Of a stretch of DNA of 64,000 nucleotides, positions 1 through 64,000 are shown piece after piece. The notes beneath the pieces were generated by a model that was not told where the DNA came from, ran no database searches, and was given only the letters and a program-made list of their open reading frames with translations. The position numbers and the translations under genes were made by a program. Every line of letters starts with the position of its first letter. The first letter of the stretch is position 1. The DNA is from a virus: positions 1 through 64,000 of the IMG/VR virus record IMGVR_UViG_3300044691_000338. The stretch is one strand, 5' to 3'.

Positions 1-336
1 CAGCCTCGAGTACCGCACCTGGATATCGGGATCGGTCCAGTCGGCTTTTTCCTTGGCGGCGAAGTCTTTCAGCCCGGTCAGGCGGGTATTGTGGTGCTGA
101 TAGAGACCTCCGGAGGTGCCGCCATCGCCGGTCTTGTTGGCCGCGTTTCCGCCACTCTCCCGCTCCACGTTGTCGGCTTCGCCCTTGACCGCCGCCTCGG
201 TGATGTCCGGATTATATTTGCGGACCAACTTCTCCACATCATCACGAGACAGCTTCTGCGGTCGCACCCTGGTAACCGGCGTCCCCGAGGGACGTTCGCT
301 CTGAAGGCGGTCGGGATCGTAATTGTCGTCTGCCAT
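1..336 (-). CDS. Lysozyme-like virion protein, N-terminal part (runs off left edge)
   Basis: The first 112 residues of a gene whose 3' end is outside the window. Its ATG overlaps the TGA of the upstream gene by one base (TGATG), so it belongs to the ejection-protein operon. Residues 53-64 (ADNVERESGGNA) and 70-82 (GDGGTSGGLYQHH) match the region around the catalytic Glu (here Glu60) in phage tail lysozyme and transglycosylase domains. In short-tailed phages such proteins are ejected with the DNA to open the peptidoglycan. The family call rests on motif recognition. The rest of the protein cannot be seen. Confidence 0.6.
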   Translation of the reverse strand, partial: MADDNYDPDRLQSERPSGTPVTRVRPQKLSRDDVEKLVRKYNPDITEAAVKGEADNVERESGGNAANKTGDGGTSGGLYQHHNTRLTGLKDFAAKEKADWTDPDIQVRYSRL

Positions 337-3300
337 CAGTCACCTTCCAACGAAATGATCGGGCGGCGTTTTGTGATCGCCTCGATGGTCCCGGCACCAC
401 TCGTCCCAGTGGGGATGAAGTACCTCGTATCGTAAGTCCCGGGGATTCGCTCACGGAAGACCCCGGCGGCCTCCAGTTCCGCTGTGTGGCTGTAGAGGTC
501 AGTTCCGGTCAGTTCGAGGCGCCACTCCTGGGCCACGCGACGGCGCTTGATGGTCCAGCCGTTCGCCATGTTCGCGACGCCGCCGTCCATGATTCGGGCC
601 ACGACGTCAGCCGGCTTGATGTTGAGTTTTACCCCTTCGGCGCCCAACCGCTCCAAGGTCTGGTTGATCACCTTGTTGTCGACCACCCGCCCGAGAAGCC
701 TCTCACCGCCATCGGTCTGAAGCCGGAAAATCTTTGGCTGACCTGCCAAACGGTCCCAGATCGGCAGGATCGCGCCCGTGATGATGTGCAAATCGGCCTC
801 ACGGAACTCAGGCGTTTTGGCGACACGCTCATCCCATAATTTCTTGGCTTCAGCGTTGTCCTTGACTGTCGTTAATGTGTCTCCCAGCGCGGCGGACAAC
901 TCCTCCTCTGGGATGTAGCGCCAGTCGATCGGGGTCACGATACGATAATGCTCGGTGACCTGCCCGTTCGCCTCGACCTTGGCATAGGTCGTGGGAACGA
1001 CGGCGGAGATCATGCCGCTGCGTTTGTTCTGGATGAAATACTGCGGTGCGCTCCAGCCCGATCTGGCCGATTGACCGGACATGACTTCCTCAAAAGACGA
1101 CGGATAGTTTCGGTTGTGCGTCATTAGGTGGACGTGCCGCGTCTCCGCGCCAGAGTTCGGATCGGTGTAGACCACCTGATCGGAGACCTTAACGATCTTG
1201 TCCGCTTTGTACGTCTCGGTTCCCGCATCGAGTGTGCCCGCCGCCGCAGCACGATCCACGATGTCACGGAAGCGCGTGGCGAACTCGTTGAACACCCGAT
1301 TCTGGTCGTCCACCTTCAGACTGAGCACCCGGTTGAGGAATTGCGTCATCGGCGGGAGTTCGTCCTTCAACGAGCCGTCCGCGTTCGCAATGAAAAGGCC
1401 CATCTGTTCCGCCAGGTCATCCTGGGTGAAGCCCTCGACCCGGCCGCCGTGGATATCGCGGAACAACTGCACCAGTCCGGCTTTCGCCTCGTCGCTTTCC
1501 AGGTTGTCCTGAAGGCCAAACATACCCTGATCGCCGGTGCGCCGTTCGCCCTTGGTCAACGCGCCCAACTGCCCCAGGCGGCGGGCGATCGACGAGATGA
1601 ACCGCTTCTGCCCTTCCAGGTCGGTCGTCACGAGATGGAAGATCGGCGCCGTCCATTGATTGGTCCGATGCGTGCGGCCGAAGCCCTGCACCGCGGTATC
1701 CGCGCGCCACCCGGCCTGCACCAGATAGTGAGATCGGCGCGCGCCGTTGCCGCCGATGCCAAGGCGTCCGGTGTCATCCACGCGATCGGCCGTCTTGTCG
1801 TCGTGATAACTGCGCCCGGTGCCTCCCGCCTGCGAAAAGATCAGGATCTTTTTCTTTCCGCTCTGAAATGAATTGGCTTCGGCCACGTTGACGTCCGCGC
1901 CGCGTTTCTCCAAGGTCTTCTTCATGCGCCCGGTTTCGTCGGCCTTGTTCACCACCCGCTGCTTGCGGCCGGTGACCTCGGCCACGGCTTCGGGCCCGTA
2001 GTGGTTGACCAGGATTTCCAGCGGACCGTCGGGTACCCGGAGTGAGCCAAGGTCCAGCATCAACTTGTCTCTGGCCGCGATCCCATCCGGGTTGTGGACG
2101 GGATTTCCCTCGGAATCAGACACGGGACGCACCCGCTCGTTCCCCTCATCGTCGACATAGCTTTCATACTGCCGCGTCGGATAGGCCTTCTCGACCAACT
2201 GCAAGAGTTGATCACGCGGCGACATATCGAGTTCTTCCAGGTCTTCGTCACCGCGGGCTTTGCTCTTATCGAGCGCGCGTTCCTGGCCGGCTTCGTTAGT
2301 GTTGACCAGTTGCAGCACCGCCTGACGGCCTTCGGCGATGTCCTTGTCGATACCCTGGATGACGCTCGGCATCTGGAGCGACGTGATCAACTGGTTGAAA
2401 AACCGCTGATGCCCACCCCAGAACGCGGACAGGATGGCCGACTTCGGACCGCCCTTGCCGTCGGCCCCGGTGTCCTCCAACGCCTGCATCATGTTTCGCA
2501 GGACGAGTTGCCACGCATCGGCGATCTTGTCGTACATGATCCGCTGCGGCGGGGTCAGGTCGTGCTGCACGCGGTCATATTCAACGCCGTCGTAGGACAG
2601 GCTGCGCGCGGTGTAATAGCCCAGCGCCTTCATGTCGCGGGCCACGAGTTCCATCGCCGCCACCCCACCGGATGATACACGGGACAGGAAGTCGCTCCGG
2701 TTGGCGAAGGCGGTCCCCGGCCCCCACAAGCCGAGGCGATCGGCATAGGCCAGATTGCTGACCTCGGTGGCGCCGGTGGCCGATACATAGACCACACGGG
2801 CATTCGGCAGAGCGTTTTGCAGTTCAAGACCGGCCAGAGCTTTCGCCGCCGCTTCCTTCTTGCCGCGCGTTCCCGTTCCCCCGGTCACGTTCGCCATGTT
2901 GTGGGCTTCATCGAAGGCGATCACGCCGTCGAAGTCCTTGCCGAGCCAATCGACGATCTGCTGCACACGGGTTTTTGGTTCTGCGCCGGCCAACGCAATA
3001 TCTTTGACCGGAATGTAATACTCCATGGTCTTGCCGTACTTGTCATCGGCGGCCTCAACGGAAACAAGCCACGTTTTGCCATCCGAATTTAGGCTCTTAA
3101 GTGTCGCTTTGACGGTTCTGTTCTTGTCCTTGACGACGACTTGCGCCCCTGGCGTAAGACCTTCACCACCGCCGCCAAACTTCTCCCCCGACTTCACCGT
3201 GTCGTAAGTCGTGAACAGGATCCCGTCGTGCTTGATCTCGTCCCCGGCCTTGATCTTGTTGTGCGGGAGAATTTCGTTTTTGTCTTGTCCGACCCAGGCC

Positions 3301-6300
3301 CAGTCACGCTTGGCATCGTTCGACAGCGCCATTTTCTCGGAGACCCAGAGCGCCTTTTTGCGACCCCGCCATTTATTATCGAGGATGATGCCCGCAACGG
3401 TAGCGCCCTTTCCTACGCCGGTCCCGTCGCCGATGAAAAAGCCGCGGCGCTTGGCTACGCCGTCCTGGTCCTTTTCCAGCATCTGCGTGTGCGCGTTGCC
3501 GGCATAGGTGATCGTCTCCAACTGCGCGGAGGACAGAGCGCCACTTTCAATAAGGCTTTTGGGGATATTCGGCCTGTAAGTGACCAACGGCGGCAGGACT
3601 GACGCCATTGCAGCGGACTGCACCAGTGGGCTCGGATGCGGCTGCGCGCCTTCGATCGTGACCCGTTGCGGCTTGTAAGCCTCGTAGACACTCTCGGTGA
3701 GTTCTCCGCCAGTCTGATCCTCCGGAACGACGATGCTGGTTTCCAGAAGTTCCGGCGCGGGTGGCGTTACGGCGAGGTCGCTACCATCAGGTCGTAGATG
3801 ACTTGTATCACCGCCTGTGCCGCTCCCTCCGGAGACGTCGCTCGCGATAGGCTGTTGCTCAGGTTGTCCATTTCCTCCTTGTGGGAGAGGTTTGGGTTGC
3901 TGAACAGTCGGCGCATCGCCTGATAGGACTGGTCCTTGCCCCACACGTCCGCCAGGCCGAACGCCACCTGCTTTACCGCCTCCGGTGTTGGCTGGCTTGG
4001 GGCGATTGGCTGCGGCAGGTCGATCTTGTTTTCCTCCAGGCCCCACGTCGCCAGTTGGAGAACGTACGGCTTGTCCGGGTGCGGTGTCTCCTTGGCCTTC
4101 TGGAGCCACTGGAGCGCCGCCTGGTTGATCGGCCACTGGTTGATCGGCACTTCCTGGGCGGGCATCGCGCACTCCTTGCAGCGCATCCAACAGTTCGGCT
4201 GACGTAATGGCGGTGGTCACCACGGGTGGCTGGTCGCTCGGCGGAACCTTGTCGATCACCAAAAGACGGGTCGGAAAGGTCGTGCCGTATTTGCGGTAGA
4301 TTTCACCACCGACACCGATATTGGCACGAACATCATACTCCGCGCCAATTTTCTTCCACCAGTCGCGGAAGGTGGCGCCAGTGGCGTTGTTTCGGCCTTT
4401 CTTGCCGGCGGTCTCCGCACCCTCTGGCTTCATGCCATCGCCGACAATCGCCACCAGGCGACCACCGGGTTCCAACCGTTTCAGCGCCTGCTCGATGTGC
4501 ACGGCACCAGTCTCGATCACCATTTTGCCGCCCATGCGATCGCCCGCGCTGGAGAATGGCGGGTTCATCACCACGGCGGTCGGCTTGATGTCCCGCGGCA
4601 GGATGTTGTGCAGTTGCTCCGCGTTTTCCTTCGTGATCTGGCTGAATGGCAGGGTTTCCATCATCGTCCGACGCATCGGCGAGATTTCGTTGCCGATGAC
4701 CTTGGCGCCAGCATTCATCGCATGGACGGCGATGCCGCCGGTGCCCGCCGAGGGCTCGATCACGACTTCACCGGGTTTTAGGTTCGCGACCCATGCGACG
4801 GCGAAAGCATAATCCGGCGGCGTGCTGAACTGCTGGAGCTTCTCCTTGTCGCCAGCGCGCACTGTCTGCGTCGGGATACGATCCTTCAGCGTGGCCAGTT
4901 CAGCGGCAACCGCCTTCGCGGCTTCGAGGTCTCCGGTTGGCGCGAACCGCTCGGGATGGCGCGCGATGAAAGTGTTCACGCCCAGTTCGATCGCGTCATA
5001 CAGGCGATCCCGCTTCAGGATGCCATTGGCCAGTGTTCCCCCGAAGATGCCTTCGGCCGCCTGCATCAATCCCTTGGCGCCGATGACGTGGTTCGGATCG
5101 TCGAGGCTGTTGGCCAGGATGTCGGCGAACGCGGCATCCGGGTTCACCAGTTCGCCACTGTCTGGGTCGTATCCAGGCAATGCGGTGCGGTTCTTCTTCG
5201 CTTGCTGTTCGGCGACGTCGAGCGAGGACGGGATCGGCTTCGTGGGTTCGGCTTCCGCCGGTTCCTCGGCCTTCGGCGCTTCCGCTGAAGCCGGTCCCCA
5301 CAATTCGGGTTGAGATCTCCAGATTTCGCGGCGCATGCCGGGAGACAACTGCTCCCATTGATCTTGTGTCATGTGCAGAGGCGGACCGGGAGGAGTTGGC
5401 GCTTGGTATGACCAGAATGATTTTGGTGTTGGCGGTCGCTCGCTTGGTGGCAGAATTACTGGTTCTGCTTCCGTGTCCGGTTTCGCCGCCTCATCCGTTG
5501 TCGAGGAATCGGAAGACGGGGGTGTGGAGTCTGGGTGCGCCTCGGCCGGGATCGGGACGGATTCGGTCCCTTTTTGGTCCACTTCCGGTCCAGTTTCGGT
5601 CGCGGGCGCCACGACCTGGAATTGCGGGTCCTTCTCGCCAGGCGGCGGCACGGACATCGCCATGCCCTGCGGTGTCGGTTTCAGGCGGACCGCCTCGACG
5701 GTGCGGATGCCATCGACCAGCGTCGAATGCACGCCTTGTGGGTTGGCGTAGACATCCTGGCCGTCCGCGTTCTTGCCCAGGAGAGACCAGTCCGCTTTCG
5801 GCTTTTCGGCTGTTTCCGGTGCCTTCGGAATATTTTCGGGAATATTTTTCGCTGCTTTTGGTGCTGGTTTCGGCTTTGCCGCTGGCTCCGCCCAGGGTTC
5901 ATCCGTCGTCAGGTGCTGCCGTTTCCGATTCCCCGGGTTCTTCGGCACCAGGCCTTTGTCGGTCTCCTTGGTTGCCTCAGTCCACGGCACGCCGTTGTCC
6001 ATGATGGCGCGGACACCGTTCGGGTTCTCGAACACATCCTCGCCGAGGTGGTTCTGCTTGCCCGTCGGTGTCCACGGCCCGCCGTGCGCCTCGATCGGCG
6101 CGACGTTCTGAGCAACTACAGGCTCGTTTTGAGTAACTTCAGCACTGGTGCGCGGGGGTTGCGCAGGTGTGCGATCTGGTGACGGGGCTTCTGGCGATGG
6201 TGCAGGTGTTGAGGCCGGTAATTCAGTTTCCGGCCTGTTTCCGGCCTCGGGTTGAGTTTCCGGCCTCGTCTCGGTCTGCGCCTGCGCGATCGGTGTTTCC

Positions 6301-7343
6301 TGGTCGGGTTCACCGAGCGGCGCGACTGCCACGGGCGCCCATGGATCGGCTGGCTTCTGCTGTTCCTGGGCCGCGTTTTCCGCAGCGGCACGCTTACCAG
6401 CTTCGACCGCGCCAACACCATCGCGGGCCTGCACCTGCGAACTCGTGATGCGCGTCGGCTTCTGTTCCTCAGCCGCGGCGGGCACCGCGAGCCGGGCCAT
6501 GACGCCCATCACGGACTTCATCCAGCCTTGCTGATCGGCCGGATCATTCGTTGTCGGGCGCGGCACCTCCCGGTTGGCCTGCTGGAACAGCGCCTCGAAC
6601 TGCTCATCCGACAGGTCAGGGAAGCCGGCGCGGAGGTCGGCCGGGTTCACGGGTCCGGTTGGTGGTGCTTCGGCGGTCGTCGGTGCCGGTGGCTCACTGG
6701 GCGGCGGCGGCTCGCCCGTCTTGACCTGAACCTGCCTTACCGTGCCATCGGCCTGCGGGACGGCAACGGTCTCGGTTTCCACCGCTGGCGCTGGAACTGG
6801 TTCGGCCGGAGGGGCGCCTGGTCGCGGAGCCTCCCCCATCGTGACGCCGCCAAGGTTTACCGTTCCCGTGGTCTCGGGAGCTGTCTTTGGAGCGGCCGGC
6901 GCTGGCGCGGCGTCCAGAGTGAACCCGGTCGGTGGCGCTGGCGCACCAGGAACGGCTGGCTCGACGCGTGGAGCGGCGGCGGCACTCGGGCGCTCGGCCG
7001 ATGTGAACTTCGATGGCCGCACACCAAGCGAGGCTTCTTCCAGTGCCTCGACACCAGTGGGCAATGGACGTTCGCCTAACGCCTGTTGACCGCCGCGCTG
7101 CGCCACCCGGATCGGCCCAGTGAGCAAATGGGCGAGTCCTGGCTCGGGCTCCAATGCCCTGATTTCTTCCTCGCCTTTCCGGATTTGCTCGCGGGCCTGA
7201 CGCATCTGCGCGCCGGTGTAGGGAACATCCCATGGAAGACCGTCGGGCGCGGGTTTCGTTCTGGCATCCAGCGTAAAGCCAGGCGGGGGCGGCGGGGCGC
7301 GATCCAGCGTGAACCCCGGCGGCGGCGTGATATTTCCGCTCAT
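336..7343 (-). CDS. Giant DarB-like ejection protein: N6-adenine methyltransferase fused to a Strawberry-notch/SF2 helicase
   Basis: 2335 residues. Residues 1 to about 780 are Pro/Ala/Glu-rich and look disordered. They hold PPGFTLD repeats and two related modules (GEDVFENPNGVR, GQDVYANPQGVH). Residues about 830-1010 form an adenine methyltransferase with motif I EPSAGTGG and catalytic NPPF near residue 927. A helicase follows, with Walker A GDGTGVGKG near 1306, DEAH in FDEAHN near 1476 and motif VI QGFGRTHRTNQ near 1885, the Strawberry-notch-like pattern. P1 DarB has the same methylase plus helicase plan and is packaged to protect incoming DNA from restriction. The position among ejection genes and the ATGA coupling upstream suggest the same job here. 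The biochemical role is inferred. Confidence 0.85.
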   Translation of the reverse strand: MSGNITPPPGFTLDRAPPPPPGFTLDARTKPAPDGLPWDVPYTGAQMRQAREQIRKGEEEIRALEPEPGLAHLLTGPIRVAQRGGQQALGERPLPTGVEALEEASLGVRPSKFTSAERPSAAAAPRVEPAVPGAPAPPTGFTLDAAPAPAAPKTAPETTGTVNLGGVTMGEAPRPGAPPAEPVPAPAVETETVAVPQADGTVRQVQVKTGEPPPPSEPPAPTTAEAPPTGPVNPADLRAGFPDLSDEQFEALFQQANREVPRPTTNDPADQQGWMKSVMGVMARLAVPAAAEEQKPTRITSSQVQARDGVGAVEAGKRAAAENAAQEQQKPADPWAPVAVAPLGEPDQETPIAQAQTETRPETQPEAGNRPETELPASTPAPSPEAPSPDRTPAQPPRTSAEVTQNEPVVAQNVAPIEAHGGPWTPTGKQNHLGEDVFENPNGVRAIMDNGVPWTEATKETDKGLVPKNPGNRKRQHLTTDEPWAEPAAKPKPAPKAAKNIPENIPKAPETAEKPKADWSLLGKNADGQDVYANPQGVHSTLVDGIRTVEAVRLKPTPQGMAMSVPPPGEKDPQFQVVAPATETGPEVDQKGTESVPIPAEAHPDSTPPSSDSSTTDEAAKPDTEAEPVILPPSERPPTPKSFWSYQAPTPPGPPLHMTQDQWEQLSPGMRREIWRSQPELWGPASAEAPKAEEPAEAEPTKPIPSSLDVAEQQAKKNRTALPGYDPDSGELVNPDAAFADILANSLDDPNHVIGAKGLMQAAEGIFGGTLANGILKRDRLYDAIELGVNTFIARHPERFAPTGDLEAAKAVAAELATLKDRIPTQTVRAGDKEKLQQFSTPPDYAFAVAWVANLKPGEVVIEPSAGTGGIAVHAMNAGAKVIGNEISPMRRTMMETLPFSQITKENAEQLHNILPRDIKPTAVVMNPPFSSAGDRMGGKMVIETGAVHIEQALKRLEPGGRLVAIVGDGMKPEGAETAGKKGRNNATGATFRDWWKKIGAEYDVRANIGVGGEIYRKYGTTFPTRLLVIDKVPPSDQPPVVTTAITSAELLDALQGVRDARPGSADQPVADQPGGAPVAPEGQGDTAPGQAVRSPTGDVGPGGKQDRPAAANRPKPANTGGGKAGGVRPGGRVGQGPVLSGDAPTVQQPKPLPQGGNGQPEQQPIASDVSGGSGTGGDTSHLRPDGSDLAVTPPAPELLETSIVVPEDQTGGELTESVYEAYKPQRVTIEGAQPHPSPLVQSAAMASVLPPLVTYRPNIPKSLIESGALSSAQLETITYAGNAHTQMLEKDQDGVAKRRGFFIGDGTGVGKGATVAGIILDNKWRGRKKALWVSEKMALSNDAKRDWAWVGQDKNEILPHNKIKAGDEIKHDGILFTTYDTVKSGEKFGGGGEGLTPGAQVVVKDKNRTVKATLKSLNSDGKTWLVSVEAADDKYGKTMEYYIPVKDIALAGAEPKTRVQQIVDWLGKDFDGVIAFDEAHNMANVTGGTGTRGKKEAAAKALAGLELQNALPNARVVYVSATGATEVSNLAYADRLGLWGPGTAFANRSDFLSRVSSGGVAAMELVARDMKALGYYTARSLSYDGVEYDRVQHDLTPPQRIMYDKIADAWQLVLRNMMQALEDTGADGKGGPKSAILSAFWGGHQRFFNQLITSLQMPSVIQGIDKDIAEGRQAVLQLVNTNEAGQERALDKSKARGDEDLEELDMSPRDQLLQLVEKAYPTRQYESYVDDEGNERVRPVSDSEGNPVHNPDGIAARDKLMLDLGSLRVPDGPLEILVNHYGPEAVAEVTGRKQRVVNKADETGRMKKTLEKRGADVNVAEANSFQSGKKKILIFSQAGGTGRSYHDDKTADRVDDTGRLGIGGNGARRSHYLVQAGWRADTAVQGFGRTHRTNQWTAPIFHLVTTDLEGQKRFISSIARRLGQLGALTKGERRTGDQGMFGLQDNLESDEAKAGLVQLFRDIHGGRVEGFTQDDLAEQMGLFIANADGSLKDELPPMTQFLNRVLSLKVDDQNRVFNEFATRFRDIVDRAAAAGTLDAGTETYKADKIVKVSDQVVYTDPNSGAETRHVHLMTHNRNYPSSFEEVMSGQSARSGWSAPQYFIQNKRSGMISAVVPTTYAKVEANGQVTEHYRIVTPIDWRYIPEEELSAALGDTLTTVKDNAEAKKLWDERVAKTPEFREADLHIITGAILPIWDRLAGQPKIFRLQTDGGERLLGRVVDNKVINQTLERLGAEGVKLNIKPADVVARIMDGGVANMANGWTIKRRRVAQEWRLELTGTDLYSHTAELEAAGVFRERIPGTYDTRYFIPTGTSGAGTIEAITKRRPIISLEGD

Positions 7344-9946
7344 GGCTTGTATGGCGTGCCGTCAGGATTGATCCACGCCTGACCATCCCAGTAGATTTTC
7401 TTTCCGCCCGTTCCAGTGGCGGATTGCATGGTCTCGATATTTGGCTTGGCGGCTTCACGTGGAGTCGGCGTGGTCGGTTGGGTTGGCGCGGGTGTGCCCG
7501 TCGGCTGTTGCGCTGGAGCAGGTGTTTGTTGCGTCAGCGCCGGGGTTGGTTGCGCTGCTGCCGGCGCTGCGGGCGCCACCTTGAGATACTGTTGCGCCGA
7601 CCCGGCGGGCAGATTGAAATGCTTCTCGAACGCCGCCGCCGTCTCTGGGCGCTTCTTGAGGATATCAATCCCCTGTTGCAGTTCCGGCGAAATCGCGCCT
7701 TGGCCTTGCGTGGGTTGGCTTTGGTGCGCGCGATCGACTGGCGATGGCACCTGATCAACGGGCGATGTCCGAGACTTGCCAGTCAGAGCCTTATAAAGGT
7801 TGTCGCGGACCTCCGGGACCGCGCTACGTGCCCCGTTCATCTCCTGGTTCAACTGATCCAGGGCCGTTTTGATCTGTCCGTTCGACCAGGCCTTATCGAT
7901 GACCTCATCAGCCCGGCGCCGTGAATCATCCGTGGGCATGCCACCGCGGGTCAGGATCTGGGTGTACGCCATCTTGTAGGCGTTCAGTGAATCGATTAGG
8001 CGAATGACCGCTTCGCCTCCGGTACCTTTCTCCGCCGCGAGCAACAGAGAATTGACCGTGGGAAATTTCGTCCGGTCGACCATATCGGAGGCGCGAAGAA
8101 CCATCGGCGCGAACTTGCCCGCTTCCGCGATGCCCAGATCGATGCCGGCGCCTCGAGTACCAAGCACACGTTCGGCGGCCAGGATGCCCATGAACTCGGC
8201 GGTGTTCGCCGCCAGGTCGGCACCAGACAGACCCTGCTCCTTGGCCAGTTTGCCACGCCATTCGGCGATCTTGCGCATGCTGGCCTGATTGCGGCCCATG
8301 CCGACGGTGCCATGCCAGTCCCCGCGGAGGCTTTCCTCTGCGATCAGTTTGGCCGAGTCGTCATCGATCGCGTTCGCGTCCTGCTTGCGCGCGGTCTCCT
8401 GGATCTTGGGATCAGCCCGCGCGATCTGCCGTTGTTCGGCGCGTTCCGCCTGATCGAGCGGGGTGCCGCGTTGTGTCTCCATGGCCGCGATGCGCTTGTC
8501 AGCGATGGACATAGCGTCTTCTTCGGCGGCCTGCCCGGGTGTCTTGCTCCCTTCGGCGCGGGTGACCCCGAGGACTTTCCCCTCCATGGGCGTGCCATCG
8601 AGATTGAAATAGTGTCCGTCGTGAAACAGTGCGTCCTGCCGCACGCCGTTGACGGTCACTGGCATCGGTTTGCCGGCGGCCTGTTGCGCCGCGACCCGCG
8701 CGCCCGTGGTCGCCCCCGCCCGATCGGCGGCGCGCTTGTCCTCGGCCGCGAGCGTGCGACGGTCCAGTTCCGCCTTTTCGTTGGGATCAGCCAGATTTAC
8801 GGGCCGACCTAATTCCTTCTCATAGTCGGACCGTACAACATTGGTCACCGCGTCCCGGTCCTGATTGGCCGCGCTGGGCGCGCGCGGACCGGCGAGTTTC
8901 GTCGAGTGACCCTTTGGCGCGTAGGGCTCGCCATTCATGTCCAGGCTTTCGCCCGTACCCTTGCGATGCTGATAGTCGTTGCCTTCGGCGTCAGTCAGAA
9001 TTTCCCAACCCTTGGTTGGATCCTGAAGGGTTTTGTTGGTCGCCCCGGCGACCTGACGCATCCGCTCAAGTTTGACCTGATTTTCCCCCCAGTCCGAATG
9101 GTCTTTGCGGATCCCCGCTTCGATCGCGGCGTTGTCTGCGTCCTTCTGCGCACCTGCGCCGGTACCTACCTTCGTGAAGCCGCCCTCTTCTTCCGGAGGA
9201 ACGGACGAGCCATCACCGTACTGCAACCGCTTTCCAGGTTCCGCATTCGGGAAGGCAAATATGAGCCTTCCCTTTGAATCCTTGCCGATGGCGGCGCCCG
9301 CACGGCGGTTAGTGTCTTCGTCGCGCTTCTCCTGCCGTTTAATCCTCTCTTCCTCAATTCCTCGCTGCTTTTCCTTATCGCGCTCGGTTTCCCACTGCTG
9401 ATAGGTCTGCACATGCCCGGCCGCTTGGACAGGATCGAACTGGCGCGGCCAACTTTTCTGCTGTTCCTCAGAAAATCCGCCACCTTTCGCAAGACGCTCC
9501 TGTCCCTCCGTCTGAGCCTGCTGGCCGATGGCGCGCGCTGCCTGTTCGTCCTTACCGTCCGCGAGGGCCTGTTTGTATGCCGTGTAGGCTTCGTTCGAGA
9601 CATCCTTGGTCAGTTCGTACTGCTTGGCGAACGTGTCCGTCTTGTATCGGTCCATCTGCAGCTTGTGTTGCTGCATCTCCAATGTGTTCTGCTGCAATTT
9701 CATCCCGGCCGCTGGATCGACGCCCATCACCCTGGACAGCGTGTCCGGCTTTGGAGCCCCCGTGGCAGGGTCGATCGCGTCCGGTGCGCCGAGGATGTCG
9801 CGCAATTTGTTGGCGCGCTCCACCTGCTGCTTGAACTGTTGCAGTTGAACAAGATTGTTCGCGTCCGAAATCGCCTTGCCGAAGTTTGGTCCGACGTTCG
9901 GTGTCGGCTGAAAACTCAAGGGGATTTGGGCATTGACGCCGGACAT
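7340..9946 (-). CDS. Probable ejection (internal virion) protein, 868 aa
   Basis: A large Gln/Glu/Lys-rich protein with long stretches typical of helix and coiled coil at about residues 90-260, and a Pro/Thr/Gln-rich linker near residues 790-840. The C-terminus is a short WDGQAWINPDGTPYKP motif. No enzymatic motif was recognised. It lies between a DNA-transfer-type protein and the DarB-like protein and overlaps the latter by ATGA. This is where P22-type phages keep gp16/gp20-like ejection proteins. The role comes from context, not homology. Confidence 0.6.
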   Translation of the reverse strand: MSGVNAQIPLSFQPTPNVGPNFGKAISDANNLVQLQQFKQQVERANKLRDILGAPDAIDPATGAPKPDTLSRVMGVDPAAGMKLQQNTLEMQQHKLQMDRYKTDTFAKQYELTKDVSNEAYTAYKQALADGKDEQAARAIGQQAQTEGQERLAKGGGFSEEQQKSWPRQFDPVQAAGHVQTYQQWETERDKEKQRGIEEERIKRQEKRDEDTNRRAGAAIGKDSKGRLIFAFPNAEPGKRLQYGDGSSVPPEEEGGFTKVGTGAGAQKDADNAAIEAGIRKDHSDWGENQVKLERMRQVAGATNKTLQDPTKGWEILTDAEGNDYQHRKGTGESLDMNGEPYAPKGHSTKLAGPRAPSAANQDRDAVTNVVRSDYEKELGRPVNLADPNEKAELDRRTLAAEDKRAADRAGATTGARVAAQQAAGKPMPVTVNGVRQDALFHDGHYFNLDGTPMEGKVLGVTRAEGSKTPGQAAEEDAMSIADKRIAAMETQRGTPLDQAERAEQRQIARADPKIQETARKQDANAIDDDSAKLIAEESLRGDWHGTVGMGRNQASMRKIAEWRGKLAKEQGLSGADLAANTAEFMGILAAERVLGTRGAGIDLGIAEAGKFAPMVLRASDMVDRTKFPTVNSLLLAAEKGTGGEAVIRLIDSLNAYKMAYTQILTRGGMPTDDSRRRADEVIDKAWSNGQIKTALDQLNQEMNGARSAVPEVRDNLYKALTGKSRTSPVDQVPSPVDRAHQSQPTQGQGAISPELQQGIDILKKRPETAAAFEKHFNLPAGSAQQYLKVAPAAPAAAQPTPALTQQTPAPAQQPTGTPAPTQPTTPTPREAAKPNIETMQSATGTGGKKIYWDGQAWINPDGTPYKP

Positions 9947-9951
9947 GCTGT

Positions 9952-10827
9952 TTATCCGATCGGGGTGAAATTATCCGCCTGATAACCCGGCACGGTCGCG
10001 TTCGGATTGGACGCGGACGGGAATGTCCCGTCACCGAATTGAGTGCCGAAGGTGCTGTTCAGGCTGTTCGCGCTGAACGGACCACCTCCGCTGAACAGGT
10101 TCATTCCCCCACCTCCGCCTCCACCGCCCTGCATCTGTGTGAGGATGGCCTGAAGCGCGTTGCTGAAACCGCCGGTCATCGCGTTCGCGCTGCCGACTTG
10201 TCCGGCGGCCAGCGCGTTCCCCGCGCCAATTGTGTTAGCCCCGGCCTGCGCGCCAAAACTCTGACCGAAGCCACCCTGGTTGACCGCGGCGTTCTGGCCC
10301 TGGTTCGCGACACCAGAGAGGTTGCCGATCTGCTGCTGCCAGGCAGACCCAACATTGCCGAGATACTGCTGCCACCCCTGGTTCGCGTTCTGTTGCCCCA
10401 CGCCAAGAAGCGCACGGAGCGCGTTGCCGCCAAGGCCACCGTTCGCCGCGGCGCTGTTGGTGACCGCATCGGTCCCCTGCTGAAGGTTGTACTGATACCC
10501 GGGAGAGGACTGAAACGTCGCCGGATTGATGCTGCCCGTGCCACCGGTACCGCCAGGACCACCAATCCCGAGCATTTGCAGCACCGGGCTGGTCGGCCCT
10601 CCCGCCGAACCGATGCCGAGCATCTTTTGCAGATCACCGAACGCGGCGGTGCCACCATGAAGGAATGGTGACAGGTTTTGGGTGGTCTGATTGTAGATTC
10701 CCCGCTGCATCTCGGTCGCGTTATTCGCGGCGTCAGCCTGGGTTTTGGCCGCTGATTTGGTCGCGTCCGCGCCAATCAGACCTGTCGCGACTGATCCAAC
10801 AACGGATGCGGCTGCTGCCCACGGCAT
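9952..10827 (-). CDS. DNA-transfer / ejection protein, 291 aa
   Basis: The N-terminus (MPWAAAASVVGSVATGLIGA followed by DATKSAAKTQADAANNA) is the Ala/Gly-rich, weakly hydrophobic start shared by many podophage DNA-transfer proteins. The middle and C-terminus are Gly/Asn/Gln-rich, with a run of about eight glycines near residue 245. It is the first gene after the conserved promoter element at 10868-10929, so it heads the ejection-protein transcript. Likely role: a pilot protein leaving the virion with the DNA. Confidence in that is moderate because the sequence is low in complexity. Confidence 0.6.
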   Translation of the reverse strand: MPWAAAASVVGSVATGLIGADATKSAAKTQADAANNATEMQRGIYNQTTQNLSPFLHGGTAAFGDLQKMLGIGSAGGPTSPVLQMLGIGGPGGTGGTGSINPATFQSSPGYQYNLQQGTDAVTNSAAANGGLGGNALRALLGVGQQNANQGWQQYLGNVGSAWQQQIGNLSGVANQGQNAAVNQGGFGQSFGAQAGANTIGAGNALAAGQVGSANAMTGGFSNALQAILTQMQGGGGGGGGMNLFSGGGPFSANSLNSTFGTQFGDGTFPSASNPNATVPGYQADNFTPIG

Positions 10828-10867
10828 GTCGGGTATCTCCGGCGCATCGCGCCAAAACAGTGAGACA

Positions 10868-10929
10868 CCCGTGTATTCCCGCCACGGTTCGGCGAGATCA
10901 GCCTAGCATTGTGCCAACGAAGTCAGCAA
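10868..10929 (-). promoter_or_regulatory. Late-promoter element, copy A
   Basis: Read on the minus strand: TTGCTG, an 18-base spacer, TAGGCT (preceded by TG, an extended -10), 12 bases, then the inverted repeat CCGTG-N9-CACGG. The block around CGAACCGTGGCG recurs at 21.1, 31.55 and 34.95 kb. It fills the gap between the 80-aa gene and the first ejection gene. The inverted repeat would lie just after the transcription start, either as an operator or as a 5' mRNA hairpin. Confidence 0.55.
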
Positions 10930-10937
10930 CAAGACCG

Positions 10938-11180
10938 TCAGTCGACGACGACGTCACCGATCTTCAGCGTGCCGGCGTCGATCAACTTCGCGTCGGTACC
11001 GGGATTGAAGGTCGTCATGGCGGGGAGAACCTTGATGCCGACCACGCTCCCAACCGGGACGTGATACGTCATTTCGCCCTGTCGAACGACGCGGACTTTG
11101 GTGAGAACGATTGCCATCGGCTTCGGTGGAGCGTCAGGCGCGGCTGGTTTCGCGTGCGCAGCTGCGATGGATGCGGACAT
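10938..11180 (-). CDS. Small virion-cluster protein, 80 aa, unknown function
   Basis: The start at 11180 (MSASIAAAHAKP) was chosen because GGGAG lies eight bases upstream. A longer frame would run into the preceding gene. An Ala/Pro-rich leader is followed by a compact beta-like stretch (VVRQGEMTYHVPVGSVVGIK). It is the last gene of its transcript, directly before promoter element A. Function not recognised. Confidence 0.65.
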   Translation of the reverse strand: MSASIAAAHAKPAAPDAPPKPMAIVLTKVRVVRQGEMTYHVPVGSVVGIKVLPAMTTFNPGTDAKLIDAGTLKIGDVVVD

Positions 11181-11193
11181 GGTGTGGTCTCCC

Positions 11194-12516
11194 TTACTGA
11201 GGTGTGCCCCAAACGGTGATGCAGCCAGCCGACGCGGCGAGAACGCCGGTCGTGACCATGCAAAGGCTGTCGCCAGCGGCGAGCGTGATATCGGCCAGTG
11301 TCGCACTGAGCGTAAGCGTCTGATTGGTGTTCGCGGTCCCGGTCAGATCCATGGATGTGCTGGTCAGCGCCGTTCCGCCAGCGGGAGCCGTACCACTTGC
11401 CGCCTTGACGATCACAAGCGTCGCGGCACCCCCGTTCACGATGTCGGGCCTTCCTATCACAGCGGTCACTTGCATTTCGCGCGTGGTGGTGAAGATCGTC
11501 TGATTGTTGAGTTGCGCGCCGGCCACCCAGGAATAAGCGGCGACGATCAGCGAGGGATCGTTGTTGATCCGCATGGTCCCTGGGGGACTGCCGCTTCCGA
11601 GATTGATCTTGGCGTTTCCGCCGGCGCCACTGCCGCCCGCGTTGCCAGGCTGCACGATGACATCGCCGGCTGCACCCGATCCGGTGCTTTGGCCGCCGTA
11701 AAACGCCGCAGCGCCCCCTGCGCCTGTACCGTAGCCAAAGCCGCCCGAGAACTGGGCTCTTCCTCCTATCCCGTTTGTCGCGAATGCCCCAGCGTTACCA
11801 CCATTGAATATGATTGACCCGCCTACGGAATAAGTCCCAGAGCCCCCGTTGCCCCCACCGGCGAAGATTTCTCCGCCATAGGTGTTAACGGTTCCAGTAC
11901 CGCCGGACCCACCGTACATCTGGACAGATTCGCCCGACGCCGCGGCAGAAGATGGAGGTCCCAATCCCCCTGTCAGGAGAATCCCGGTTCCAGCCACCGA
12001 ACCAATCCCCGGCGCCCCAGTGATTGTCGTCATGTTGGTAATCGCGGACGGGCTTGATCCACTGGCGACGACCCCTTTGAACGTCAGCGTGCCAACGGAG
12101 GCAATCGTGTGGCCGGTATCGTCCTCAACGGTCAGACTGGTTCCGCCGCCGCCTCCAGTGCAACACACCCCAGACTCAGGTGTATAGACGAACGAACCGC
12201 CCACCGGCACCGGATCAGCGGTCGCTGTCGTGCCGACGATCCAGGTGTTGGTGCCGTCGAACAACTGCAACGTGACAGTGTGCGGCACGGTATCGTTGTT
12301 GAAGAGCCGGATTTCCTTGACCTGGCGCGGTGCGTCGGTGACGGGCGCCGCGACGACGATGACCGGCGTCGTACCGTTCGATTTCTCGTTCTGATTGCCA
12401 AGCGAGAAATTGTTGATCATGCTGTCGGCGTATGAGGCGGTGATATCGCAATCGTTGGTGGTCTTGGCCTCACCGAGGACGATCCGCAGGACCTTCAAGG
12501 TGGTGTCGAGATTCAT
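11194..12516 (-). CDS. Glycine-rich putative virion fibre or decoration protein, 440 aa
   Basis: Three zones are visible. Residues 1-125 are a beta-rich head (KEIRLFNNDTVPHTVTLQLF). Residues 125-330 are Gly/Ala/Ser-rich with many GG steps (GGNGGSGTYSVGG, GGFGYGTGAGGAAAFYGG). Residues 330-440 are a beta-rich tail. The pattern resembles glycine-rich tail-spike or fibre shafts. It abuts the next upstream gene (stop at 12517), so the two are probably co-translated. No depolymerase motif was seen. Host contact is only a guess. Confidence 0.5.
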   Translation of the reverse strand: MNLDTTLKVLRIVLGEAKTTNDCDITASYADSMINNFSLGNQNEKSNGTTPVIVVAAPVTDAPRQVKEIRLFNNDTVPHTVTLQLFDGTNTWIVGTTATADPVPVGGSFVYTPESGVCCTGGGGGTSLTVEDDTGHTIASVGTLTFKGVVASGSSPSAITNMTTITGAPGIGSVAGTGILLTGGLGPPSSAAASGESVQMYGGSGGTGTVNTYGGEIFAGGGNGGSGTYSVGGSIIFNGGNAGAFATNGIGGRAQFSGGFGYGTGAGGAAAFYGGQSTGSGAAGDVIVQPGNAGGSGAGGNAKINLGSGSPPGTMRINNDPSLIVAAYSWVAGAQLNNQTIFTTTREMQVTAVIGRPDIVNGGAATLVIVKAASGTAPAGGTALTSTSMDLTGTANTNQTLTLSATLADITLAAGDSLCMVTTGVLAASAGCITVWGTPQ

Positions 12517-13026
12517 TTACATTCCCCAATAAACGATGGCTTTGACCATAGCCATGCTGACGACACCGCCACCAGAGGGCGTGACGTTCAGCACATTACC
12601 GAACAATGACAAATCAGTGCCGAGCAGGATCGCACCAGGAGGCTTTGCGTCGGGCCCTGGATTTCCGGACAGCGTGCCCGCCGGGATGGCCAGCGCCGCC
12701 AGCGTGCCACCATTGAATGACAGTGACGGATCGACCACCTGCGGCTCTGGTGGCGCTGGTGCGTTCGTGCTGTTGCCCAGGATAGTCAGAGGCGGGCTGT
12801 TCGCCAGGGTGACGGTAGACCCGGAATTGATCGTGCCAGGTGTGATCACGCTGTTCGGCGCGATGGTGACCGGCTTGCTCAAGGATCCCGAATTGACACC
12901 GAGCGTGTTCCAGAACCGCCACCATGTCCGGTTGACCACCATATTGCCGGTGGGCTTTCCGTCACCGCCGATTTCCTGTGTGCCGACGGGCTCTTTTGGA
13001 GTCGGGATGTTCGGCGATTGCGCCAT
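12517..13026 (-). CDS. Virion-cluster protein, 169 aa, unknown function
   Basis: Pro-rich N-terminus with the motif NRTWWRFWN near residues 32-40, then a beta-rich region of hydrophobic/Thr/Gly repeats. Motifs like TWWRFW occur in small phage proteins next to tail genes, but I cannot name a family. Its ATG overlaps the stop of the cupin gene, and the gene ends one base before the start of the glycine-rich protein gene. Confidence 0.55.
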   Translation of the reverse strand: MAQSPNIPTPKEPVGTQEIGGDGKPTGNMVVNRTWWRFWNTLGVNSGSLSKPVTIAPNSVITPGTINSGSTVTLANSPPLTILGNSTNAPAPPEPQVVDPSLSFNGGTLAALAIPAGTLSGNPGPDAKPPGAILLGTDLSLFGNVLNVTPSGGGVVSMAMVKAIVYWGM

Positions 13027-13502
13027 CAGTCCGGCTTCAGGATCGCGTCATCGACCTTGGCCGCGTCTGTCTCATCGGTCGGATGGATGCAGAACCAAAC
13101 CGCGTCGGTATGAGCAAATAGCGTGTGATGCTCGCCGGCTTTGATCGTTAACGCACGCGGACCAATCATCTGCTGCGATTGGTCGCCCACCTGAAGCGTG
13201 ATCACTCCGCTCGCCAAAATGGAAATATGATCGTAGGGGTGCGCGTGCGAGACCATCCGAAAGCCGGACGGGATATGCAGTTCCTTCGCGTAGACGCCCT
13301 TGGCCTGGTCCTGCCCGACGAAGTGATGGTGGATGTTCGCCGCGGGGAAGACGTCGGCGAAGGGGCGCATAGGTGGAGCTTCATCTTCGCCATATGATGG
13401 TGGCGCACCGGCCGCGCGCATCCTCGAGTACGCCGCCCTTTCTTCGGCGGGCGTCTTGGCGTTCCAATAGGCGGCAGTCGCCTCGTCGAGTTCGATGGTC
13501 AT
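13026..13502 (-). CDS. Cupin-fold protein, 158 aa
   Basis: Residues about 55-150 form a cupin barrel. Motif 1 is SHAHPYDHISILASG and motif 2 is GEHHTLFAHTDAVWFCIH, with the His residues placed to hold a metal. An acidic helical segment precedes it. It lies between an Asp/Asn-hydroxylase-like gene and tail genes and overlaps both by a few bases. A cupin within a virion operon is unusual. It could be a structural barrel or a small modifying enzyme, and the sequence cannot decide. Confidence 0.75.
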   Translation of the reverse strand: MTIELDEATAAYWNAKTPAEERAAYSRMRAAGAPPSYGEDEAPPMRPFADVFPAANIHHHFVGQDQAKGVYAKELHIPSGFRMVSHAHPYDHISILASGVITLQVGDQSQQMIGPRALTIKAGEHHTLFAHTDAVWFCIHPTDETDAAKVDDAILKPD

Positions 13503-14065
13503 ACGTCACCTTCGATTTTACGAAAGCACAATATGAGGACGATCCGCTCCGATTCCCCATCGTTGCGGACGGAGTGCGGGATCAGGTTGTCATGGTGCCA
13601 CCCCTCGCCGGGCTTCCAGACCATGCTCTCGTCTTCAACTGTGTTCACGCACCGGTCGTTGCCGCGGAGGACCACCCAAACCTTGGTCGAATAATATCGA
13701 GCATGCCAGGCCACGTCGTCATCGTGCTCGTACACGCGGCACCCCGGCGGTATCCGGGTCATGAGCACGCCGCCGAACTCCAGCGGCACGTCCAGCGCGT
13801 CCATCACGGTCATCAGCACGTCAGGCAGTGACGGCAGTTGCCGATAGGCGGGCCACCACACGGACTTGTGCGGCTTCTGGGAGAACTCCGGTTCGAGCAT
13901 GGCCTCGGGTGAGGCGTACCGAATCCAGAGGTCGGAAGTTTCTCGATGCGGTGAATTACCGAGGCGCCGCTCTGGTCGATCGTTCCATAGGCTCGGCTGC
14001 GCATCGAGTTCGGCCAGCAACGGCGCGACGTCGATGTCCTTGGCGATCAATTTGAAGTGGCTCAC
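13499..14065 (-). CDS. Asp/Asn beta-hydroxylase-like (2OG-Fe(II)) protein, 188 aa
   Basis: The double-stranded beta-helix signature of the aspartyl/asparaginyl hydroxylase family is visible: an acidic His motif YEHDDDVAWHARYYS near residues 110-124, then GWHHDNLIPHSVRND near 155-169, followed by an Arg. The proposed Fe ligands are the His/Asp of the first motif and the His of HSVRN. Substrate unknown. It overlaps the cupin gene by ATGA and the gp10-C gene upstream, so all three are made together. A virion or host-surface protein is a plausible target (inference). Confidence 0.65.
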   Translation of the reverse strand: MSHFKLIAKDIDVAPLLAELDAQPSLWNDRPERRLGNSPHRETSDLWIRYASPEAMLEPEFSQKPHKSVWWPAYRQLPSLPDVLMTVMDALDVPLEFGGVLMTRIPPGCRVYEHDDDVAWHARYYSTKVWVVLRGNDRCVNTVEDESMVWKPGEGWHHDNLIPHSVRNDGESERIVLILCFRKIEGDV

Positions 14066-15795
14066 GAGACGTCAACCTCCGCGTCGATCAGAGCGATTTT
14101 GAACGGATCTGTGCTGCTCAACTCGAATATACGATCCGAGCCGCTGAACCGCGATGTCGCTCCAAGCCGGTTCGCCTTGATGGTGAACGCGGTCTCTCCA
14201 GACCGCCCGACCGGCAGCATGCGATAGTTCGACCAAACATGCCCGCCATCGTCCGACCAGCGCAGCATCACCTGCGGGTTCGTCCCCTGCGGCACGCCGG
14301 CGCCGGTTTGCATCTTGATCGCGAGATAGCTGTAGCGATCGGCCGCGACCGTGGTGGCGGGCAGCGCGCGCCAACGCCTGATCCATTTCCGCGGCGTCCC
14401 ATTGTCCAGATATGTGGCCGGATTGAACCCGTAGAGGTTCCCGCTGCGATAATCACCGAGCACGCCTTGCCCCGGCCCGCGCGTGCTCCCGCTGGTGACT
14501 GACCCGGAGGTCCCCGGGGGATCGGTCGCGCCATGGACCAGAGAGCCGCCGCTCTCCGCGAAGGGACCGCCGCGGCCGTTGTTGAGCGCGAAACTGGCTG
14601 GCGCACCGGTATTGGTCAGGAACACCACGGGAGAGACGCCAAACGGGAGTTCGCCATTGACCCCGAGGTTTTGCGCGCCTCCCGTGGCCGAGATGAATTT
14701 CCGGCGATTGGCGGCCTGGGTCAGATCGACAAAGGCCCCGGTGTTCGAGAACCACAACTCGGCCATGGTGGCGGAAACGACAGGGCCAACCGGGATCCAA
14801 TAGACCGCGTGACCCGTGAACTGAGAATTCCCGACGGGTCTGGTGCCATCAGACGAAATCGCCTGTACGCTGGGAATTGTATCGCCGGAGAGCGGAGGCA
14901 AGTCCTCGAATCCCGTCGCCAGTGTCCAATGCCATGCCTGCCCTGCGCCGACTGATGATCCACGGCCGACCAGATGAAGCCCATCAGCCGATATACCATC
15001 GGCACTGCTGATCGTTTGGGAAAACGGGTTAGCCAATAACGCGGTCGTGCCGCTTGAGTTTACAAAAATTCTACCAGACCCACTAATCTCCATACCCCCG
15101 GCTATGACGGTGCCCGCGCTAGAAACCGAAAATGCCTGGCCCGTTGTTGCGCCGCCGGTAAATGGGATAGCGACCGCGGGACCGGCGGATGTCCACATGA
15201 CAGGGGTATCCACTCCAAGTCCGCTGCTCACCCCGACGATCACATTGCCATCGGCGGACACCGCCAGAGCAGTGCCGCTCTCATCTCCCGACAGAATACC
15301 GAGCTGCACCATTCCGCCACCCGAAGTCCAAACAAACGGAAATTCAAAAACCGGCCCAGGCGGCCCACCGATAAGGTATCCTGGCATGTTGCTGGACGTG
15401 CCGACGATCGTCGTGCCATCCGCCGATATCGCGTTGGCCTGTGAAGCCTGCCCGGTCCCGAGAAAGCCCAGGCCAACCATGCCGCCGCCCGAGGTCCAGC
15501 GGAACGCTTCGCTGGTGGCGAGCCCAGCTCCATCCGGCAGTGATCCGCCGCCGTCACTTCTGCCGACAACGATGGTGCCGTCATCGGAAACCCCGGCTGC
15601 TTGCGATGTTGTGCCGGATGCCAGGAGACCGAGCGATGTGAATGTCGCACCAGTCCAACGAAACGCGATCGGGGAACCGCTGCCATCGAAATCCGCTGAC
15701 CCGACGATGACCGTTCCATCAGCCGAGGCGGCGAACGCCACGCTGAATAGACCGCTGGGGGGAACCCCCATATCGACCGCGACCCAGACCGTCAT
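14062..15795 (-). CDS. HAF-repeat protein carrying the C-terminal part of P22 gp10-like stabilisation protein, 577 aa
   Basis: The ATG at 15795 was chosen because it overlaps the upstream TGA as ATGA; a TTG 21 bases upstream is the alternative. Residues about 10-290 hold seven repeats of the form (V/I)SADGT-x-IVG, the HAF/beta-propeller type. The last 130 residues contain LGDYRSGNLYGFNPATYLDNG, cut here to GDYRSGNLYGF, and MLRWSDDGGHVWSNYR, then RIFELSSTDPFKIALIDA. These match the C-terminus of P22 gp10-type packaged-DNA stabilisation (tail hub) proteins. The N-terminal gp10 half is in the gene just upstream. Confidence 0.65.
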   Translation of the reverse strand: MTVWVAVDMGVPPSGLFSVAFAASADGTVIVGSADFDGSGSPIAFRWTGATFTSLGLLASGTTSQAAGVSDDGTIVVGRSDGGGSLPDGAGLATSEAFRWTSGGGMVGLGFLGTGQASQANAISADGTTIVGTSSNMPGYLIGGPPGPVFEFPFVWTSGGGMVQLGILSGDESGTALAVSADGNVIVGVSSGLGVDTPVMWTSAGPAVAIPFTGGATTGQAFSVSSAGTVIAGGMEISGSGRIFVNSSGTTALLANPFSQTISSADGISADGLHLVGRGSSVGAGQAWHWTLATGFEDLPPLSGDTIPSVQAISSDGTRPVGNSQFTGHAVYWIPVGPVVSATMAELWFSNTGAFVDLTQAANRRKFISATGGAQNLGVNGELPFGVSPVVFLTNTGAPASFALNNGRGGPFAESGGSLVHGATDPPGTSGSVTSGSTRGPGQGVLGDYRSGNLYGFNPATYLDNGTPRKWIRRWRALPATTVAADRYSYLAIKMQTGAGVPQGTNPQVMLRWSDDGGHVWSNYRMLPVGRSGETAFTIKANRLGATSRFSGSDRIFELSSTDPFKIALIDAEVDVS

Positions 15796-18368
15796 GGGAC
15801 AGTGCTCACATGCCAAGGTTGGGTGAAGGACGGCGCGATCGGGTTGGTCGAACTCCAGGAGATAGCCGTCGGCGTCAGCAAGGTTTCCACCAAAGACCCA
15901 GCGACGATCGTATTGGCGTAAACCTGCAATTGCTGCGTCGTCGTGTCGATCGAGATCAGCAGGTTCACCCAGGCCGCCCAGTTGGTGAAAGCATAACCCG
16001 CGCCAACGATGGGCGCGTTGCTCATATCGAACGCGGCAATGGAGAGTTGCGGCGTGCCGAGGGTATCGTTCTCAATCTTGATGAGCAGACCAGGATTGGT
16101 TGACCCCAACGTGTCATCGGTCTGGTTCGAGAAATAGATGCCAGAACCGTCGGCGTCCGGAAGATCGACCCAGATGGACAGCAGCGCCGTCGAGACAGCG
16201 GAAGGCAAGCCCGTGAGCCCGGTCCCGGTTTGCAGCACCTCTGGTGAGGTGATCGTCACCGATTTCGGGTCATACGCGGAGAACGTGGTCGACGGCTGGG
16301 CCGAGAGTTTGAACGGGGTAAAGAAATTGCCCCAGTGCCGTTTGATCTGCCCGTTATCGAGCGCGCCAAGCCGCGTCCAGATGGGGAAACCGGCCAGTTT
16401 TGAGGACGTCTTGTCGTACTGCCACGTCTTGTCCGCCTCTGGGAAGGTGATCACGTAATAGACGTGCTGGCCTTCCTGCCGCGCGTAGGCGATCGCATCG
16501 CCGAGATTGGGATACTTCTGAAATTCCGCCACCAGCGCCTGGGTGGAAATCGGCACCGCGGAATACCCGCTCGCCTTCACAACGATCCCTTCCCCTTGGT
16601 CGTTGCGGGACAGCCAGATCAGTTCCTCTTCAGCGAGCGCCACGGAAAACGGCGCGATGCAACCGGATTCGATGTGGTTGCTGGAAAGAGGACCGAAGGG
16701 AAAATTCGGAAGCCCCTGATCATTCCAGATTTCCGTGTTTTTTTCCTTGATGATGTAGACCTCATCATGGATCACACCGAGGGTGACGCAGTTGTCCGGC
16801 GATTGGTTGGCCACCCCGAAATTGAGCGGTTGCCAGGTCGAGAGGTCCTCCTGGTCCGAGGACGCGATATTCTGCGAGTTCAGGAAGACGAGGACGCCGA
16901 ATCCGTCAACGACACCGCCCATGACGGGATTCGGAAACGGCATGTCGATCGGCACCAGACCGACGAAAGCGCCATATGTCGGCGAGGTCAGCGTGAAGCC
17001 CGCTCCGGATCCCGTGGTCGATTTCTGGGTGAACGAGATCGCCGGGTCGGAAATTGCCCCCGGAGAGGTGATCGTGAACCCGGTCACACTCCCTGTCGGG
17101 CCAACCCGGTTCACCAGATAGGTCGCATTGACGCCGCCACCTGTGATGAAACCGGCCACGCCAACGACATAGCCATGGCCACCGGTATGCACCGCGAAGC
17201 CCGAGATAGGTCCGGCGGCGGCGATATCGACGGTGAACCCGGTCCCGACATTGGTGGCGATTCCTGGCGCCGCTTTCGTCGTCGCCGCGGCGGTGATCGC
17301 GTAGGCCGTGCCGCGGTTGAGCAGAATGAATCCGGTGACGACTCCACCCCCAACGGAGGTCACCCGATAGACGGCATCCTGACTGCCGACCGTGATCAGG
17401 CCGGTGTCATTGGCCGCGTAATTGGTGCCGCCGGAAGTAATTGAAGCGGCGGTGATTTCTCCCGCGACCGCCGTGATGTTGATCGTCAGGCCGCTTCCGC
17501 CGCCGGGATGCGGCTGAATGTTCGTCGTCGCGACGTTGCTCGCCGTCGAATACCCAGTGCCCGCGTTGGGCAGGATGAAGTCAGTCACCGGGTTGTTCGC
17601 GACAGCGGTGACCGTCGCCACCGGAAAGGCGCTCTGAAAGCCAGAGGACGCCTTCAGGAGAATGGTGTCGTTGACCGCGTACAGGCCGCCAGCGGGATTT
17701 ACGGTACCGATCACCGGCCCGACCACGCCACCAGTGAGAGGCAATCCGCCCGGCACCAGCCATGCCCCCACGCCATCGACGATCAGCAGTTGCTTCTTGT
17801 TCTGGAACATCGAAACCGGCGTTGTCTCGTCACCGATCGTCCCGCAGAGGGTATGAATGCCGTTCGCGGTGATGCTGATTACCTCGGGGCCGGATACGAC
17901 GTAGAGAACGTCGTTCAGTGGCAGACCGCCGCGGCCAGGACCAAGAAAATCATATGTCGGCGATGTCAGGATAAACCCGGTCCCGGTCCCTGTCGTCGAG
18001 AATTGGGTGAAACCAGAAGGTATGCCGGACGAGTCGCCTGGATCGATGATATCGAACCCGGTCACAGCCGAACCGGTCAGCGTGGTCACTCTGACCCGAG
18101 GGGCACCGAAGTTCCCGCCCTCAATCGGGATCAGCACAATTACATCACCGAAAGCATATCCGGTCCCGCCTGATCCGACCGCGCCTCCGATCAGCCCGAC
18201 ACGGCCAACCTGATCAAGCAAATCGAGGCCGGACGCGCCGAACAGAAAGCCGGGAACGATGCCGTCGCGGGTCTCGATCACCTCAACGCAGAGGTTGAGC
18301 GCGTCTGAATCTCCAGCGTCGCTTGAATTTTGTGTGGCAAATCCACCTAAAATTGGCGACTTCGCCAT
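15792..18368 (-). CDS. P22 gp10-like packaged-DNA stabilisation protein, N-terminal part with inserted beta repeats, 858 aa
   Basis: The gp10-like backbone is seen at residues 1-55, 155-207 and 471-700 (DLSTWQPLNFGVANQSPDN, EVYIIKEKNTEIW, then FPFGPLSSNHIESGC). Two blocks interrupt it, at about 56-154 and 208-470. They are made of Gly/Thr-rich repeats with the core NDTGLITV-x(4)-AVYRVTSV-x-GG-x-VTGF. Residues 700-858 look like a LamG/concanavalin fold. The usual gp10 C-terminus is missing and is encoded by the next gene (ATGA coupling). Likely role: plugs the portal and connects head to tail. Confidence 0.75.
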   Translation of the reverse strand: MAKSPILGGFATQNSSDAGDSDALNLCVEVIETRDGIVPGFLFGASGLDLLDQVGRVGLIGGAVGSGGTGYAFGDVIVLIPIEGGNFGAPRVRVTTLTGSAVTGFDIIDPGDSSGIPSGFTQFSTTGTGTGFILTSPTYDFLGPGRGGLPLNDVLYVVSGPEVISITANGIHTLCGTIGDETTPVSMFQNKKQLLIVDGVGAWLVPGGLPLTGGVVGPVIGTVNPAGGLYAVNDTILLKASSGFQSAFPVATVTAVANNPVTDFILPNAGTGYSTASNVATTNIQPHPGGGSGLTINITAVAGEITAASITSGGTNYAANDTGLITVGSQDAVYRVTSVGGGVVTGFILLNRGTAYAITAAATTKAAPGIATNVGTGFTVDIAAAGPISGFAVHTGGHGYVVGVAGFITGGGVNATYLVNRVGPTGSVTGFTITSPGAISDPAISFTQKSTTGSGAGFTLTSPTYGAFVGLVPIDMPFPNPVMGGVVDGFGVLVFLNSQNIASSDQEDLSTWQPLNFGVANQSPDNCVTLGVIHDEVYIIKEKNTEIWNDQGLPNFPFGPLSSNHIESGCIAPFSVALAEEELIWLSRNDQGEGIVVKASGYSAVPISTQALVAEFQKYPNLGDAIAYARQEGQHVYYVITFPEADKTWQYDKTSSKLAGFPIWTRLGALDNGQIKRHWGNFFTPFKLSAQPSTTFSAYDPKSVTITSPEVLQTGTGLTGLPSAVSTALLSIWVDLPDADGSGIYFSNQTDDTLGSTNPGLLIKIENDTLGTPQLSIAAFDMSNAPIVGAGYAFTNWAAWVNLLISIDTTTQQLQVYANTIVAGSLVETLLTPTAISWSSTNPIAPSFTQPWHVSTVP

Positions 18369-19327
18369 TAAGCCACCTCTCTACGCCGCACAGGTGGACG
18401 CCTGTTGTTTGCTTGCTGTTTGGCGTCAGCCCAGATGCAATTCTTCGGCGAGTACCCCAGATCGTTGTTCATTCTTTCCAAGGACAATCCTTGTCGAGGA
18501 CGTATTCCCATGTCCTCGATAAAGTTACGATAGCTGGTCCAGCGAGGACAGACCGTGATCCCGCGACCGGCGTATCCTGGGAACAAAGCCTTATTCTTCG
18601 GATCACACCTCCGGATCATCCCCTTCCACACATGGTACTCGAGTGGCTTCAGATTGAGTTTCCATAGAGGGAGCGTCGTTTGCCCGGCGAACAGCGCGGT
18701 CTTTTTACAGCCACATGACTTAGTCAACCCCTCCCGCAAGGCCGTGCCCGAAACTACCCGTTCCACCCCACAATCACATTGGCATTTCCAAAAAGGTCCG
18801 CCTTTTTTGGGCGCCGAACGATCCAGCGAAATCGCGAACCAATATCCAAACCTACGACCACTTAGGTCGATACGTGTTCGGGTTCCTGTATTTTCGTACT
18901 GTCGACAACCGCAATTAGTCGATAAGCCCCTGACCAATGAACTGCAAACAACAGGCGTTTCAGTTCCGCAATCACAGCGGCATAGCCATCTCGCCTTCTG
19001 ATGTGCGCTCACTGTCGAACGGCCCATGACAAGCCACATACCGAACCGTTTTCCGATAAGGTTAGCCCGTTTTTCTCTAAGTGTTTCGTGGACCCTACAA
19101 CCACATGATTTCGATTTTCCGCTCATAAGAGAGGTCGTGAGGACCACTCGTTCAGCACCGCAGTCGCACCGACACAGGAACCTTCCTGTCGGCCGATACT
19201 CAATGACAGTCCATTTATCGAACTTTTCCCCCGTGTGATCGATCCAAGAAGGATGCATGTGATTCCACCCCATAAAAGAGGGGAAATTCTTAACTGAATC
19301 TATCGAAAAGTCAAGGGTTTCCGCCAT
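18368..19327 (-). CDS. Homing-endonuclease-like protein: three zinc-finger repeats plus HNH-type C-terminus, 319 aa
   Basis: Three copies of a Cys4 repeat (CRCDCGAERVV to SCGC; CRCDCGTETPVV to NCGC; CQCDCGVERVV to SCGC) are followed by a C-terminal module: VWKGMIRRCDPKN, YAGRGITVCPRW, then LERMNNDLGYSPKNCIWA. That module is the common phage HNH-like free-standing endonuclease. The finger repeats probably read DNA. By eye the gene is clearly more AT-rich than its neighbours. It sits between the gp4-like and gp10-like genes, its TAA overlapping the next ATG. It looks like a selfish insertion. Confidence 0.7.
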   Translation of the reverse strand: MAETLDFSIDSVKNFPSFMGWNHMHPSWIDHTGEKFDKWTVIEYRPTGRFLCRCDCGAERVVLTTSLMSGKSKSCGCRVHETLREKRANLIGKRFGMWLVMGRSTVSAHQKARWLCRCDCGTETPVVCSSLVRGLSTNCGCRQYENTGTRTRIDLSGRRFGYWFAISLDRSAPKKGGPFWKCQCDCGVERVVSGTALREGLTKSCGCKKTALFAGQTTLPLWKLNLKPLEYHVWKGMIRRCDPKNKALFPGYAGRGITVCPRWTSYRNFIEDMGIRPRQGLSLERMNNDLGYSPKNCIWADAKQQANNRRPPVRRREVA

Positions 19328-19329
19328 AA

Positions 19330-20067
19330 TTAGTTTCTACCCGTTCCGCGATCCGAATAAATATTATAGACAACATTCCCACGACTGATCAATTCCGGGT
19401 CGAATATTGCGATTTGAGTCCTCATGTTCGTCCGCTTGATGTTCGCCTTCGACTCGCTGGCCGCCTTTACTGTGCTGGGGTCGAGCGCCGCATCCTTGAA
19501 ATACGGCTTCATCGATACGGCGAGGTTCGCCGTGTAGGCCAACTTGTAACCGGGCGGGAAACCCACGTCGGTATCGAGCGTCTGAAAGTCAGTCAGTTGC
19601 TGATAGGACAGGAACGAGCAGGTGTATCCGGTCGTTGGCGTCGGCCAGAGATTGATGATGCCCAGTGGAAATTGCGGATCGTAGAAGAGGTGATCGGGAA
19701 GGTTGCTGTCAGCGACTGCTGTCGTGGTCCAGTTCCATTTCAGTTGGTCAACCACGTCGATCAGATAGCGGTTCAGATTTTGGTCCAGAAGGTATGCCGC
19801 GCCGGGTGCATCGCTCACTCGAAGCGGACGGGGACCGGTGATGTCTGCGCCAATGCCGCCCACCGTGTACTGGAACTTGTTCGGGATAAGCGTAAACGTC
19901 TGCGTCAGCCACGTGAAACAGGCGAGACTTTCGTTCGACCAGGAATCGTTCATGTCATTGAGGATCGACAGGGCTCGCGCCATATCGGGCTGACTCGCAT
20001 CTTCACCTGCGGCATAGATGCGGAGCATTTCGAACGCATCCTGGATCATGGTGCGCGCGGTGGTCAT
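19330..20067 (-). CDS. P22 gp4-like head-completion / tail accessory protein, 245 aa
   Basis: The N-terminus TTARTMIQDAFEMLRIYAAG, acidic residues, then LSILNDMNDSWS is the typical opening of gp4-family packaged-DNA stabilisation proteins, which form the ring under the portal. YTVGGIGADITGPRP and FPLGIINLWPTP are shared with the paralogous protein encoded directly upstream. The ATG overlaps that gene's stop. With the portal, gp10-like protein and coat, it completes a P22-type head. Confidence 0.8.
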   Translation of the reverse strand: MTTARTMIQDAFEMLRIYAAGEDASQPDMARALSILNDMNDSWSNESLACFTWLTQTFTLIPNKFQYTVGGIGADITGPRPLRVSDAPGAAYLLDQNLNRYLIDVVDQLKWNWTTTAVADSNLPDHLFYDPQFPLGIINLWPTPTTGYTCSFLSYQQLTDFQTLDTDVGFPPGYKLAYTANLAVSMKPYFKDAALDPSTVKAASESKANIKRTNMRTQIAIFDPELISRGNVVYNIYSDRGTGRN

Positions 20068-21029
20068 CAGTTCGGCTTCTGCGGGTTGGTTGGGAGGACG
20101 AACCGGTTCATCAGGGCGCGACTGTTGATCGACTGGTAGCGCAGGAAGGCGCGCGACGCGGCGGCGGCCTGGATAATCATTGGGTCGATCTGGGCATCGC
20201 GGAAGTAGGTTTTGACCGATGCCGCGAGATTTTGCCGCAGCGCGTCATAGACCCCGACGGCGAGATCGAAGCTGCTGTCCAACGTCGGGAAATTGAGGAT
20301 GCGCTGCCACGCCTGGAAAGAGAGCGTCAGGGCGGCGTTGGGTGTCGGGAGGAGTTTGATCAGTCCCAGAGGAAAGGACGGCCGGTAATACAGCGTGTTC
20401 GGCTGGCCAGCGGAGGGTGTGTAGGCCGCGAGGGACTGGAACTCGATCATCGAGACCACCTGCACAGGCGCGCCGATCACGCTACCCACGAAGGTCGAAG
20501 CCGTGATGGGACCGCTGCTCGCGGTGATGCTCAGTTGAAACCCGGTTCCCTCGCCCGGCTGCGGGCCGGCTGCGGCGGTCGCCGCCGCCGCATTGGTCGT
20601 GTAGGTTGTCCCGTTGTTGGTCAGGCTGTAACCCGCCACGGCGCCGCCTGGGACGATCGCGGTGATGATGTACGTGGCGTTGGCTGAACTGACATTGATG
20701 ATGCCGGTGTCGTTGATTTCGTAGCCGGACCCTCGTCCTGGGCTTGAGACGTTGGCGGCGTCCTCGCCATAGGCGATCGTATAGGGGCGGGACGCGGTGA
20801 CATCGGCACCGATCGAGCCGACGGTGTATGTGGGCTTGGCGATCGTGAGCCCCAGATTGATCTGATTGATGCTGTTGACGAAGATATTTTCCGCCGCCAG
20901 TTCATCCATCAGCGCGTTGAGCACCAGGAGGCTGCGCGCGGCATCGGCGGCATCGAGGTTTTCGCCCGGGGAGAACACCCCGAGCATTTCCAGCGCGTCC
21001 TGGATCAGGTCCCTGGCGGTCGTACTCAT
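20067..21029 (-). CDS. Second gp4-like head-completion protein with a beta-repeat insert, 320 aa
   Basis: Clearly paralogous to the 245-aa protein (TARDLIQDALEMLGVFSPGE, then YTVGSIGADVTASRPYTI, FPLGLIKLLPTP). Residues about 93-178 are absent from the other copy and read GSGYEINDTGIINVSSANAT, then YIITAIV, GGAVAGYSLTNNGTTY. This is the same repeat unit that interrupts the gp10-like protein. It is the first gene after promoter element B. A tandem duplication followed by insertion of a virion beta domain explains the pair. Confidence 0.75.
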   Translation of the reverse strand: MSTTARDLIQDALEMLGVFSPGENLDAADAARSLLVLNALMDELAAENIFVNSINQINLGLTIAKPTYTVGSIGADVTASRPYTIAYGEDAANVSSPGRGSGYEINDTGIINVSSANATYIITAIVPGGAVAGYSLTNNGTTYTTNAAAATAAAGPQPGEGTGFQLSITASSGPITASTFVGSVIGAPVQVVSMIEFQSLAAYTPSAGQPNTLYYRPSFPLGLIKLLPTPNAALTLSFQAWQRILNFPTLDSSFDLAVGVYDALRQNLAASVKTYFRDAQIDPMIIQAAAASRAFLRYQSINSRALMNRFVLPTNPQKPN

Positions 21030-21057
21030 GGGGCAATTCCGGAGAGAGTGGAGCCGC

Positions 21058-21118
21058 CCGTGTAGTCCGCGCCACGGTTCGCCTGACTACTCTAACGTGG
21101 TGTCAGGTCGATTGGTAG
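21058..21118 (-). promoter_or_regulatory. Late-promoter element, copy B
   Basis: The conserved block with CGAACCGTGGCG and the inverted repeat CCGTG-N10-CACGG lies 11 bases downstream of TAGAGT, a TAnnnT-type -10. The -35 here is poor (CTACCA at 18 bases). The element lies between the stop of the 63-aa gene and the gp4-like pair. It is identified by similarity to copies A, C and D more than by promoter strength. Confidence 0.5.
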
Positions 21119-21294
21119 CGGGTAGCGCGATTGATCTCCCGCTCGCTCTGGTGCGGGAAATACCGGCTGCGGTCGAGGGATTTCGGATCGAAGACAGGAC
21201 CATCGGCCAGCGCCTGGCGGGCGGCCTCGCGCAATTTCCGTTTGTGCAGTTCCTGCCGCCACTTCCGGACCTCTGGTGGGACTGATGCGCTCAT
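21103..21294 (-). CDS. Small basic protein, 63 aa, unknown function
   Basis: The ATG overlaps the upstream TGA (ATGA). The protein is Arg/Lys-rich and probably helical (EVRKWRQELHKRKLREAARQ). It is the last gene of its transcript before promoter element B. An overlapping 107-codon frame was rejected because it has no coupling and has the composition of a shadow frame. Confidence 0.6.
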   Translation of the reverse strand: MSASVPPEVRKWRQELHKRKLREAARQALADGPVFDPKSLDRSRYFPHQSEREINRATRYQST

Positions 21295-22121
21295 TCTGTT
21301 TCCCCGGCCTCCGCCTGAACTTCGTCCTGGAGCGCGCGCGCGGTGAGTTCCGCGACCTCCTTCGCTGCCTTCTCGGCTTTCTTGCGCGCCATGGTGGCCT
21401 TGATCTTGGCGACACGGGTCGCGTTTTTCATGGCCTTGGTGACATCGGCGGGAGCCGATACATCAGTCACAGGCTCTTTCATAACCAACGGCTCGGTGAG
21501 TGCGGCTTCGTTGAGAGTGACAACCGGCTCTGCCTTCTTCGCTTTCAGCGCGGCGAGCTTCGCCTCAAGAGCCGCGATCTCGTCTTCCTCGCCATCTGGT
21601 TCCTCGATGGTTTCGGCAGCGAGATCGGCGATAATGTCCTCGACCACGCTCGGTTCGGATGGCGCTGGCGCTGCCTCTCGCGGACTCCCATCCGCATTGA
21701 TGTTCAGTTCGATCAGCCGCGCCTCGGCTTCCTCCGCATTGTCGACGATCTTGCCGAACACGAACTTCGGGTACTCGATCGGGATGTAATTTTCCTGCAC
21801 CGGTTGGGCTTCGGCCACCAGACGATGGAACGCGGCTGCGTCCGACTTCCCGTTGTCCTCATACCCCTGCGACAGATGATAGTCCCGCTGCGCCGCGGTG
21901 CGCGCGAGGACCGGAGGAAACCGGATCGACTCGCCGCCCATGTATCGCTTGCCGACTTCTTGTCCGGCCTCATTGAAGACTTTGATCTCTTTGTCCGGCT
22001 TCCCACGGCGATACCCCGGATGCGTCATGTAACGAGGGAATTCCTCATGCTGCGTGGCGGGACCGCCGTCGCGCATGATCCCCGCGCCAGGAATTTCCAT
22101 CGTGCGGTGTTGCTCGATCAC
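21291..22121 (-). CDS. Virion-cluster protein with C-terminal coiled coil, 276 aa
   Basis: Residues 1-130 look globular (FPRYMTHPGYRRGKPDKEIK, then YIPIEYPKFVFGKIVDN). Residues 150-276 are Glu/Ala/Lys-rich with a strong helical, coiled-coil-like pattern (EEDEIAALEAKLAALKAKKA; RKKAEKAAKEVAELTARALQ). Overlaps its neighbours on both sides. No family recognised. Confidence 0.6.
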   Translation of the reverse strand: MIEQHRTMEIPGAGIMRDGGPATQHEEFPRYMTHPGYRRGKPDKEIKVFNEAGQEVGKRYMGGESIRFPPVLARTAAQRDYHLSQGYEDNGKSDAAAFHRLVAEAQPVQENYIPIEYPKFVFGKIVDNAEEAEARLIELNINADGSPREAAPAPSEPSVVEDIIADLAAETIEEPDGEEDEIAALEAKLAALKAKKAEPVVTLNEAALTEPLVMKEPVTDVSAPADVTKAMKNATRVAKIKATMARKKAEKAAKEVAELTARALQDEVQAEAGETE

Positions 22122-22348
22122 TTGCTTCTCCGGATGACCTTGGTCAGGTGGTTCCGCTCCTCGACGGCGTGCTTCTTCACATGCGCCATCAAATGCGGGT
22201 CCTTCTTGATGTCCTCGGCCCGCTTCAGGGTGTCAAGGGCATCGCGCGCCCGGTACTTCATCATGTCCGGGTCGTGCGTCGCAGTCGTGGGCATGGCGGC
22301 CGGCGCCGAGGACTTCTTGGGCGCGCCCTTCTTAATTGGCTGCTTCAT
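22118..22348 (-). CDS. Small Lys-rich protein, 76 aa
   Basis: The start at MKQPIKKGAPKK (22348) was preferred to a longer frame with shadow-like composition. Basic N-terminus, then a helical part (MKYRARDALDTLKRAEDIKK). It overlaps the 63-aa gene upstream by 17 bases and the 276-aa gene by ATGA. Unknown function. Confidence 0.55.
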   Translation of the reverse strand: MKQPIKKGAPKKSSAPAAMPTTATHDPDMMKYRARDALDTLKRAEDIKKDPHLMAHVKKHAVEERNHLTKVIRRSK

Positions 22349-22523
22349 GTCGCTCACGCTCCTGGATGCACTCATGCCCATACGACGGCACCCGGTTGAT
22401 GGTGATGCTGTACTCCTCGGGGAAGCCTTCGCTGCGCCCGTCGGCATACACCGCCATCACGCGCCCATCCGTTGTCCGACGCTCAAACACCGGCTTGGCG
22501 TCGGGACCACGGAAAAGCGACAT
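22332..22523 (-). CDS. Small protein, 63 aa, unknown function
   Basis: Starts MSLFRGPDAKPVFERR at 22523, where ATG overlaps the upstream TGA (TGATG). It contains a short beta-hairpin-like segment (GRVMAVYADGRSEGFPEEY). An ordinary small phage protein in a coupled string. Confidence 0.55.
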   Translation of the reverse strand: MSLFRGPDAKPVFERRTTDGRVMAVYADGRSEGFPEEYSITINRVPSYGHECIQERERHEAAN

Positions 22524-22813
22524 CACGGGTTCTCCGCGATGCGGTCCTCGTGCGACACGCCGTGCATGGCGAGGTGCAGTTCCTTGCGCACCCAGTCTTT
22601 CACCGCCTGCTGCGCGCGGTCCATGTGGTCCGCGAACTCGCGGGGCGGAGGCTCCGGCATCGGCGGTGCTTTGCTTGCCGGCGCGCTTGGCTTTGCCGGC
22701 GCCTGGATTGTAGTTCCGACGATCGGTTTCGGCTTCCCTGGGATGCCGGGAGTTCCTGGATCGGTCTCCCACGTCTTCAGCGTGTCGGAGAACGACGTCT
22801 TGGGTTTGTCCAT
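22523..22813 (-). CDS. Pro-rich small protein, 96 aa
   Basis: The ATG at 22813 has AGGAG seven bases upstream, which fixes the start over a longer frame. The N-terminal half is Pro/Lys-rich. The C-terminal half is a helix with KDWVRKELHLAMHGVSHEDR. Coupled to the next gene. Function unknown. Confidence 0.6.
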   Translation of the reverse strand: MDKPKTSFSDTLKTWETDPGTPGIPGKPKPIVGTTIQAPAKPSAPASKAPPMPEPPPREFADHMDRAQQAVKDWVRKELHLAMHGVSHEDRIAENP

Positions 22814-22823
22814 GGTAGGGCTC

Positions 22824-23090
22824 CTACTGTTGAACGCGGGTGTAGCCTTCCTCGAACGGCTTGGCCGGCGAGACCGATTTGAAGCCGTCCAGATAGAGTA
22901 TCGCGTAATCGCCGATACCAACACGCGATTCCATCCCGGCCTGCGTCGGCATGAAGTGCTCAGGCGGTCCCCCGTTATCTGGCAATACCACGAGATGCTC
23001 GATTGTTCGTCCATCGGGCGTTCGTTGTATCGATACGATCTTCGCCGCCTGCACCACCTTGTGACTGTCGTATTTCGGCCAATCGCTCAT
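22824..23090 (-). CDS. Small beta-rich protein, 88 aa, unknown function
   Basis: The ATG overlaps the stop of a 31-codon gene just upstream. The sequence has a hydrophobic beta pattern (RTIEHLVVLPDNGGPPEHFM; GIGDYAILYLDGFKSV). No motif recognised. Confidence 0.6.
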   Translation of the reverse strand: MSDWPKYDSHKVVQAAKIVSIQRTPDGRTIEHLVVLPDNGGPPEHFMPTQAGMESRVGIGDYAILYLDGFKSVSPAKPFEEGYTRVQQ

Positions 23091-23182
23091 GATTGCTCTC
23101 CTGGCTCTCGCACAACCCCGTCTTGCCTTGTGCGCCTGTCGATATCGTCCCGGTATTCGTGCACGGTGTACGGGTCGCTCAT
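23087..23182 (-). CDS. Very small gene, 31 aa
   Basis: ATG AGC GAC CCG to TGA encodes MSDPYTVHEYRDDIDRRTRQ plus 11 residues. AGGAG lies ten bases upstream, and its TGA overlaps the next ATG (ATGA). It fills the only gap in this chain of coupled genes, which makes it credible despite its size. Confidence 0.5.
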   Translation of the reverse strand: MSDPYTVHEYRDDIDRRTRQDGVVREPGEQS

Positions 23183-23186
23183 CTGA

Positions 23187-23672
23187 TCAATGCTCCTGAC
23201 CGGCCAGTGGGCACGCTTTCCTGGCGCCCTTCGCCAGATTGCATGAGCCGCACAGTAACTGATAAGTCGGCGGGAACCCCTGCTTCACGATCTCGCGATA
23301 ATAATCCCGCGTTGATCGTCCCACGCGTTTGCGATGCTCGCCACCGTCGCCGTTCACGTGATCCACCGTCAGGAGTTCCGCATGATGGACATGGCAACCA
23401 TGGCAGTTGCACTTGCCCCCGTAGGCGGCGATGACCGCCAGCCGGAGTTCGACCCTGGCCGTTTTGGCTTTACTCCTGATTTCCTGGCGATTTGCGGCAT
23501 TGTAACGGTTATTGGTTTCCCGTTTTCTCGCGAACCATTCCTCGGGGTGGTCCGTTCGCCATGCCGCCTTGCGCGCGGCTTCCCGCGCGGCGTTCACGGG
23601 ATTCTGTCGCCACGCTCGCGCCCTGTCGCGCGCCCTGCTCTCTGGCGTGCCATTGAGGTTCAGCGCACTCAC
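23187..23672 (-). CDS. HNH endonuclease, 161 aa
   Basis: A basic N-terminal half (RDRARAWRQNPVNAAREAAR) leads to a Zn/HNH module: CNCHGCHVHH, TVDHVNGDGGEHRK, then YQLLCGSCNLAKG. This is a frequent free-standing phage HNH nuclease of the type that homes between structural genes. The ATG overlaps the previous stop. It may be selfish rather than useful to virion assembly. Confidence 0.75.
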   Translation of the reverse strand: MSALNLNGTPESRARDRARAWRQNPVNAAREAARKAAWRTDHPEEWFARKRETNNRYNAANRQEIRSKAKTARVELRLAVIAAYGGKCNCHGCHVHHAELLTVDHVNGDGGEHRKRVGRSTRDYYREIVKQGFPPTYQLLCGSCNLAKGARKACPLAGQEH

Positions 23673-24052
23673 CGGATAGTTCCATCCTGCCTTGTTTCGC
23701 GATCGACCGCTGGCCTGTATTCGACGACTTCGTATGGATTTTCTCCCGGTCCATGCAGTGGCGCGAAAGGCCGCTCTCCATCAACACGGAACCATTCGCC
23801 CAACTCGTGGTTTTCGACGCCGCGGCATCGTTCAAACATCCAGCGCCGCCATGTCTTTTCATTGTAAGTCGCGGTGGGGACTGGGAAGTAGTGACTCACG
23901 GCGATGGAAGCGCCTGGATCGCTGGCGTCAGGACCAAGCACGGTGATTACAAGGCGGAGCGCGCCGTCCTCGCTGGCCAGTCTGAATGTCCAGAATGGCT
24001 TGCAAGTGACCTTGGTAACCAGGGTCCGCAAGATCGAGTGAGTATCGCTCAT
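23669..24052 (-). CDS. Virion-cluster protein, 127 aa, unknown function
   Basis: An alpha/beta mixture with CKPFWTFRLASEDGALRLVI near the N-terminus and WRRWMFERCRGVENHELGEW near residue 75. Overlaps its neighbours by four bases on both sides. No family recognised. Confidence 0.6.
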   Translation of the reverse strand: MSDTHSILRTLVTKVTCKPFWTFRLASEDGALRLVITVLGPDASDPGASIAVSHYFPVPTATYNEKTWRRWMFERCRGVENHELGEWFRVDGERPFAPLHGPGENPYEVVEYRPAVDRETRQDGTIR

Positions 24053-24303
24053 GCGTGTCCGCCTCCCTGATTGAGAAACCCAAGGATATACGCCCGCGAC
24101 AACTCCACCAGATCGGCGAACTTCTTCTCGGGATCGTCCTGGCTGGTCACCATCGACACGATCACGCTGGTAATTACTCGCAGCTTCATCGTGCCGGGCA
24201 CCGTGTTGATGACATCGAGTACTTTGGTCGTGGCCTCGACGATCGTCGCCGCGACCTCTGGCGATTCCGCTTCTCCGATGCCGCTGGTGGGCAAGCCGCT
24301 CAT
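24049..24303 (-). CDS. Small protein, 84 aa; resembles the 86-aa protein encoded at 25109-25369
   Basis: The core LRVITSVIVSMVTSQDDPEK, then LVELSRAYILGFL, aligns with VLVSFIVTACVSQDYPTE and LVDCVREGIAEVE in the 86-aa protein on the other side of the glycosyltransferase-like gene. The pair therefore looks like an old duplication. Mostly helical, hydrophobic. Function unknown. Confidence 0.55.
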   Translation of the reverse strand: MSGLPTSGIGEAESPEVAATIVEATTKVLDVINTVPGTMKLRVITSVIVSMVTSQDDPEKKFADLVELSRAYILGFLNQGGGHA

Positions 24304-25109
24304 CCCGCGATCACCCCCTCATTGATCGGGATCGCCTGCTCCGCCTGCCTGACGCACTTTCCCGCGTGCATGCAGGACGAAAACGACCGGCACGGTTCGC
24401 CGAACTGCGTGCATTTGCTCATGATGAGGTACGGCCGCTCAACCGGTTTCGCGCTATCCCAGAGCCGAGCTTTCCACTGCTTGCGACCCGAGTGCGTAAA
24501 CTCGATGGTCGGATCGACCCAGATTTCGCCGCCCATCTCGCGCCATTTGTTGCACCAGTCGAAGTCCTCGCCCCACCAAAGGCCGCCCTTGACGCCCATC
24601 TGGAAGATTTCGGCGATCTCCGCCTTGCTGCCGTCGGGCATCTCCTGGGTGTACAGAGGCGATGCCGCCGCCATCTTTTCCAGCACATGCCGCCTGATCC
24701 GCAGGAAGCCGGTGGGCACCCGCAGCGCCTTGAACAGCCCGCTTTCGGTCTTGGTCAGGTGTCCGGCGCTTTCGTCCATGACAACAGGGAACTCGAGTAC
24801 CTCTTGCTTCTTGGGATAAACGCCAGCGACCACATCAACGTCATCAACAAGCAGGCGTATCGGCGCTTCGGGATCAGTCCACCCGATGTCATCGTCGAGG
24901 AAGAACAGATCGGTCCCGTCGGGGAACTCGGTGAAGAACTTGTGCACCAGACGGTTTCGCGCGCTGGCGAGGTAACAATCACCGTTGACGTTGATGCACC
25001 CGTGCATGATCCCGGCCTTGGTCAGGATCTGGCTGGACGCCAAGTAGCTGTGGAAGAACTCCACCGTGACGGTATGGGAAACAGACGGAATCGCGAACAC
25101 GGGCTGCAT
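24300..25109 (-). CDS. Glycosyltransferase-like (GT-A fold) protein, 269 aa
   Basis: Residues about 50-100 read CYLASARNRLVHKFF, DLFFLDDDIGW and VVAGVYPKK. This is the Asn-Arg nucleotide-sugar segment followed by a DxD-type metal motif of GT-A glycosyltransferases. GGLWWGEDFDWCNKWREMG near residue 190 fits the acceptor-side acidic motif (ED). It is coupled to both small paralogues. Likely target: a virion protein, phage DNA or host surface sugar; the sequence does not say which. Confidence 0.7.
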   Translation of the reverse strand: MQPVFAIPSVSHTVTVEFFHSYLASSQILTKAGIMHGCINVNGDCYLASARNRLVHKFFTEFPDGTDLFFLDDDIGWTDPEAPIRLLVDDVDVVAGVYPKKQEVLEFPVVMDESAGHLTKTESGLFKALRVPTGFLRIRRHVLEKMAAASPLYTQEMPDGSKAEIAEIFQMGVKGGLWWGEDFDWCNKWREMGGEIWVDPTIEFTHSGRKQWKARLWDSAKPVERPYLIMSKCTQFGEPCRSFSSCMHAGKCVRQAEQAIPINEGVIAG

Positions 25110-25369
25110 CAGGATGTCCCCATTGCAGGGTGATTTTCAACTTCGGCGATGCCCTCCCGGACACAATCCACGAGTTGATCCAATGTCTCCGTCGGATAAT
25201 CCTGGGACACACAAGCTGTCACAATGAAACTGACCAGGACCGAAAACGCACACTCAGGCGAAACTTGGCGAAATCGAGCACTCAGATCACGGATCGCATC
25301 AGCGATCACCATCATCTGTGCGGGGGTGCCTTGATCTCCGATGGGAATGACCGGTTCAACGTCAGGCAT
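25109..25369 (-). CDS. Small protein, 86 aa; paralogue of the 84-aa protein
   Basis: Shares the hydrophobic helix VLVSFIVTACVSQDYPTE with the 84-aa protein that follows the glycosyltransferase-like gene. Its ATG is the first after a strong hairpin (25395-25427), so this may be the start of a new transcript, but I see no convincing promoter in the 70-base gap. Confidence 0.55.
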   Translation of the reverse strand: MPDVEPVIPIGDQGTPAQMMVIADAIRDLSARFRQVSPECAFSVLVSFIVTACVSQDYPTETLDQLVDCVREGIAEVENHPAMGTS

Positions 25370-25394
25370 GGGCGATTCCCTCTCTCAACATTCA

Positions 25395-25427
25395 GCCGAT
25401 GAAGGACCGTTACAGCCCTTCATCGGC
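25395..25427 (-). terminator. Strong hairpin after the repeat-protein gene
   Basis: A perfect 11-bp stem (GCCGATGAAGG / CCTTCATCGGC) with an 11-base loop lies 13 bases after the stop at 25440. There is no U-run, so it may be a factor-dependent terminator or an mRNA-end stabiliser rather than a classic intrinsic terminator. Confidence 0.6.
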
Positions 25428-25439
25428 CGATGTCAAAGA

Positions 25440-26516
25440 TCAGGTGCCGGATGTCAGGCCCAGAGTGGACATCGCGGCGACATCATTGCCCTTGGCGGCC
25501 GGCAGGACCGTGGTGGTCCCGGTGGTGTTGCCCGCCTGGGTCGTGAAGTAGGCGATCTGGTAACTCTCCGACGGCGGGGTGATCGCCGCGGCTGTGTTGT
25601 TGGCGAAGTTGAGCGCCAGCGTGTTCGCCGCCGAAATACGCGCGCCGGCCAGCATCAGCCCCGTGGTCACCGATGGTTTGGTGACCAGGACCTGGCTGCC
25701 CAGCACAAGCCCGGCCACGGTGAAGGTCTGTTCCGCGCTCGTATTGGCCGCGACCGACACAGGAGTCAGCGTGGTGTTGAACACGTCCATGATCGGCGCC
25801 GGCTGGAACCCGGACTCAGAGGCGAACAGATAGGTCTCACTCGCGGTTGGAGTGATCGCGGCACCGGTGAGGTTCGAGAACTGGACCGCCACCTGGTTCG
25901 CCGCGGAGGCGCGGGCATTGGTGATGATCAGACCCGCCTGCGCCGTCGGCTTGTTGACGATGACCGTTTGACCAGGACTGACACCCGCCACGGTGAAGTA
26001 CTGTTCCGAAACGGTGTTCGAGGCCACGGACGACGGAGACAGCACGGCCGAGGTCTGCAGCGCGGCGCCGATCGCGATGGTGGCCCATGTCTGTGTCGTG
26101 GTCGGGGTGATCGCGGCGGCGGTCACATTGCCCAGCGTGATCTGCACGGTGTTCGCCGCCGATACGCGCGCCGTGCCGACAATCAAGCCGGCCTGCGTGG
26201 TGGGTTTGGTCAGCGTCACCACGTCAGTCGCCAGGACCCCGGTGATGGTGAGCGATTGCTCGGCCGATGTATTGGCCGCGACGGACGCGGGGGTCACCGC
26301 CAGGCCGTAGATGCTCACATTGGCGACGGTCGAGAACATATTGCCCGCGGTGCCAGGCTGAACGACAGGCGCGGTGCCGAAAAATCCCTGCTTGTCAGCC
26401 GGGCTTTGGCCCATCTGCGTGCCAGGTCCACCAGTCAGGCCGTTACCGTCGGACAACTGGCGAGGCGCGGTGGTGGTCGTAACAGTGCCGGAAGTAGTGA
26501 ACGAACTGCCAGACAT
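25440..26516 (-). CDS. Three-repeat putative head decoration protein, 358 aa
   Basis: An N-terminal linker (1-70) is followed by three repeats of about 77 residues at 73-149, 159-233 and 249-325. Each contains SVAANTSAEQ (or close), KP-x(2)-QAGL and AR-x-SAAN, ending in AAAITP. The repeats are beta-strand-rich and Ig-like in look. Two genes downstream of the coat gene, this is a good place for a capsid decoration protein or head fibre. The DNA of the repeats has diverged, so the duplication is not recent. Function inferred from place and form. Confidence 0.6.
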   Translation of the reverse strand: MSGSSFTTSGTVTTTTAPRQLSDGNGLTGGPGTQMGQSPADKQGFFGTAPVVQPGTAGNMFSTVANVSIYGLAVTPASVAANTSAEQSLTITGVLATDVVTLTKPTTQAGLIVGTARVSAANTVQITLGNVTAAAITPTTTQTWATIAIGAALQTSAVLSPSSVASNTVSEQYFTVAGVSPGQTVIVNKPTAQAGLIITNARASAANQVAVQFSNLTGAAITPTASETYLFASESGFQPAPIMDVFNTTLTPVSVAANTSAEQTFTVAGLVLGSQVLVTKPSVTTGLMLAGARISAANTLALNFANNTAAAITPPSESYQIAYFTTQAGNTTGTTTVLPAAKGNDVAAMSTLGLTSGT

Positions 26517-26517
26517 A

Positions 26518-26901
26518 TCAGTGAACTCCTGTTGAGATCGGCGTCATCGGGTAGGCTTCGGCCTTCGTCCAATCGCGCCGCTGGCCTGTCGTGATTTGCT
26601 TGTTGATGTCCGCCACAACCTGGCGGATGGCGCCCTCGCCCATCATTGGACCAAGCGGGACCAGCACATTCGCGTCCCTGTCATGGACCATGACCTGCCA
26701 GAGTTGGTCCTCTTCCTTCGCGGGAGTCATCCGCTCCAGGATCGCCCCTGGGATCGGTGCGCCGTTCGATTCCTGCTGCATCTGAGAGCGGAGGACTTCC
26801 GAGTAGGCAGCTTGGTCCGCCCGACGTCCAAGTTCGCCGACAAATTGGCTCTTCGGTCGATGGAGGGCCTGCTCAAACCGGCGCTGTGCTCGGTTGCTCA
26901 T
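26518..26901 (-). CDS. Protein after the endonuclease VII-like gene, 127 aa, unknown function
   Basis: The start MSNRAQRRFEQALHRP at 26901 overlaps the upstream stop (ATGA). A longer frame adds 15 residues inside the previous gene. Gln/Arg-rich helix first, then a small alpha/beta part (DQLWQVMVHDRDANVLVPLG). Ends one base before the start of the three-repeat gene. Confidence 0.6.
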   Translation of the reverse strand: MSNRAQRRFEQALHRPKSQFVGELGRRADQAAYSEVLRSQMQQESNGAPIPGAILERMTPAKEEDQLWQVMVHDRDANVLVPLGPMMGEGAIRQVVADINKQITTGQRRDWTKAEAYPMTPISTGVH

Positions 26902-27761
26902 GTGACGTGTTTCCAGGTTCGGCAAGTCAGGATTTGACTGATGCAAGCCCGCGACACGTCGTACTCGAGGGCGAGATCGACGCCTTTCTTGCCACTCGCG
27001 CGGATGGTCCGAACATCGTCATCGGTCAAAGAGGTCTTCCACTGAGTGGCCCCCCGCTGATGCAGCACGACGGCCTCACCGTTCTGCTCCAGCACACGAG
27101 CGCGGAACCGATTCATGTGGCAAGTGTGGCACAGGCCGTTCCACTTCCCGTCACGGTCGCATCCGTCGACCGAACAAGGAGGCAGAACTTCCCCAGGGAT
27201 GTCCGCGACATAGCGTGGCACAAATGCTTCGACCACAGGCATGGCTGGTAGCGGAGGCACGGGGCACGGCCGGGTTAGGTAATCAAGCAATGCATCCTCC
27301 CCTACTTCCCGTAGAAGCTTCTCGTGGTGCCCAAGAGCCGTATTGCATGAGGTACACAAAAGACCACGCACGGCGCCCGTTTGGTGGTTGTGATCGATGT
27401 TCCAACTGCTGGCTTTCACCGTACTGCGTCCGTGATCCTCCGCGTGACACAGTGCGCACTTGCCATCCTGCGCCTCCAACAGAGCGTCGAACTGATCTGG
27501 GGTTAACCCATACTGACTCTTGATGATCGAATTGCGCCGAGCAACAGCGGTCTTCGCCATATTGGCAACCCGCCATTTCGCGGTGCGCTGGCGCGCCTCC
27601 AACCTCATCTTCGGGTCTGAATTGTAGCGTTTCTTGATCCGCGCCGCCTCGCACGCGCGACACGGCACCTTCCGGCGCCCAGTGCGCTTGTCGATGATCG
27701 TAAACTCGGAGATCGGCTTCTCGAAGTGACACTTGCGGCAAACCCTCAACTCTTCTGACAT
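26898..27761 (-). CDS. Recombination endonuclease VII-like HNH protein, 287 aa
   Basis: The N-terminal Zn part has CRKCHFEKP and CRACEAARIKKRY. The endonuclease VII signature follows at about residues 85-150: YGLTPDQFDALLEAQDGKCA, WNIDHNHQTGAVRGLLC, TSCNTALGHHEKLL. A second Zn pair (CSVDGCDRDGKWNGLCHTC) and a C-terminal HTH-like segment (VDLALEYDVSRACISQIL) complete it. T4 endo VII resolves junctions, but such proteins inside structural operons usually behave as homing nucleases. It follows the coat gene and has its own promoter-like sequence. Confidence 0.75.
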   Translation of the reverse strand: MSEELRVCRKCHFEKPISEFTIIDKRTGRRKVPCRACEAARIKKRYNSDPKMRLEARQRTAKWRVANMAKTAVARRNSIIKSQYGLTPDQFDALLEAQDGKCALCHAEDHGRSTVKASSWNIDHNHQTGAVRGLLCTSCNTALGHHEKLLREVGEDALLDYLTRPCPVPPLPAMPVVEAFVPRYVADIPGEVLPPCSVDGCDRDGKWNGLCHTCHMNRFRARVLEQNGEAVVLHQRGATQWKTSLTDDDVRTIRASGKKGVDLALEYDVSRACISQILTCRTWKHVT

Positions 27762-27788
27762 TCTCGTCTCCGGTATAGATTTGCAATA

Positions 27789-27817
27789 GTTCTACACCGG
27801 AGTCGTTAGGCTTTCAA
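27789..27817 (-). promoter_or_regulatory. Possible promoter of the endonuclease VII-like gene
   Basis: On the minus strand TTGAAA, 17 bases, TAGAAC, about 25 bases before the ATG at 27761. The surrounding 140-base gap is AT-rich compared with the genes. It matches the consensus at five of six and four of six positions. No factor-binding repeat was seen. Confidence 0.4.
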
Positions 27818-27902
27818 GACGGCATTATTACGGCGACAACAACAACCGGAAACATTTTATCATCACGCCGTTACCGGAACGAATAACCAAAAAACTCCTG
27901 AT

Positions 27903-29087
27903 TTAGTTGGTCAATCTCACGAGCAAGGCATTGTAAAATGCCGCAGACCCGAAAAGCAAATCCAAACGGCACGGTGTAACGTCGTTCCATACGTCATACG
28001 CGCGGATTATTCGGATTGACAGATTTCTGAACATCTGCCGAGCCGCGAAGTCCACTCCGCCTGGGAGTTCCATGGGGACGCAGACCAATCCCATGGCATC
28101 GCGGCAGAAGCCGATGTTCTGGAAGTAGGACGTGGCCGCGGTGCCGGTCACAGTGATGGTCGCGCCGTTGGCGGGTGCCGCTGAGACGTTCTGGTAAGCG
28201 CCGGTGGTCGTGATCGCCGGGAAGATGCCGAGCGTCGCGTTGCCGCCGCTGTCGGATGCCGCCACGCTCGTAATGGTGAAGTTGTGCAGCGAACCGGTGG
28301 AGAGATAGTTCTGCGGGTTGACCGCGAACACGTTGGCGAAGGTGATCACATCGCCGACATTGAGCAGCCCGGCGCGGGAGGCGGTCCACCCATTGGTGAT
28401 GATGCTCGAACCGGTCTGGTTCGCGCCGTTAACGATCGGGGTTCCGCCGTAGTTGCCGACGGTCTGCGCCTGGATGTTCTGGTCCAGGTAAATCTCAAAG
28501 TTGGCGATTGCGGCGAGGAAGCCCTTCAACGCGGGTTCCGCGACGGAGCGGGTGAACAGGTTCGAGACACCGTTCGCCATGGCCCAGTATGCCTGTGGAT
28601 TGAGGATCAGCACGCGGCCATCCTGAGGTGCGGCGTTCTCATCGAGGCGCTGCCCGACGGCGGCCAGTGAGGCAAAGCTGTTCGGCGGAGTGCCCGGCGT
28701 GCCGACCTCGTTGCTGAACTGATTGAACAGCGCCAGCACCGACGTATCGATGGTGTTCGCCAACGTTTCGGCGGCGGGTTTGCAGTAACGCTCGCTGTAT
28801 TCCTCAATCGTGAGGGTGAGTTCCTGCGAAGAGAACTGGAAATCGACGTGCGCCTGGGTCGAAATGGTGATCGACGTCGAGGGCTCGGTGATGTCCTGGA
28901 TCTTCAGCGCCGGACCCAACGTGACCGTGAACCGGTTCGGCTTGCGAACGGTCAGCGTGGTGCCAATCTTTACGAAAGCGTTCTCAAACTGCCTGTTAAC
29001 CTTGCCGGCTGCAACAAGGTTATTTGTAAGGATAGTCAAAGTTTCTTTCGTGATCAAGCTCGGAGTGAGCAACGCATTTGTTGCCAT
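27903..29087 (-). CDS. Major capsid protein, P22 coat (gp5) family, 394 aa
   Basis: The start at MATNALLTPSLITKETL (29087) is preferred to an ATG 36 bases upstream because GGGAG precedes it and coat proteins of this family begin this way. LTNNLVAAGKVNRQFENAF and VRKPNRFTV match the HK97-fold P22 coat N-arm and E-loop region. The C-terminal RNLSIRIIRAYDVWNDVTPC is also typical. It follows portal, scaffold and a 108-aa gene, the usual P22 order. A plus-strand endonuclease gene lies just upstream. Confidence 0.85.
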   Translation of the reverse strand: MATNALLTPSLITKETLTILTNNLVAAGKVNRQFENAFVKIGTTLTVRKPNRFTVTLGPALKIQDITEPSTSITISTQAHVDFQFSSQELTLTIEEYSERYCKPAAETLANTIDTSVLALFNQFSNEVGTPGTPPNSFASLAAVGQRLDENAAPQDGRVLILNPQAYWAMANGVSNLFTRSVAEPALKGFLAAIANFEIYLDQNIQAQTVGNYGGTPIVNGANQTGSSIITNGWTASRAGLLNVGDVITFANVFAVNPQNYLSTGSLHNFTITSVAASDSGGNATLGIFPAITTTGAYQNVSAAPANGATITVTGTAATSYFQNIGFCRDAMGLVCVPMELPGGVDFAARQMFRNLSIRIIRAYDVWNDVTPCRLDLLFGSAAFYNALLVRLTN

Positions 29088-29239
29088 GGTATTTAAGCTC
29101 CCATCATAGGAGTGTTGCCGCACGACCTGCGACGGGTGTAGATTTCTGGGTGACGGGCTAGATCGACGGATCGAAGACCCTGAGCTCCCGCAGTGGGCCG
29201 CCCGTCACTTCTCTTGCGGGAAAGAAACGGGAGCATTCC

Positions 29240-29755
29240 ATGACGGCACAGAGAAGACGCGGGCACTTGAGTGCGCCGCCGATGCCGGTTGAAGAACTGC
29301 GCGCGCTTCTGCGCTACGAGCCTGAGACCGGTCATCTCTATTGGTTGGTCAGCACTCACGGGCGAAAGATGAATCTGCCGGCCGGAAGCGTCCAACACAA
29401 AGCTGGATATTTGAGCCTCATGATCGACGGTGAGCGTTGGCAGGTTCACGGTCTGATCTGGTTCATCGTCACAGGCGACTGGCTGAAGGTTGACCACAAA
29501 GACCTGAACGGCTCGAACAACGTCTGGATGAACCTTCGTGAAGCGACCAACAGCCAAAATGGCCGGAACCGGCGACCGTGGGCCAAGAGCGGCTTCAAAG
29601 GCGTGTACCCGACCCCAAACGGCAAATTCACCGCGCGCATCAAGGTCGATGGGAAGATCATCAACTATCCGAGCCGCGTCACAGCCGAAGAGGCGTGGCA
29701 TGACTACTGTGCCGCGGCACGCCAATACTTTGGCGAGTTCGCGCGTCTCGATTGA
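29240..29755 (+). CDS. HNH homing endonuclease with AP2 domain, antisense to the virion cluster, 171 aa
   Basis: HNH part: LRYEPETGHLYWL, then LKVDHKDLNGSNNVWMNLRE and ATNSQNGRNRR. AP2 DNA-binding part: SGFKGVYPTPNGKFTARIKV to GEFARLD. The SD sequence GGGAG precedes the ATG. It is the only plus-strand gene in the left half and separates the coat gene from the promoter-like element at 29.8 kb. Related to the HNH-AP2 protein before the portal gene. A mobile insertion is the simplest reading. Confidence 0.8.
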   Translation: MTAQRRRGHLSAPPMPVEELRALLRYEPETGHLYWLVSTHGRKMNLPAGSVQHKAGYLSLMIDGERWQVHGLIWFIVTGDWLKVDHKDLNGSNNVWMNLREATNSQNGRNRRPWAKSGFKGVYPTPNGKFTARIKVDGKIINYPSRVTAEEAWHDYCAAARQYFGEFARLD

Positions 29756-29778
29756 TCCGGGGCGGACTGTGCCCAACG

Positions 29779-29813
29779 CCGTGCTCCTTGAGCCACGGCG
29801 GATGCCGCAGCTA
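29779..29813 (-). promoter_or_regulatory. Degenerate late-promoter element, copy E
   Basis: CCGTG-N10-CACGG is present with the same spacing as in the other copies, but the TTCG next to it is lost. The -10 (TAGCTG) is weak and there is no TTG-type -35. It would serve the coat gene, now 690 bases away because an endonuclease gene lies between. Listed because the inverted repeat and its place between modules fit the family. Confidence 0.3.
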
Positions 29814-29844
29814 CGTGTGCTGTTTCATGGGAATTTGCCTCTGT

Positions 29845-29938
29845 CCGAGATTAGCCTCGGTGCTGCGCCCGGTTTCGCGGGGAGTAGGCGTTAGTCACCC
29901 GACCGAAGTCGGTGGCAGTCAGATCCGAGCGGACTCGG
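29845..29938 (-). terminator. Three consecutive hairpins after the 108-aa gene
   Basis: Within 94 bases: CCGAG-6-CTCGG, CCGAC-4-GTCGG and CCGAG-4-CTCGG. On the minus strand the middle hairpin has the loop TTCG closed by C-G, the very stable UUCG tetraloop. They follow the last gene of the scaffold transcript. Either a terminator cluster or an RNA-stabilising structure between scaffold and coat messages. Confidence 0.5.
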
Positions 29939-29948
29939 TGGGTAGGCT

Positions 29949-30275
29949 TTAGATGGCGTTTTTGATGCTCTGGATCAGATCCAGGGCGTTCGACTGCTGA
30001 TTGCTCAACATCTGTTGGTGTTCGCGTAACTCACCCAAAATGCCCGCTGGCACAGCGGCCAAGCCGACAGTCTTCGTTGCTGGTTCGGACGGCAGGTTGC
30101 CGCGCAACTTGATGACGACCGCCGCGAGCATCGCGTTCATTTCCTGTGCGAAACTGGCGGAACCCGCGAGATTGTCGCGTACGCTTTCCAGGTCCGTGGA
30201 CGGACGCACCTCTGGGTTGTCAGTCGCATTCCCGCCGGCCAAACCCGTTGCGTAGCTCATGAGACGACTTTCCAT
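29949..30275 (-). CDS. Small protein after the scaffold gene, 108 aa
   Basis: The ATG at 30275 overlaps the scaffold stop (TGATG). The ATG at 30260 (MSYATGLAGGN) has a better SD (GGAAAG) and may be the real start. Helical C-terminal half (LGELREHQQMLSNQQSNALD). Unknown function. The position next to scaffold suggests a head assembly accessory. Confidence 0.55.
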   Translation of the reverse strand: MESRLMSYATGLAGGNATDNPEVRPSTDLESVRDNLAGSASFAQEMNAMLAAVVIKLRGNLPSEPATKTVGLAAVPAGILGELREHQQMLSNQQSNALDLIQSIKNAI

Positions 30276-31498
30276 CAGTGCAGGTTGCTCGACGGGTAGA
30301 ACGGCTTGCGCGCCGCGTTCAGTTGCGGAGTGCGCTTCGCCGCGTAGGCTTCCATGTCCAGTTCCTCGTCGGACCGGTCGGCCGCGTTGTTGCGGGTAGT
30401 GTCGATCGGCTCGATCGGAGGGGCCGGCCGCGCGCGACGTGGCGGGTTGGCCAGCCGTTCGGCCAAAGCACCAATGGCGATCAACTGACGGGCCGGGTTG
30501 GGCAGTTCGGCGATGCGCTTCGCCTCGTCCACGTTCATGCCGAGGTGATAGGCGACGTCGGGTCCATTATCGACCTGCATCATGCCGGCGATCATCGCGT
30601 CGGTGACCAGCGGGCCACCTTCCTCGGCTGGCTTCGTGGTGACCTCAATGAAGTCGTCGTACTTGGTCTTGGCCTCTTCGACCCGGCCATCCCATGTGGT
30701 TTTGATCTGGGTGATCTCGGCCTGTTGCGCGTCCAGGGCTTCCTGGTCGGCTGTCTCCTTGGCGACACGCGCTTCTTCAACTTTCGCCGCTGCGACCTGT
30801 GTCTCTGTCTCGCGGACGCCTTCGCGCTTGCCCCATGCGGTCAGGGCTTCATCATAGGCATCCGGATCGTCGAACGCATCGCGGGTCGGGCGGGGGTCCT
30901 CGGCCGGCTTGGGATCGACAACGCCACCCTTGGCCTTGATGTCGTCCAGTTCCTTATGGGCCGCCGCGAGGGCTTCCTTGGCTTCGCGGGCTTCTTTGCC
31001 GGCCGTCTTGACCGCATCCCGCTCCTTGGCGATGACCTGGTCACGCGCGGCATTGACGGCGGCTTCCCATTCGGCGCTGCCCATCTTTGTCTTGGCGGCG
31101 GCATCGACCAGGGCGCGATACTCGCGTGCCCTCTTCTTCTCGGCCAGGATCGCCCGTTGCGCGAAACCGGGCAACTTGTCGTCGACCACATCGTCGGGGT
31201 CGGCAGCATCAACCTTCAGCGGTGTGTCATCGACGGGATCGGCTGCGGCGTCTGGTTTCGCCTTCGGGTCGGGTTTCGCCGGATCATCGACCAGATCAGC
31301 GGTCGCGAGATCACCCTTCCTCGCGGCGGCGGCTATAGCCTGCTCTGCGGGGGTGATCTCTTTCTTGATGCCCGCCTGCTGGTCAACAGGATCGTTCGAG
31401 GCGGAGATTGGGGGTGCTGGAACATCAAGAACCGGCGCGTCCGATGTGGCGGCCAGGGGGATCGATTGGTTCTGAATGATGTCTGGTGCACGTGCCAT
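30275..31498 (-). CDS. Scaffolding protein, 407 aa
   Basis: Very acidic and helical. It has the motif RPTRDAFDDPDAYDEALTAW near residue 205 and a C-terminal part with TDAMIAGMMQVDNGPDVAYH and NPARQLIAIGALAERL, both familiar from scaffold proteins of P22-like podophages. Long Ala/Glu/Lys/Asp heptad-like runs fill residues 110-290. It lies between portal and coat genes and is the first gene after promoter element D. Expected to guide procapsid assembly and then leave. Confidence 0.8.
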   Translation of the reverse strand: MARAPDIIQNQSIPLAATSDAPVLDVPAPPISASNDPVDQQAGIKKEITPAEQAIAAAARKGDLATADLVDDPAKPDPKAKPDAAADPVDDTPLKVDAADPDDVVDDKLPGFAQRAILAEKKRAREYRALVDAAAKTKMGSAEWEAAVNAARDQVIAKERDAVKTAGKEAREAKEALAAAHKELDDIKAKGGVVDPKPAEDPRPTRDAFDDPDAYDEALTAWGKREGVRETETQVAAAKVEEARVAKETADQEALDAQQAEITQIKTTWDGRVEEAKTKYDDFIEVTTKPAEEGGPLVTDAMIAGMMQVDNGPDVAYHLGMNVDEAKRIAELPNPARQLIAIGALAERLANPPRRARPAPPIEPIDTTRNNAADRSDEELDMEAYAAKRTPQLNAARKPFYPSSNLH

Positions 31499-31537
31499 GG
31501 GGCGGCAGATATCCTATGATCGTCCGGATTCCGTCAC

Positions 31538-31599
31538 CCGTGAAAGTCAAGCCACGGTGCATTGCCCAATGTCTAGGCCGATGGATTCGGTTGCGTCAA
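31538..31599 (-). promoter_or_regulatory. Late-promoter element, copy D
   Basis: On the minus strand TTGACG, 18 bases, TAGACA, then 12 bases to the inverted repeat CCGTG-N10-CACGG. The best -35 of the set. It lies 40 bases upstream of the scaffold start and 120 bases past the hairpin that closes the portal transcript. Confidence 0.55.
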
Positions 31600-31721
31600 G
31601 TCTCAGGTTGTGGAACACAGGCGGGGTGCTGCGGTGCGCCAACTGTTTCGCCCAAATGTCGGCCAGGGAACAGCCAATGAGCCGATTGCGTTGATGCGGG
31701 GATATTGCCCGCCCGCAGCAC

Positions 31722-31752
31722 TTGACGCCCTCGCCGAGAACGAGGGCGTCAA
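31722..31752 (-). terminator. Hairpin closing the portal transcript
   Basis: A perfect 11-bp stem (TTGACGCCCTC / GAGGGCGTCAA) with a 9-base loop begins one base after the TAG of the 79-aa gene. No U-run follows. Its place between a stop codon and promoter element D argues for termination or 3'-end protection. Confidence 0.6.
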
Positions 31753-31753
31753 C

Positions 31754-31993
31754 CTACTCCCCGCGCGCCGCTTTCATCTCTTTGGTGTGCTCTTTGAGCG
31801 CCTCGGTGTTCTCCTTCAGCGCCTCCGACAGGCTCCATATCCCGGCGATCATGTGCGGCGGGAACGTCATGATGATGGCCGGCTCGCTATGCGCGGCATC
31901 TTTCGGCGTGGCCTTTGGTTTGGCGGCCGGCTTCGTCTCGGGCTCGGGATCGGCGTCCTCGTGGTGGACCGGTTGCCACTCCGCCCCGCTCAT
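31754..31993 (-). CDS. Small acidic protein after the portal gene, 79 aa
   Basis: Pro/Lys/Glu-rich first half, a hydrophobic segment IIMTFPPHMIAGIWSLSEAL, then a regular Glu/Lys helix (KENTEALKEHTKEMKA). The ATG overlaps the portal stop by four bases. Unknown function. Confidence 0.55.
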   Translation of the reverse strand: MSGAEWQPVHHEDADPEPETKPAAKPKATPKDAAHSEPAIIMTFPPHMIAGIWSLSEALKENTEALKEHTKEMKAARGE

Positions 31994-34395
31994 GGATGCC
32001 GCACCGGCTTGCCGTCAGCACCCAATGACCATTTCTGACCATTGCCGAAACGCGTGATCCTGTTCGGCCTGAGATGCTGCAACGCTTCCGGCGGTGGCCC
32101 GGCTTCGGCAGGTGGAGCGGTTTGACCTGCACCACCCGCGGGGTTTGCATTTTGCCTCTCGGATTGAGGCTGTTGCGCACCCTGATCGTTCGCCGCCTCC
32201 GGATGCTCCATCGCCTGGATCAATGTGGTCACACCAGTTCCAAGTTCGTTCAGTTGCGCGCCAATGTGGGCGTTGAAGTTGCTTGTAGCCCGCTCCTGAA
32301 CCGCTGCCATCTTGGTTTCGACGTCTGCCACGACCTTCAAGAGACGCGCCTCAAACTCTTTGTTGATCTTGTCCATTTCGATCTGTCTGTCGGCACCCTT
32401 ATCCGCGACTGCGGCCATGGCCTGTCGGAGTTGTTCCGTCAGTTGCTTAATCGACTGTTCCTGTTGAGACATGATCGCCTGCACCTGCGGCGGCACGTCT
32501 TTCATGTCAGGCGCCAATAGATGCGGCGGTATGGTTTTTGCCAAGCGGGCGGCGATCTGCTCTGCGCCATCCCAGTCCTGCCTGGCGGCGAACAAATCGA
32601 CTACAAGGGCCGCCGTCTGAGGCAAAGCTTTCATGAAGGCCATCATATTCTCAGACGCTTCGATGCGCTTGGTGGCGTAGCTCGGCCCGATCGTCACGGT
32701 CACGCCGTACTTGCCGAACGTCGGGTTGAACAGCTTCATCGTCTTGCCGTTCGCCCGCTTTTCCTCGCCCATCGGCTTGTTCAGGTTCGGGTCGACCTTG
32801 ACCTGCTCCTCCTTGTCGTCGTCGCGAAGGATCGTGAGGACACGCTTGTCGTTGTAGATTTTGGGGATCAGTTCCACCAGGATCTCGCCGGCGCGACGTA
32901 GTGACCGCGCGAGGTTGTCGACGTAGTGGAACGCTCCCAGATCGCCCGACCGGCGCAGCTCGCGGATCGCCTTGCCACTCTCATCGATCATCCGCTCGTT
33001 CATCGTGGCGTCGAACCGGATGCCGGTCACCGCCTGCATGTCCTGCGCCGCGTTGATCCCCGCCTGCACCACGCCGGCCGGCACCCCAGCCATCTGCTGG
33101 CGCTGCGGTGGCGGGATCATCGTCCCGGCGATCGACGTGCCCTTGTAAGAGAGATACGGCTGGTTTTTGACGTTGGCCGCTTTCCACTCATCTTCATGCC
33201 CCTCAAATTGCCCCTCCTCCCCAATCCATGGCGCTTTCGGCTGTAAGGCGACCAGCTCCGCCTCCGCCGTTCTCCAGTAATTCAACATCCTCTGCGGGTC
33301 TTTGGCGTGGCGCACGATGCCAGAGTATGTGACCTTGCCCTCGATGTCCTCTTCGTCGCCGATCACCTTCACGAGCGGGATAGAAGACCCCTGCCACTCG
33401 CGCTCCATCAGCACGTCAACCGCGGTGATCTTGTACCACATGACCTTCGGGCACCGGCTCTCGCGCTCATCGGTGATGTGGATCGTCTTGCGCTTGATCT
33501 TGGCCTTCACGAGGTCATCGAGTTCGTCCTTCCACCCCACGAAACCGGTGTCGAGTTCCACCAGGGTCCGGGTCTCGTACTCGATCTCGAAATACTCGGC
33601 GACGCGCACTTCGTCCTTGGTGACCCAGTTTTTCATTTTCTCCCCAATGCCGCCGTCGGTGTATGGCATGGGCGCGGCGTCGGGGTATTTCTCGTCGAAC
33701 TCTTCGCGCGGCACCATTTCGGTGACGAACGCCCATTTCATGTCAGCGCCGGTCGGATCCTGATGCGCCGGATCAGCGTAGACCGTGAATGGGTTGCGGA
33801 TGCGCCGCACCACGGCTACCAGATTGAAGCTCTTGGGTTCCTCCCATTCGGTCAGGATCCGGAACCAGCCCCATCCTTGCGTCACTGCGTCATCGAAGGC
33901 CGTGTCGTAGGCGATGTCGGCGGCGCAATCTCTTTCGATGAATCTGATTAATCCTCGAAACATTTTAGCGACCTCGGGATCGCCTCTGTCGCCAACGGGT
34001 GAAATGTTGATGCTCGGCCGGTTCTGCCTCTGATCGTTGGTGATCTGGTGAATGAATGTCGGGATTTTGTTGACGGTCAGGCAAGGGCGCTTATCGAGGG
34101 CGCGCTGTGCCATGATTTCGGTCGGCCACTGGTTTCCGACCTTGAATTGCCGATCGTCCAAAGCGGCTTTTCTGTTTTCACTCTCTGCGGAAATTGCCCT
34201 TTCCATTCTTTTGCGAGCACGCTCCAGGATTTTCTCCTTGCGCGCTTCATCGGTGTCAGGTTTTCCGCTGCGGAGCGTGATCGCGCCTTTGTCATCAGCT
34301 ATACCGATCCTCGGTGCGACCTTGTTCATTCCGGAATCTGTGGGAGGCAGGCGGATTCGCCCGCTGTCGAGCGGTCTCAACGGGTCTTGCGCCAC
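31990..34395 (-). CDS. Portal protein, P22 gp1-like, 801 aa
   Basis: Length and content fit P22-type portals. Seen are RQFKVGNQWPTEIMAQRAL, RPCLTVNKIPTFIHQITND, SINISPVGDRGDPEVAKMFR, then TQGWGWFRILTEWEEPKSFN. A Gln-rich helical barrel-like C-terminus (from about residue 610) ends in PNRITRFGNGQKW. The apparent start is GTG one base after the TAA of the upstream endonuclease gene, with a weak SD. An ATG at residue 23 is the alternative. Forms the ring through which DNA is packaged by the terminase. Confidence 0.85.
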   Translation of the reverse strand: MAQDPLRPLDSGRIRLPPTDSGMNKVAPRIGIADDKGAITLRSGKPDTDEARKEKILERARKRMERAISAESENRKAALDDRQFKVGNQWPTEIMAQRALDKRPCLTVNKIPTFIHQITNDQRQNRPSINISPVGDRGDPEVAKMFRGLIRFIERDCAADIAYDTAFDDAVTQGWGWFRILTEWEEPKSFNLVAVVRRIRNPFTVYADPAHQDPTGADMKWAFVTEMVPREEFDEKYPDAAPMPYTDGGIGEKMKNWVTKDEVRVAEYFEIEYETRTLVELDTGFVGWKDELDDLVKAKIKRKTIHITDERESRCPKVMWYKITAVDVLMEREWQGSSIPLVKVIGDEEDIEGKVTYSGIVRHAKDPQRMLNYWRTAEAELVALQPKAPWIGEEGQFEGHEDEWKAANVKNQPYLSYKGTSIAGTMIPPPQRQQMAGVPAGVVQAGINAAQDMQAVTGIRFDATMNERMIDESGKAIRELRRSGDLGAFHYVDNLARSLRRAGEILVELIPKIYNDKRVLTILRDDDKEEQVKVDPNLNKPMGEEKRANGKTMKLFNPTFGKYGVTVTIGPSYATKRIEASENMMAFMKALPQTAALVVDLFAARQDWDGAEQIAARLAKTIPPHLLAPDMKDVPPQVQAIMSQQEQSIKQLTEQLRQAMAAVADKGADRQIEMDKINKEFEARLLKVVADVETKMAAVQERATSNFNAHIGAQLNELGTGVTTLIQAMEHPEAANDQGAQQPQSERQNANPAGGAGQTAPPAEAGPPPEALQHLRPNRITRFGNGQKWSLGADGKPVRHP

Positions 34396-34396
34396 C

Positions 34397-34900
34397 TTAC
34401 TTCACCCGCGCGAATTCGCCGTGCGCTTCTTTGGCTGCTTGAGCATAGATTGCGGCTGCTTCTTCTTTCGTCCAAAATAGGCCCAAATAACGGTAGCCGG
34501 CATCCTCACTGATTCTAACGGTCCATTTCCCCAGTCGGAAATCAAAGGAAACTCCCTTGAATCCTGATTTGTTGGATTTCGTTATTCCAACATTGCGTTG
34601 GTTTTGCACCCGAGTAGCGCGCCGAAGATTGGCAATCGCATCGTTGCTCGCGTCAACGTCCTTGTGATCTATTTCATGGTCCGGCCACACCCCATGAACC
34701 ATGAGCCACGCGAGTTGAGATGCCAAAACAAGGCGCCCGTTGATATTAATCCGCTTGCGCCCAGAGCGCGTCCCCGCCTGCCTACCGGGCCTGTGTCCAC
34801 GTCCAGAAACTGAACGCCAAGTGAAAATTCCCGTTTCAGGGTCATAGTTCAGTATGTCAGCAACCATCTCGCGCGTTAACCGCGCGACAATTTCTGTCAT
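34397..34900 (-). CDS. HNH homing endonuclease with AP2 domain, before the portal gene, 167 aa
   Basis: The start MTEIVARLTREMVADIL at 34900 was chosen; the longer frame would run through promoter element C. HNH part: LNYDPETGIFTWRSVSGRG, HEIDHKDVDASNDAIANLRR. AP2 part: SGFKGVSFDFRLGKWTVRIS to GEFARVK. Same architecture as the plus-strand protein at 29240. The TAA is followed by G and then the portal GTG, so the endonuclease gene has inserted without breaking the portal gene but may change its translation. Confidence 0.8.
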   Translation of the reverse strand: MTEIVARLTREMVADILNYDPETGIFTWRSVSGRGHRPGRQAGTRSGRKRININGRLVLASQLAWLMVHGVWPDHEIDHKDVDASNDAIANLRRATRVQNQRNVGITKSNKSGFKGVSFDFRLGKWTVRISEDAGYRYLGLFWTKEEAAAIYAQAAKEAHGEFARVK

Positions 34901-34931
34901 CGGGGCACCCGTCTCATGACGGTGGAGGGGC

Positions 34932-34992
34932 CCGTGCATCCAGCGCCACGGTTCGCATGATGACCGTAGCATCATGGTCAAAGTCGGCGCAA
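34932..34992 (-). promoter_or_regulatory. Late-promoter element, copy C
   Basis: On the minus strand TTGCGC, 18 bases, TACGGT (with TG upstream), 11 bases, then CCGTG-N10-CACGG. It stands immediately after the terminator at 35001-35022 and before the endonuclease-portal transcript, the clearest terminator-then-promoter arrangement in the set. Confidence 0.55.
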
Positions 34993-35000
34993 ATGCGAAA

Positions 35001-35022
35001 CGGGCCCGGTTTCCCGAGCCCG
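35001..35022 (-). terminator. Intrinsic terminator before promoter C
   Basis: On the minus strand a 9-bp stem (CGGGCTCGG / CCGGGCCCG, one G-U pair) closes a GAAA tetraloop and is followed by TTTCGCATTTG. It lies 80 bases after the stop of the 177-aa gene. Confidence 0.7.
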
Positions 35023-35103
35023 CTGTCAGTCAAGTCCGAAGTGCTGGCGGCGGGCGCGGTTCACAACCTGTGATCCATGCCCACCGAAGCGAGGGCGATG
35101 TAC

Positions 35104-35637
35104 TCAGACGGGCACTGGCTGCGAAGTCTCGACCACCCCTGCGGTGTCGATGCCGATCTGGTCTGCTACGAAGGCGGGCGGCACCATGTCGAAGGTCTCG
35201 GCGTTGTCGGCGGTGTTACCGGCGGAGTCGGTGATCGCGATGCCAATGCCGGTGAGCATCGGGCTGGTAACATGAAGCCAATTCGTGCTGACGGTGGTCT
35301 GCCCAGCGGCATTCTTATCGATGACAGCCTGGAGATTGACCGGATCGGCGCTGACCACGGTGAACACATCGGTCGGATCGACCGGATCAAGTGCGCCAGT
35401 GGTGGGGTTCTTCAGCGTGAGAATGAAATGCGCGACGACATTGGTCTTCAAGGGATAAGCGGCCATGACGGGTTCTCCGGTTGTGAGGTTTGTGAGCGTG
35501 GGTTGCAGCAACACGTAATCGGGCGGGCCGGGATGTTCGTAGCGCAGGACCAGATCCAGCGCGACCGCGAACGGGACCTCCAGCGCAACCCCGTTGCCCC
35601 GGTATTCGACGAATACTTGCACTGTGTGGTGGGCCAT
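35104..35637 (-). CDS. Beta-rich protein, 177 aa, possibly structural
   Basis: The start MAHHTVQVFVEYRGNGVALE (35637) was preferred to one 11 codons upstream. The pattern of short beta strands with Thr/Asp/Gly turns (DPVDPTDVFTVVSADPVNLQ; GIGIAITDSAGNTADNAETF) suggests an Ig-like fold. Last gene of the transcript from the right. Function unknown. Confidence 0.55.
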   Translation of the reverse strand: MAHHTVQVFVEYRGNGVALEVPFAVALDLVLRYEHPGPPDYVLLQPTLTNLTTGEPVMAAYPLKTNVVAHFILTLKNPTTGALDPVDPTDVFTVVSADPVNLQAVIDKNAAGQTTVSTNWLHVTSPMLTGIGIAITDSAGNTADNAETFDMVPPAFVADQIGIDTAGVVETSQPVPV

Positions 35638-35696
35638 GGGCGGGTGTGTAGGGCAGGGAATCGGGAGCACGCAAGTGACGGTTTAGGTCACGGAGC

Positions 35697-36185
35697 CTAA
35701 TAGGCGGCGATCGCGGCGACGGCGAGCTTCCGCCAAGATCCTCGGTGGTTGCGCCCCAAAGCTAGCCAAACCCGAGGAACGTCCTTTGACGCCAAATAGA
35801 TCGCCTCGGCTACACGTTCGACGCGTGCCTCATCGGTCGGGGGAACGGGAACGCGCCGGTCAGGCACTTCGATACCAAAACCGGTGAACCCCACGTTGGC
35901 GGCTTCCAGAGCGCGGCGCAGCGCCACGTTGTTGGCCCGCGTGATGGAGCGCGAGGTGTGGTGTTCAAAGGCGGTGATTGTTCGCTCACTTACTCCGCTC
36001 GCCGCGGCAAGTTGCTTGCGCGACATCCGCGCCGCCGCGCGACCCATCCTGCACTGGTGCGGCCAAATGTCAGCGCCACTGGGCATAGGGATGCCCAACT
36101 TCTCCGCCGCCTTGGCGAGCGCTCTCACCTGATCGGAAGGGCGCATTGGGCCGAGGATTGGGTCAGTCACGCATCCATGCTCCAT
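35697..36185 (-). CDS. Cro/CI (XRE)-type DNA-binding protein, 162 aa
   Basis: A helix-turn-helix lies at residues about 45-100: MSRKQLAAASGVSERTITAF followed by LRRALEAANVGFTGFG. That is the XRE layout with an extended C-terminal helix. A conserved-looking tail (DEARVERVAEAIYLASKD) follows. The start is uncertain: ATG 36185, or GTG 36169 which overlaps the upstream stop and has GGAG upstream. A second regulator far from the immunity region; it may act on late or lysogenic genes. Confidence 0.6.
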   Translation of the reverse strand: MEHGCVTDPILGPMRPSDQVRALAKAAEKLGIPMPSGADIWPHQCRMGRAAARMSRKQLAAASGVSERTITAFEHHTSRSITRANNVALRRALEAANVGFTGFGIEVPDRRVPVPPTDEARVERVAEAIYLASKDVPRVWLALGRNHRGSWRKLAVAAIAAY

Positions 36186-36438
36186 CGTGAAGCGGGACGA
36201 TCCGGACACGATAGTCGGACTGTCGGTCGGTCTGCCACCGCTCTGGCGGTAGCACCTGCCCGGTTTCGATCACCCATCGCAGCCGCTCGGTCTGGGTATT
36301 TCCCGGCGCCTCATTCATGATCACGCTGAGTGGCGAAAGCATGGTGACGGCGAGTATTTCGCCCTTGCCGTTGATGATCGCCCATCCACCGGTCTGCATA
36401 TGCGATCTGGTATCCAACAGTTCCGTGGGGTCAGCCAT
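36163..36438 (-). CDS. Small protein, 91 aa, unknown function
   Basis: Starts MADPTELLDTRSHMQTGGW at 36438. Contains a beta-sheet stretch (GWAIINGKGEILAVTMLSPL) and QTERLRWVIETGQVLPPERW. Overlaps both neighbouring genes. No family recognised. Confidence 0.55.
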   Translation of the reverse strand: MADPTELLDTRSHMQTGGWAIINGKGEILAVTMLSPLSVIMNEAPGNTQTERLRWVIETGQVLPPERWQTDRQSDYRVRIVPLHDGAWMRD

Positions 36439-36784
36439 CGACCCGATACCCATCACCCGCGTCCGGCGGCTCGCCCATGGCCTGCTTCAGCCTCGCAGTG
36501 TTCAGCGCCTCAACGTAGTGCGCGAAGTTGTCGCGATCGGTCAGAGGCATCTCGATGTGCAGTTCGCTCGGCGGGTGGAACAGCACGATGCACGGGTCCT
36601 GATCGGGCACATGGAACAGCCGCGCCTCGATATCGTCCGGCAGGTCGGGCAGCGCGTCCCGCTCGATCTTCGGCATGGACCGGATGATGATCTTCACTGT
36701 CTCCGCGGCAAGCGGGTGGCCGGCCGCGTCCAGCAGCGGGGACTTGAGCCCGGCCGTTCCCATGAGGGCTCGCTTGTCGGTCAT
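36431..36784 (-). CDS. Protein of 117 aa, unknown function
   Basis: Starts MTDKRALMGTAGLKSPLLDA at 36784, overlapping the upstream stop as ATGA. An alpha/beta pattern with ARLFHVPDQDPCIVLFHPPS and a helical end (NFAHYVEALNTARLKQAM). No motif recognised. Confidence 0.55.
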   Translation of the reverse strand: MTDKRALMGTAGLKSPLLDAAGHPLAAETVKIIIRSMPKIERDALPDLPDDIEARLFHVPDQDPCIVLFHPPSELHIEMPLTDRDNFAHYVEALNTARLKQAMGEPPDAGDGYRVDG

Positions 36785-36963
36785 TTCGTGGCGGCCTTCT
36801 GAATGCGGTCGGTCAGCAACTTCCGCTGTTCCAGGTTGTGCTCTCGATATGGGTTTTTCGGGCAATCGAATGTGTGGACGATATACGAAACGTCGCAGAA
36901 CTCTGGCCCCGTGATCGAGGCGCCACAGCCGTCGCAGCGAAATGTCTTGCGAACGTCGGTCAC
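36781..36963 (-). CDS. Zinc-ribbon-like small protein, 60 aa
   Basis: CDGCGASITGPEFCDVSYIV to FDCP gives four Cys (residues 10, 13, 23, 34) that could bind zinc, followed by a basic helix (EQRKLLTDRIQKAATK). Coupled by ATGA at both ends. Function unknown. Confidence 0.55.
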   Translation of the reverse strand: MTDVRKTFRCDGCGASITGPEFCDVSYIVHTFDCPKNPYREHNLEQRKLLTDRIQKAATK

Positions 36964-37703
36964 AACGGCCCCATGCGCCGCGGATCGTGCCCAAAGTCAC
37001 GGAACGGATTTCTCGCTGGCTCAGGCTTGGCGTCAGGGTCCTCGAACGCCACCGGTGTCGATGCCAGGACAGACTTCAACTCGCCTATGCGAGCGTCCTT
37101 CATGGCCAGCGCCTGGCGGAGCAGGGCGATCTCGGTGGCAGCGTCACCCAAGGCATGCGCCTGCCGCTCGATCATGGTGTTCAGTTCGCCATTCCGCTCA
37201 GTCGTCTCGCAATACAGTTTACCCAACGCTTGGTTTTCACCGCGAGCCTTCTCGCGGTCCTGCTGTGTCCAGCGAAGCGCTTGTGCGGTTTCCAGGTGCG
37301 CGGCGTGTTCCGCCTGATATGAGACTGGCGAAACCGGCTCAAGCGACCGCATGGCGCGGTAGATGACCTCATTCTCGGTGATGGCAGACGAGAAGACACC
37401 AAGACCGTGCAATTCCCGCGCCTCACCACCAGCTACCTTCATTTCGTCCGTCACCGGGATTTCAGCGGCGGGCGGCGGCCACGGTCTGCCGCTCACTGTC
37501 ACCCGATATGACGCCGACGCTCCAGGTTCGGTGAGCGTACCGACGTCGCCTGGTGGATATGGGTTGTGGTCCAGGTCCGCAGGCGGCGAATGATGTCGGC
37601 TGATCCGATCCGTATCGGTGTAGACCAGAGGCATCGCGAACGGCGCCATTCTCTCTCCTGGATTGTTCAGCATGGCGGCGATCTGCTCGTCCCATTCGTC
37701 CAC
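36960..37703 (-). CDS. Protein with C-terminal coiled coil, 247 aa, unknown function
   Basis: Residues 1-90 are Pro-rich and probably extended. Residues 120-215 form a long helix with heptad-like spacing (EHAAHLETAQALRWTQQDRE; LNTMIERQAHALGDAATEIA). No enzymatic motif. First of a coupled set with the zinc-ribbon gene. Confidence 0.55.
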   Translation of the reverse strand: MDEWDEQIAAMLNNPGERMAPFAMPLVYTDTDRISRHHSPPADLDHNPYPPGDVGTLTEPGASASYRVTVSGRPWPPPAAEIPVTDEMKVAGGEARELHGLGVFSSAITENEVIYRAMRSLEPVSPVSYQAEHAAHLETAQALRWTQQDREKARGENQALGKLYCETTERNGELNTMIERQAHALGDAATEIALLRQALAMKDARIGELKSVLASTPVAFEDPDAKPEPARNPFRDFGHDPRRMGPL

Positions 37704-37717
37704 GTCAGCCTCCTTTG

Positions 37718-38023
37718 TCAGAACTGGTTCGGATCGAAGATCGGATCGGACAACTCCGGTTCACTATACGGGACTTCGCCCATTTCGATAGGTGATTTTC
37801 CTTCCGCGATCCGTCTTCCGTCCCGTTTGATCGCCTGCTCCAGCAGATACAGCAGGTGCTCGCGCTGCGCCCGGCGAGACTTCCCCGGTGGCGTCAGGGG
37901 TTGGCCCACCCAGTATGATCCCGAGCCACTGTAGCCAATGATCTTGATCGAGTCGCGGTCGTTGATCGGGTCGTACCACTTGACCTCGTTCCAGCCGGTC
38001 ATGTGGGGTTCGAGGTCGGGCAT
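37718..38023 (-). CDS. Protein of 101 aa, unknown function
   Basis: Starts MPDLEPHMTGWNEVKWYDPI with a beta-rich first half and a helical middle (RAQREHLLYLLEQAIKRDGR), ending in an acidic tail. The ATG overlaps the stop of the Ntn-hydrolase-like gene. Confidence 0.55.
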   Translation of the reverse strand: MPDLEPHMTGWNEVKWYDPINDRDSIKIIGYSGSGSYWVGQPLTPPGKSRRAQREHLLYLLEQAIKRDGRRIAEGKSPIEMGEVPYSEPELSDPIFDPNQF

Positions 38024-38481
38024 CAGGCAAGGGTCACGCTTTCGGAATGCACCTCACCGCCGAAACCGGCGAGCATCTTGCCGACCAGGCGCACGGCTTC
38101 GACCGCCGACAATCCGCACGCCATGCCGGCTTCCGCCACCAATCCGGCCGCATAACCGCCGATGGTCGTGGGGTTCGGCTGCGGATAGAACCCATCCACC
38201 CCGATGCCGTTGCGCCACACGGTGCCGTCGGGTCGCAGCATGAGGATGTCCACCTCATTGTTTTCCGCGCGTGTGCCGTAGAACGTTGGGCGCGTCTCAG
38301 GCCCTCCCGCGAGAAACCATTGCTGCGCCGCGTAGCAATCGACCACGGAACCAGAAGTGCCAATGATCCGGCCATCCGGCAACCGGACAATCTTCGGAAA
38401 CGCGACCGGACCGATCAGGTCCCCGCTTCGAACGATACCATCGGCTGCCATGGTGGCATCCTTCACCGCGATTATCGTCAT
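38023..38481 (-). CDS. Ntn-hydrolase (HslV/proteasome-beta)-like protein, 152 aa
   Basis: The N-terminus MTIIAVKDATMAADG is the classical start of HslV-like proteins, leaving Thr2 as a possible catalytic residue after Met removal. KIVRLPDGRIIGTSGS and TTIGGYAAGLVAEAGMACGL plus SAVEAVRLVGKM fit the fold, including the Gly-rich helix start. Phages do carry such proteins, with unknown substrates; a role in protein processing or in host defence is possible. No partner ATPase is visible. Confidence 0.6.
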   Translation of the reverse strand: MTIIAVKDATMAADGIVRSGDLIGPVAFPKIVRLPDGRIIGTSGSVVDCYAAQQWFLAGGPETRPTFYGTRAENNEVDILMLRPDGTVWRNGIGVDGFYPQPNPTTIGGYAAGLVAEAGMACGLSAVEAVRLVGKMLAGFGGEVHSESVTLA

Positions 38482-38780
38482 GCTTCGGACGCCGGCCGCG
38501 CGTCCACCATCAGGTCATTGGGCATCCCGGCGCGCGAGCGGATGCCTTTGACCTCTTCGATCAGGATTGCCCGGTCCTCGTGAAAGCGCGCCAGGATGCG
38601 GGCGTAGGCCGTGCGAACCAACTCCAACTCATCAATGTCCAGTTGTGTTGCCGCGCGCCGCTCCAGTGTCGTCGCATCCCAAACCATCAACGCCATATTC
38701 GATCGATCCCTTGGCCAGCCGCACCAGCGGCATTTCCCGCGTTCGTATATGCACCATGACAGACACGGCTCAGGACGCAT
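38478..38780 (-). CDS. Small protein with N-terminal Cys cluster, 100 aa
   Basis: The ATG at 38780 directly follows the TAG of the previous gene. The first 28 residues carry CLSWCIYERGKCRWCGWP, a likely zinc site. The ATG at 38696 (MALMVWDATTLERRAAT) has a better SD (AAGGGA) and could give a 72-residue form instead. The C-terminal half is helical. Confidence 0.5.
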   Translation of the reverse strand: MRPEPCLSWCIYERGKCRWCGWPRDRSNMALMVWDATTLERRAATQLDIDELELVRTAYARILARFHEDRAILIEEVKGIRSRAGMPNDLMVDARPASEA

Positions 38781-38933
38781 CTACATCTTCTGCCGCTGGC
38801 TCGGCTTCCCGTATGTCGTCTTGGCCACGACCTGGGGGATCGATGCCTTGTCGACCTTCTTGTTCACGCCGCTGGCCTTGATCCGGCCCTGCGGCTTCTC
38901 CTTCGTGCCGTGGCCCTTACCCTTGGTCTTCAT
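38781..38933 (-). CDS. Small Lys-rich protein, 50 aa
   Basis: MKTKGKGHGTKEKPQGRIKA, then KVDKASIPQVVAKTTYGKPS. Strongly basic. Starts inside the end of the upstream gene (17-base overlap) and stops immediately before the next ATG. One of several tiny basic proteins in this stretch, possibly nucleic-acid binding. Confidence 0.5.
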   Translation of the reverse strand: MKTKGKGHGTKEKPQGRIKASGVNKKVDKASIPQVVAKTTYGKPSQRQKM

Positions 38934-39123
38934 GGTGATGCTCCTTGGTGAACGGTATGGCGCGCAACTCATCAGCCAACTGGTGCGCTGCGCCCTCCGA
39001 GATTTTGTAGACGAACCGGTGCCCGCTATCGTCGATGAGGACCAGCGCCGCATACGATCCGTCAGGATGGCGTTCTCCGATCCCATCGACAGGGCCATAT
39101 GCGCTTACCTGCTTGAGGCTCAT
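38917..39123 (-). CDS. Small protein, 68 aa, unknown function
   Basis: Starts MSLKQVSAYGPVDGIGERHP at 39123 (ATGA with the upstream gene). Beta strands with SYAALVLIDDSGHRFVYKIS, then a helix AAHQLADELRAI. Looks like a small folded domain. No family recognised. Confidence 0.55.
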   Translation of the reverse strand: MSLKQVSAYGPVDGIGERHPDGSYAALVLIDDSGHRFVYKISEGAAHQLADELRAIPFTKEHHHEDQG

Positions 39124-39389
39124 GGCGCTGGTTCTCCTTTGTTGGTCGGCTTCGTGAGGTAGTGGCCCCGGTCGACGTAGCCTTCCGACCCGGCCAAGGA
39201 GGTCGCGGCGGCCCTGATTTGCTCGTAACCCCACGGGCCCGGCGCGGCGACGTGCGAACTATCGCAGTAGACGCACCACCATTCGACGCCAGTATCCCGA
39301 TGCACGCCCTTCAGCCCGGCCATGCCGCCTATGGTTGCGCGCTCGTAGCGGTATTCCGGGTTCGCGGCGATGATCTCGTCAGCCGTCAT
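39120..39389 (-). CDS. Small protein, 89 aa, unknown function
   Basis: MTADEIIAANPEYRYERATI with WWCVYCDSSHVAAPGPW, a single CxxC pair. Coupled by ATGA on both sides. Confidence 0.55.
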   Translation of the reverse strand: MTADEIIAANPEYRYERATIGGMAGLKGVHRDTGVEWWCVYCDSSHVAAPGPWGYEQIRAAATSLAGSEGYVDRGHYLTKPTNKGEPAP

Positions 39390-39586
39390 GCTGATGCCGC
39401 CCGCGTCGCTGCGGTGAACGGGTCAGGATCAATCTGCTCGACTTCAGCCCAATGGCCAGGTGCGATCGCTCGAACGAGAGTGTCGTCTTCATTGTGGAAC
39501 GTCAGTTCGCCGCGCGTGCTGATGTCCCAATAGCATGCGTCGCACTCCATGCTGGTGGCGTTCGGTCGCGTGACGCGCAACTTCAT
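39386..39586 (-). CDS. Small CxxC protein, 66 aa
   Basis: MKLRVTRPNATSMECDACYW with one CDAC pair, then an acidic beta-rich region. Overlaps both neighbours by four bases. Unknown function. Confidence 0.55.
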   Translation of the reverse strand: MKLRVTRPNATSMECDACYWDISTRGELTFHNEDDTLVRAIAPGHWAEVEQIDPDPFTAATRAASA

Positions 39587-39750
39587 CTGCGTCCTCCCAT
39601 CGACCCGTCCCCGGACTGTGCCGACAGCTTGGGCTTGCCCTTGCTGGTGAAATTTCTGTCGTAGGCCTGGTCCTTCGGGGTGACGTCGTGCGGCGGGCCC
39701 TTCTTCTTCGGCTTCGCGGTCTTGGCCAGCGTCAGCATCGAGTTCTTCAT
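39583..39750 (-). CDS. Small basic protein, 55 aa
   Basis: MKNSMLTLAKTAKPKKKGPP, then KDQAYDRNFTSKGKPKLSAQ. Lys-rich with an amphipathic start. The ATG overlaps the stop of the next upstream basic protein gene. Unknown function. Confidence 0.5.
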   Translation of the reverse strand: MKNSMLTLAKTAKPKKKGPPHDVTPKDQAYDRNFTSKGKPKLSAQSGDGSMGGRR

Positions 39751-40055
39751 CGCTTGCTCCTTTTCGGCACCGTGACCTTCGCCGTGCCTTTGTTGACCGA
39801 GGCCATCTTCTTCACCCCGTATTTCTGCGCCGATGCCTTGCGGATCACCTGCTCGCCCTTGTGCACCTTGACCGGACCGGTGGCCTTCACCTTCCCGCCC
39901 TTGCGCATGCCCTGCTCGTTGTCGTCCGGGTTCCGCGGCGCCGGCCCGCGCACCACGTTCTTGTCCGCCGAGGCTGATGACGGATCGACACGGATGCCTG
40001 GATCCGCTCCTCCGGCGAAACCGCGCGACCGATAGCCAGGATTGGGCGATCTCAT
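39747..40055 (-). CDS. Basic protein, 102 aa
   Basis: Arg/Gly/Pro-rich N-terminal half (MRSPNPGYRSRGFAGGADPG) and a Lys-rich C-terminal half (KGEQVIRKASAQKYGVKKMA, ending PKRSKR). Coupled on both sides. Possibly binds nucleic acid. Confidence 0.5.
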   Translation of the reverse strand: MRSPNPGYRSRGFAGGADPGIRVDPSSASADKNVVRGPAPRNPDDNEQGMRKGGKVKATGPVKVHKGEQVIRKASAQKYGVKKMASVNKGTAKVTVPKRSKR

Positions 40056-40204
40056 TTCTTCTTCCTCGATGGGTGCTTCTTGAGCTGCGAGTTGGCCCCC
40101 ATCGCCGCCTGCTTCGGTGTCGCGCCGCGATCAAGCATCGAGTCCTCGATATGGCGGAACTGGCGCTTCTTCGCCGCAGTGTTGGCACGTTTCGGGTAAG
40201 GCAT
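40052..40204 (-). CDS. Small basic protein, 50 aa
   Basis: MPYPKRANTAAKKRQFRHIE, DSMLDRGATPKQAAMGANSQ, then LKKHPSRKKK. GGGAG lies ten bases upstream of the ATG; an in-frame ATG 27 bases further up is the alternative. Its TGA overlaps the next ATG. Lys/Arg-rich, helical, similar in style to the other tiny basic proteins here. Confidence 0.5.
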   Translation of the reverse strand: MPYPKRANTAAKKRQFRHIEDSMLDRGATPKQAAMGANSQLKKHPSRKKK

Positions 40205-40267
40205 CGCCAGAAACTCCCTCTTTCCGCCCATTCATACGGCAGGTGCACCGTTATCGGTCAATCGCCT

Positions 40268-41017
40268 TCAATAAAACGCCCAGAACAGCCCGAGCATGCC
40301 GAGGGTAACCCCTAAGCAATTCACCAGCGGCCATGGAAACCTCGGCTTCTCATAAGGCGCAGGAACAAGGATATATGGCGGCAGTTTGCCATACTCGCTC
40401 GGGGGCGGCGTGTCCGCGATCGCGAGCCGCGAAACGTGCGTGGGCACCTCCACACCATGGATTTCGCACAAGTCAGCCAGCACCTCCCGCGTGACATCGC
40501 GCGTCGCGCCAGCGATCGAGACAATGCGAGCCTTCGAGGCCCGATATCCGTCCTTGTGCTCAACAACATGCCCCCAAAGGAGCACGCTACCCCACACGTA
40601 GCCGTAACCATGCTCGACGGCCTTTTGAAACGCCCGGCGCTTATCCTTGAACGCCCAGATACCCGCGCCATCATGATCGCCTGGGACGCCCTCGGAGACC
40701 TCACCCGGCATCCAGGCATAATCAGCCGAGTATGACCACAGATGACCGTTCTTCACGCGCCAGATGCGCCAGCCGATCAGATCCTCGACCTTCATGCCAG
40801 CGGATGGCAGGGGTTCGAGCGGTTTTGTTGGAGTGCTGTTCTGCACGGCGGCGGCGAGGGCCGAGTAAACGGCAACGGTACCGAATGGCATGGCTTGCAA
40901 GTACCTCTGAGCCAGAGTGTTGCCGAGTTGGGTGTTTATTTGCTGGTAGTAAGCGCGGGCAGGGCACGCCAATCCTGACGTGAGGCAGTCCGCACGACCG
41001 CAATAATTGCATCCCAT
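40268..41017 (-). CDS. Zn-site and membrane-anchored protein, 249 aa, unknown function
   Basis: N-terminal Cys cluster CNYCGRADCLTSGLACPA. The middle part, GWRIWRVKNGHLWSYSADYA to DHDGAGIWAFKDKRRAFQKA and GYVWGSVLLWGHVVEHKDGY, is of a type seen in many phage and bacterial hypothetical proteins. A C-terminal hydrophobic segment (WPLVNCLGVTLGMLGLFWAF) is probably a membrane anchor. Function unknown. The ATG overlaps the stop of the 40-aa gene. Confidence 0.6.
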   Translation of the reverse strand: MGCNYCGRADCLTSGLACPARAYYQQINTQLGNTLAQRYLQAMPFGTVAVYSALAAAVQNSTPTKPLEPLPSAGMKVEDLIGWRIWRVKNGHLWSYSADYAWMPGEVSEGVPGDHDGAGIWAFKDKRRAFQKAVEHGYGYVWGSVLLWGHVVEHKDGYRASKARIVSIAGATRDVTREVLADLCEIHGVEVPTHVSRLAIADTPPPSEYGKLPPYILVPAPYEKPRFPWPLVNCLGVTLGMLGLFWAFY

Positions 41018-41139
41018 CAGGCCGGTTCTTTCTCAGGAACGCGCTCGGGCTCACGAACCGGCGCTGGTTCACGCGTCGGCTCGATCGGCTCAGACAGCGG
41101 CACAACTTCCCAGCGTTTCAGGGGCTCACCGATTTCCAT
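41017..41139 (-). CDS. Very small Pro/Glu-rich protein, 40 aa
   Basis: MEIGEPLKRWEVVPLSEPIE then a run of EP, RE and PV pairs ending EKEPA. A perfect AAAGGAGG stands six bases before the ATG, the strongest ribosome site in this region, and the TGA overlaps the next ATG (TGATG). Probably an extended, acidic linker-like peptide. Confidence 0.55.
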   Translation of the reverse strand: MEIGEPLKRWEVVPLSEPIEPTREPAPVREPERVPEKEPA

Positions 41140-41141
41140 GG

Positions 41142-41264
41142 TTATCCTCCTTTGTGGGCGCACCAGCGCGCCCCGAGATAGATCAGCACCATCGCCAGAG
41201 CGAGCGCCGCGGCTTTCAGCAGGCCGAGGACGTTGACTTTGTCCGGTAGCATCAGCCGGGTCAT
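41142..41264 (-). CDS. Tiny membrane protein, 40 aa, one transmembrane segment
   Basis: MTRLMLPDKVNVLGLLKAAA then LALAMVLIYLGARWCAHKGG. A single hydrophobic helix with a charged end. The ATG overlaps the TGA of a second tiny membrane gene directly upstream. The pair could be lysis-related (holin or pinholin type), but nothing else here proves this. Confidence 0.5.
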   Translation of the reverse strand: MTRLMLPDKVNVLGLLKAAALALAMVLIYLGARWCAHKGG

Positions 41265-41398
41265 GACAGCATCAGCCCGACACAGGACCCGGCACAACAC
41301 GCCAGCAGCCAGTATCCCATGCGCTGCCGATTGTGGACCAGCGAACACAGCGAGGCGATGCCGAACACCACCTCGGCAGCAGCGAAGCACCAGATCAT
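41261..41398 (-). CDS. Tiny membrane protein, 45 aa, two hydrophobic segments
   Basis: MIWCFAAAEVVFGIASLCSL, a short basic loop (VHNRQRM), then GYWLLACCAGSCVGLMLS. GGAG is five bases before the ATG. Two short membrane helices with a positive turn recall small holins; several Cys are unusual. Coupled to the 40-aa membrane gene. Confidence 0.5.
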   Translation of the reverse strand: MIWCFAAAEVVFGIASLCSLVHNRQRMGYWLLACCAGSCVGLMLS

Positions 41399-41400
41399 GT

Positions 41401-41682
41401 CTACTCCGTCCCCGCTCGAATGCGCTCTGCCCGGTCAGGCGAGTATTCGTAGAACCGTTTCCACCCCCGATCGGTCCACACAATGTCGGCCGCCAGGACG
41501 TCGGCCCAGAACTGACTGCCGGTGGCGTTCTCCCCCTCGATCAGCGCCGGCCCATCCTTTCGGTCCTGCTTCGGATCCTCTGGCGCACCGAATGAGGGTA
41601 TGCCTTCCACCAGAGCGGCGACGTGCTGGCCGGCCTCATTGGTGCGGCCGACGACGTGGTAACGCTTGCCTGCCTCGATCAT
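41401..41682 (-). CDS. Protein of 93 aa, unknown function
   Basis: Start MIEAGKRYHVVGRTNEAGQH at 41682, with GGAG upstream. A beta-rich beginning and a C-terminal segment DIVWTDRGWKRFYEYSPDRA. Its stop TAG lies within the SD of the next gene. Confidence 0.55.
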   Translation of the reverse strand: MIEAGKRYHVVGRTNEAGQHVAALVEGIPSFGAPEDPKQDRKDGPALIEGENATGSQFWADVLAADIVWTDRGWKRFYEYSPDRAERIRAGTE

Positions 41683-41684
41683 TG

Positions 41685-42002
41685 TTACTCCGCCCCCCGT
41701 TTGGCCTTCACGGCTTCGATCAGTTGCGCAGCATCGGCGATGCAGGTGAAGCAATATCGGCCCGACGGATCGGCATATTCCCCGATACGGACCAAACTCG
41801 GCACGTCCGCGCCACACGAGTTGCACCACCACAATTTGTCGTCGGGCTTGTGCTCAATCGACACATACTTCGCCCGCGGCGTGAGCGGTGGCGTCTCGGT
41901 CTCGACTGCTGCGATCAAATGGCACATTTCGGCCTGATCCTGCGCTTCGACGTTAAGGTCGCGCGCCAACATCAACAGCAGCTTCCGCTCGGCCGGCGTC
42001 AT
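41685..42002 (-). CDS. Zinc-binding-like protein, 105 aa
   Basis: Start MTPAERKLLLMLARDLNVEA at 42002 (ATGA). Two Cys pairs, CNSCGADVP and CFTC, about 25 residues apart, suggest a zinc ribbon. N- and C-terminal helices flank it. Function unknown. Confidence 0.55.
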   Translation of the reverse strand: MTPAERKLLLMLARDLNVEAQDQAEMCHLIAAVETETPPLTPRAKYVSIEHKPDDKLWWCNSCGADVPSLVRIGEYADPSGRYCFTCIADAAQLIEAVKAKRGAE

Positions 42003-42313
42003 GGCTTCGTGGCCTCCTGGATCATCGCGTTCCACCAGCAATGAAGCGGTGTGTTCGGCGAGTGAAATTCTGTCGGCATGAAAGCGCCGTGCACCGCGGC
42101 CAACCCGATCATCCCATTGACCACTTCGGATACGGGGTGATCCTGGGCCGCTTTATGCATCGCCTCCGTGGCCTTGCGCGGCACGATCACGAACCCCGCG
42201 TCCGACAGGCGATCGATCAGCGCGCCCGCCATCTTGTCGTACTCGAGGTCGATCTGGTGTTGTATTTGGTTCAGCGCGGCCAAGTAGGCAATGATCACTT
42301 CGCGTGGTGTCAT
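41999..42313 (-). CDS. Protein of 104 aa, unknown function
   Basis: Start MTPREVIIAYLAALNQIQHQ at 42313 (ATGA with the upstream gene). Helical; contains VIVPRKATEAMHKAAQDHPV and ends with a Trp-containing tail. Phage proteins of this general look are common and uncharacterised. Confidence 0.55.
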   Translation of the reverse strand: MTPREVIIAYLAALNQIQHQIDLEYDKMAGALIDRLSDAGFVIVPRKATEAMHKAAQDHPVSEVVNGMIGLAAVHGAFMPTEFHSPNTPLHCWWNAMIQEATKP

Positions 42314-42966
42314 GTCGCCGATCCCTCCGCGCCGCTCCACGTTTGATGCCAGCGGGTGCCCATTGGTGTCCGCACCCAACCGTGGCCGCCTCGGACCACC
42401 AGCCCATCGCCTTCCAGATGCGCCAGGATCGCCTCCATGCGGTCGACGGTCGTGCCTTCGCCAGCCGTGTTAGCACCGACCAGATACTGGATCGATACGC
42501 CCTCGCCTTCCTCCAGCAGCCCCAGCGCGGACACCATATCGCCCGGCGGCACGATCTCGTGGTGCACCGCACGCGCATTGTGCGGCACCGCGCGAGATGC
42601 GCCGACCATGCCAGCCACGCCACTCTCGAATGTTCTGACTGTATCGCCTTCCTGCGGTTCCTCGCCTTCGAGCCAAGACGGGCCTTTGGCGGTCACAGCC
42701 TGACGGCGGGCTATCTCATCGCGCCAGATCCGGTGCCACGTCGAGCCCTTCTCGGTGAGGCGCCAGAGCCGCAGCTTACCGAACCAGCCCCTCTCTCCCT
42801 CGACAAGGCCGAGTTCGATCGCGAGCCGCCCCATGCGTCGGGGATCAGCATCGAGGTGCTTGGTCAGCCAGTCCGGAGTGCGCGGCATCTCATCCAACGC
42901 AGCCAGAACGGCGCCGACCGGCGGGCTGATCAGCGTCATCACCTCGCCAACAGAGGGAGCGGTCAT
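42310..42966 (-). CDS. Winged-helix-like protein, 218 aa
   Basis: Two segments look like winged helices: residues about 12-75 (LDEMPRTPDWLTKHLDADPR to LWRLTEKG) and 145-215 (TTVDRMEAILAHLEGDGLVV with a following wing). It may bind DNA or act in regulation. Overlaps its neighbours by ATGA. No family name recognised. Confidence 0.5.
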   Translation of the reverse strand: MTAPSVGEVMTLISPPVGAVLAALDEMPRTPDWLTKHLDADPRRMGRLAIELGLVEGERGWFGKLRLWRLTEKGSTWHRIWRDEIARRQAVTAKGPSWLEGEEPQEGDTVRTFESGVAGMVGASRAVPHNARAVHHEIVPPGDMVSALGLLEEGEGVSIQYLVGANTAGEGTTVDRMEAILAHLEGDGLVVRGGHGWVRTPMGTRWHQTWSGAEGSAT

Positions 42967-43301
42967 TGCTTCGGCCTCGCATAGTTAACGGCAATCAGAT
43001 AGGCCAAGTACCGATGAAGGTGCTCTACCTGTTCCCACGACAGGCTCACATTCCCGTTAAAGTGAAATGCCCTGCCCGTTTCCTCGTTCACTGCATGATG
43101 AGTGGAGAAACGCAAACTAATCGTGCCCTCTGGCTGGTCTTCTTCAATTCCCACGGACACCTCAACCTCATTCTCTCCGTCGACCAGACAAACGGAACTG
43201 TAACCACCATGCGGGACGATCTCGCCACGCTCGCGGACTGAAACCGTGGCCAGCACCGAAATCGTCAAGTCGGTCTGAAAATTCGGCATAAACTCGCTCA
43301 T
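42963..43301 (-). CDS. Beta-rich protein, 112 aa, unknown function
   Basis: Alternating hydrophobic strands (DLTISVLATVSVRERGEIVP; EVEVSVGIEEDQPEGTISLR) followed by one helix (EQVEHLHRYLAYLIAVNYA). The ATG overlaps the stop of the RHH-coiled-coil gene. Confidence 0.55.
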   Translation of the reverse strand: MSEFMPNFQTDLTISVLATVSVRERGEIVPHGGYSSVCLVDGENEVEVSVGIEEDQPEGTISLRFSTHHAVNEETGRAFHFNGNVSLSWEQVEHLHRYLAYLIAVNYARPKQ

Positions 43302-43837
43302 CGCTTGCCCTTTCCTTTGGTTGGCGCCTGCCCAAGCACGTCGAGGGCGGCGCGCTGGTTTGGCTTGAAGAACGAGTGCGCCTCGCCCTTCACCTCGGTC
43401 GGCACCGCTGACGACAGGACTGGATTGCCCATCAACATGCCTCCCATCGTCGCACGCGGGCCTCGATTACCTGGAACTGGCTGCGGAAGCGGTTCGCTTG
43501 TCTGTCCCGCGCCATATATGATGGCCTCTTCCAATTCGTTGATCTTTGCCTGCATCCGCTCGCTGGCCGCGATCTGTTGATCGAATAGTCCCTTCGTTAT
43601 GTCCTTTTCGCTTTCCAAGAACGCAATGCGGTCTTTGAGCGAAGCGATCTCCTGATCTTTGGCCGCGACGATCTGACTAATAGCATCAGCCAGATCACCT
43701 TCGCTTGGCCCGGACGCCTGGCCTTCCATGCTCTGGACGATCAGTGCCGCGACAGAGGTGCTGGCGACAGCGGCGCGAGCCTGCCATCGCTCCCACGTCG
43801 CGTCGTCGAGCTTCATCGTGCGAACCTTGAGCGCCAT
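43298..43837 (-). CDS. Ribbon-helix-helix-like protein with coiled coil, 179 aa
   Basis: Start MALKVRTMKLDDATWERWQA at 43837 with GAGGGA upstream. Residues 5-45 fit a ribbon-helix-helix (beta strand KVRTMKL, then helices WERWQARA and STSVAALIVQSM). Residues 60-125 are a coiled coil (KDQEIASLKDRIAFLESEKD). Twin palindromes lie 25 and 57 bases upstream, so autoregulation is likely. First gene of the small-gene operon. Confidence 0.65.
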   Translation of the reverse strand: MALKVRTMKLDDATWERWQARAAVASTSVAALIVQSMEGQASGPSEGDLADAISQIVAAKDQEIASLKDRIAFLESEKDITKGLFDQQIAASERMQAKINELEEAIIYGAGQTSEPLPQPVPGNRGPRATMGGMLMGNPVLSSAVPTEVKGEAHSFFKPNQRAALDVLGQAPTKGKGKR

Positions 43838-43861
43838 CCGATTCCCTCTGTCAGACAGCAG

Positions 43862-43903
43862 CGGTATATACCGGCTCGGATTGGATCGCCACCGGTATAT
43901 ACC
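43862..43903. promoter_or_regulatory. Twin palindromic operators in a divergent promoter region
   Basis: The palindrome GGTATATACC occurs twice, at 43863-43872 (within CGGTATATACCG) and 43894-43903, with centres 31 bp apart, about three helical turns. The spacing would put both sites on one DNA face. They lie between the minus-strand RHH gene and the plus-strand gene at 43942, as expected of an operator pair. Confidence 0.65.
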
Positions 43904-43941
43904 CATTGACCCGACCACGCCGCGCCACGCTATCGCGGTGC

Positions 43942-44286
43942 ATGACCCCATTGCACGTCTACGCCACGCTCAGCGCCGTCGAGGAAAGCCAGATGCTCGG
44001 CTTCATCATCAGGCGCGACGACTGGCGCGATATCTTCCTGGCGATCACCGATACGCTGGCGGGCGATGGACAACAGAGCATCAAACTGACCGCCGCCCGA
44101 TACGTGGGCCCCGTGCGGATCGGCGAGCGATGGAGTGTCGTTATCGTCGGGCAGGCGCGGTTCGACGTGCTCTATGACCCCTCTCAGGCGCGGATATACC
44201 GCGTGGCGCAGCCGAGGGATTTAGCGGGCGCGATGGCTCATGTCCCAAGCCAACCGAGCCCAGGCGCGTTCATAGATCCCGCCTGA
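43942..44286 (+). CDS. Plus-strand protein, 114 aa, unknown function
   Basis: ATG at 43942 (MTPLHVYATLSAVEESQMLG). A TTG 36 bases upstream is possible but would fall next to the second palindrome. G+C at third codon positions is high, supporting a real gene, and no minus-strand gene covers the first 300 bases. Its last 49 bases overlap the end of the terminase gene tail to tail. Divergent from the RHH gene, hence possibly co-regulated with it. Confidence 0.55.
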   Translation: MTPLHVYATLSAVEESQMLGFIIRRDDWRDIFLAITDTLAGDGQQSIKLTAARYVGPVRIGERWSVVIVGQARFDVLYDPSQARIYRVAQPRDLAGAMAHVPSQPSPGAFIDPA

Positions 44287-45830
44287 ATCTGCTGCACGCT
44301 GGCCACGCGGCGCACCGGGCGGTCCTTCACGGGTTCAGCGAATGTCAAAACCACCGCGTCCCATTCGTCACTGCTTCGAATGCCGCGAGCACGTATTTGC
44401 TCTTTGCTTTCAAGGACAAGCGCCTGATCGGTGGTCCGATAACTGAACCGCGGACCAGTGGCGTCCATCTGCAAGCTGTCGAGGTCGGGCAGATCGGCGC
44501 CGCCCTCCTGTTCGAGCCACATCTTGGAGCGCATCCACATTTCGGCCCTGCGATTGGCCGGGCCAGCCCGCTTGGTTCCGTCACGCTCAATCAGCACCTC
44601 TGTCTGCGGTTTCCCGCCGAAATTGACCAAAACACAGGTGCTTTCGAACGGTTCGCCCCATGAGGTCAGCAGGTCGAACAGCCGATCGCCACCGCCGCCC
44701 GCATCAATGAACATCTTCACCGGGCAATGCTGCTCAACGATATCCTTGAGCCAAGCCAAGGCCTCGGGTGTGCCGATCTTGTTGCGGCTCTCGATCTTCA
44801 GCACCTTGCGACCCTTGCGCCACGCCACGCTGAACCGATCGTCACCGAACCGGGCCGGATCCACGCCAACCACCAGCGGCCCAATGCCTTCCTTCGTGGT
44901 CTTGCGCGCCGCGATGACCAGATCGGGCGGGATGTAGCTCGCTTTGCCGGTTGCCTCAAACATTTCTGTTGCGGATGCAGGATATTCGATCTTGAAAAGT
45001 TTCGGGTCCTTCAGCTCCGCGACCTTCGCTCGGCGCCATACCATTTGATTGAGCGAAAGCCCGTAAAGCTGGCAATACCGCTCCTCTTCCTCGTCTAGAA
45101 CAAACCCTTCCGGCACCTCGCGGGCGTACTCGAGCGTCCAGAAGTAGGGCACGAATATCGCCTCGTAGTCGCCAATTCCCGCCTCGGCCTGCTGCCACCG
45201 CTCGAAATACTCGCCCGCCGGTCCGTCGCCCGTGCTCTCCAGCACAATCTCCGTATCGGGCAAATCAGGCACGGCCTGCACGATGCCAGCGAAGTGACCT
45301 GCGGCGTTCGGACTGTGCGCGATTTCACTCCAATGCAGCATGCGCAGCGTCTTTGACCGGCCCGCGCCCGTTGTCCTGGCCGTGCCCACCGAATAACCGC
45401 CGTCGAGGATATCGAACTCAAGCTCCTTGGCGTTGTCGTTCGCCGTCGATGGCCGGATCGGGTTGTGCTTCTGAAAGCGCGCGATCACCTTGAACAGCGT
45501 GTCGGTCGCGTCCTGCTCGTGCGTCAGGATATGACAGCGGGTGCCGCGCCAGAGTGTGGCCCGGTGGTAGAATCTGGCGCCGACGTAAGTGCTGACCGTG
45601 GTTTGCCGGCCCTTGCCGATAATCGCCCGCACGCGGCCGGTCCTGGCCTTCTGCGCCTCGATACGCTCGTGCAGATAGGTCTGGGTGCGATTGAAGATCA
45701 GCGGCACCGTCGCCCCGCTCTTATCCTCGATCTTGAGGCATTCCCTGGCGAACAGCGGCAAACTGTCCCGCAACCGTTCCAGAGCCCGCAGGTGGCGCTT
45801 CTCGCGCTCGGCCGCGAGGGTCGTGCTCAA
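44238..45830 (-). CDS. terL: Terminase large subunit, 530 aa
   Basis: ATPase motifs: Walker A variant GKGRQTTVST near residues 72-81, acidic Walker B in MLHWSEIAHSPN near 164-175, and ESTGDGPAGEYFERW near 198. The nuclease domain begins VVGVDPARFGDDRFSVAW near 316, with later acidic residues (MFIDAGGGGDRL; SSDEWDAVVLTFAE). It packages DNA into the procapsid through the portal. The frame begins with TTG (AGC ACG ACC follows); no ATG occurs nearby, so a TTG start or an unnoticed upstream start must be used. Confidence 0.9.
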   Translation of the reverse strand: MSTTLAAEREKRHLRALERLRDSLPLFARECLKIEDKSGATVPLIFNRTQTYLHERIEAQKARTGRVRAIIGKGRQTTVSTYVGARFYHRATLWRGTRCHILTHEQDATDTLFKVIARFQKHNPIRPSTANDNAKELEFDILDGGYSVGTARTTGAGRSKTLRMLHWSEIAHSPNAAGHFAGIVQAVPDLPDTEIVLESTGDGPAGEYFERWQQAEAGIGDYEAIFVPYFWTLEYAREVPEGFVLDEEEERYCQLYGLSLNQMVWRRAKVAELKDPKLFKIEYPASATEMFEATGKASYIPPDLVIAARKTTKEGIGPLVVGVDPARFGDDRFSVAWRKGRKVLKIESRNKIGTPEALAWLKDIVEQHCPVKMFIDAGGGGDRLFDLLTSWGEPFESTCVLVNFGGKPQTEVLIERDGTKRAGPANRRAEMWMRSKMWLEQEGGADLPDLDSLQMDATGPRFSYRTTDQALVLESKEQIRARGIRSSDEWDAVVLTFAEPVKDRPVRRVASVQQIQAGSMNAPGLGWLGT

Positions 45831-45900
45831 CTAACGGGCCTCTGACACTCGTACAGACGATACGGACACTCGCAAACGGTCGTTTTATCAGGTGGCCGAC

Positions 45901-46197
45901 TCATGATTTTCCGCCAGGAACCATTACCGTCATACCGGCGACCTCTTGCGCTTGCCACCCGCTGTCGAACGCCTGCACGGCATCCTTGCTTGGGACCAGA
46001 TCAAACGGCATCTGCCGACGATAGCGCCACGCAAGCCTGATAATGTGGCGCCTCTGCCGTTCGGTCAGCTTCTCAATTGGAACGGTAGCGACATCGCGGG
46101 CGAACCTCTTGTTGGGGTGCCCCGGGAGGAACCTGACGCGAGCCAGAGCCACCCGCATTCTGTCCATGGTCCCGCCAGGAAGGTCCGTGACGCTCAT
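45901..46197 (-). CDS. Small basic protein upstream of terminase, 98 aa
   Basis: Start MSVTDLPGGTMDRMRVALAR at 46197 (ATGA). Arg-rich helices (KLTERQRRHIIRLAWRYRRQ). Ends 70 bases before the terminase. Could be a packaging accessory, but no family recognised. Confidence 0.55.
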   Translation of the reverse strand: MSVTDLPGGTMDRMRVALARVRFLPGHPNKRFARDVATVPIEKLTERQRRHIIRLAWRYRRQMPFDLVPSKDAVQAFDSGWQAQEVAGMTVMVPGGKS

Positions 46198-46472
46198 GCG
46201 CGGCGCCTCTCGCGCTTGTCCCACACGATCGTTCGCCACGGCATGCCGGCGGCGATTTCGTCACGGCCGGCTGCCAGGCTCATGCGCTCAACCGTCAATT
46301 TCCACGTCACTTCGCTGAAGGGGTTAACCCTGCTGTTAACCCTTCTCGCGGACAGAATGCGGTATGATCGCCGCACGCGCGGACCATCTCCCATGAGGAT
46401 CGCGCCGATCGGTGGCGGACCGTCGCTCGCAGGCATGCGGTAACTGATCACTGGCGCGCGCCGCTGCTTCAT
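46194..46472 (-). CDS. Arg-rich protein, 92 aa, unknown function
   Basis: MKQRRAPVISYRMPASDGPP with a beta-rich centre (VRRSYRILSARR; VTWKLTVERMSL). The ATG overlaps the stop of the 57-aa gene. Basic overall. Confidence 0.5.
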   Translation of the reverse strand: MKQRRAPVISYRMPASDGPPPIGAILMGDGPRVRRSYRILSARRVNSRVNPFSEVTWKLTVERMSLAAGRDEIAAGMPWRTIVWDKRERRRA

Positions 46473-46642
46473 CGCTTGCTCGTTCCTGCTGGCTGCTCAG
46501 GCTTCCATTCCTCGCACTTCGGTGCATCGTTCCACTCAGCCTCGCGATCGAACCGGTAACACCACGGGCCGTATTCGGTGCCTTCGTCGCTATCATACGG
46601 CCCGTCGTAATGGTGGCATTGGCAACAGTGACGCTCGCTCAC
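46469..46642 (-). CDS. Cys-rich small protein, 57 aa
   Basis: GTG start overlapping the upstream TGA (GTGA). MSERHCCQCHHYDGPYDSDE, then YGPWCYRFDREAEWNDAPKC. Five Cys plus His residues could bind zinc. It fills an otherwise empty gap between two coupled genes. Confidence 0.5.
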   Translation of the reverse strand: MSERHCCQCHHYDGPYDSDEGTEYGPWCYRFDREAEWNDAPKCEEWKPEQPAGTSKR

Positions 46643-46980
46643 CGGCCGAGCCTGTCGAGCAAGCCCTCCATGCTCTCGTTGACGCTGTGCTCCAAGGGCT
46701 GCGTCGCCTTGCCGTAAGCGCGGTCCATGATCTTGTCCATCGCCAGCACCTGCGCTGTGTCGTTGGTCGTTGGCTGGATCTTCGGGAAACGCTCTACCGG
46801 CTCCGCCAAGCCCGCTTTGATCGCGAGGCCAAGGATGGCGTCAGGCCCATATTGCTGCGCCAACGCGCGAACATCAGCCGTAGTCTTATTCGGGACGCCC
46901 TTGATCCTGCCCATGCCAGCGGCTGGCGGCATCGTGCCTTTGGCGCGGCCCCTGGGTTTGCCGGTAGGCTTGCGTGGCAT
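46639..46980 (-). CDS. Candidate terminase small subunit / DNA-binding protein, 113 aa
   Basis: Start MPRKPTGKPRGRAKGTMPPA at 46980. The segment GRIKGVPNKTTADVRALAQQ then DRAYGKATQPLEHSV is a type often encoded just upstream of large terminases, with an AT-hook-like basic start. It lies three genes before terL. The small-terminase role is suggested by place and not proven by a recognised fold. Confidence 0.45.
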   Translation of the reverse strand: MPRKPTGKPRGRAKGTMPPAAGMGRIKGVPNKTTADVRALAQQYGPDAILGLAIKAGLAEPVERFPKIQPTTNDTAQVLAMDKIMDRAYGKATQPLEHSVNESMEGLLDRLGR

Positions 46981-47023
46981 TTCAACACACCGCCAACATT
47001 CTATTGAAATCACATCTCACATG

Positions 47024-47058
47024 AAAACGGCCCGCCCGATTGCTCTGGGTGCGGGCCG
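47024..47058 (-). terminator. Intrinsic terminator
   Basis: On the minus strand CGGCCCGC, a 15-base loop, GCGGGCCG, then TTTT. It follows the 69-aa gene by 30 bases and separates it from the small-terminase-like gene. A TAGAAT -10-like hexamer lies between this terminator and that gene. Confidence 0.7.
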
Positions 47059-47086
47059 CTGTCTTACAGTATCGAACTCGTGACGA

Positions 47087-47296
47087 TCAGCCGCGCGCTT
47101 TCTCGCCGCCGGACCCGAGCCATCCGGCCGGGGGATCACGGTCGAGCGTGTGCGGGTTGGCGGGCGCGCTGGACTCGATGGGATAGCGCGTGCTGCCGGG
47201 GCGCGAGCCCGAGCCGACCGAGGTGTCGAGCTTGGCACTGGACTGAGGTGGTGCTTTCACGGTGCCTTTGACGGCACTCCCGAGCGGACCGGACAT
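47087..47296 (-). CDS. Small Pro/Ser/Gly-rich protein, 69 aa
   Basis: MSGPLGSAVKGTVKAPPQSS to GSGGEKARG. AAGGAG lies six bases before the ATG. Probably disordered. Sits alone between a promoter-like region (TTGCAA-N18-TAGGTT on the minus strand) and a terminator, so it may be a short transcription unit. Confidence 0.55.
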   Translation of the reverse strand: MSGPLGSAVKGTVKAPPQSSAKLDTSVGSGSRPGSTRYPIESSAPANPHTLDRDPPAGWLGSGGEKARG

Positions 47297-47360
47297 GATG
47301 AACTCCTTGGAGCGAGGCGTTGTTGCAACGGGGGCGAACCTACTCAGGTGTCCGTTGTCG

Positions 47361-47390
47361 TTGCAAGCCCGCTGTGTGCGGCGGTATTGT
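47361..47390 (+). promoter_or_regulatory. Possible promoter of the 36-aa plus-strand gene
   Basis: TTGCAA, 18 bases, TATTGT on the plus strand, 40 bases before the ATG at 47430. The same TTGCAA, read on the other strand, occurs in the divergent promoter candidate for the 69-aa gene; GTTGCAAC and GTTGCAAG are repeated 30 bp apart here. Confidence 0.45.
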
Positions 47391-47429
47391 GCCGTCGCCG
47401 CGATTGGACGGCAATCGATGGAGATTGCA

Positions 47430-47540
47430 ATGAAACCGACACAAACAGCGCCAGCGACACCGAAAGCCGACCCGGCGACGAAGGATGCCGGCCGAGTGCA
47501 TATGGGCGCAGGCATGAGGCGAGGACCGAACGACTTCTGA
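47430..47540 (+). CDS. Very small plus-strand gene, 36 aa (moron-like unit)
   Basis: MKPTQTAPATPKADPATKDA then GRVHMGAGMRRGPNDF. GGAG is six bases before the ATG. It has a promoter candidate, its own SD and an intrinsic terminator, and runs against all flanking genes. This is the layout of a moron expressed independently of the phage programme. Function unknown. Confidence 0.5.
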   Translation: MKPTQTAPATPKADPATKDAGRVHMGAGMRRGPNDF

Positions 47541-47559
47541 TCTGACTGACAGCCGACCG

Positions 47560-47590
47560 GGCTGGCGATCCGTGGGGTTGCCGGCCTTTT
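47560..47590 (+). terminator. Intrinsic terminator of the 36-aa gene
   Basis: GGCTGGC, 13 bases, GCCGGCC (one G-T pair), then TTTTCT. It lies 20 bases after the plus-strand stop and directly against the stop of the minus-strand 70-aa gene. Confidence 0.65.
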
Positions 47591-47803
47591 CTATGTCCGG
47601 AGGTTGGCCCGCTCCCACTCGGCCAGGCTCTGATGCTCCGGTTCGGGCTCTTCTTGGCTTGGCGACGTGCGTTTGTCGCGTTGGCGTATCTGGTGGATCA
47701 CCAACAGATCGCCGACAAATCCGGCCATGTTGGCGAGCACAATCAGTCCGACAACAAGGACGACCGCGGCGAGGATGATGCCGGCGGCGATATCGATGAT
47801 CAT
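47591..47803 (-). CDS. Small membrane protein, 70 aa
   Basis: MIIDIAAGIILAAVVLVVGL followed by IVLANMAGFVGDLL gives one or two N-terminal membrane segments. A charged Glu/Arg-rich tail follows (QRDKRTSPSQEEPEPEHQSL). Coupled to the upstream membrane protein gene by ATGA. Type I-holin or spanin-like roles are possible but not shown. Confidence 0.55.
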   Translation of the reverse strand: MIIDIAAGIILAAVVLVVGLIVLANMAGFVGDLLVIHQIRQRDKRTSPSQEEPEPEHQSLAEWERANLRT

Positions 47804-48054
47804 GGATCGAGACAGACATGCTCGTTGGTGCCGAGGACGGTGTAGTCCCTGCCGTAGATGCAGCCTGAACAGCCAGCGATGCTGACGATCAGCAGCATCG
47901 GTATCGCCCGCCAGATCGCTCGGCCGAGTTGCCGTGCGAGTCGCCGGTAGAGGGCGGCGGTCTCTTCCTCGCTGCGCTGCATCCGGCGCGACTCGGCCCA
48001 ATCCCAGATGACATGATCGGGCAGGCCGAGGATGAACCAGCCGGGGACGCTCAT
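47800..48054 (-). CDS. Small protein with hydrophobic C-terminal half, 84 aa
   Basis: Start MSVPGWFILGLPDHVIWDWA at 48054 (ATGA). Helical Arg/Glu-rich middle, then AIWRAIPMLLIVSIAGCSGC. The IAGC resembles a lipobox but is far from the N-terminus, so I do not call a lipoprotein. Next to another membrane gene. Confidence 0.5.
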   Translation of the reverse strand: MSVPGWFILGLPDHVIWDWAESRRMQRSEEETAALYRRLARQLGRAIWRAIPMLLIVSIAGCSGCIYGRDYTVLGTNEHVCLDP

Positions 48055-48473
48055 GGCTCGCACGCGCCACGACGTATCCAATACGTGATGGCCTTCCGAA
48101 TCGTCTCTGTCCTTGTCACCCGATCATCGGTCCGACGCCTCTCATCAGCGCAAAATGCGTCAAGATCGCGCAGTTCGTCCTCCGACAGGCGGAGTATTAT
48201 TGTCCAGCCACATGTGGGCCGCTCTGCCGGCGGCTCGATTGTCAGCATCTCAGCCTGAAACTCAAACCACTCTCCTGTCGCCCGCACTCCCGAGAAAAAC
48301 CCGTGAAGCCAGACTTCAGCCCACCTTGGGGCATCCTCTATCGTCCGCAGAACGATCAAAGGATACGGTTGCCCCGTTTGAAGTTTGGCACGGCGAGAGA
48401 ACAAAGTTCCGTGGTCTGTAGTCCACCCGATCTTGACATGACCAGATTCCCCGGCCCGCATAAAATAGATCAT
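48051..48473 (-). CDS. T5orf172 / MUG113-type (GIY-YIG-related) protein with RHH-like tail, 140 aa
   Basis: Start MIYFMRAGESGHVKIGWTTD at 48473 (ATGA). This opening and RRAKLQTGQPYPLIVLRTIE, WAEVWLHGFFSGVRATGEWF are characteristic of the T5orf172 domain, a GIY-YIG nuclease relative. Residues 90-140 (IILRLSEDELRDLDAFCADE; TRTETIRKAITYWIRRG) look like a ribbon-helix-helix. Coupled to an XRE gene; a regulator or mobile nuclease. Confidence 0.65.
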   Translation of the reverse strand: MIYFMRAGESGHVKIGWTTDHGTLFSRRAKLQTGQPYPLIVLRTIEDAPRWAEVWLHGFFSGVRATGEWFEFQAEMLTIEPPAERPTCGWTIILRLSEDELRDLDAFCADERRRTDDRVTRTETIRKAITYWIRRGACEP

Positions 48474-48688
48474 GCCACGACACGCAAACCAGGAGGATCC
48501 GACAGGAAATCCACCCCCCGTTCCATGAGGGCGCGTTCCACGGCCGCCACGTTGTTCGGGTGCATGACTGACTTGCCTAGTTCCCATGTCATGATGGAGT
48601 TTTTATTCAGCCCGGCCAGCTCCGCCAGATCGGACTGAGTTAGGTCTAGCCAGGCGCGAGCGGCCCGACATTGAAGATGTGTGATCAT
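48470..48688 (-). CDS. XRE-type helix-turn-helix protein, 72 aa
   Basis: MITHLQCRAARAWLDLTQSD then LAELAGLNKNSIMTWELGKS, a compact five-helix HTH with little else. It is the first gene of the minus-strand run toward the terminase and faces a plus-strand gene across a 200-base promoter region. Probably controls that divergent pair. Confidence 0.75.
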   Translation of the reverse strand: MITHLQCRAARAWLDLTQSDLAELAGLNKNSIMTWELGKSVMHPNNVAAVERALMERGVDFLSDPPGLRVVA

Positions 48689-48694
48689 GCCGAG

Positions 48695-48723
48695 AGACTA
48701 GACATTGAGATATACTCCGTCAA
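48695..48723 (-). promoter_or_regulatory. Promoter candidate for the XRE gene
   Basis: On the minus strand TTGACG, 17 bases, TAGTCT, ending seven bases before the ATG at 48688, which would make a very short leader. GAGTATATCTC, an almost palindromic site, lies in the spacer and could be the regulator's binding site. Confidence 0.45.
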
Positions 48724-48777
48724 CGCAACCCTACACGGCTAACTATGAATTTTTCCCATGAGTAGCGATAGAATCGA

Positions 48778-48807
48778 TTGACATGGCAATTTAACGTCCG
48801 ATATGCT
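48778..48807 (+). promoter_or_regulatory. Promoter candidate for the 200-aa plus-strand gene
   Basis: TTGACA (perfect), 18 bases, TATGCT, then a T-run. About 80 bases of leader follow, containing the alternative hairpins described at 48831-48887. Confidence 0.55.
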
Positions 48808-48830
48808 TTTTTCCGAACCACGAAGTCAGC

Positions 48831-48887
48831 GGAGGACACAGGTCCTGCCGACAACTGGAACCTGTTGTCCTCCAGAACAGGGGACAG
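48831..48887 (+). promoter_or_regulatory. Leader RNA with two mutually exclusive hairpins
   Basis: Hairpin 1 pairs GGAGGACACAGGT (48831-48843) with ACCTGTTGTCCTCC (48860-48873), with one bulged base. Hairpin 2 pairs CCTGTT with AACAGG and TGTCC with GGACA, the latter covering the SD AGGGGA just before the ATG at 48891. The 3' arm of hairpin 1 is the 5' arm of hairpin 2, so only one can form. This suggests translational control. Confidence 0.45.
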
Positions 48888-48890
48888 AAA

Positions 48891-49493
48891 ATGGCAGTAA
48901 CGACGCTAAGCCGTGCCTTTAACGAAGCATATGGCCGCTTCCCTCCCCTTGTGAGGGTCCGGCGACTCGCCAGTGAGGCATGGAGCCTCAGACCACGCGG
49001 TGTCGATGTAGCCAGCCGGCGGAGCCATCTCACCGCCGCTCTGGCGACCGAGATGACATATGCGATGCTGCTCAACTGGGAACCGGGCATCGCGGAACAG
49101 TTGGTGGACCGGGTTCTCGGGGAAGCCGAGCCGGCGGTAAGCAGGGCGGCGCGGCTGGCGGCGCAGAAATTGGCCGCACAGAAGGTGATTGCTGGCGCAC
49201 GGAAACCGACCGTCGTCCCTGATAAGCGCCAGCGGGACGAGATTATACGGGACCAACGGCGAGAGACGATCGTCAAGACTGCGGCCAAGCTGTCAAAGCT
49301 CGACACGTTTCTGGTCAATGCGCGACCGATCGGGGATTGCACGCCCGAGGAAGCCGAGGGATGGGCAGGAAGCCGCGAACGGGATGCGCGATTTGTCCGG
49401 CTGCTGATCTCTGGCTTGCCACCGGACAGGCCGATCCGAGAGAGCATAAAAGCAGACGAGGCAGATAGCATATACGAGAAAGCCGAGACCTGA
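48891..49493 (+). CDS. Plus-strand protein, 200 aa, unknown function
   Basis: MAVTTLSRAFNEAYGRFPPL start with SD AGGGGACAGAAA. Ala/Arg-rich and helical (AEPAVSRAARLAAQKLAAQK; KRQRDEIIRDQRRETIVKTA). No motif recognised. It has a good promoter candidate and a structured leader, so it is probably regulated; the divergent XRE gene is the obvious candidate regulator. Confidence 0.65.
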   Translation: MAVTTLSRAFNEAYGRFPPLVRVRRLASEAWSLRPRGVDVASRRSHLTAALATEMTYAMLLNWEPGIAEQLVDRVLGEAEPAVSRAARLAAQKLAAQKVIAGARKPTVVPDKRQRDEIIRDQRRETIVKTAAKLSKLDTFLVNARPIGDCTPEEAEGWAGSRERDARFVRLLISGLPPDRPIRESIKADEADSIYEKAET

Positions 49494-49515
49494 AATACGA
49501 ACAGTTCGGAGACCG

Positions 49516-49749
49516 GTGACACCAGCCTTGAAGCGGGAGGTCCGGACCACCGGACTGACCGCGAAGGGGTTCGCCGCGATCGTCGGACTGGACGAGGATA
49601 CGGTGTGCGGGTGGGGGAAAAAGCACCGTCGGGGGCGCGGCATACAGCATGAGCCCATCTGGGCGTGGCACCTGGTACGGGCCTGGACACGCTACCCTGA
49701 ACTGCTGCGGGAGGCGGTCGCCGAAGCGCACGCGGATGTGGAGCAATGA
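49516..49749 (+). CDS. HTH-like DNA-binding protein, 77 aa
   Basis: GTG start with GGAGACCG upstream. KREVRTTGLTAKGFAAIVGL then DEDTVCGWGKKHRRGRGIQH fits a short XRE-type HTH, and the end LVRAWTRYPELLREAV is common in such phage regulators. It follows the 200-aa gene by 22 bases and is probably co-transcribed. Ends ten bases from the stop of the opposing RHH gene. Confidence 0.6.
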   Translation: MTPALKREVRTTGLTAKGFAAIVGLDEDTVCGWGKKHRRGRGIQHEPIWAWHLVRAWTRYPELLREAVAEAHADVEQ

Positions 49750-49758
49750 CGGGCGATG

Positions 49759-49941
49759 TCATGCCGCCTTCCTAGGGCGTCCACGCTTTGGCTTGTCCTC
49801 GTCAGCGGCGTCGTCAACGGCGAGACCGCGCCTGATCAGAACGGTTGCCATGTTGGTGGTAGAGCGAGTCTCGCGCTTGGCGCGGGCTCGCAGGGCTTCG
49901 GCATCCTCATCGGACAGCCACACATGGATATCGTTTGCCAT
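49759..49941 (-). CDS. Ribbon-helix-helix protein, 60 aa
   Basis: NDIHVWLSDEDAEALRARAK then STTNMATVLIRRGLAVDDAA shows the strand-helix-helix pattern. The tail KPKRGRPRKAA is an AT-hook-like basic segment. Minus strand, alone between two plus-strand genes. The inverted repeat 32 bases upstream (49973-49993) is a good candidate operator. Confidence 0.7.
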   Translation of the reverse strand: MANDIHVWLSDEDAEALRARAKRETRSTTNMATVLIRRGLAVDDAADEDKPKRGRPRKAA

Positions 49942-50203
49942 GTCCGATATGTCGCATGCCGATTTCTTAAAATCAATCCCATTTCTGGATTGACCGTCCT
50001 GTATAAATGTGGGAGTAATTATCTCGGAGACCCGATTAACGCCTACCGGAGAGGACCAAACCGATATGCCCTTTCTGGCTTCCCCGTGGAGCGAGGATCA
50101 CCAAATGCCCAGTCTTATCGCCACTTACACCATTGATCCCGAGCGAGATAGAGGAAATGCTGGCGGCTGACATCATCGCGTGGACAGACACCGGGAGGGC
50201 CGC
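49942..50203. other. Divergent intergenic region, no clear gene
   Basis: 262 bases between the RHH gene and the plus-strand 136-codon frame region. It holds an inverted repeat and a TATAAA hexamer at 50002. Two very short plus-strand frames (50066-50170, 34 codons; and one ending at the ATG of the next gene) have weak ribosome sites. I do not call either. Confidence 0.4.
49973..49993. promoter_or_regulatory. Inverted repeat, likely operator
   Basis: TCAATCC-CATTTCT-GGATTGA: perfect 7-bp arms, 7-base spacer. It overlaps a TTGACC hexamer and lies between the RHH gene and the plus-strand genes, so a repressor bound here could control both directions. Confidence 0.55.
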
Positions 50204-50590
50204 ATGACCGAATTGTCCCTCTACGCCCTTGATGGGGTTTGCCACAACGCCGAGCCCGGCACCTATGGCCATGAATGCGGCAAGCCGGCGAAGTTCCTGG
50301 GCACCGCGGCGAACGGCATGACATCTGGATTCTGCGCCGACTGCCAGAAGTGGGGATACGAGGCCAAGGGACGGACCAACTGGCGGTCAGTCGGCAATCC
50401 ATGGCGCGTGGAGCAGTGGCGATCACCTAACGGGGACTGGCGAGGCTGGAAGGTTATTCGTGACCGCGACGACCAGCCGCCAGAAGTTGCCGATGCTATT
50501 CCGACGATCGAGGGGCCGACTGAATGGCGCATCCGCACTGCGATGAAAACCCTCGCTGTCGATCTGAACCGGAAGGAACTGGCATCATGA
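50204..50590 (+). CDS. Plus-strand protein, 128 aa, unknown function
   Basis: Start MTELSLYALDGVCHNAEPGT at 50204, with GGGAGG eight bases upstream. Contains CADCQKWGYEAKGRTNWRSV and scattered Cys (CHN, HECGK, CADC), possibly one zinc site. The TGA overlaps the next ATG. First of four coupled plus-strand genes. Confidence 0.6.
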   Translation: MTELSLYALDGVCHNAEPGTYGHECGKPAKFLGTAANGMTSGFCADCQKWGYEAKGRTNWRSVGNPWRVEQWRSPNGDWRGWKVIRDRDDQPPEVADAIPTIEGPTEWRIRTAMKTLAVDLNRKELAS

Positions 50591-50814
50591 AACTCACGCT
50601 CACACCCACCGCGACCATCGACACCGTTGGCGGCACCATCCCGGCCCGTATCTGGGAGGGCACCACGGACGCCGGTGTCCCGGTGAAAGCCTGGATCGCC
50701 GTGTTGCAGCCGCAGACCCATAACGAAGCGTTGTTGGCTGAGTTCAATCGCGAACTGAAAGAGGTTCCGGCGAAGCGCGAGTTGACCAGTTTCGACATCC
50801 GACTGGTGATGTGA
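50587..50814 (+). CDS. Small beta-rich protein, 75 aa
   Basis: MKLTLTPTATIDTVGGTIPA and GVPVKAWIAVLQPQTHNEAL. The start is set by ATGA overlap with the preceding gene. Phage proteins of this look are often encoded beside small early genes. Function unknown. Confidence 0.6.
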   Translation: MKLTLTPTATIDTVGGTIPARIWEGTTDAGVPVKAWIAVLQPQTHNEALLAEFNRELKEVPAKRELTSFDIRLVM

Positions 50815-50870
50815 AACCGGCCTGTAATCCTTCCCGCCGTAGGCAGGCGTGGCAACCAATGGAGGAACTG

Positions 50871-51041
50871 ATGACGATGCACGCCTTTCGCGATACGGCC
50901 AAAAAGTTACGGTTCATCGACCGAGATGATGTGCCGTTCCTGAGCGAGCAACAATGGACCGCTTTCCACGATGACCCACTCGGATACTTCATGCTGGCCG
51001 ACGATCTGACCGCCAACCGGATATGGGACACATTGAAATGA
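50871..51041 (+). CDS. Small protein, 56 aa
   Basis: Start MTMHAFRDTAKKLRFIDRDD at 50871 because GGAGG lies five bases upstream. A longer frame from a GTG at 50811 is less likely. The middle part SEQQWTAFHDDPLGYFMLAD is helical and acidic. Overlaps the next gene by ATGA. Confidence 0.55.
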   Translation: MTMHAFRDTAKKLRFIDRDDVPFLSEQQWTAFHDDPLGYFMLADDLTANRIWDTLK

Positions 51042-51208
51042 CGATCACTCTGAACGGCAAGACATACCGCCCGGCCCGCGACAGCGATGGGAACCGCGTG
51101 GTCATTGTCGAAACCGGCCCCCGCACCTCGCGCTTGGCTGATCCGGAGATCGCAGCGAAGGTCATGCGCGGGTTCCTACTGGTCCCGCTGTCTCTGGGTT
51201 CGCGCTAA
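51038..51208 (+). CDS. Small protein, 56 aa
   Basis: MTITLNGKTYRPARDSDGNR, then VETGPRTSRLADPEIAAKVM. Its last 47 bases overlap, tail to tail, the end of the minus-strand 62-aa gene. Last of the coupled plus-strand set. Confidence 0.5.
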   Translation: MTITLNGKTYRPARDSDGNRVVIVETGPRTSRLADPEIAAKVMRGFLLVPLSLGSR

Positions 51209-51350
51209 CCCATATCCACACGTCCCGCATATCCATACGCATCAGGTGCATCGTCAGTCTGTGCTCGGCTGACGATGCGTTTGCGTTGTGCAGACACAAC
51301 CGGTCCAGCCCGCGCATGAGTTCGCCGATCTCGCGGGAGATATCGGTCAC
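51162..51350 (-). CDS. Small helical protein, 62 aa
   Basis: GTG start overlapping the TGA of the ClpX-zinc-domain gene (GTGA). MTDISREIGELMRGLDRLCL then HLMRMDMRDVWIWVSANPET. Last gene of the early minus-strand operon, ending against the plus-strand island. Unknown function. Confidence 0.45.
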   Translation of the reverse strand: MTDISREIGELMRGLDRLCLHNANASSAEHRLTMHLMRMDMRDVWIWVSANPETAGPVGTRA

Positions 51351-51532
51351 TGCCTGAGCCAGGACTCATACTCCGCCGCGCCCTGTTCCCGCTTCCACCG
51401 GCCCACGGGACCATCGGACAGGATCTCGGCGCAGTTCTCGATGCAGTCCGAGCAAATGAAAACCCGAGGCCCAGCGATCATGCGCTCCGTCTCGAACTGT
51501 TCTCGGCCGCAGAAGGAACAGTTGATCCTCAT
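51347..51532 (-). CDS. Free-standing ClpX-type zinc-binding domain, 61 aa
   Basis: CSFCGREQFETERMIAGP then VFICSDCIENCAEIL. The four Cys (5, 8, 27, 30) and the spacing match the N-terminal zinc-binding domain of ClpX, where substrates and adaptors dock, closely along its whole length. No AAA+ domain follows. The ATG at 51532 overlaps the upstream stop. A protein of this kind might bind ClpX partners or form mixed dimers with host ClpX, thereby altering ClpXP proteolysis (inference). Confidence 0.8.
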   Translation of the reverse strand: MRINCSFCGREQFETERMIAGPRVFICSDCIENCAEILSDGPVGRWKREQGAAEYESWLRQ

Positions 51533-51921
51533 GGGGTGACCTGGGCGAACATGCCGGCGTCCTTGGTCAGCCGGCGGCGGGCGATGTCGATGTATTCGGC
51601 GTTCAATTCGATCATGATTGCGTCGCGGCCGAGGCGATCGGCGACGAGCCCGGTCGTACCAGCGCCACCGAAGGGATCGAGGACGGTGCATGGCACAACC
51701 TTCGCGTCACACCGACACGTCGGCGCCCACGAGTAAGCTTTCTCTCGCATTCCCTCGAGGATGCGCCGCTTTTGGCTTTCCAGACTGCCCTCTCCGTCTA
51801 TGAGACCAGCGATATACGCTACCTGCGTCTCGGACAAAGATGTCACCACGCAATGCACGCTCTGATCTGGCAACTCGCGCATCGCCGTTCGGCAGTCCCC
51901 ATGTAAAATCCGAACGCTCAT
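51529..51921 (-). pseudogene. DNA methyltransferase with its catalytic segment replaced by a LAGLIDADG fragment, 130 aa
   Basis: The N-terminus SVRILHGDCRTAMRELPDQS plus VHCVVTS is the start of beta-class N4/N6 methyltransferases, where SPPY should follow. Instead comes LSETQVAYIAGLIDGEGSLE, a LAGLIDADG motif, then about 30 residues, then the normal end VLDPFGGAGTTGLVADRLGR (SAM-binding motif I). The catalytic motif is gone, so methylation activity is unlikely. The reading frame is open and coupled at both ends, so a short protein may still be made. Confidence 0.7.
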
Positions 51922-52307
51922 GGGCGCAACAGCCCCATCGCCCGCGACGCCTCGGCCAATTTTTCGGCGCACTGCATCAGATCAATCCCCCATCGTGCCG
52001 CGCAGGTTTTCTCGCCGGCCTGATGCACTGCCTTATGGTGTGCATCGCATAGCCCGACTGTTTCATCGTCACCCGACTTGACCGCCGTTCCCGCGTTGCT
52101 GGCGCGGCGCACGTGGTGCCAGGTGACGTGTGAGTGCGGTTCCGGTCGGGTGCTGCGGAAGCGAGCGAGTAGCCTCAACACAGCCGGTAGATGACGATGA
52201 TACTGGCAACCAGGGACAACACAGCCGCAATGGCTGACAAAGTGGAGATGAGCGACGCAGCGCACCCGAGCGACCTTAAAGTTCGGTGTGACCTCCGTTT
52301 GGCTCAT
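51918..52307 (-). CDS. HNH / DUF968-like nuclease, 129 aa
   Basis: CVVPGCQYHRHLPAVLRLLA, then HSHVTWHHVRRASNAGTAVK and LCDAHHKAVHQAGEKTCAAR. The Cys/His arrangement matches small HNH-type proteins of the DUF968 group found in replication and recombination regions of lambdoid phages. Overlaps both neighbours. Probable role in recombination. Confidence 0.65.
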   Translation of the reverse strand: MSQTEVTPNFKVARVRCVAHLHFVSHCGCVVPGCQYHRHLPAVLRLLARFRSTRPEPHSHVTWHHVRRASNAGTAVKSGDDETVGLCDAHHKAVHQAGEKTCAARWGIDLMQCAEKLAEASRAMGLLRP

Positions 52308-52516
52308 CGACCCCCCCCATCCACCGGCGGTTGCGAAGATCCCGCCTTCTGCTTGCGATATTCACAGATGATGGCGGGGATTCGCCGGCGGAACCCGAAC
52401 AGCGTGCTTGGCTTGCGGTTGGGTTCCATGCGCCACGCCCTGATGTAGTCGGGACAGGTCTTCCGAATTGCCCGGTCCAGCGCCGCGTGGTCGATCATCG
52501 GGATTGGTCCATTCAT
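52304..52516 (-). CDS. Small basic protein, 70 aa
   Basis: MNGPIPMIDHAALDRAIRKT then RAWRMEPNRKPSTLFGFRRR. Starts at the ATG overlapping the methyltransferase stop; MIDHAAL is an alternative start. Helix followed by an Arg/Lys-rich part. Unknown function. Confidence 0.55.
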   Translation of the reverse strand: MNGPIPMIDHAALDRAIRKTCPDYIRAWRMEPNRKPSTLFGFRRRIPAIICEYRKQKAGSSQPPVDGGGR

Positions 52517-53301
52517 GGTCGGAACGTCGCCGCGATATGACGCGCCAAAGGTTCAGGAATTTTGGCGATCATGGCGGAGGCGGCTTTGCGGGAAGGGGAA
52601 TCGCTACTGTGCTGACGCATGAAGGAGCAATTATTCCCGGCCCCAAACCAGCCGTTGCCTACTTTGACGCCATCGTGGACGGGGTTTTGATTGACAACCT
52701 TCTGTCCAGGCGAGCCGATGTTGAACCACGAACCGCCGTTGTTTTTGTGCCCATGAAAGTTCGTCGCGCCATTCGACCTGTGCGCAATACCGTCTTTCAT
52801 CGCGTGGCGCCCAACCACGATCGGCATCAACGCCGGCACATCACCCCAGAGATGAAACGACCCAAAATTCCAGCGAGACCGTCCGACCCACGGAATTGCG
52901 CCGCGCACATTCTCGACCACGAGCGGAATATGGTGCCCGGCCTCTTCGGATGCCTCACGTTGAATGCGAAAGCAGGCATCAAACAGCGCGGTCAGATCGG
53001 CGAGCGCGACACCGGTTTGGTCCGCCCGGATCGTCGCGGCCTTGGCTTTGGCGAGCGACCACGGCATCGCCATATACGAGAATTCCTGGCAGGGCGGGCT
53101 CGCGACGATGATCGCAGCGTCTTTGAATTGGCTTCCATGCAGCGTCAAAACATCCTGGATCACGAGTTGCGCCGGGTAACGGTGCTCACCGTAGACGTGC
53201 CGCTCGATATCGAAGCCGATTGGCTCATATCCTTCCGCCAAGCCGCCCTCGGACCAGCCACCAACGCCACAATAAAGATCTACCATCAGCGGCTTGCTCA
53301 C
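52513..53301 (-). CDS. C5-cytosine DNA methyltransferase, 262 aa
   Basis: Start GTG at 53301, overlapping the previous stop (GTGA). Motif I VDLYCGVGGWSEGG at residues 7-20, catalytic Cys71 in ASPPCQEFS (motif IV), and VVENVRG (motif VI). The protein is short for the family, and the target-recognition region is brief. With no restriction partner here, it most likely protects phage DNA from host enzymes. Confidence 0.85.
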   Translation of the reverse strand: MSKPLMVDLYCGVGGWSEGGLAEGYEPIGFDIERHVYGEHRYPAQLVIQDVLTLHGSQFKDAAIIVASPPCQEFSYMAMPWSLAKAKAATIRADQTGVALADLTALFDACFRIQREASEEAGHHIPLVVENVRGAIPWVGRSRWNFGSFHLWGDVPALMPIVVGRHAMKDGIAHRSNGATNFHGHKNNGGSWFNIGSPGQKVVNQNPVHDGVKVGNGWFGAGNNCSFMRQHSSDSPSRKAASAMIAKIPEPLARHIAATFRP

Positions 53302-53519
53302 CGCCGCTCTCCCGCTATCGCCCGCAGGCACGCCACGGGCCAGCCCACGCCGACGACGATCACCACGAACGTGACGACGACGACCGCCGCGACAACCGCG
53401 TAGACCACCGCCAGGCCGAAGGTGAGCGCGACAGAGGCACACACGAACACCCGGGCGGCGACGATCCCAACCCCGAGGATCGCGGCAGCGATGTGGGTCA
53501 GCCACCAGGAGCGGGTCAC
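53298..53519 (-). CDS. Small membrane protein, 73 aa, two or three transmembrane segments
   Basis: HIAAAILGVGIVAARVFVCA, then VALTFGLAVVYAVVAAVVVV and TFVVIVVGVGWPVACLRAIA. Starts with GTG overlapping the previous TGA. Very hydrophobic. Lies among early genes, so superinfection exclusion or a small ion-leak protein are conceivable but unsupported. Confidence 0.55.
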   Translation of the reverse strand: MTRSWWLTHIAAAILGVGIVAARVFVCASVALTFGLAVVYAVVAAVVVVTFVVIVVGVGWPVACLRAIAGERR

Positions 53520-53710
53520 GTTGCTTCCCTTGCGCGATCGAACGTCCGTTGGAGCTCCGCCTCCACCACATCAGGGTGCTGCTGCTTCAGAGCGGCCAGA
53601 CGCGCCAGATCGGCGTTACAGGCCGAGCACAGTCCAGGGCCACCGCAGCGCGCCTTGACCCCACCAGGCGCCCTGTAAACCCAACCATGGCCGCAATCTG
53701 TGTCGCTCAT
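53516..53710 (-). CDS. Cys-rich small protein, 64 aa
   Basis: MSDTDCGHGWVYRAPGGVKA then RCGGPGLCSACNADLARLAA gives a likely zinc site. The rest is one helix (LKQQHPDVVEAELQRTFDRA). Coupled by ATGA to the upstream gene. Confidence 0.55.
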   Translation of the reverse strand: MSDTDCGHGWVYRAPGGVKARCGGPGLCSACNADLARLAALKQQHPDVVEAELQRTFDRAREAT

Positions 53711-54042
53711 CGCGATTTGCCTCCAAGCATTGAGAAACCACGGGCCGGATACGTGCCGGGGGGAACGCGGCGCACCGCGTTGTCAGTCTTCGGCGGCGGC
53801 ACGAACCCGAGCATCACCGAAACTGGGATCACGATCGGCACTGGCAGAGATGCGGGCGCCACCTTGACCGGCTTTTCCTGGTATCGCCTCGCCATCGCGA
53901 TCACGTCCGCCGCCATCGGGTAGAACCCGAGCAACGGCATCAGCTTCTTGCGGATCACCGCCATGTGCGTGTCGCCTGACCACAGAGCGTCGAGATACGA
54001 CAGGGCAACTTCAGGCCATTCCTGGGGGACGGTTTCGCTCAT
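53707..54042 (-). CDS. Protein of 111 aa, unknown function
   Basis: Start MSETVPQEWPEVALSYLDAL at 54042 because it overlaps the upstream stop. The first half is helical (MAVIRKKLMPLLGFYPMAAD). The second half is Pro/Val-rich and extended. Confidence 0.55.
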   Translation of the reverse strand: MSETVPQEWPEVALSYLDALWSGDTHMAVIRKKLMPLLGFYPMAADVIAMARRYQEKPVKVAPASLPVPIVIPVSVMLGFVPPPKTDNAVRRVPPGTYPARGFSMLGGKSR

Positions 54043-54236
54043 TTTGGCACCGACAAGTAGGTTGAGGGATCGGCGGCGTGCTGGCTCGAAAGGAGGTAAT
54101 TCTCCGAACAGTTCGGACATTTCTGAGCTTCCAGATGCCCGACCCAGGTCGCCAGGGGCACATGCAGCACGGCTGGCGCCATCCATTCTGTCCCGCATTG
54201 CTTGCAGCGCAACTCGGTTTCAGAGGTTCCGCTCAT
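54039..54236 (-). CDS. Zinc-ribbon protein, 65 aa
   Basis: LRCKQCGTEWMAPAVLHVPL to KCPNCSENYLLSS: two CxxC pairs 27 residues apart. Coupled by ATGA to the 57-aa gene before it. Unknown function. Confidence 0.6.
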   Translation of the reverse strand: MSGTSETELRCKQCGTEWMAPAVLHVPLATWVGHLEAQKCPNCSENYLLSSQHAADPSTYLSVPK

Positions 54237-54406
54237 GGCTCAAAAATCTCCAAATAGGCAGTGTCGATCCGGTGCCGCTCCGGAATGTTGGGCCACTCCA
54301 CGATCGCGAAGCCGTCCATGTCCATCACGATCCCGACCTTGGCGCCGATGTCCCAGAACCGGGAGCGCATCTCCGCGATTACCTGGACGCGGGAACCCTT
54401 CTTCAC
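54233..54406 (-). CDS. Small SH3-like beta protein, 57 aa
   Basis: GTG start. MKKGSRVQVIAEMRSRFWDI then GAKVGIVMDMDGFAIVEWPN. The alternation of strands and Gly turns resembles a small KOW/SH3-type barrel. The stop overlaps the next ATG; no other frame explains this gap. Confidence 0.5.
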   Translation of the reverse strand: MKKGSRVQVIAEMRSRFWDIGAKVGIVMDMDGFAIVEWPNIPERHRIDTAYLEIFEP

Positions 54407-54409
54407 CGG

Positions 54410-54697
54410 TCATTGCCGCGTCGCCGTCTGCGCCGCCCGCAACCGTGGCAGGGCCTGTTTCCATTGCTCCCCCAACCACGCCAGCGCTTCATCGGCATCC
54501 TCGAACCGCATGCACCAACTCAGCACCGCCGAGGACATCACTGCGGGAACCAGTTCCTCGGGGATCTTCCCGAAGATGCGCAGCACCGGACCGGTGAACT
54601 CAGCCGAGCGATCGATTTCCTCCTGCGTGATTCTCCGCTCCTGGTCGCCCATGGGGACAAACCCGGTGAGGCGCATCGGTTCGTCGTCGTCGATCAT
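54410..54697 (-). CDS. Helical protein, 95 aa, unknown function
   Basis: MIDDDEPMRLTGFVPMGDQE, then EEIDRSAEFTGPVLRIFGKI and WCMRFEDADEALAWLGEQWK. Acidic. Overlaps the stop of the 160-aa gene upstream. Confidence 0.55.
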   Translation of the reverse strand: MIDDDEPMRLTGFVPMGDQERRITQEEIDRSAEFTGPVLRIFGKIPEELVPAVMSSAVLSWCMRFEDADEALAWLGEQWKQALPRLRAAQTATRQ

Positions 54698-55176
54698 GGG
54701 GAGTCCTCCGTCGCGACCTGGCGCAAGGCGCGCATCCGATCGCGGATCTCGGTGACCGTCGGCTGAAGCACGTCGCAGACATCAGCCGCCGATGGGAAAA
54801 ACTGGAACGTCTGCAACGCGGATCGCTGCGTTGACTGGTTAAACGCGCCAATCGGGAAACCCTGCAGCGCGAGCATCACACCCGCCATCCAGCCCTTGAG
54901 CGCCTCCGGGGTCTTCTCGTTGCGGACCACCTGCGGGATCGGCGCCAGCCACTCCCGGAGGACTTTCTCCGTCACCGGACGCTCGTACGGCTCAAACCGC
55001 GCGATCGCCTCCCGCGCCGAGGCCCGGATCTCCGGTGAGTACGGGCCCAGGTGCATGCCGTCCGACATTGGACTCAACATCACGAACAACACCGCATTGA
55101 GCGAATGCTTCGGGTTTAGGGAAGGAAGATCGCCTGGGAGGTTGGAAGACTTCGTTTTGGCGACATCACGGCTCAC
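54694..55176 (-). CDS. Helical protein downstream of the replication initiator, 160 aa
   Basis: GTG start at 55176 within the end of the initiator gene (frame overlap of 11 bases), GGGG upstream. Contains SPEIRASAREAIARFEPYER, APIPQVVRNEKTPEALKGWM and a second helical part. Its place right after initiator and helicase suggests a helicase loader or replication accessory, by analogy with phage gene order only. Confidence 0.5.
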   Translation of the reverse strand: MSRDVAKTKSSNLPGDLPSLNPKHSLNAVLFVMLSPMSDGMHLGPYSPEIRASAREAIARFEPYERPVTEKVLREWLAPIPQVVRNEKTPEALKGWMAGVMLALQGFPIGAFNQSTQRSALQTFQFFPSAADVCDVLQPTVTEIRDRMRALRQVATEDSP

Positions 55177-56419
55177 GGTTAAATTCCCCCTCAATGGTCG
55201 ATGTCCAGTCTCCTGCCGGTTCATCCAGATGCTCGCGACCGGGCAGACGGCGACCGAGGATCAGTTCGGATGCTTGCAAGCGGCTGTCGGCTGGTCGACC
55301 GTTCAGTTTTTGAGGCTTGTTGATGTATCGGCCCTCAAGAACTTTGATCATATTTGCCGGCTTTACTGCCCAATCAAAATCTGCTGTCCAACCGCGTTCA
55401 CTGTTTCCGGACAAGAACGCGCTTGCGGTGATTGTCTCGCAATACGCCAGCCAATCCGCCAGATCGTTGTGCATATCCTCGTGGAGGCGAGCCCTGACCG
55501 CAGCTCGGCGAGGGGTGGTGATTTTTTTCACGACGCCAGATGTTCCCCCACAAACCCGGTTCCAGATTGCGACAGCTTCATCGACCAAATCGCGCTCCGG
55601 CGTACCTGAGGGTTCTATGAGGGTTCCTTGAAGGTTCTGCTTTGATGGTTCCTGATGGTTCCCTGTCCCGTTTTCGGGACTGTTAGGTGGGAATTTCGGG
55701 ACTGTTTCTAGGGAATTTTGGGACTGTTCGGTGGGAAAATCGGGACTATTAGGTGGGAAAATCGGGACCGTTTCCACAAACCCAGGATCGGGAAAAACGG
55801 GACCGTTAACCGGGAATTTCGGGACTGTTTCTTCTCTCTTTGCTTTGTTGTCAGCGAGGACCTGTTTGACTCGAATAGAGACCTGCTTGGGCGTTCCCTG
55901 GTTGCGACAGAGTGGGTCATGCTGAAATTCGACAAAGAGCCGCCGTTCCTCGGCTAACGCTTCTTGCACCGTGTCGAAACAACGCAGGACCTCTCTCACC
56001 AGAACGCGATTTGAGGCTGACATCTGGTAGACCCATTGCCCGCTTCCCCGATAAGTGTCCGCTTGGGGATCGCCATCCCAGGAGCGTTTCCCGAGATAAT
56101 ATTCTCCGGTGATTGGGTCGGATGTCTTATACGTGTAATGCACAATGAGCCCAGAGGGACCAAGCAGTTTATAAACGACGACCTGCCCAGTCGCACCTTT
56201 ACGTAACCCGGTGTCAGCAATCAGACCTTCCTCGGTTAACCTTTGCATAGCGGCAATAATCGTTTTCCGATCTAATGATGTGTCCCCAACCAATTTCGTC
56301 TGACTGGGATAGCAGATGCCAGATTCATCCGCATAATTCGCGAGACATACCAACACGAACTTATCGCTCGATCGTGTGATCGATTGGCAGAATGCCCATG
56401 TTAGCGCGGCATTACTCAC
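55166..56419 (-). CDS. Replication initiator: winged helix, inserted GIY-YIG domain, iteron-encoding linker, 417 aa
   Basis: Residues 20-70 (FVLVCLANYADESGICYPSQ then LDRKTIIAAMQRLTEEGLI) are the HTH_36 winged helix of phage initiators. Residues 94-170 read HYTYKTSDPITGEYYLGKRS, YRGSGQWV, and a Glu-containing helix, a GIY-YIG nuclease domain inserted in frame. Residues 197-250 are repeats of TVPKFPPNSP encoded by the iterons. Residues 270-400 contain AVAIWNRVCGG and a Trp-rich part typical of the C-terminus of this class. Located four bases after dnaB. Confidence 0.75.
   Translation of the reverse strand: MSNAALTWAFCQSITRSSDKFVLVCLANYADESGICYPSQTKLVGDTSLDRKTIIAAMQRLTEEGLIADTGLRKGATGQVVVYKLLGPSGLIVHYTYKTSDPITGEYYLGKRSWDGDPQADTYRGSGQWVYQMSASNRVLVREVLRCFDTVQEALAEERRLFVEFQHDPLCRNQGTPKQVSIRVKQVLADNKAKREETVPKFPVNGPVFPDPGFVETVPIFPPNSPDFPTEQSQNSLETVPKFPPNSPENGTGNHQEPSKQNLQGTLIEPSGTPERDLVDEAVAIWNRVCGGTSGVVKKITTPRRAAVRARLHEDMHNDLADWLAYCETITASAFLSGNSERGWTADFDWAVKPANMIKVLEGRYINKPQKLNGRPADSRLQASELILGRRLPGREHLDEPAGDWTSTIEGEFNREP
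55671..55830. repeat. Seven iteron-like repeats inside the initiator gene: candidate replication origin
   Basis: Seven copies of (T)TTCGGGACTGTT, mostly followed by nGGTGGGAA, at about 22-base spacing between 55671 and 55830. Copies differ at a few positions (GACTATT, GACCGTT). Copy 5 has an extra stretch. The runs of A and T between copies make the block locally AT-rich. Lambda and relatives carry their origin as iterons inside gene O, and this initiator and its dnaB neighbour fit that plan. Confidence 0.7.
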
Positions 56420-56423
56420 GGGT

Positions 56424-57878
56424 TCACACCCATGCGGGAACTTCCTCGTCAGAAGCGAACAGACTGGTAGTCGTGCTGTCGCCGGGCATCGAAAACCGGG
56501 TGCGCGGGCCGTCGAACGTGAGCCAGACCGATCCGGTTTTGCCGTATCGGCGCTTGCCCAGGATGACCTCGGATTTGCCCTTCACCTGGTCGCGGCGCTT
56601 GTACCAAGCCTCTCGGTATGCGACCTGTTTTTCCTCACTATAGTTCGCTGGCGGGGTTGGAGGTTGCGCCGGAAAGTAAAGTTCCGGCCGCCACACCATG
56701 ACGATGTTATCCGCGTCCTGTTCGCCGGCGTGCGCCAGATCGGCGATGCGCGGGCGTTGCGCGTCTGGTCCCTCGCGCCGCTCGCCCTGCCGGGATGTTT
56801 GCACGAGCAACAGGATCGGAATGCCGAGCGATTTCGCCAGGGCTTTCAACGTGAACGTGATGGCCTGAGCCTGTTCCGTGCGGGACAAACGGGCCATCGA
56901 TTTGTCGGGTTTAATCAGGTCGCGATGATCGATGACGATCAGTTTCGCACCCTTCCGGCGGACCGCGATCCTGGCGCCGATGCACAATTCGGTCAGGCTC
57001 ATGCCGGTCCGGTCATCAACGGACAGGGGAAGTGCCCGCAACTCTTTTCGAACCTGGATCAGCGCCAAAGTGCGCGCGTCGGTGAGTTTGCCTTGCCGAA
57101 TATCGTCGGACGGAATCGAGGTGGCACTGGCCAGCATCCGCACCGCGAGATCCTTGCGGGTCATTTCCAACGAGACGATGTGCACCGATTGGCCCGCGGG
57201 AAGCGCACGCGCGATGGCCTCGGCGATCTGCATGCCGAGGGCTGTTTTGCCGTGTCCAGATCGGCCGGCGATCATGTCCAGTGCGCCAGGCCAGAGCCCG
57301 CCCCAAAGGTCATCCAGAGTTCCGATACCAGTCATGAGCCCGTCGACCTGGCCGGTCCGGTAGGCCCTGTCCGCGTCGTCCGTGGCGGTGTCGACTGACT
57401 CGGCCCAACCCGTGGCGGGTTCAACTGAGGCGACCTCCGACACGTCCATCAGTGACGCGACGAGGTCCGAGATTAGCGTGACGCCATCCGAACCTGGATC
57501 CGGCGTAAAACCGGAGGCGATCGCCTGCTCTCCAATGCCGATGACCTGACGGCGCACCCAGGATTCCCGGATGACCTCGGCGTATTCCGCGACCGTGGTG
57601 ATGGCGATCATGGAAGCAAGCAGGTTGGCGATCACCGCATCCGGAAACTCGCCCTTCAGCGAGACACCGGAAACAGTTTTACCGGCGTCGATCCGCTCGA
57701 TGATGCGGGCATAAACTCTGCCCAATTCGGCATCGTAAAAGTGTTCAGGCAACAAACCGACGCAGCGATCCCGCGCATTGTTGCTGTACAGCAACGCGCC
57801 AAGGATCGCCTGTTCCGCTTCAATGTTTGAAGGTTGTGCGCGGAGTGACAGGCCGGGATAGGGAGCATCATCCGGCAT
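56424..57878 (-). CDS. DnaB-family replicative helicase, 484 aa
   Basis: The N-terminal DnaB domain (NIEAEQAILGALLYSNN) is followed by the RecA-like core. Walker A is AGRSGHGKTALG near residue 204-215, Walker B LIVIDHRDLIKPD near 322, and LLVQTSRQGERREG then DLAHAGEQDADNIVMVWRPE match motifs H3-H4 with its Arg finger region. Unwinds DNA at the fork. Immediately upstream of the initiator gene, as in P22-type replication modules with their own helicase. ATG at 57878. Confidence 0.9.
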   Translation of the reverse strand: MPDDAPYPGLSLRAQPSNIEAEQAILGALLYSNNARDRCVGLLPEHFYDAELGRVYARIIERIDAGKTVSGVSLKGEFPDAVIANLLASMIAITTVAEYAEVIRESWVRRQVIGIGEQAIASGFTPDPGSDGVTLISDLVASLMDVSEVASVEPATGWAESVDTATDDADRAYRTGQVDGLMTGIGTLDDLWGGLWPGALDMIAGRSGHGKTALGMQIAEAIARALPAGQSVHIVSLEMTRKDLAVRMLASATSIPSDDIRQGKLTDARTLALIQVRKELRALPLSVDDRTGMSLTELCIGARIAVRRKGAKLIVIDHRDLIKPDKSMARLSRTEQAQAITFTLKALAKSLGIPILLLVQTSRQGERREGPDAQRPRIADLAHAGEQDADNIVMVWRPELYFPAQPPTPPANYSEEKQVAYREAWYKRRDQVKGKSEVILGKRRYGKTGSVWLTFDGPRTRFSMPGDSTTTSLFASDEEVPAWV

Positions 57879-57943
57879 CAGCGCGAATCCTTATGGTTGC
57901 GCTGTTCAGTCTTTAAGTGGCGGAGGTTGACACTTTACGCGCG

Positions 57944-58126
57944 TCAGGCGGGTGCGGTTTCGCGTTCCTTTTTGATAGCCACAAGGGATCGTTTGGCGAG
58001 TCTCCTCACCGCCTCAGACTGCGATGGGATCGGACGAAATCCAGTCCGAAAGTCCTCGATTTCCAACCACATATCCTGATCAAACTGGATCGTCAGATTG
58101 ACCGCCGTCGGGTCTTTGCCTCTCAT
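57944..58126 (-). CDS. Ribbon-helix-helix (CopG-like) protein, 60 aa
   Basis: Start MRGKDPTAVNLTIQFDQDMW at 58126 with AAGGA upstream. Strand VNLTIQF, then helices MWLEIEDFRTGF and SQSEAVRRLAKRSL. The upstream 130 bases have GTGTC repeated three times (58131, 58172 and 58179 region) and TTGACA on the minus strand, a likely self-controlled promoter. It could control dnaB and the initiator, which follow. Confidence 0.65.
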   Translation of the reverse strand: MRGKDPTAVNLTIQFDQDMWLEIEDFRTGFRPIPSQSEAVRRLAKRSLVAIKKERETAPA

Positions 58127-58260
58127 TTTGGCGTGTCCTTGGTTCGAAGGGGGGAATGGAATATTGAATCGGTAGCGTGTCAAGTGTCCGATACCCGACG
58201 TAACATTACAAATGCGGTGTTTCGCGTGGCCTAAGAACAAGAACAAAACAATGTTGCGCC
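58127..58260 (-). promoter_or_regulatory. Intergenic region before the RHH and dnaB genes
   Basis: 134 bases, AT-richer than flanking genes. On the minus strand TTGACA is followed by TATTCC at 14 bases or TTCCAT at 16; neither is ideal. Repeated GTGTC half-sites could bind the RHH protein. The stretch AAGAACAAGAACAAAACAA next to the helicase stop is a short direct repeat. Confidence 0.35.
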
Positions 58261-59523
58261 TCATCCCTCGACACAGATCAGGCCGTGCGTCGGCCGGGTG
58301 GCGGAGACGTACAGACCTCGGAGTCCCTCGCCGCGGTTGCTGCCCACCCAACGGCGCATCTCCGGGATGTCGACGAAGGTATTACGCATTGTAAGGCCCT
58401 GACTGTTGTGTACGGTGAGCGTATAGGGGGCCTGCGCGGTCACCAGTGACTGCTTGAAGGCATGGAATCGGCCCCACTCGCCATTGCGGCGCGCGGTATC
58501 CGCCATGGCCGTCAGCTTCGCCTGATAGGCCCTCTCATCGGCCGGCATGTGGACCTCGACGGCCTTCTTGTCCTCGGTTTCGACCACCATGCGCCACGTT
58601 GGGAGGCCGGCACGGTTGTCTTTGCCGATCTCCCGGACAATCACTTCCTCGTTCGTGTTGAGGATGATCTTGCGCCGCTCGACCAGCGTTTCGCGGATCA
58701 GCGCGCGCTCCCCGACCACGAATGGCGTGTTGGTCGGGCCGTAGCGCCACTGGCGGATCCGGATGTTCGTCGTCGCCACCGTCTTGTTCGTCCAGCACAG
58801 ATATCGAAAAGCCAGGCTGTCGGCGTTGAACTCTTCACTGGTGAACGCTTTCTTGAGCCATACACCTGGCTCGCGCGGCACGAACACGCCATAGGCGCCG
58901 CTGTGCGCCGGCTTGCACCAATCCCAGTTCGGCCCGTCGGTCTGGCACTTTCGGACCTCCCAGGCGGCGGCGAGCACAGGGTTGTCCTCGGCCTGCCGTT
59001 CTGGTTTGGACAGGTGGCTATGGTGTTCGGTATCGAATGTCGGGCTGCGGCCTTCCCCGACCGGAAATAGTTGGCCCTCGTCGCCGAAGAAAATGACCGC
59101 CCGCCCGTCCAGCCATCGCTCAATGTGCTGATAAAGATCGGTTCCGACCATGCTCGTCTCGTCGATGAACACGATGTCGGCATTGACCGACTCGGCTTTC
59201 GGATTGCGCGTGAAGATCAGTTTATCGCCGCGTGGCTTCGGCGTCAGCCCGAGCAGCGTCTGCAGCGTGCAGACACCGACATCAACACCGCCGGCGCGGA
59301 GCTTCTTACGGGCGACGCCACATGCCTGATGCGTCGGCGCGCTGATCGCCACCGGCTTCCATCCCTCGTGAAGGGTGGCGGCGATCACCTGCATTAGAAC
59401 CGTCTTGCCGCTGCCGGCATCGCCCGTGACAAGATGATGCCGCCGGGCTTTGATCGACTCCATCACCTCGGTGTACGCGCGCTCCTGGTCGGGATTGAGG
59501 GTGTAGCCGAGGGTGTTCCTCAC
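58261..59523 (-). CDS. SF1 (RecD/Dda-like) DNA helicase, 420 aa
   Basis: Motif I GDAGSGKT at residues 34-41, motif II DETS at 121-124 in VFIDETSMVG, motif III FFGDEGQLFPVGEG near 146, motif V TVHNSQGLTMRNTFVD near 372 and motif VI LYVSATRPTHG near the end. The size and motif order fit Dda/RecD2-type 5'-3' helicases. Probably helps replication start or recombination. ATG at 59523, just after the 75-aa gene. Confidence 0.85.
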   Translation of the reverse strand: MRNTLGYTLNPDQERAYTEVMESIKARRHHLVTGDAGSGKTVLMQVIAATLHEGWKPVAISAPTHQACGVARKKLRAGGVDVGVCTLQTLLGLTPKPRGDKLIFTRNPKAESVNADIVFIDETSMVGTDLYQHIERWLDGRAVIFFGDEGQLFPVGEGRSPTFDTEHHSHLSKPERQAEDNPVLAAAWEVRKCQTDGPNWDWCKPAHSGAYGVFVPREPGVWLKKAFTSEEFNADSLAFRYLCWTNKTVATTNIRIRQWRYGPTNTPFVVGERALIRETLVERRKIILNTNEEVIVREIGKDNRAGLPTWRMVVETEDKKAVEVHMPADERAYQAKLTAMADTARRNGEWGRFHAFKQSLVTAQAPYTLTVHNSQGLTMRNTFVDIPEMRRWVGSNRGEGLRGLYVSATRPTHGLICVEG

Positions 59524-59525
59524 AG

Positions 59526-59753
59526 TCAGGCGGCTTTCGTCTCGTCGGCCGATGCCAGACGCCTGATGTCTGACAATTTGGCATCATCGATAAGATCGAC
59601 CTCAATGGGAAGTTGTTCGAGCACGAGGCGGTAACCCTTATCGCGTAGCGCCTCGACCAACAGAAACCCGCAGTACTTCCCGGTGCCGGCGTCCTTGACC
59701 GACTGGCCCAATGTCTCGGACGTCGCGACGGCATCCATGGTGTCAACTCGCAT
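59526..59753 (-). CDS. Small protein, 75 aa, unknown function
   Basis: Start MRVDTMDAVATSETLGQSVK at 59753 with GAGGA eight bases upstream. Contains KYCGFLLVEALRDKGYRLVL and an acidic C-terminal half. Between the Gp88-like and helicase genes. Confidence 0.55.
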   Translation of the reverse strand: MRVDTMDAVATSETLGQSVKDAGTGKYCGFLLVEALRDKGYRLVLEQLPIEVDLIDDAKLSDIRRLASADETKAA

Positions 59754-59779
59754 TGTCGTTTCCTCTGGTAAGAAATTAA

Positions 59780-60772
59780 TCAAAGCCCGCGCGCCTTTGC
59801 TGGCGGCAGGCGGGTAACACCGCGGGCGGCGATGAACGCCTCGACGGACTCAAACCGCTCGGAGGGCAACGGGGGCAGCGTGTTGCGTATCTCAGGAATA
59901 GGACGTGCATATTTTGCGTGGGTTTTGGCGGGGCGGCCGCTACGCTTCCCATTGACGTTCCCGTGCCCGAGAAACCGCACCCGGACGTGCGCAAGCTTCG
60001 GATTCCAGCAGATGCCGCACGTCGAACAGTGATCCGTCTTACCGATCTCCTGCGGGCAGATGAGCGATTTTGTCGCAGGATCAAAGGCATATCGCTCTGG
60101 CTTCTTCCAGGTCGTAGCGACCTGCATGGGGGCGTATGGCGTGTCCTCGGCCACGGAGAAACGAACCTGCCACCGGCCCGGCCGGCGGACGTTCATCGCC
60201 ATGATCTCTTTGCCGATCGCACTATCGGACGGCCGCGCCGTGTATCCCCAGACGTGCAACTCCGGGAGCGCATCCGACCACTCTACCCATTGGCGAAGGT
60301 AGGCCAAATCGGGAAAGTCGCCGAGAATGTGCAGTCGGACTGAGAAGCCCTTGGGGTGCCGGATCGACAGCCATTCCAATTCGCCGTCCAGGCTCATCAT
60401 CAGCGCGGGATTATAGCGGAACCGGACGGCCATCGGCATGCCGTTACCAAAACACTCGGCCCAGCACGCACATGATCGCGGGCAGGTCGCGCGCTCTTCC
60501 AGCGATAGATTGTAGTGCCGCATGCCTGCCCACGGGCCCACCATGATCTGGTTGCCGGTCTTGGCATTGTTGATGCCCTCGATGAGGACCTGATTGCGCT
60601 CAGAGGCATCGAAGACGCGGCTTGGGAACATCGTGCGTGCCTCGACCACTGGCGGCGCGGACGGCGCCAGTGCCGCCCATGTTCGCGGCGTTGGTTCTGT
60701 CACCACGGGGTTTTTGAACCGGGCTTGGCCGCCAACGGAGTAAGCGCGTTTGTTGCCGGTCAGGAGTCTCAT
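59780..60772 (-). CDS. Gp88-like protein with Cys clusters, 330 aa
   Basis: A Cys-rich first site ATCPRSCACWAECFGNG near residues 93-109 and a second ICPQEIGKTDHCSTCGICWN near 248-267 flank segments LHILGDFPDLAYLRQWVEW and PELHVWGYTARPSD. This is the Gp88 family of phage proteins, whose Cys arrangement recalls Fe-S or radical enzymes. The activity is not established to my knowledge. ATG at 60772 overlaps the GcrA-like gene. Confidence 0.75.
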   Translation of the reverse strand: MRLLTGNKRAYSVGGQARFKNPVVTEPTPRTWAALAPSAPPVVEARTMFPSRVFDASERNQVLIEGINNAKTGNQIMVGPWAGMRHYNLSLEERATCPRSCACWAECFGNGMPMAVRFRYNPALMMSLDGELEWLSIRHPKGFSVRLHILGDFPDLAYLRQWVEWSDALPELHVWGYTARPSDSAIGKEIMAMNVRRPGRWQVRFSVAEDTPYAPMQVATTWKKPERYAFDPATKSLICPQEIGKTDHCSTCGICWNPKLAHVRVRFLGHGNVNGKRSGRPAKTHAKYARPIPEIRNTLPPLPSERFESVEAFIAARGVTRLPPAKARGL

Positions 60773-60987
60773 CGCACGGTGAACCGGCCGGACGGTGGCC
60801 GAGCCGGGAAATCATTCCGCCGCGCGATGGCGCAGACCGCTTCCCGGGTGATCCCCAGGAACCACGCGACCTCGGATGCCGTCTTGCCTTCGTCCCACAG
60901 GGCACGAGCGCGGTCGATCACATCCGGAGCATGGTTTGGCCGGTGTCGGTTCGTATTGCCCCTGGCGGCGTCTGAGGTCGTGCCCAT
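60769..60987 (-). CDS. GcrA-like helix-turn-helix protein, 72 aa
   Basis: Residues about 22-66 (VIDRARALWDEGKTASEVAW then FLGITREAVCAIARRNDFPA) resemble the N-terminal domain of GcrA, the alphaproteobacterial sigma70 cofactor that acts at methylated GANTC sites. The C-terminal sigma-binding part is absent. ATG at 60987 overlaps the RuvC-like stop (TGATG). It could bind host or phage promoters; a general HTH of another family is the alternative. Confidence 0.55.
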   Translation of the reverse strand: MGTTSDAARGNTNRHRPNHAPDVIDRARALWDEGKTASEVAWFLGITREAVCAIARRNDFPARPPSGRFTVR

Positions 60988-61529
60988 CACGCGGCCCGCC
61001 GCTTACGAAAATCGGCATGCCTGATCCCGCACTCGTAGCTCCAAACCACGGCAGCATCGCGCGCATTCGGTTCGGTGATGTCCCAACCCATCGACTTGAT
61101 CCAGGGCGCGATGATCGCGGTTTTGACGGTCAGTTGCGGTCGCACTCGCTTTTCCATGTCGGTCAGGCGGGTCCGACCGATCACAGCACCACGGAGCGTA
61201 TCGAGCGAGTGAGAGACGATCGGGACCCGCGCCCGATGCGCGCACCCTCTCGCAGCGAACGGCAATCCGTAGTTGTAGACGCATGACTCGCGACTGCCTT
61301 GCTGATCCGGAGCCAACGGGTCCTCATAGGAGATCAGGTCTGGTCGCTCGGTCTCGATGAACTCGTCCAGCCAGTCCTCAAGAGCCGCACAGACCGCGCC
61401 GTATCCTTTGTCCTTGGGGAGCACGACAGCCCCCCACCGCGGTTCCCTGTCACCAGGACGGCCGAATGCCCATCCGACCGTCGGCGACAGGTCGAGCCCC
61501 AGAACTTTCCCGGGCCCGAGGTTGCTCAC
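60987..61529 (-). CDS. RuvC-like Holliday-junction resolvase, 180 aa
   Basis: RNase H-fold acidic residues: LGLDLSPTVGWAFG (Asp near 13), LISYEDPLAP (Glu near 69), and EPNARDAAVVWSYE (Asp near 158). The order and spacing fit phage RuvC-type resolvases. It would resolve recombination or replication intermediates before packaging. Coupled to both neighbours. Confidence 0.75.
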   Translation of the reverse strand: MSNLGPGKVLGLDLSPTVGWAFGRPGDREPRWGAVVLPKDKGYGAVCAALEDWLDEFIETERPDLISYEDPLAPDQQGSRESCVYNYGLPFAARGCAHRARVPIVSHSLDTLRGAVIGRTRLTDMEKRVRPQLTVKTAIIAPWIKSMGWDITEPNARDAAVVWSYECGIRHADFRKRRAA

Positions 61530-62239
61530 TGGATCGTATCAGGCGCCGACGCCGATCCTTGGCGAAATGCGTCCGTGTCCTTTTCAAGTTGCGTCCGGCT
61601 ATCGACGGGAGGTTGCTCCTTGCGCGGGCGGCCACGCGGCTTCGGCGTCCCGGTCGCCTGCTGCACGTTCTCGGAACCGGGTTTCAGTTCGCTGCGCAAC
61701 GCGATCCCATCGCCATGGCCATCGCGCCAGCCGACGAACTCGGGCGATCCGGGCTTGCTCGAGTACGGGTTGCTTTCCAGCGCGTGCCCCTTCTTGCCGG
61801 CCTGCCAGCCCTGCTTGCGGGCGCGGGCCATGCGCAGCTCATCGGCGACGTCGCCCGTCGCTGGGGTGAACATCTCTGCCTGCTGAACCGACATCGTCCA
61901 CCGATCGTCAGCCCGCGGCGGAATAAGTTCGCCCGCGACCGCGTACTGGGTCAGGCCCATGATAAAGGCCATGGCCTTGTCCAGATCCTTACGACCAAGT
62001 TTGACCGTCGCGGCCAGCAATTCCCGGTCGACACCCTGTTGCTCGTAGCGATTGATCGCCGCGCCCTTGAGGCCCGCCAGACTGGCGATGCGGGTATCGA
62101 AGTCCAGCATATCGGTCAGCGCCTTGGCGATCAGCGCCGGCGGGACATTGCTTTGCGGTGGATCCGCCCCCTGATCGTTGAATGACTCGCTCGGAGCCGA
62201 TGATCCGTTCGGCGTCGCGCCTTTTTTCGGTCGTGCCAT
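61526..62239 (-). CDS. Protein with an RMF-like (ribosome modulation factor) motif, 237 aa
   Basis: Start MARPKKGATPNGSSAPSESF at 62239. Residues 45-110 are helical (ALIAKALTDMLDFDTRIASL; YEQQGVDRELLAATVKLGRK). Residues about 150-185 read QGWQAGKKGHALESNPY to PEFVGWRDGHGDG, the spacing of ribosome modulation factor. A GRPRKEQPP AT-hook-like element follows. RMF itself dimerises ribosomes; whether this phage version touches ribosomes is unknown. Confidence 0.6.
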   Translation of the reverse strand: MARPKKGATPNGSSAPSESFNDQGADPPQSNVPPALIAKALTDMLDFDTRIASLAGLKGAAINRYEQQGVDRELLAATVKLGRKDLDKAMAFIMGLTQYAVAGELIPPRADDRWTMSVQQAEMFTPATGDVADELRMARARKQGWQAGKKGHALESNPYSSKPGSPEFVGWRDGHGDGIALRSELKPGSENVQQATGTPKPRGRPRKEQPPVDSRTQLEKDTDAFRQGSASAPDTIQ

Positions 62240-62282
62240 GTAACTCAACCCTTCCTTCGCGGACCGGGATGGCCCGCTCTGA

Positions 62283-62519
62283 CTATTCTGCGGCGGATTC
62301 GGATTCGGGAACTCGCTGGAAGTCGTTGGCAGTGATGTCTCGTGCCGTTGCGATGGTGATCTTATCAATCACATCCAGGCTTGGCCGCTTCTTTTCATTG
62401 AGAATTTCGGAAAGATAGCCCTGAGCGATCCCTGACCGGGCGCCAAACTCCGCCAATGTCTCTTGATGCTCGAAAAGCCACCGACGAAGAGGATGAATTG
62501 CCTTGCTCATGCCACGCAT
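62283..62519 (-). CDS. Cro/CI-type repressor (XRE HTH), 78 aa
   Basis: HPLRRWLFEHQETLAEFGAR then SGIAQGYLSEILNEKKRPSL is a typical XRE helix-turn-helix with no oligomerisation domain, so Cro-like. ATG at 62519 or 62510; neither has a clear SD, and the transcript may be nearly leaderless. It is the first gene of the early minus-strand operon and faces the plus-strand genes across a dyad operator. Confidence 0.75.
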   Translation of the reverse strand: MRGMSKAIHPLRRWLFEHQETLAEFGARSGIAQGYLSEILNEKKRPSLDVIDKITIATARDITANDFQRVPESESAAE

Positions 62520-62530
62520 ATCGCACCGAG

Positions 62531-62591
62531 AACAAAATTCGTCAACAACGATCAATCTGTCGTTGACAGAATTCGTTGTTAGAGATATTTC
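62531..62591. promoter_or_regulatory. Immunity-region dyad operator and early promoters
   Basis: AACAAAATTCGTCAACAACG (62531-62550) and, inverted, CGTTGACAGAATTCGTTGTT (62561-62580) form a 50-bp dyad. The plus promoter TTGACA-N17-TATTTC (62563-62591) overlaps the right arm. The minus strand offers TTGACG or TTGTTG within the left arm, with poor -10 matches. A repressor bound here would shut both directions. Confidence 0.65.
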
Positions 62592-62749
62592 CCATCCGAG
62601 CCCGCCTTGGCAACAAATCCATGGCGGCTCACTTCAGGAGGGAGGTTCAGCATGAGGACGTAACGCACAGTCAAATTGACGTTTCGACAAAGTTGGGAAC
62701 AAAGGGGCCGGCTCTCCTGGGTCGGCCTCATTCCACACAGGATAAATCG
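62592..62749 (+). promoter_or_regulatory. Leader of the plus-strand operon with a three-codon frame
   Basis: CAGGAGGGAGG is followed by ATG AGG ACG TAA at 62652-62663, a strong ribosome site in front of a three-codon frame. Further on, GGGGCCG and CGGCCTC form a 7-bp hairpin. An in-frame longer start of the next gene (ATG at 62621) would read through this, but the SD at 62739 region and the frame use make 62750 the better start. Confidence 0.35.
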
Positions 62750-63133
62750 ATGTCAGATGATATGGGAGCGATGGTCAAGGCGATCATCCAGGCTCAAGTA
62801 ATTCAGGCACTGAACAGCGCGCCGGATGCAATCGAGGCGCTTGTGAAGTCGGCGCTGCATCAGAAGGTGGACGATAACGGCAACATCGCCCGGTACTCGA
62901 GCGACAACAAATTACCATATCTCGATTGGTTGGTCGGTCACAGCATCCGGAACGCGGTCAGTCAAGCGGTTGGCGAGGTGATCCGCGAACGGACGCACGA
63001 GATCACGGAACTCGTTCGTCAGGGACTGGCGGCAGAGAGTGTGGTCAGCGCCGTCGCCAAGGCGATCACGAAGTCCGCCGAAATGGACTGGAACATCGAT
63101 GTTCGCTTCGAGGTCGAGAAGGACCGGCGATGA
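62750..63133 (+). CDS. Helical protein, 127 aa, first gene of the plus-strand operon
   Basis: MSDDMGAMVKAIIQAQVIQA with AGGA seven bases upstream. Contains APDAIEALVKSALHQKVDDN and a long amphipathic helix (HSIRNAVSQAVGEVIRERTH). No family recognised. Under direct control of the dyad operator, so probably expressed early or in the lysogen. Confidence 0.6.
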   Translation: MSDDMGAMVKAIIQAQVIQALNSAPDAIEALVKSALHQKVDDNGNIARYSSDNKLPYLDWLVGHSIRNAVSQAVGEVIRERTHEITELVRQGLAAESVVSAVAKAITKSAEMDWNIDVRFEVEKDRR

Positions 63134-63276
63134 ACATGCCCTTCACCAGCGATCGTCCGCAGCGGATTGAGCCGATGCGCGTGCCGATCCCGTGGCGCGT
63201 CTGGGTCACCGTTGGGAGTTACGTCGCGGCGGTCGCCGTGGCTGGCGCTGTCACGCTCTGGGCGCTTCTCCCGTGA
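63130..63276 (+). CDS. Small membrane protein, 48 aa
   Basis: MNMPFTSDRPQRIEPMRVPI then WRVWVTVGSYVAAVAVAGAV TLWALLP, read here in two parts, gives one C-terminal membrane helix. ATGA overlap with the previous gene and GTGA with the next. Confidence 0.55.
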   Translation: MNMPFTSDRPQRIEPMRVPIPWRVWVTVGSYVAAVAVAGAVTLWALLP

Positions 63277-63623
63277 TTTCCCCGCACCGCCTCGCAGCCC
63301 GAGCCAGCACAATCCTCAACGCCTGCGGCGGGCAACCGACCCGGCAGGAACTGGGCCCGATGACGTCCAGGACCACGGTGGCGTGGGACGCGTACCGGTG
63401 CGGCTGGTTTCTGGCCGCGGCGCGTGATGAGCTATCGTTCCTGCATGATTGTCGATCACGGGATGTCGCCAGCCTGAAATGGAGCTACCGCGCGTATCTG
63501 GCCCGGCGGTCCCGTGCACGACACTGCATCCGATTGGCTGCGCGCCACCTCGCACAGGCCGAGGAAGGGTTTTCGGTGCTGCAACCCCGACTGACCTGGG
63601 CACTGATGGAGAACGGATTCTGA
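63273..63623 (+). CDS. Basic protein, 116 aa, unknown function
   Basis: GTG start at 63273 overlapping the previous TGA. MISPHRLAARASTILNACGG, then DVASLKWSYRAYLARRSRAR. Arg-rich helices. Coupled to the RHH-like antitoxin gene that follows. Confidence 0.55.
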   Translation: MISPHRLAARASTILNACGGQPTRQELGPMTSRTTVAWDAYRCGWFLAAARDELSFLHDCRSRDVASLKWSYRAYLARRSRARHCIRLAARHLAQAEEGFSVLQPRLTWALMENGF

Positions 63624-63889
63624 TGAACAAAGAACGAATCGACATTCGTCTGTCCAAAGAGAACAAGGAACTGATCGAGCGCGCCGCCTCAATAGAGGAC
63701 ATCAGCGTATCAGCGTTCGTTGTCGGGAATGCTCTGTTCAATGCGCGGCAGGTCGTGGCCGAGCACGCTCAATGGACTTTGAGAAGACGCGACAGCAAGG
63801 CGTTCGTCCAGGCGCTGCTGAATCCGCCCGAGCCGAATGAAACATTGAAAGCGGCGGCCGAGAGACGGCGCGCGGAAGGGGAAGCCTGA
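63623..63889 (+). CDS. DUF1778/TacA-antitoxin-like RHH protein, 88 aa
   Basis: ERIDIRLSKENKELIERAAS then IEDISVSAFVVGNALFNARQ and a C-terminal toxin-binding-like part (WTLRRRDSKAFVQALLNPPE). This matches TacA-type antitoxins that normally sit beside a GNAT-type toxin. The next frame starts at the overlapping ATG but its visible 37 residues do not look like a GNAT toxin, so this may be a solitary regulator. Confidence 0.65.
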   Translation: MNKERIDIRLSKENKELIERAASIEDISVSAFVVGNALFNARQVVAEHAQWTLRRRDSKAFVQALLNPPEPNETLKAAAERRRAEGEA

Positions 63890-64000
63890 TGGATACCGAC
63901 GACAAAATGAAGATCAACACCGCCTACTACGCGGCGGAGAAGCGCCGACCGTATGCGGTGGACAAGGAGGTCATCGCGGCTGTCACACCTGGGGGTGGCG
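63889..64000 (+). CDS. Start of a further plus-strand gene (runs off right edge)
   Basis: ATG at 63889 overlaps the previous TGA (TGATG). Visible residues: MDTDDKMKINTAYYAAEKRR then PYAVDKEVIAAVTPGGG. Too short to classify. Confidence 0.5.
   Translation, partial: MDTDDKMKINTAYYAAEKRRPYAVDKEVIAAVTPGGG

Follow-up and report, generated by a model that had tools for sequence, protein, structure and literature searches.

Genomic setting of the locus

The DNA analyzed here, referred to below as the window, spans positions 1–64000 of the 71,852-base IMG/VR record IMGVR_UViG_3300044691_000338, and close to its left end lies a gene whose 2335-residue product joins an adenine methyltransferase to a helicase of the Strawberry-notch (Sno) type (Table 1). 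The open reading frame reported in the initial annotation is real, running stop-free from its ATG for 2335 codons on the minus strand from 7343 to 336. All of the named virion genes lie on this same strand, and the short-tailed, P22-type setting that had been proposed for the gene is confirmed by them: the portal and coat proteins are 36–42% identical to podovirus proteins described as 'P22-like portal' and 'P22 coat', and head-closure and DNA-ejection families are present alongside.

The suggestion that the gene sits among those for ejection proteins is also borne out, as it is the third member of an ejection run in which it follows a P22 gp7-like gene and a gene coding for an 868-residue protein. 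The latter has no match in PHROG, Pfam or cultured phages, and has a homologue (42% identity) in an 88-kb record of a related uncultured phage, L003. The gene order of L003 is conserved, with head closure, Asp/Asn hydroxylase, ejection protein, the 868-residue homologue, the methylase–helicase gene (hereafter, the dyad) and lysozyme in succession, and the two dyads share 77% identity. The tail lysozyme, truncated here, has an 885-residue homologue in L003. We considered whether the lysozyme gene could be the detached C-terminal part of the giant relatives described below, and rejected this because the L003 homologue matches none of those giants.

Several other features of the structural region are worth recording. 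Two overlapping reading frames divide the head-closure family Hc3 (phrog_578) between them, with its positions 149–332 matching an 858-residue ORF and positions 342–470 an overlapping 584-residue ORF, the second of which also bears HAF repeats; the same division is seen in the L003 relative (G001), and could reflect either splitting of the gene or programmed frameshifting. HNH or endonuclease VII-type genes, possibly homing endonucleases, are located among the structural genes (18368–19327 and 26898–27761, minus strand), and an aspartyl/asparaginyl beta-hydroxylase-like gene (13499–14065, minus strand), with homologues in L003 and a second related record, L016, is situated between the head-closure and cupin/tail-adhesin genes.

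Table 1. Coordinates of the dyad gene, its parts and the neighboring virion genes in the window
Feature	Coordinates	Strand	Details
Phage tail lysozyme, start only	1–336	minus	PF18013; runs off record end; TGATG overlap with dyad stop
Whole polyvalent methylase–Sno-translocase gene	336–7343	minus	2335 aa; ATG start; 0 internal stops
Sno-type SF2 dsDNA translocase	339–3728	minus	residues 1206–2335; AAA_34, Helicase_C_4, C-terminal domain
Pro/Gly-rich linker, methyltransferase to helicase	3729–4163	minus	residues 1061–1205; second Pro-rich stretch, about 1062–1213
Helical cap and gamma-class adenine methyltransferase	4164–5141	minus	residues ~735–1060; motif I EPSAGTGG; NPPF 927–930
N-terminal arm	5232–7343	minus	residues 1–704; Pro/Ala-rich, mostly disorder-prone composition
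Conserved ~45-aa module, copy 2	5652–5801	minus	residues 515–564
Conserved ~45-aa module, copy 1	5940–6077	minus	residues 423–468
868-aa protein, second in ejection run	7340–9946	minus	upstream of dyad; 4-base overlap (ATGA)
291-aa DNA-ejection protein, P22 gp7-like	9952–10827	minus	phrog_598; homologues VvAW1 gp03 and in L003
Head-closure Hc2/Hc3, two overlapping ORFs	14062–15816; 15792–18368	minus	
Two tandem head-tail adaptor paralogues (Ad3-like)	19330–20067; 20067–21029	minus	phrog_12985
Major coat protein, P22 type	27903–29123	minus	phrog_283
Scaffolding protein	30275–31498	minus	
P22-like portal protein	31990–34395	minus	phrog_156

Architecture of the 2335-residue protein

The union of an adenine methyltransferase (recognized by its NPPF motif) and a Sno-like helicase in one polypeptide, as first proposed from the sequence, is upheld: NPPF begins at residue 927, and the C-terminal part scores well above the Pfam cut-offs for AAA_34 (373 bits; cut-off 27) and Helicase_C_4 (258 bits; cut-off 30.5), which are the two halves of Sno helicases. 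The SF2 ATPase is fused at the C-terminus of the methyltransferase, and both a TP motif and NPP(Y/F) are present. The methylase has no Pfam name, and is matched by PHROG DNA-methyltransferase families and by a defense-associated methylase model (PADLOC mad2, E 1e-16). Its AlphaFold2 model (mean pLDDT 88.6), in which the helical cap occupies residues ~735–821, resembles class I SAM methyltransferases, with the DNA m6A methyltransferase PacII among the PDB matches.

The helicase carries a Walker A motif (GTGVGKG) at residue 1307 and DEAH at residue 1478. A sequence search found no solved structure of a Sno helicase, and the PDB matches to the AlphaFold2 model of this region (mean pLDDT 81) include the SWI2/SNF2 double-stranded DNA translocases CHD1, ISWI, CSB and RapA; on the strength of this modeled likeness, the Sno module is more likely to be a motor that tracks along DNA than one that separates its strands. 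Among eight aligned phage and plasmid homologues, the key positions of motif I (EPSAG), NPPF, Walker A and DE.H do not vary, and they are invariant or nearly so in larger alignments (38 and 32 sequences), with QFSTPP and NPPF conserved across the 38 sequences aligned. Both catalytic centers look intact. Pfam searches reveal no LPD36 domain ahead of the methyltransferase (at E <= 0.01) and no LPD, MPTase or ART domains in the protein, which ends directly after the dyad.

The N-terminal region had been described as about 780 disordered residues, and this is only partly correct. It is indeed Pro-rich (17% Pro) and mostly disorder-prone in composition, but it is shorter, at about 704 residues, with the conserved core beginning at residue 705 and the helical cap at about 735, and it is not wholly disordered, since it contains two copies of a conserved module of about 45 residues. 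An HMM built from the window and L003 copies shows that this module is also present twice in L003, the closest relative, and occurs in ten other phage dyads. A separate (P)PGFTLD-like motif is found three times in the arm, at residues 8, 20 and 138.

Long arms of this kind are a feature of phage dyads. Where the gene is complete, arms of at least 300 residues (median 1165) are seen in 60 of 63 phage dyads, compared with just one of 68 dyads from bacterial genomes, although this contrast derives from few independent events and is suggestive only, a tree-based test of independence having yielded just three pairs and no significance. A Pro-rich arm with small modules along it, in the manner of beads on a string, probably serves packaging, threading through the tail, or both.

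Relationship to P1 DarB and distribution of relatives

Phage P1 is a myovirus, and virion-borne antirestriction is known for it. The initial annotation called the window protein DarB-like, and the overall plan is indeed shared, with an N-terminal adenine methyltransferase carrying an NPP(Y/F)-like motif and a C-terminal SF2 motor in each; a close kinship is nevertheless not supported. The DarB helicase is of the SNF2 type (PF00176/PF00271: SNF2-rel_dom, Helicase_C) whereas that of the window is AAA_34 plus Helicase_C_4, the DarB motif is NVPF rather than NPPF, and DarB is without a long arm. BLASTP of P1 DarB against the window protein gives no match at 1e-3, and profile comparison yields a weak match for the methyltransferase (49%, E 1.7e-4) and little for the helicase (8%). 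We therefore reject orthology on the grounds of the different helicase class and the lack of BLAST similarity, and the most fitting label for the protein is that of a phage "polyvalent" methylase–helicase dyad. Because its helicase falls outside the DarB branch, the tested function of DarB is not simply transferable to it. DarB also works with the partners DarA, Hdf, DdrB and Ulx, and tblastn of the whole 71,852-bp record finds no homologues of DarA, DdrA, DdrB, Hdf or Ulx; companion Dar homologues are not reported for the JC1 group of podoviruses either (PMC9144972). P1 DarB is located in the capsid, to which its first 30 N-terminal residues are sufficient for targeting (PMC9024508).

Searches of 50,697 catalogued phage records give no match for the Sno helicase part and 120 for the methylase part, the latter with identities reaching about 34% at most and with coverage of about 11% of the protein or less. 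The plasmid search gave 649 matching records, the best of which are 37–47% identical over the whole methyltransferase–Sno core, in an alignment that starts near residue 754 and reaches the C-terminus. Relatives are also encoded in 378 candidate stretches of viral contigs, of which 80 were kept, and these viral proteins are mostly giants, reaching 6,655 residues. The closest complete relatives are Sno dyads encoded by uncultured phages or carried on plasmids; outside phages, the nearest homologues are on bacterial plasmids. In a FastTree phylogeny the window protein groups with those of L003, L016, L017 and L018 within a phage-dominated half, opposite which stands a clade of dyads of about 1450 residues, mostly alphaproteobacterial.

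A P22-like portal gene is present in 30 of the 50 virus records with Sno dyads, on the same strand as the dyad in all 30, and in 26 of these it lies 13.5–34 kb upstream of the dyad; the positions in the remaining four could reflect circular permutation of the record. A P22-type coat protein was found in only 3 of the 50, so that even among phages with a P22-like portal a P22-type capsid is not the rule; the head-closure family was found in 5. Among 140 genes upstream of dyads, most lack annotation in a PHROG scan, and the five matches to 'internal virion protein' and five to 'virion structural protein' are suggestive only.

In some relatives the dyad is fused to other polyvalent domains: ArdC-N and MPTase-PolyVal accompany it on a Methylomonas plasmid, and giant phage proteins carry LPD1, ART-PolyVal and LPD38. 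A domain resembling P1 DdrB (29–31% identity) occurs in the same polypeptide as a Sno dyad in three records (L130:12-12788, L072:3839-20065 and L092:2945-19780), and to judge from these similarities the fusions link a component of the P1 Dar system to the Sno branch. The Methylomonas plasmid (L011:11809-21519) encodes a 3236-residue Sno dyad with ArdC-N and a metallopeptidase, directly after genes for TraD and topoisomerase III in an RP4-like transfer operon, in a slot that we take to correspond to the position of the transferred primase TraC in the RP4 gene order.

Proposed role and alternatives

We think it probable that the dyad is a late polyvalent effector that is packaged, ejected and protects the phage DNA in cis from host restriction. 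Made late, together with the capsid genes of this P22-type podovirus, it would be taken up into the head and would leave it along with the DNA and the remaining ejection proteins. After delivery into a new cell, the Sno motor would track along the incoming double-stranded DNA while the gamma-class methyltransferase, acting in cis, would N6-methylate adenines or block sites, so that the phage DNA would be shielded from the restriction systems of the host before phage gene expression begins.

This role is favored by the intact motifs and the m6A-methyltransferase-like and SWI2/SNF2-like models, by the overlaps of the gene with one of the ejection run and with that for the tail lysozyme, and by the recurrence of the setting, with a DarB-like gene in the same slot of Vibrio phage VvAW1 and a P22-like portal in 30 of 50 dyad records. 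It is also favored by the presence of a DarB-like protein in JC1 virions (PMC9144972) and of DarB in the P1 capsid (PMC9024508), by the fusion of relatives to entry-phase domains (ArdC-N, MPTase-PolyVal, LPD38, ART-PolyVal and DdrB-like), and by the long arms of the phage dyads (60/63 against 1/68). It is weakened by the lack of companion Dar homologues in the record, by the non-DarB helicase, and by the few events underlying the arm contrast. Packaging and ejection were already proposed in the initial annotation, and by analogy this is supported both by the VvAW1 arrangement and by JC1 gp69, a DarB-like protein for which mass spectrometry of CsCl-purified virions recovered 51 unique peptides (PMC9144972). 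The accompanying concern, that such a protein must pass through a narrow tail, is a real one with a precedent in phage N4, whose virion RNA polymerase of about 3500 residues is proposed to traverse a channel of about 35 Å as a string of small refolding subdomains (PMC12633501).

A late enzyme could alternatively stay unpackaged in the infected cell, methylating progeny DNA before it is packaged so that the virions bring modified DNA to the next host. Position in a late operon fits this as well, and the armless plasmid dyads of about 1450 residues presumably act inside the cell; however, the long arms and accessory modules of the phage forms are absent from the dyads of bacterial genomes, the gene is flanked by an ejection-run gene on one side and the tail-lysozyme gene on the other, and virions of the podovirus JC1 contain its DarB-like protein (PMC9144972), such that we regard intracellular action of this kind as unlikely. 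Somewhat less likely again is that the protein is ejected chiefly as a DNA-entry motor, with the Sno translocase helping to pull in the genome, as transcription by the N4 polymerase may, and the methylase being an accessory. The SWI2/SNF2-type double-stranded DNA translocase fold, the third place in the ejection run and the adjoining tail lysozyme would all suit such a motor, but the corresponding slot of PBR31, a P22-type relative, holds a protein of just 557 residues, the same dyad is found on conjugative plasmids whose DNA is moved by a type IV secretion system, and the full conservation of the methyltransferase motifs argues that methylation is under selection. An ejected counter-defense or competition effector might instead have a target other than classical restriction; for example, it could give the phage DNA a self mark toward methylation-sensing systems (BREX and DISARM among them), or it could work on resident elements. 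This would accord with the PADLOC mad2 match and with the additional effector domains of relatives, an ADP-ribosyltransferase being one, but is the least probable of the three given that the precedent of P1 DarB and the fusions to ArdC-N and DdrB-like domains point to restriction.

If the dyad is indeed packaged and ejected, then two different motor branches, SNF2 in DarB and Sno here, would each have been joined to an adenine methylase for co-delivery with DNA, by virions and probably also by conjugation. A broader proposal, which we hold only tentatively, is that the Sno dyads may represent a separate and widespread class of ejected podovirus entry effectors, distinct from DarB, in which a core shared with plasmid proteins has acquired N-terminal arms, long and modular, for packaging and threading. 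The window protein, with its compact 2335 residues and its lysozyme on a separate gene, is well suited to the study of how two enzymes are packaged, pass through a short tail and refold, and offers a test case for whether methylation of entering DNA needs a translocase.

Comparison with known systems

The general phenomenon is already known, and giant DarB-like proteins of podoviruses have been annotated before. A close parallel in organization is gp01 of the P22-type podovirus VvAW1 (NC_020488), a 'DarB-like antirestriction' protein that occupies the same slot, separated by a single gene from a DNA-ejection gene upstream, has its methyltransferase ahead of its helicase, and belongs to a phage with a P22-type coat; it differs in its length of 3640 residues, in its SNF2/ResIII-type helicase and C-terminal LPD38 domain, and in its Eco57I-type methyltransferase, which is closer to that of P1 DarB. 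The VvAW1 genome paper lists gp01 as a DNA methylase (PMC3558961). The podoviruses JC1 (Bcep22-like), Parlo, ZX1 and PA8 likewise encode large methyltransferase-containing DarB-like or methylase proteins after their late structural genes, but these are giants of 3764–4515 residues whose helicase is not of the full Sno type; the Parlo giant has a transglycosylase fused at its N-terminus, and the helicase is placed ahead of the methyltransferase in both Parlo and ZX1. The plasmid dyads of alphaproteobacteria and methanotrophs share the methyltransferase–Sno core (38–47% identity), but are mostly of about 1450 residues, have no N-terminal arm and lack a virion context.

Iyer et al. (2017) introduced 'polyvalent proteins' for those delivered with DNA by phages and by conjugation, and named the methylase–helicase dyad, with DarB as its archetype and a few Sno-type cases that include an example from Methylomonas (PMC5512222). 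The window protein resembles these Sno-type dyads in combining a gamma-class adenine methyltransferase and a Sno SF2 ATPase in one polypeptide, encoded by phages or conjugative elements beside virion or transfer genes, and differs from the named Methylomonas example in residing in a P22-type podovirus. What is new here is a dyad of the Sno branch in such a podovirus, with the long arm typical of phage forms, and the recognition that such dyads occur commonly among uncultured phages whose portal is P22-like.

Follow-up and report, generated by a model that had tools for sequence, protein, structure and literature searches.

A predicted I-TevI-like GIY-YIG nuclease domain in a phage replication initiator whose gene contains the iterons of a probable lambda-type origin

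The window analyzed here is the whole 64,000-nt stretch of the IMG/VR virus record IMGVR_UViG_3300044691_000338 (positions 1 to 64,000). It carries a replication initiator gene preceded on the same strand by a DnaB-family helicase gene, with a gap of 4 bp between the two. The features of this locus are listed below.

56424-57878, minus strand: DnaB-family replicative helicase gene (Pfam DnaB_C, E 2.6e-56)
55166-56419, minus strand: gene for the replication initiator (417 aa, GTG start; Pfam HTH_36, E 9e-10)
56162-56419, minus strand: winged-helix DNA-binding domain, residues 1-86 (HTH_36 match at 18-67)
55892-56146, minus strand: predicted GIY-YIG (I-TevI-like) nuclease module, residues 92-176 (PHROG 314; alignment with I-TevI)
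55672-55829, plus strand: iteron array of seven 22-bp-type units, starting at 55675, 55697, 55719, 55741, 55763, 55798, and 55820
55664-55684, no strand: terminal inverted pair TGTCCCGTTTTCGGGACTGTT, formed by the last iteron unit
55611-55661, plus strand: second repeat block of five GGTTC (GAACC on the coding strand), 10-14 bp apart
55289-55576, minus strand: C-terminal domain, residues 282-377 (PHROG 10469, DnaD-like helicase loader, E 6.6e-22; PHROG 19658)

The Pfam matches agree with the preliminary description of this DNA, which had placed a winged-helix initiator gene next to dnaB. The initiator protein also matched PHROG 6643, 345, and 1032 (replication initiation, O-like), and the AlphaFold pLDDT of its winged-helix domain was about 90 or more. 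No match to Phage_rep_O (PF04492) was found in the window initiator, the DNA-binding domain being HTH_36 instead. By sequence, residues 282-377 appear to resemble the C-termini of helicase loaders and primosomal proteins. Upstream of dnaB and in the same orientation lies an ORF for a Dda/RecD-like helicase (58261-59523; PHROG 325, E 6.7e-86), and a GP88-family protein (PF17338, E 3.9e-9) is encoded at 59780-60772, near the replication genes.

The iteron array occupies the linker of the initiator, between the DNA-binding domain and the C-terminal domain. Seven copies of CGGGACTGTT at ≤1 mismatch were found in the array block and 4 matches elsewhere in the 64 kb; the expectation for the whole window was 4.2, and no shuffle gave 11. 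Tandem Repeats Finder reported the array as the top one of the window (period 22, 4.6 copies, score 118). The seven copies of a 22-base unit described earlier are confirmed. An 11-bp sub-period of the unit was rejected because the lag-11 autocorrelation equaled the synonymous expectation. A 22-bp unit is not a whole number of codons, so its copies occur in all three codon phases (0, 2, 1, 0, 2, 0, and 2 for the seven copies), and the half-unit AACAGTCCC reads as ETVP, NSP, or EQSQ, depending on the phase. The peptide repeats of the TVPKFPPNSP type noted in the preliminary description are present, but only as a consequence of 3 × 22 bp amounting to 22 codons. Synonymous recoding with the protein kept fixed gave a mean of 0.74 copies and a maximum of 6 in 20,000 trials, compared with the 7 observed, and shuffling of the block's own synonymous codons never reached 7 copies. 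The repetition of the array therefore lies at the level of DNA.

Viral contigs and GTDB bacterial genomes were searched at the DNA level only, using the 21-bp inverted pair TGTCCCGTTTTYGGKACYGTT as the pattern. Matches were found in about 100 viral contig stretches and 15 GTDB bacterial genomes, against estimated chance matches of about 0.2 and 0.9, respectively, with viral contigs taken as ~20 kb each and the four bases as equally frequent; a tandem-unit DNA pattern matched 9 viral contigs. Nearly all pair sites (112/116) lay, in constant orientation, inside an open frame encoding a homologue of the window's winged helix; among the four exceptions, L062, L070, and L083 resemble pieces of initiator genes, and the fourth is L072. 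The sites represented 57 distinct clusters, with the pair in phase 1 in 41, phase 2 in 12, and phase 0 in 4. Across 62 genes, the 177 iteron units were divided 66/59/52 among the codon phases, a spacing of 22 was the commonest, followed by 17, and the seven units of the window were the most found in any gene. A whole-protein pattern scan of the viral contigs yielded no relatives, the patterns being too specific.

To avoid circularity, nine further relatives were chosen by protein match only (Bcep176, EBPR podovirus 1, Vibrio H20, phiV10, AB1, GF-2, Ab105-2, PPompW, and a Pantoea plasmid). Repeats of the CCC-A-tract-GGG type directly followed the winged helix in all nine, and the length of the repeat unit varied among them (24 bp in phiV10 and Vibrio H20). 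Since these relatives and lambda share the same plan, an in-gene origin appears to be general for the HTH_36 O-like family and of a known kind. The preliminary description had named repeats kept only as protein in related phages as evidence against an origin; the relatives instead conserve them as DNA in all three frames, which supports its proposal that one DNA stretch may serve both as coding sequence and as probable origin. A proline/serine-rich, variable linker is what would be expected of a flexible tether, but the reading of the repeats as a protein-level low-complexity linker with DNA similarity as a by-product is hardly credible and is refuted by the three codon phases of the copies, the failure of synonymous recoding to give seven, and the even distribution of the relatives' units over the phases. 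The 21-bp pair could be used as a family-wide DNA signature for phage origins.

The GGTTC block adjoins the iterons as the AT-rich region of lambda does, but is not itself AT-rich. In 55 genes, GAAC occurred 2.44 times per 72 nt, compared with 1.35 expected under synonymous recoding. The GAACC repeats of these genes mostly stand 9-12 bp apart. The codon-phase bias was greater in the GAACC repeats than in the iterons, so that part of the GAACC repetition may be protein-driven. In the same 55 genes, the mean GC content was about 49% over the arrays and 57% for the genes, and no distinct AT-rich block was seen. It is possible that the GGTTC block is a melting or loading region. In L116, L119, L023, L059, L093, and others, a short hairpin with a CTAAAG/CTAACG-type loop stands right after GAACC; unlike in these relatives, none is obvious in the window.

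Judged from these sequence comparisons, the array block is very probably the replication origin of the phage, with lambda-type iterons inside the initiator gene. The winged helix of the initiator would bind the 22-bp iterons within its own gene, and the C-terminal domain would recruit the neighboring DnaB helicase. We consider it very unlikely that the array binds the initiator for autoregulation or copy control while the true origin lies elsewhere. Such a role would fit with the inconspicuousness of any AT-rich flanking element and with the GC skew over the window, which shows no clear switch at the iteron block; iterons of plasmids, moreover, often have control roles too. Against it, none of the relatives examined has the array outside the initiator gene, and the same holds for lambda, where the in-gene iteron array is the origin (PMC7466680).

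The likeness to lambda O and ori-lambda, and to the origins of Stx phages, consists of iterons located mid-gene between the DNA-binding and C-terminal parts, of a replication signal overlapping the coding sequence, and of a unit built as a dyad with a central A-tract (CCC-A-tract-GGG in the window; lambda iteron 1 is ATCCCTCAAAACGAGGGA; PMC7466680). The window differs from lambda in its DNA-binding domain (HTH_36 rather than Phage_rep_O), in having seven units at mostly 22-bp spacing, in its GGTTC repeats without an obvious AT-rich element, in its neighboring gene (DnaB itself rather than a P-type loader), and in the nuclease domain inserted into the initiator. The earlier statement that the gene plan matches that of lambda O accordingly holds for the in-gene iteron layout, but not for the GIY-YIG domain between the DNA-binding domain and the iterons. 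Likewise, the differences that it saw in initiator family, repeat, and helicase stand for HTH_36 and DnaB, but the gap is smaller than was thought, as the PHROG matches are O-like and the unit dyads are similar. Closer counterparts are HTH_36 O-like initiators such as those of phiV10, Acinetobacter AB1, and Burkholderia Bcep176, which share the type of winged helix, the place of the in-gene repeats, and, in several of these phages, an adjacent P or DnaB gene; they differ in lacking the GIY-YIG module and in their unit and spacing. An in-gene iteron origin is therefore ordinary in kind, being already known from lambda. The unusual part is the initiator with a built-in homing-type nuclease: in the open-access literature searched, no account of a phage initiator with a GIY-YIG domain came up, and the closest known case is Odn.

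The module is placed between the winged helix and the iterons of the window initiator, where PHROG 314 (homing endonuclease) matched residues 93-173. Six initiators, namely that of the window and five found via the iterons, align at the module; all six matched PHROG 314, three gave weak matches to Pfam SegE_GIY-YIG, and two to GIY-YIG. An AlphaFold model built on 46 relatives showed pLDDT values of about 90-98 across most of residues 92-170 (the single-sequence model, with a pLDDT of 35, was not usable). Residues 92-176 of the model aligned with the catalytic domain of I-TevI (1ln0) with a Z score of 8.3 and an rmsd of 2.9 over 81 residues, and with 1mk0 with a Z score of 8.1. In BFVD, the model matched phage initiators and Seg-like homing endonucleases. 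Plain Foldseek against the PDB returned almost only winged helices in its top rows, the I-TevI match coming from the second aligner, and a PDB search by sequence gave chance matches only.

The hallmarks of GIY-YIG nucleases are the GIY and YIG motifs together with an Arg and a Glu (PMC1564403). In all 28 module relatives, the two motif tyrosines, the Arg after YIG (a candidate equivalent of I-TevI Arg27), an Asp, a further Tyr, and a final Asn were invariant, and the glutamate was kept in 27. The insert is thus almost certainly an I-TevI-like GIY-YIG nuclease domain, with cleavage as its predicted activity. It shares its nuclease fold and motif residues with homing endonucleases of the I-TevI/Seg/F-LimXI type and differs from them in lacking a NUMOD-type tail: HTH_36 was the only domain above the cut-off in the window protein, with no NUMOD or similar dedicated DNA-binding domain, and the winged helix would supply the binding. 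In locus L131, the module (L131:3001-3240) has Q in place of the catalytic E; it is the only such case among initiator-embedded modules and is possibly decaying.

A scan with the module alignment retrieved 33 loci. It added the HTH_36 initiators of L125, L126, L127, L130, L131, L135, and L137 to the six already known, bringing the module-bearing HTH_36 initiators to 13 including the window; L178 and L179 are further ones. The module was also found in three lambda-O-type initiators, two with a Phage_rep_O Pfam match (L132 and L138) and one a close relative (L136), where it lies between the DNA-binding domain and palindromic GTACAGAATCTGTAC-type repeats, most clearly in L138. A match of L138 to O proteins of Stx phages extending across the module was discarded as a chance extension, the O protein examined having no module. 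The remaining loci were mostly stand-alone proteins, several of homing-endonuclease type, and the closest annotated phage relatives of the module are homing endonucleases such as F-LimXI. In the sample selected by iteron DNA, the module occurred in 5 of the 56 other initiator clusters. In the bacterial order to which one carrier genome belongs, 2 of 298 genomes contained the module, in one case within an initiator, and 2 of 100 contained the winged helix.

Locus L181 (2231-3802) encodes a stand-alone 201-aa protein consisting of a winged helix and a GIY-YIG domain with nothing after them; its gene is directly followed by an initiator of a different family (PHROG 11233), in an Odn-like arrangement. 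Two iteron-derived patterns matched no array in its 94-kb record. As a candidate origin-directed nuclease, L181 is suggestive only.

The distribution and history of the module were compared with those of the DNA-binding domain, using winged-helix and module trees that rest on about 90 columns. On the winged-helix tree, module presence needs 8 changes, 4 of them forced by strongly supported branches. Among the 13 module-bearing initiators, module identity and winged-helix identity were uncorrelated (rho -0.06): L116 and L047 are 44% identical in the winged helix and 58% in the module, and L116 and L042 are 76% and 48% identical, respectively. The winged helices nearest to those of L047 and L116, belonging to L119 (83%) and L025 (80%), respectively, have no module; in alignments of the genes of both pairs, the insert begins after the winged helix and ends before the first iteron. 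These comparisons indicate that the module is sporadic and has not shared the history of the DNA-binding domain; swapping of winged-helix domains could equally produce discordant trees. In the module tree, a single clade of HTH_36 modules was not rejected (AU p 0.22), so that the module may have entered once or several times. The distance from the end of the winged-helix code to the first iteron half-site had a median of 50 bp in insert-free genes and 340 bp (289-386) in module-bearing ones.

Taking the observed repeats with their DNA conservation, the identity and placement of the domain, its patchiness, and the discordant histories together, we favor, as a rather probable overall explanation, an in-gene origin combined with a mobile nuclease module in the initiator. 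That this module moves between phage initiators as a homing nuclease, cutting insert-free junctions and being copied by repair, has in our judgment nearly an even chance. The winged helix, seated on the iterons, would hold the GIY-YIG nuclease near the origin; the nuclease would cut the junction of winged helix and iterons in related phages without the insert, and repair with the carrier as template would transfer the module along with its origin type. I-TevI cuts efficiently only at a proper spacing from its bound site (PMC8263062), and by analogy we propose that spacing targets the nuclease to the junction and protects the carrier, which could be safe because the insert shifts the first iteron from ~50 to ~340 bp. 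Against homing, a nuclease would endanger the origin that it sits on if the cut site were kept and its activity left uncontrolled, and L131 has Q for what is, from its alignment, the catalytic E. In its widest form the proposal is more tentative, namely that a mobile GIY-YIG domain free of a targeting domain borrows the origin-binding domain of the initiator, cuts insert-free origins, spreads by conversion, has inserted at one and the same position in two or more initiator families, and yields stand-alone origin-directed nucleases.

The module might instead serve, without homing, to attack the origins of phages or satellites that compete with the carrier. Odn of ICP1 does so by means of a RepA_N-like domain (PMC8263062), and the stand-alone L181 protein beside its different initiator, with no array matched by the two patterns, points the same way. 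In the window, however, the domain belongs to a complete initiator that would keep it on the iterons of the carrier as well, and we regard this explanation as unlikely. We consider it improbable that the GIY-YIG domain nicks its own origin, for example in a switch from theta to rolling-circle replication. The retained catalytic residues and the tie to the initiator, beside the iterons in two initiator families, would suit such a function, but the module is patchy (in 5 of 56 other iteron-selected clusters) and absent from close relatives, so that the replication mode does not depend on it. Equally improbable is that the module has been domesticated into an inactive spacer or an additional surface for DNA binding: L131 is without the catalytic glutamate and the linker position tolerates insertions, but the motif residues show no other change across 28 sequences that have diverged elsewhere.

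Like the window initiator under the homing proposal, Odn combines an initiator-type DNA-binding domain with a nuclease of the GIY-YIG superfamily; its DNA-binding part targets iterons, a demonstration that nucleases can be directed by a domain of the initiator type (PMC8263062). Odn differs in being a stand-alone weapon composed of RepA_N-like and T5orf172 domains, a pair absent from the window protein, which is a full-length initiator with HTH_36, a SegE/I-TevI-like GIY-YIG domain, and its own in-gene iterons; in architecture, Odn is closer to L181. If the module cuts as proposed, a mobile element would be using origin recognition as its targeting device; this would link replicon incompatibility, homing, and phage-phage warfare and suggest how weapons like Odn could originate.

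No tRNA or Rfam matches were found in the window. Elsewhere in it, a pair of neighboring ORFs (15792-18368 and 14062-15816) corresponds to consecutive portions of PHROG 578 (head closure), giving the impression of a split gene; directly beside them lies an ORF for an HNH endonuclease (18368-19327).
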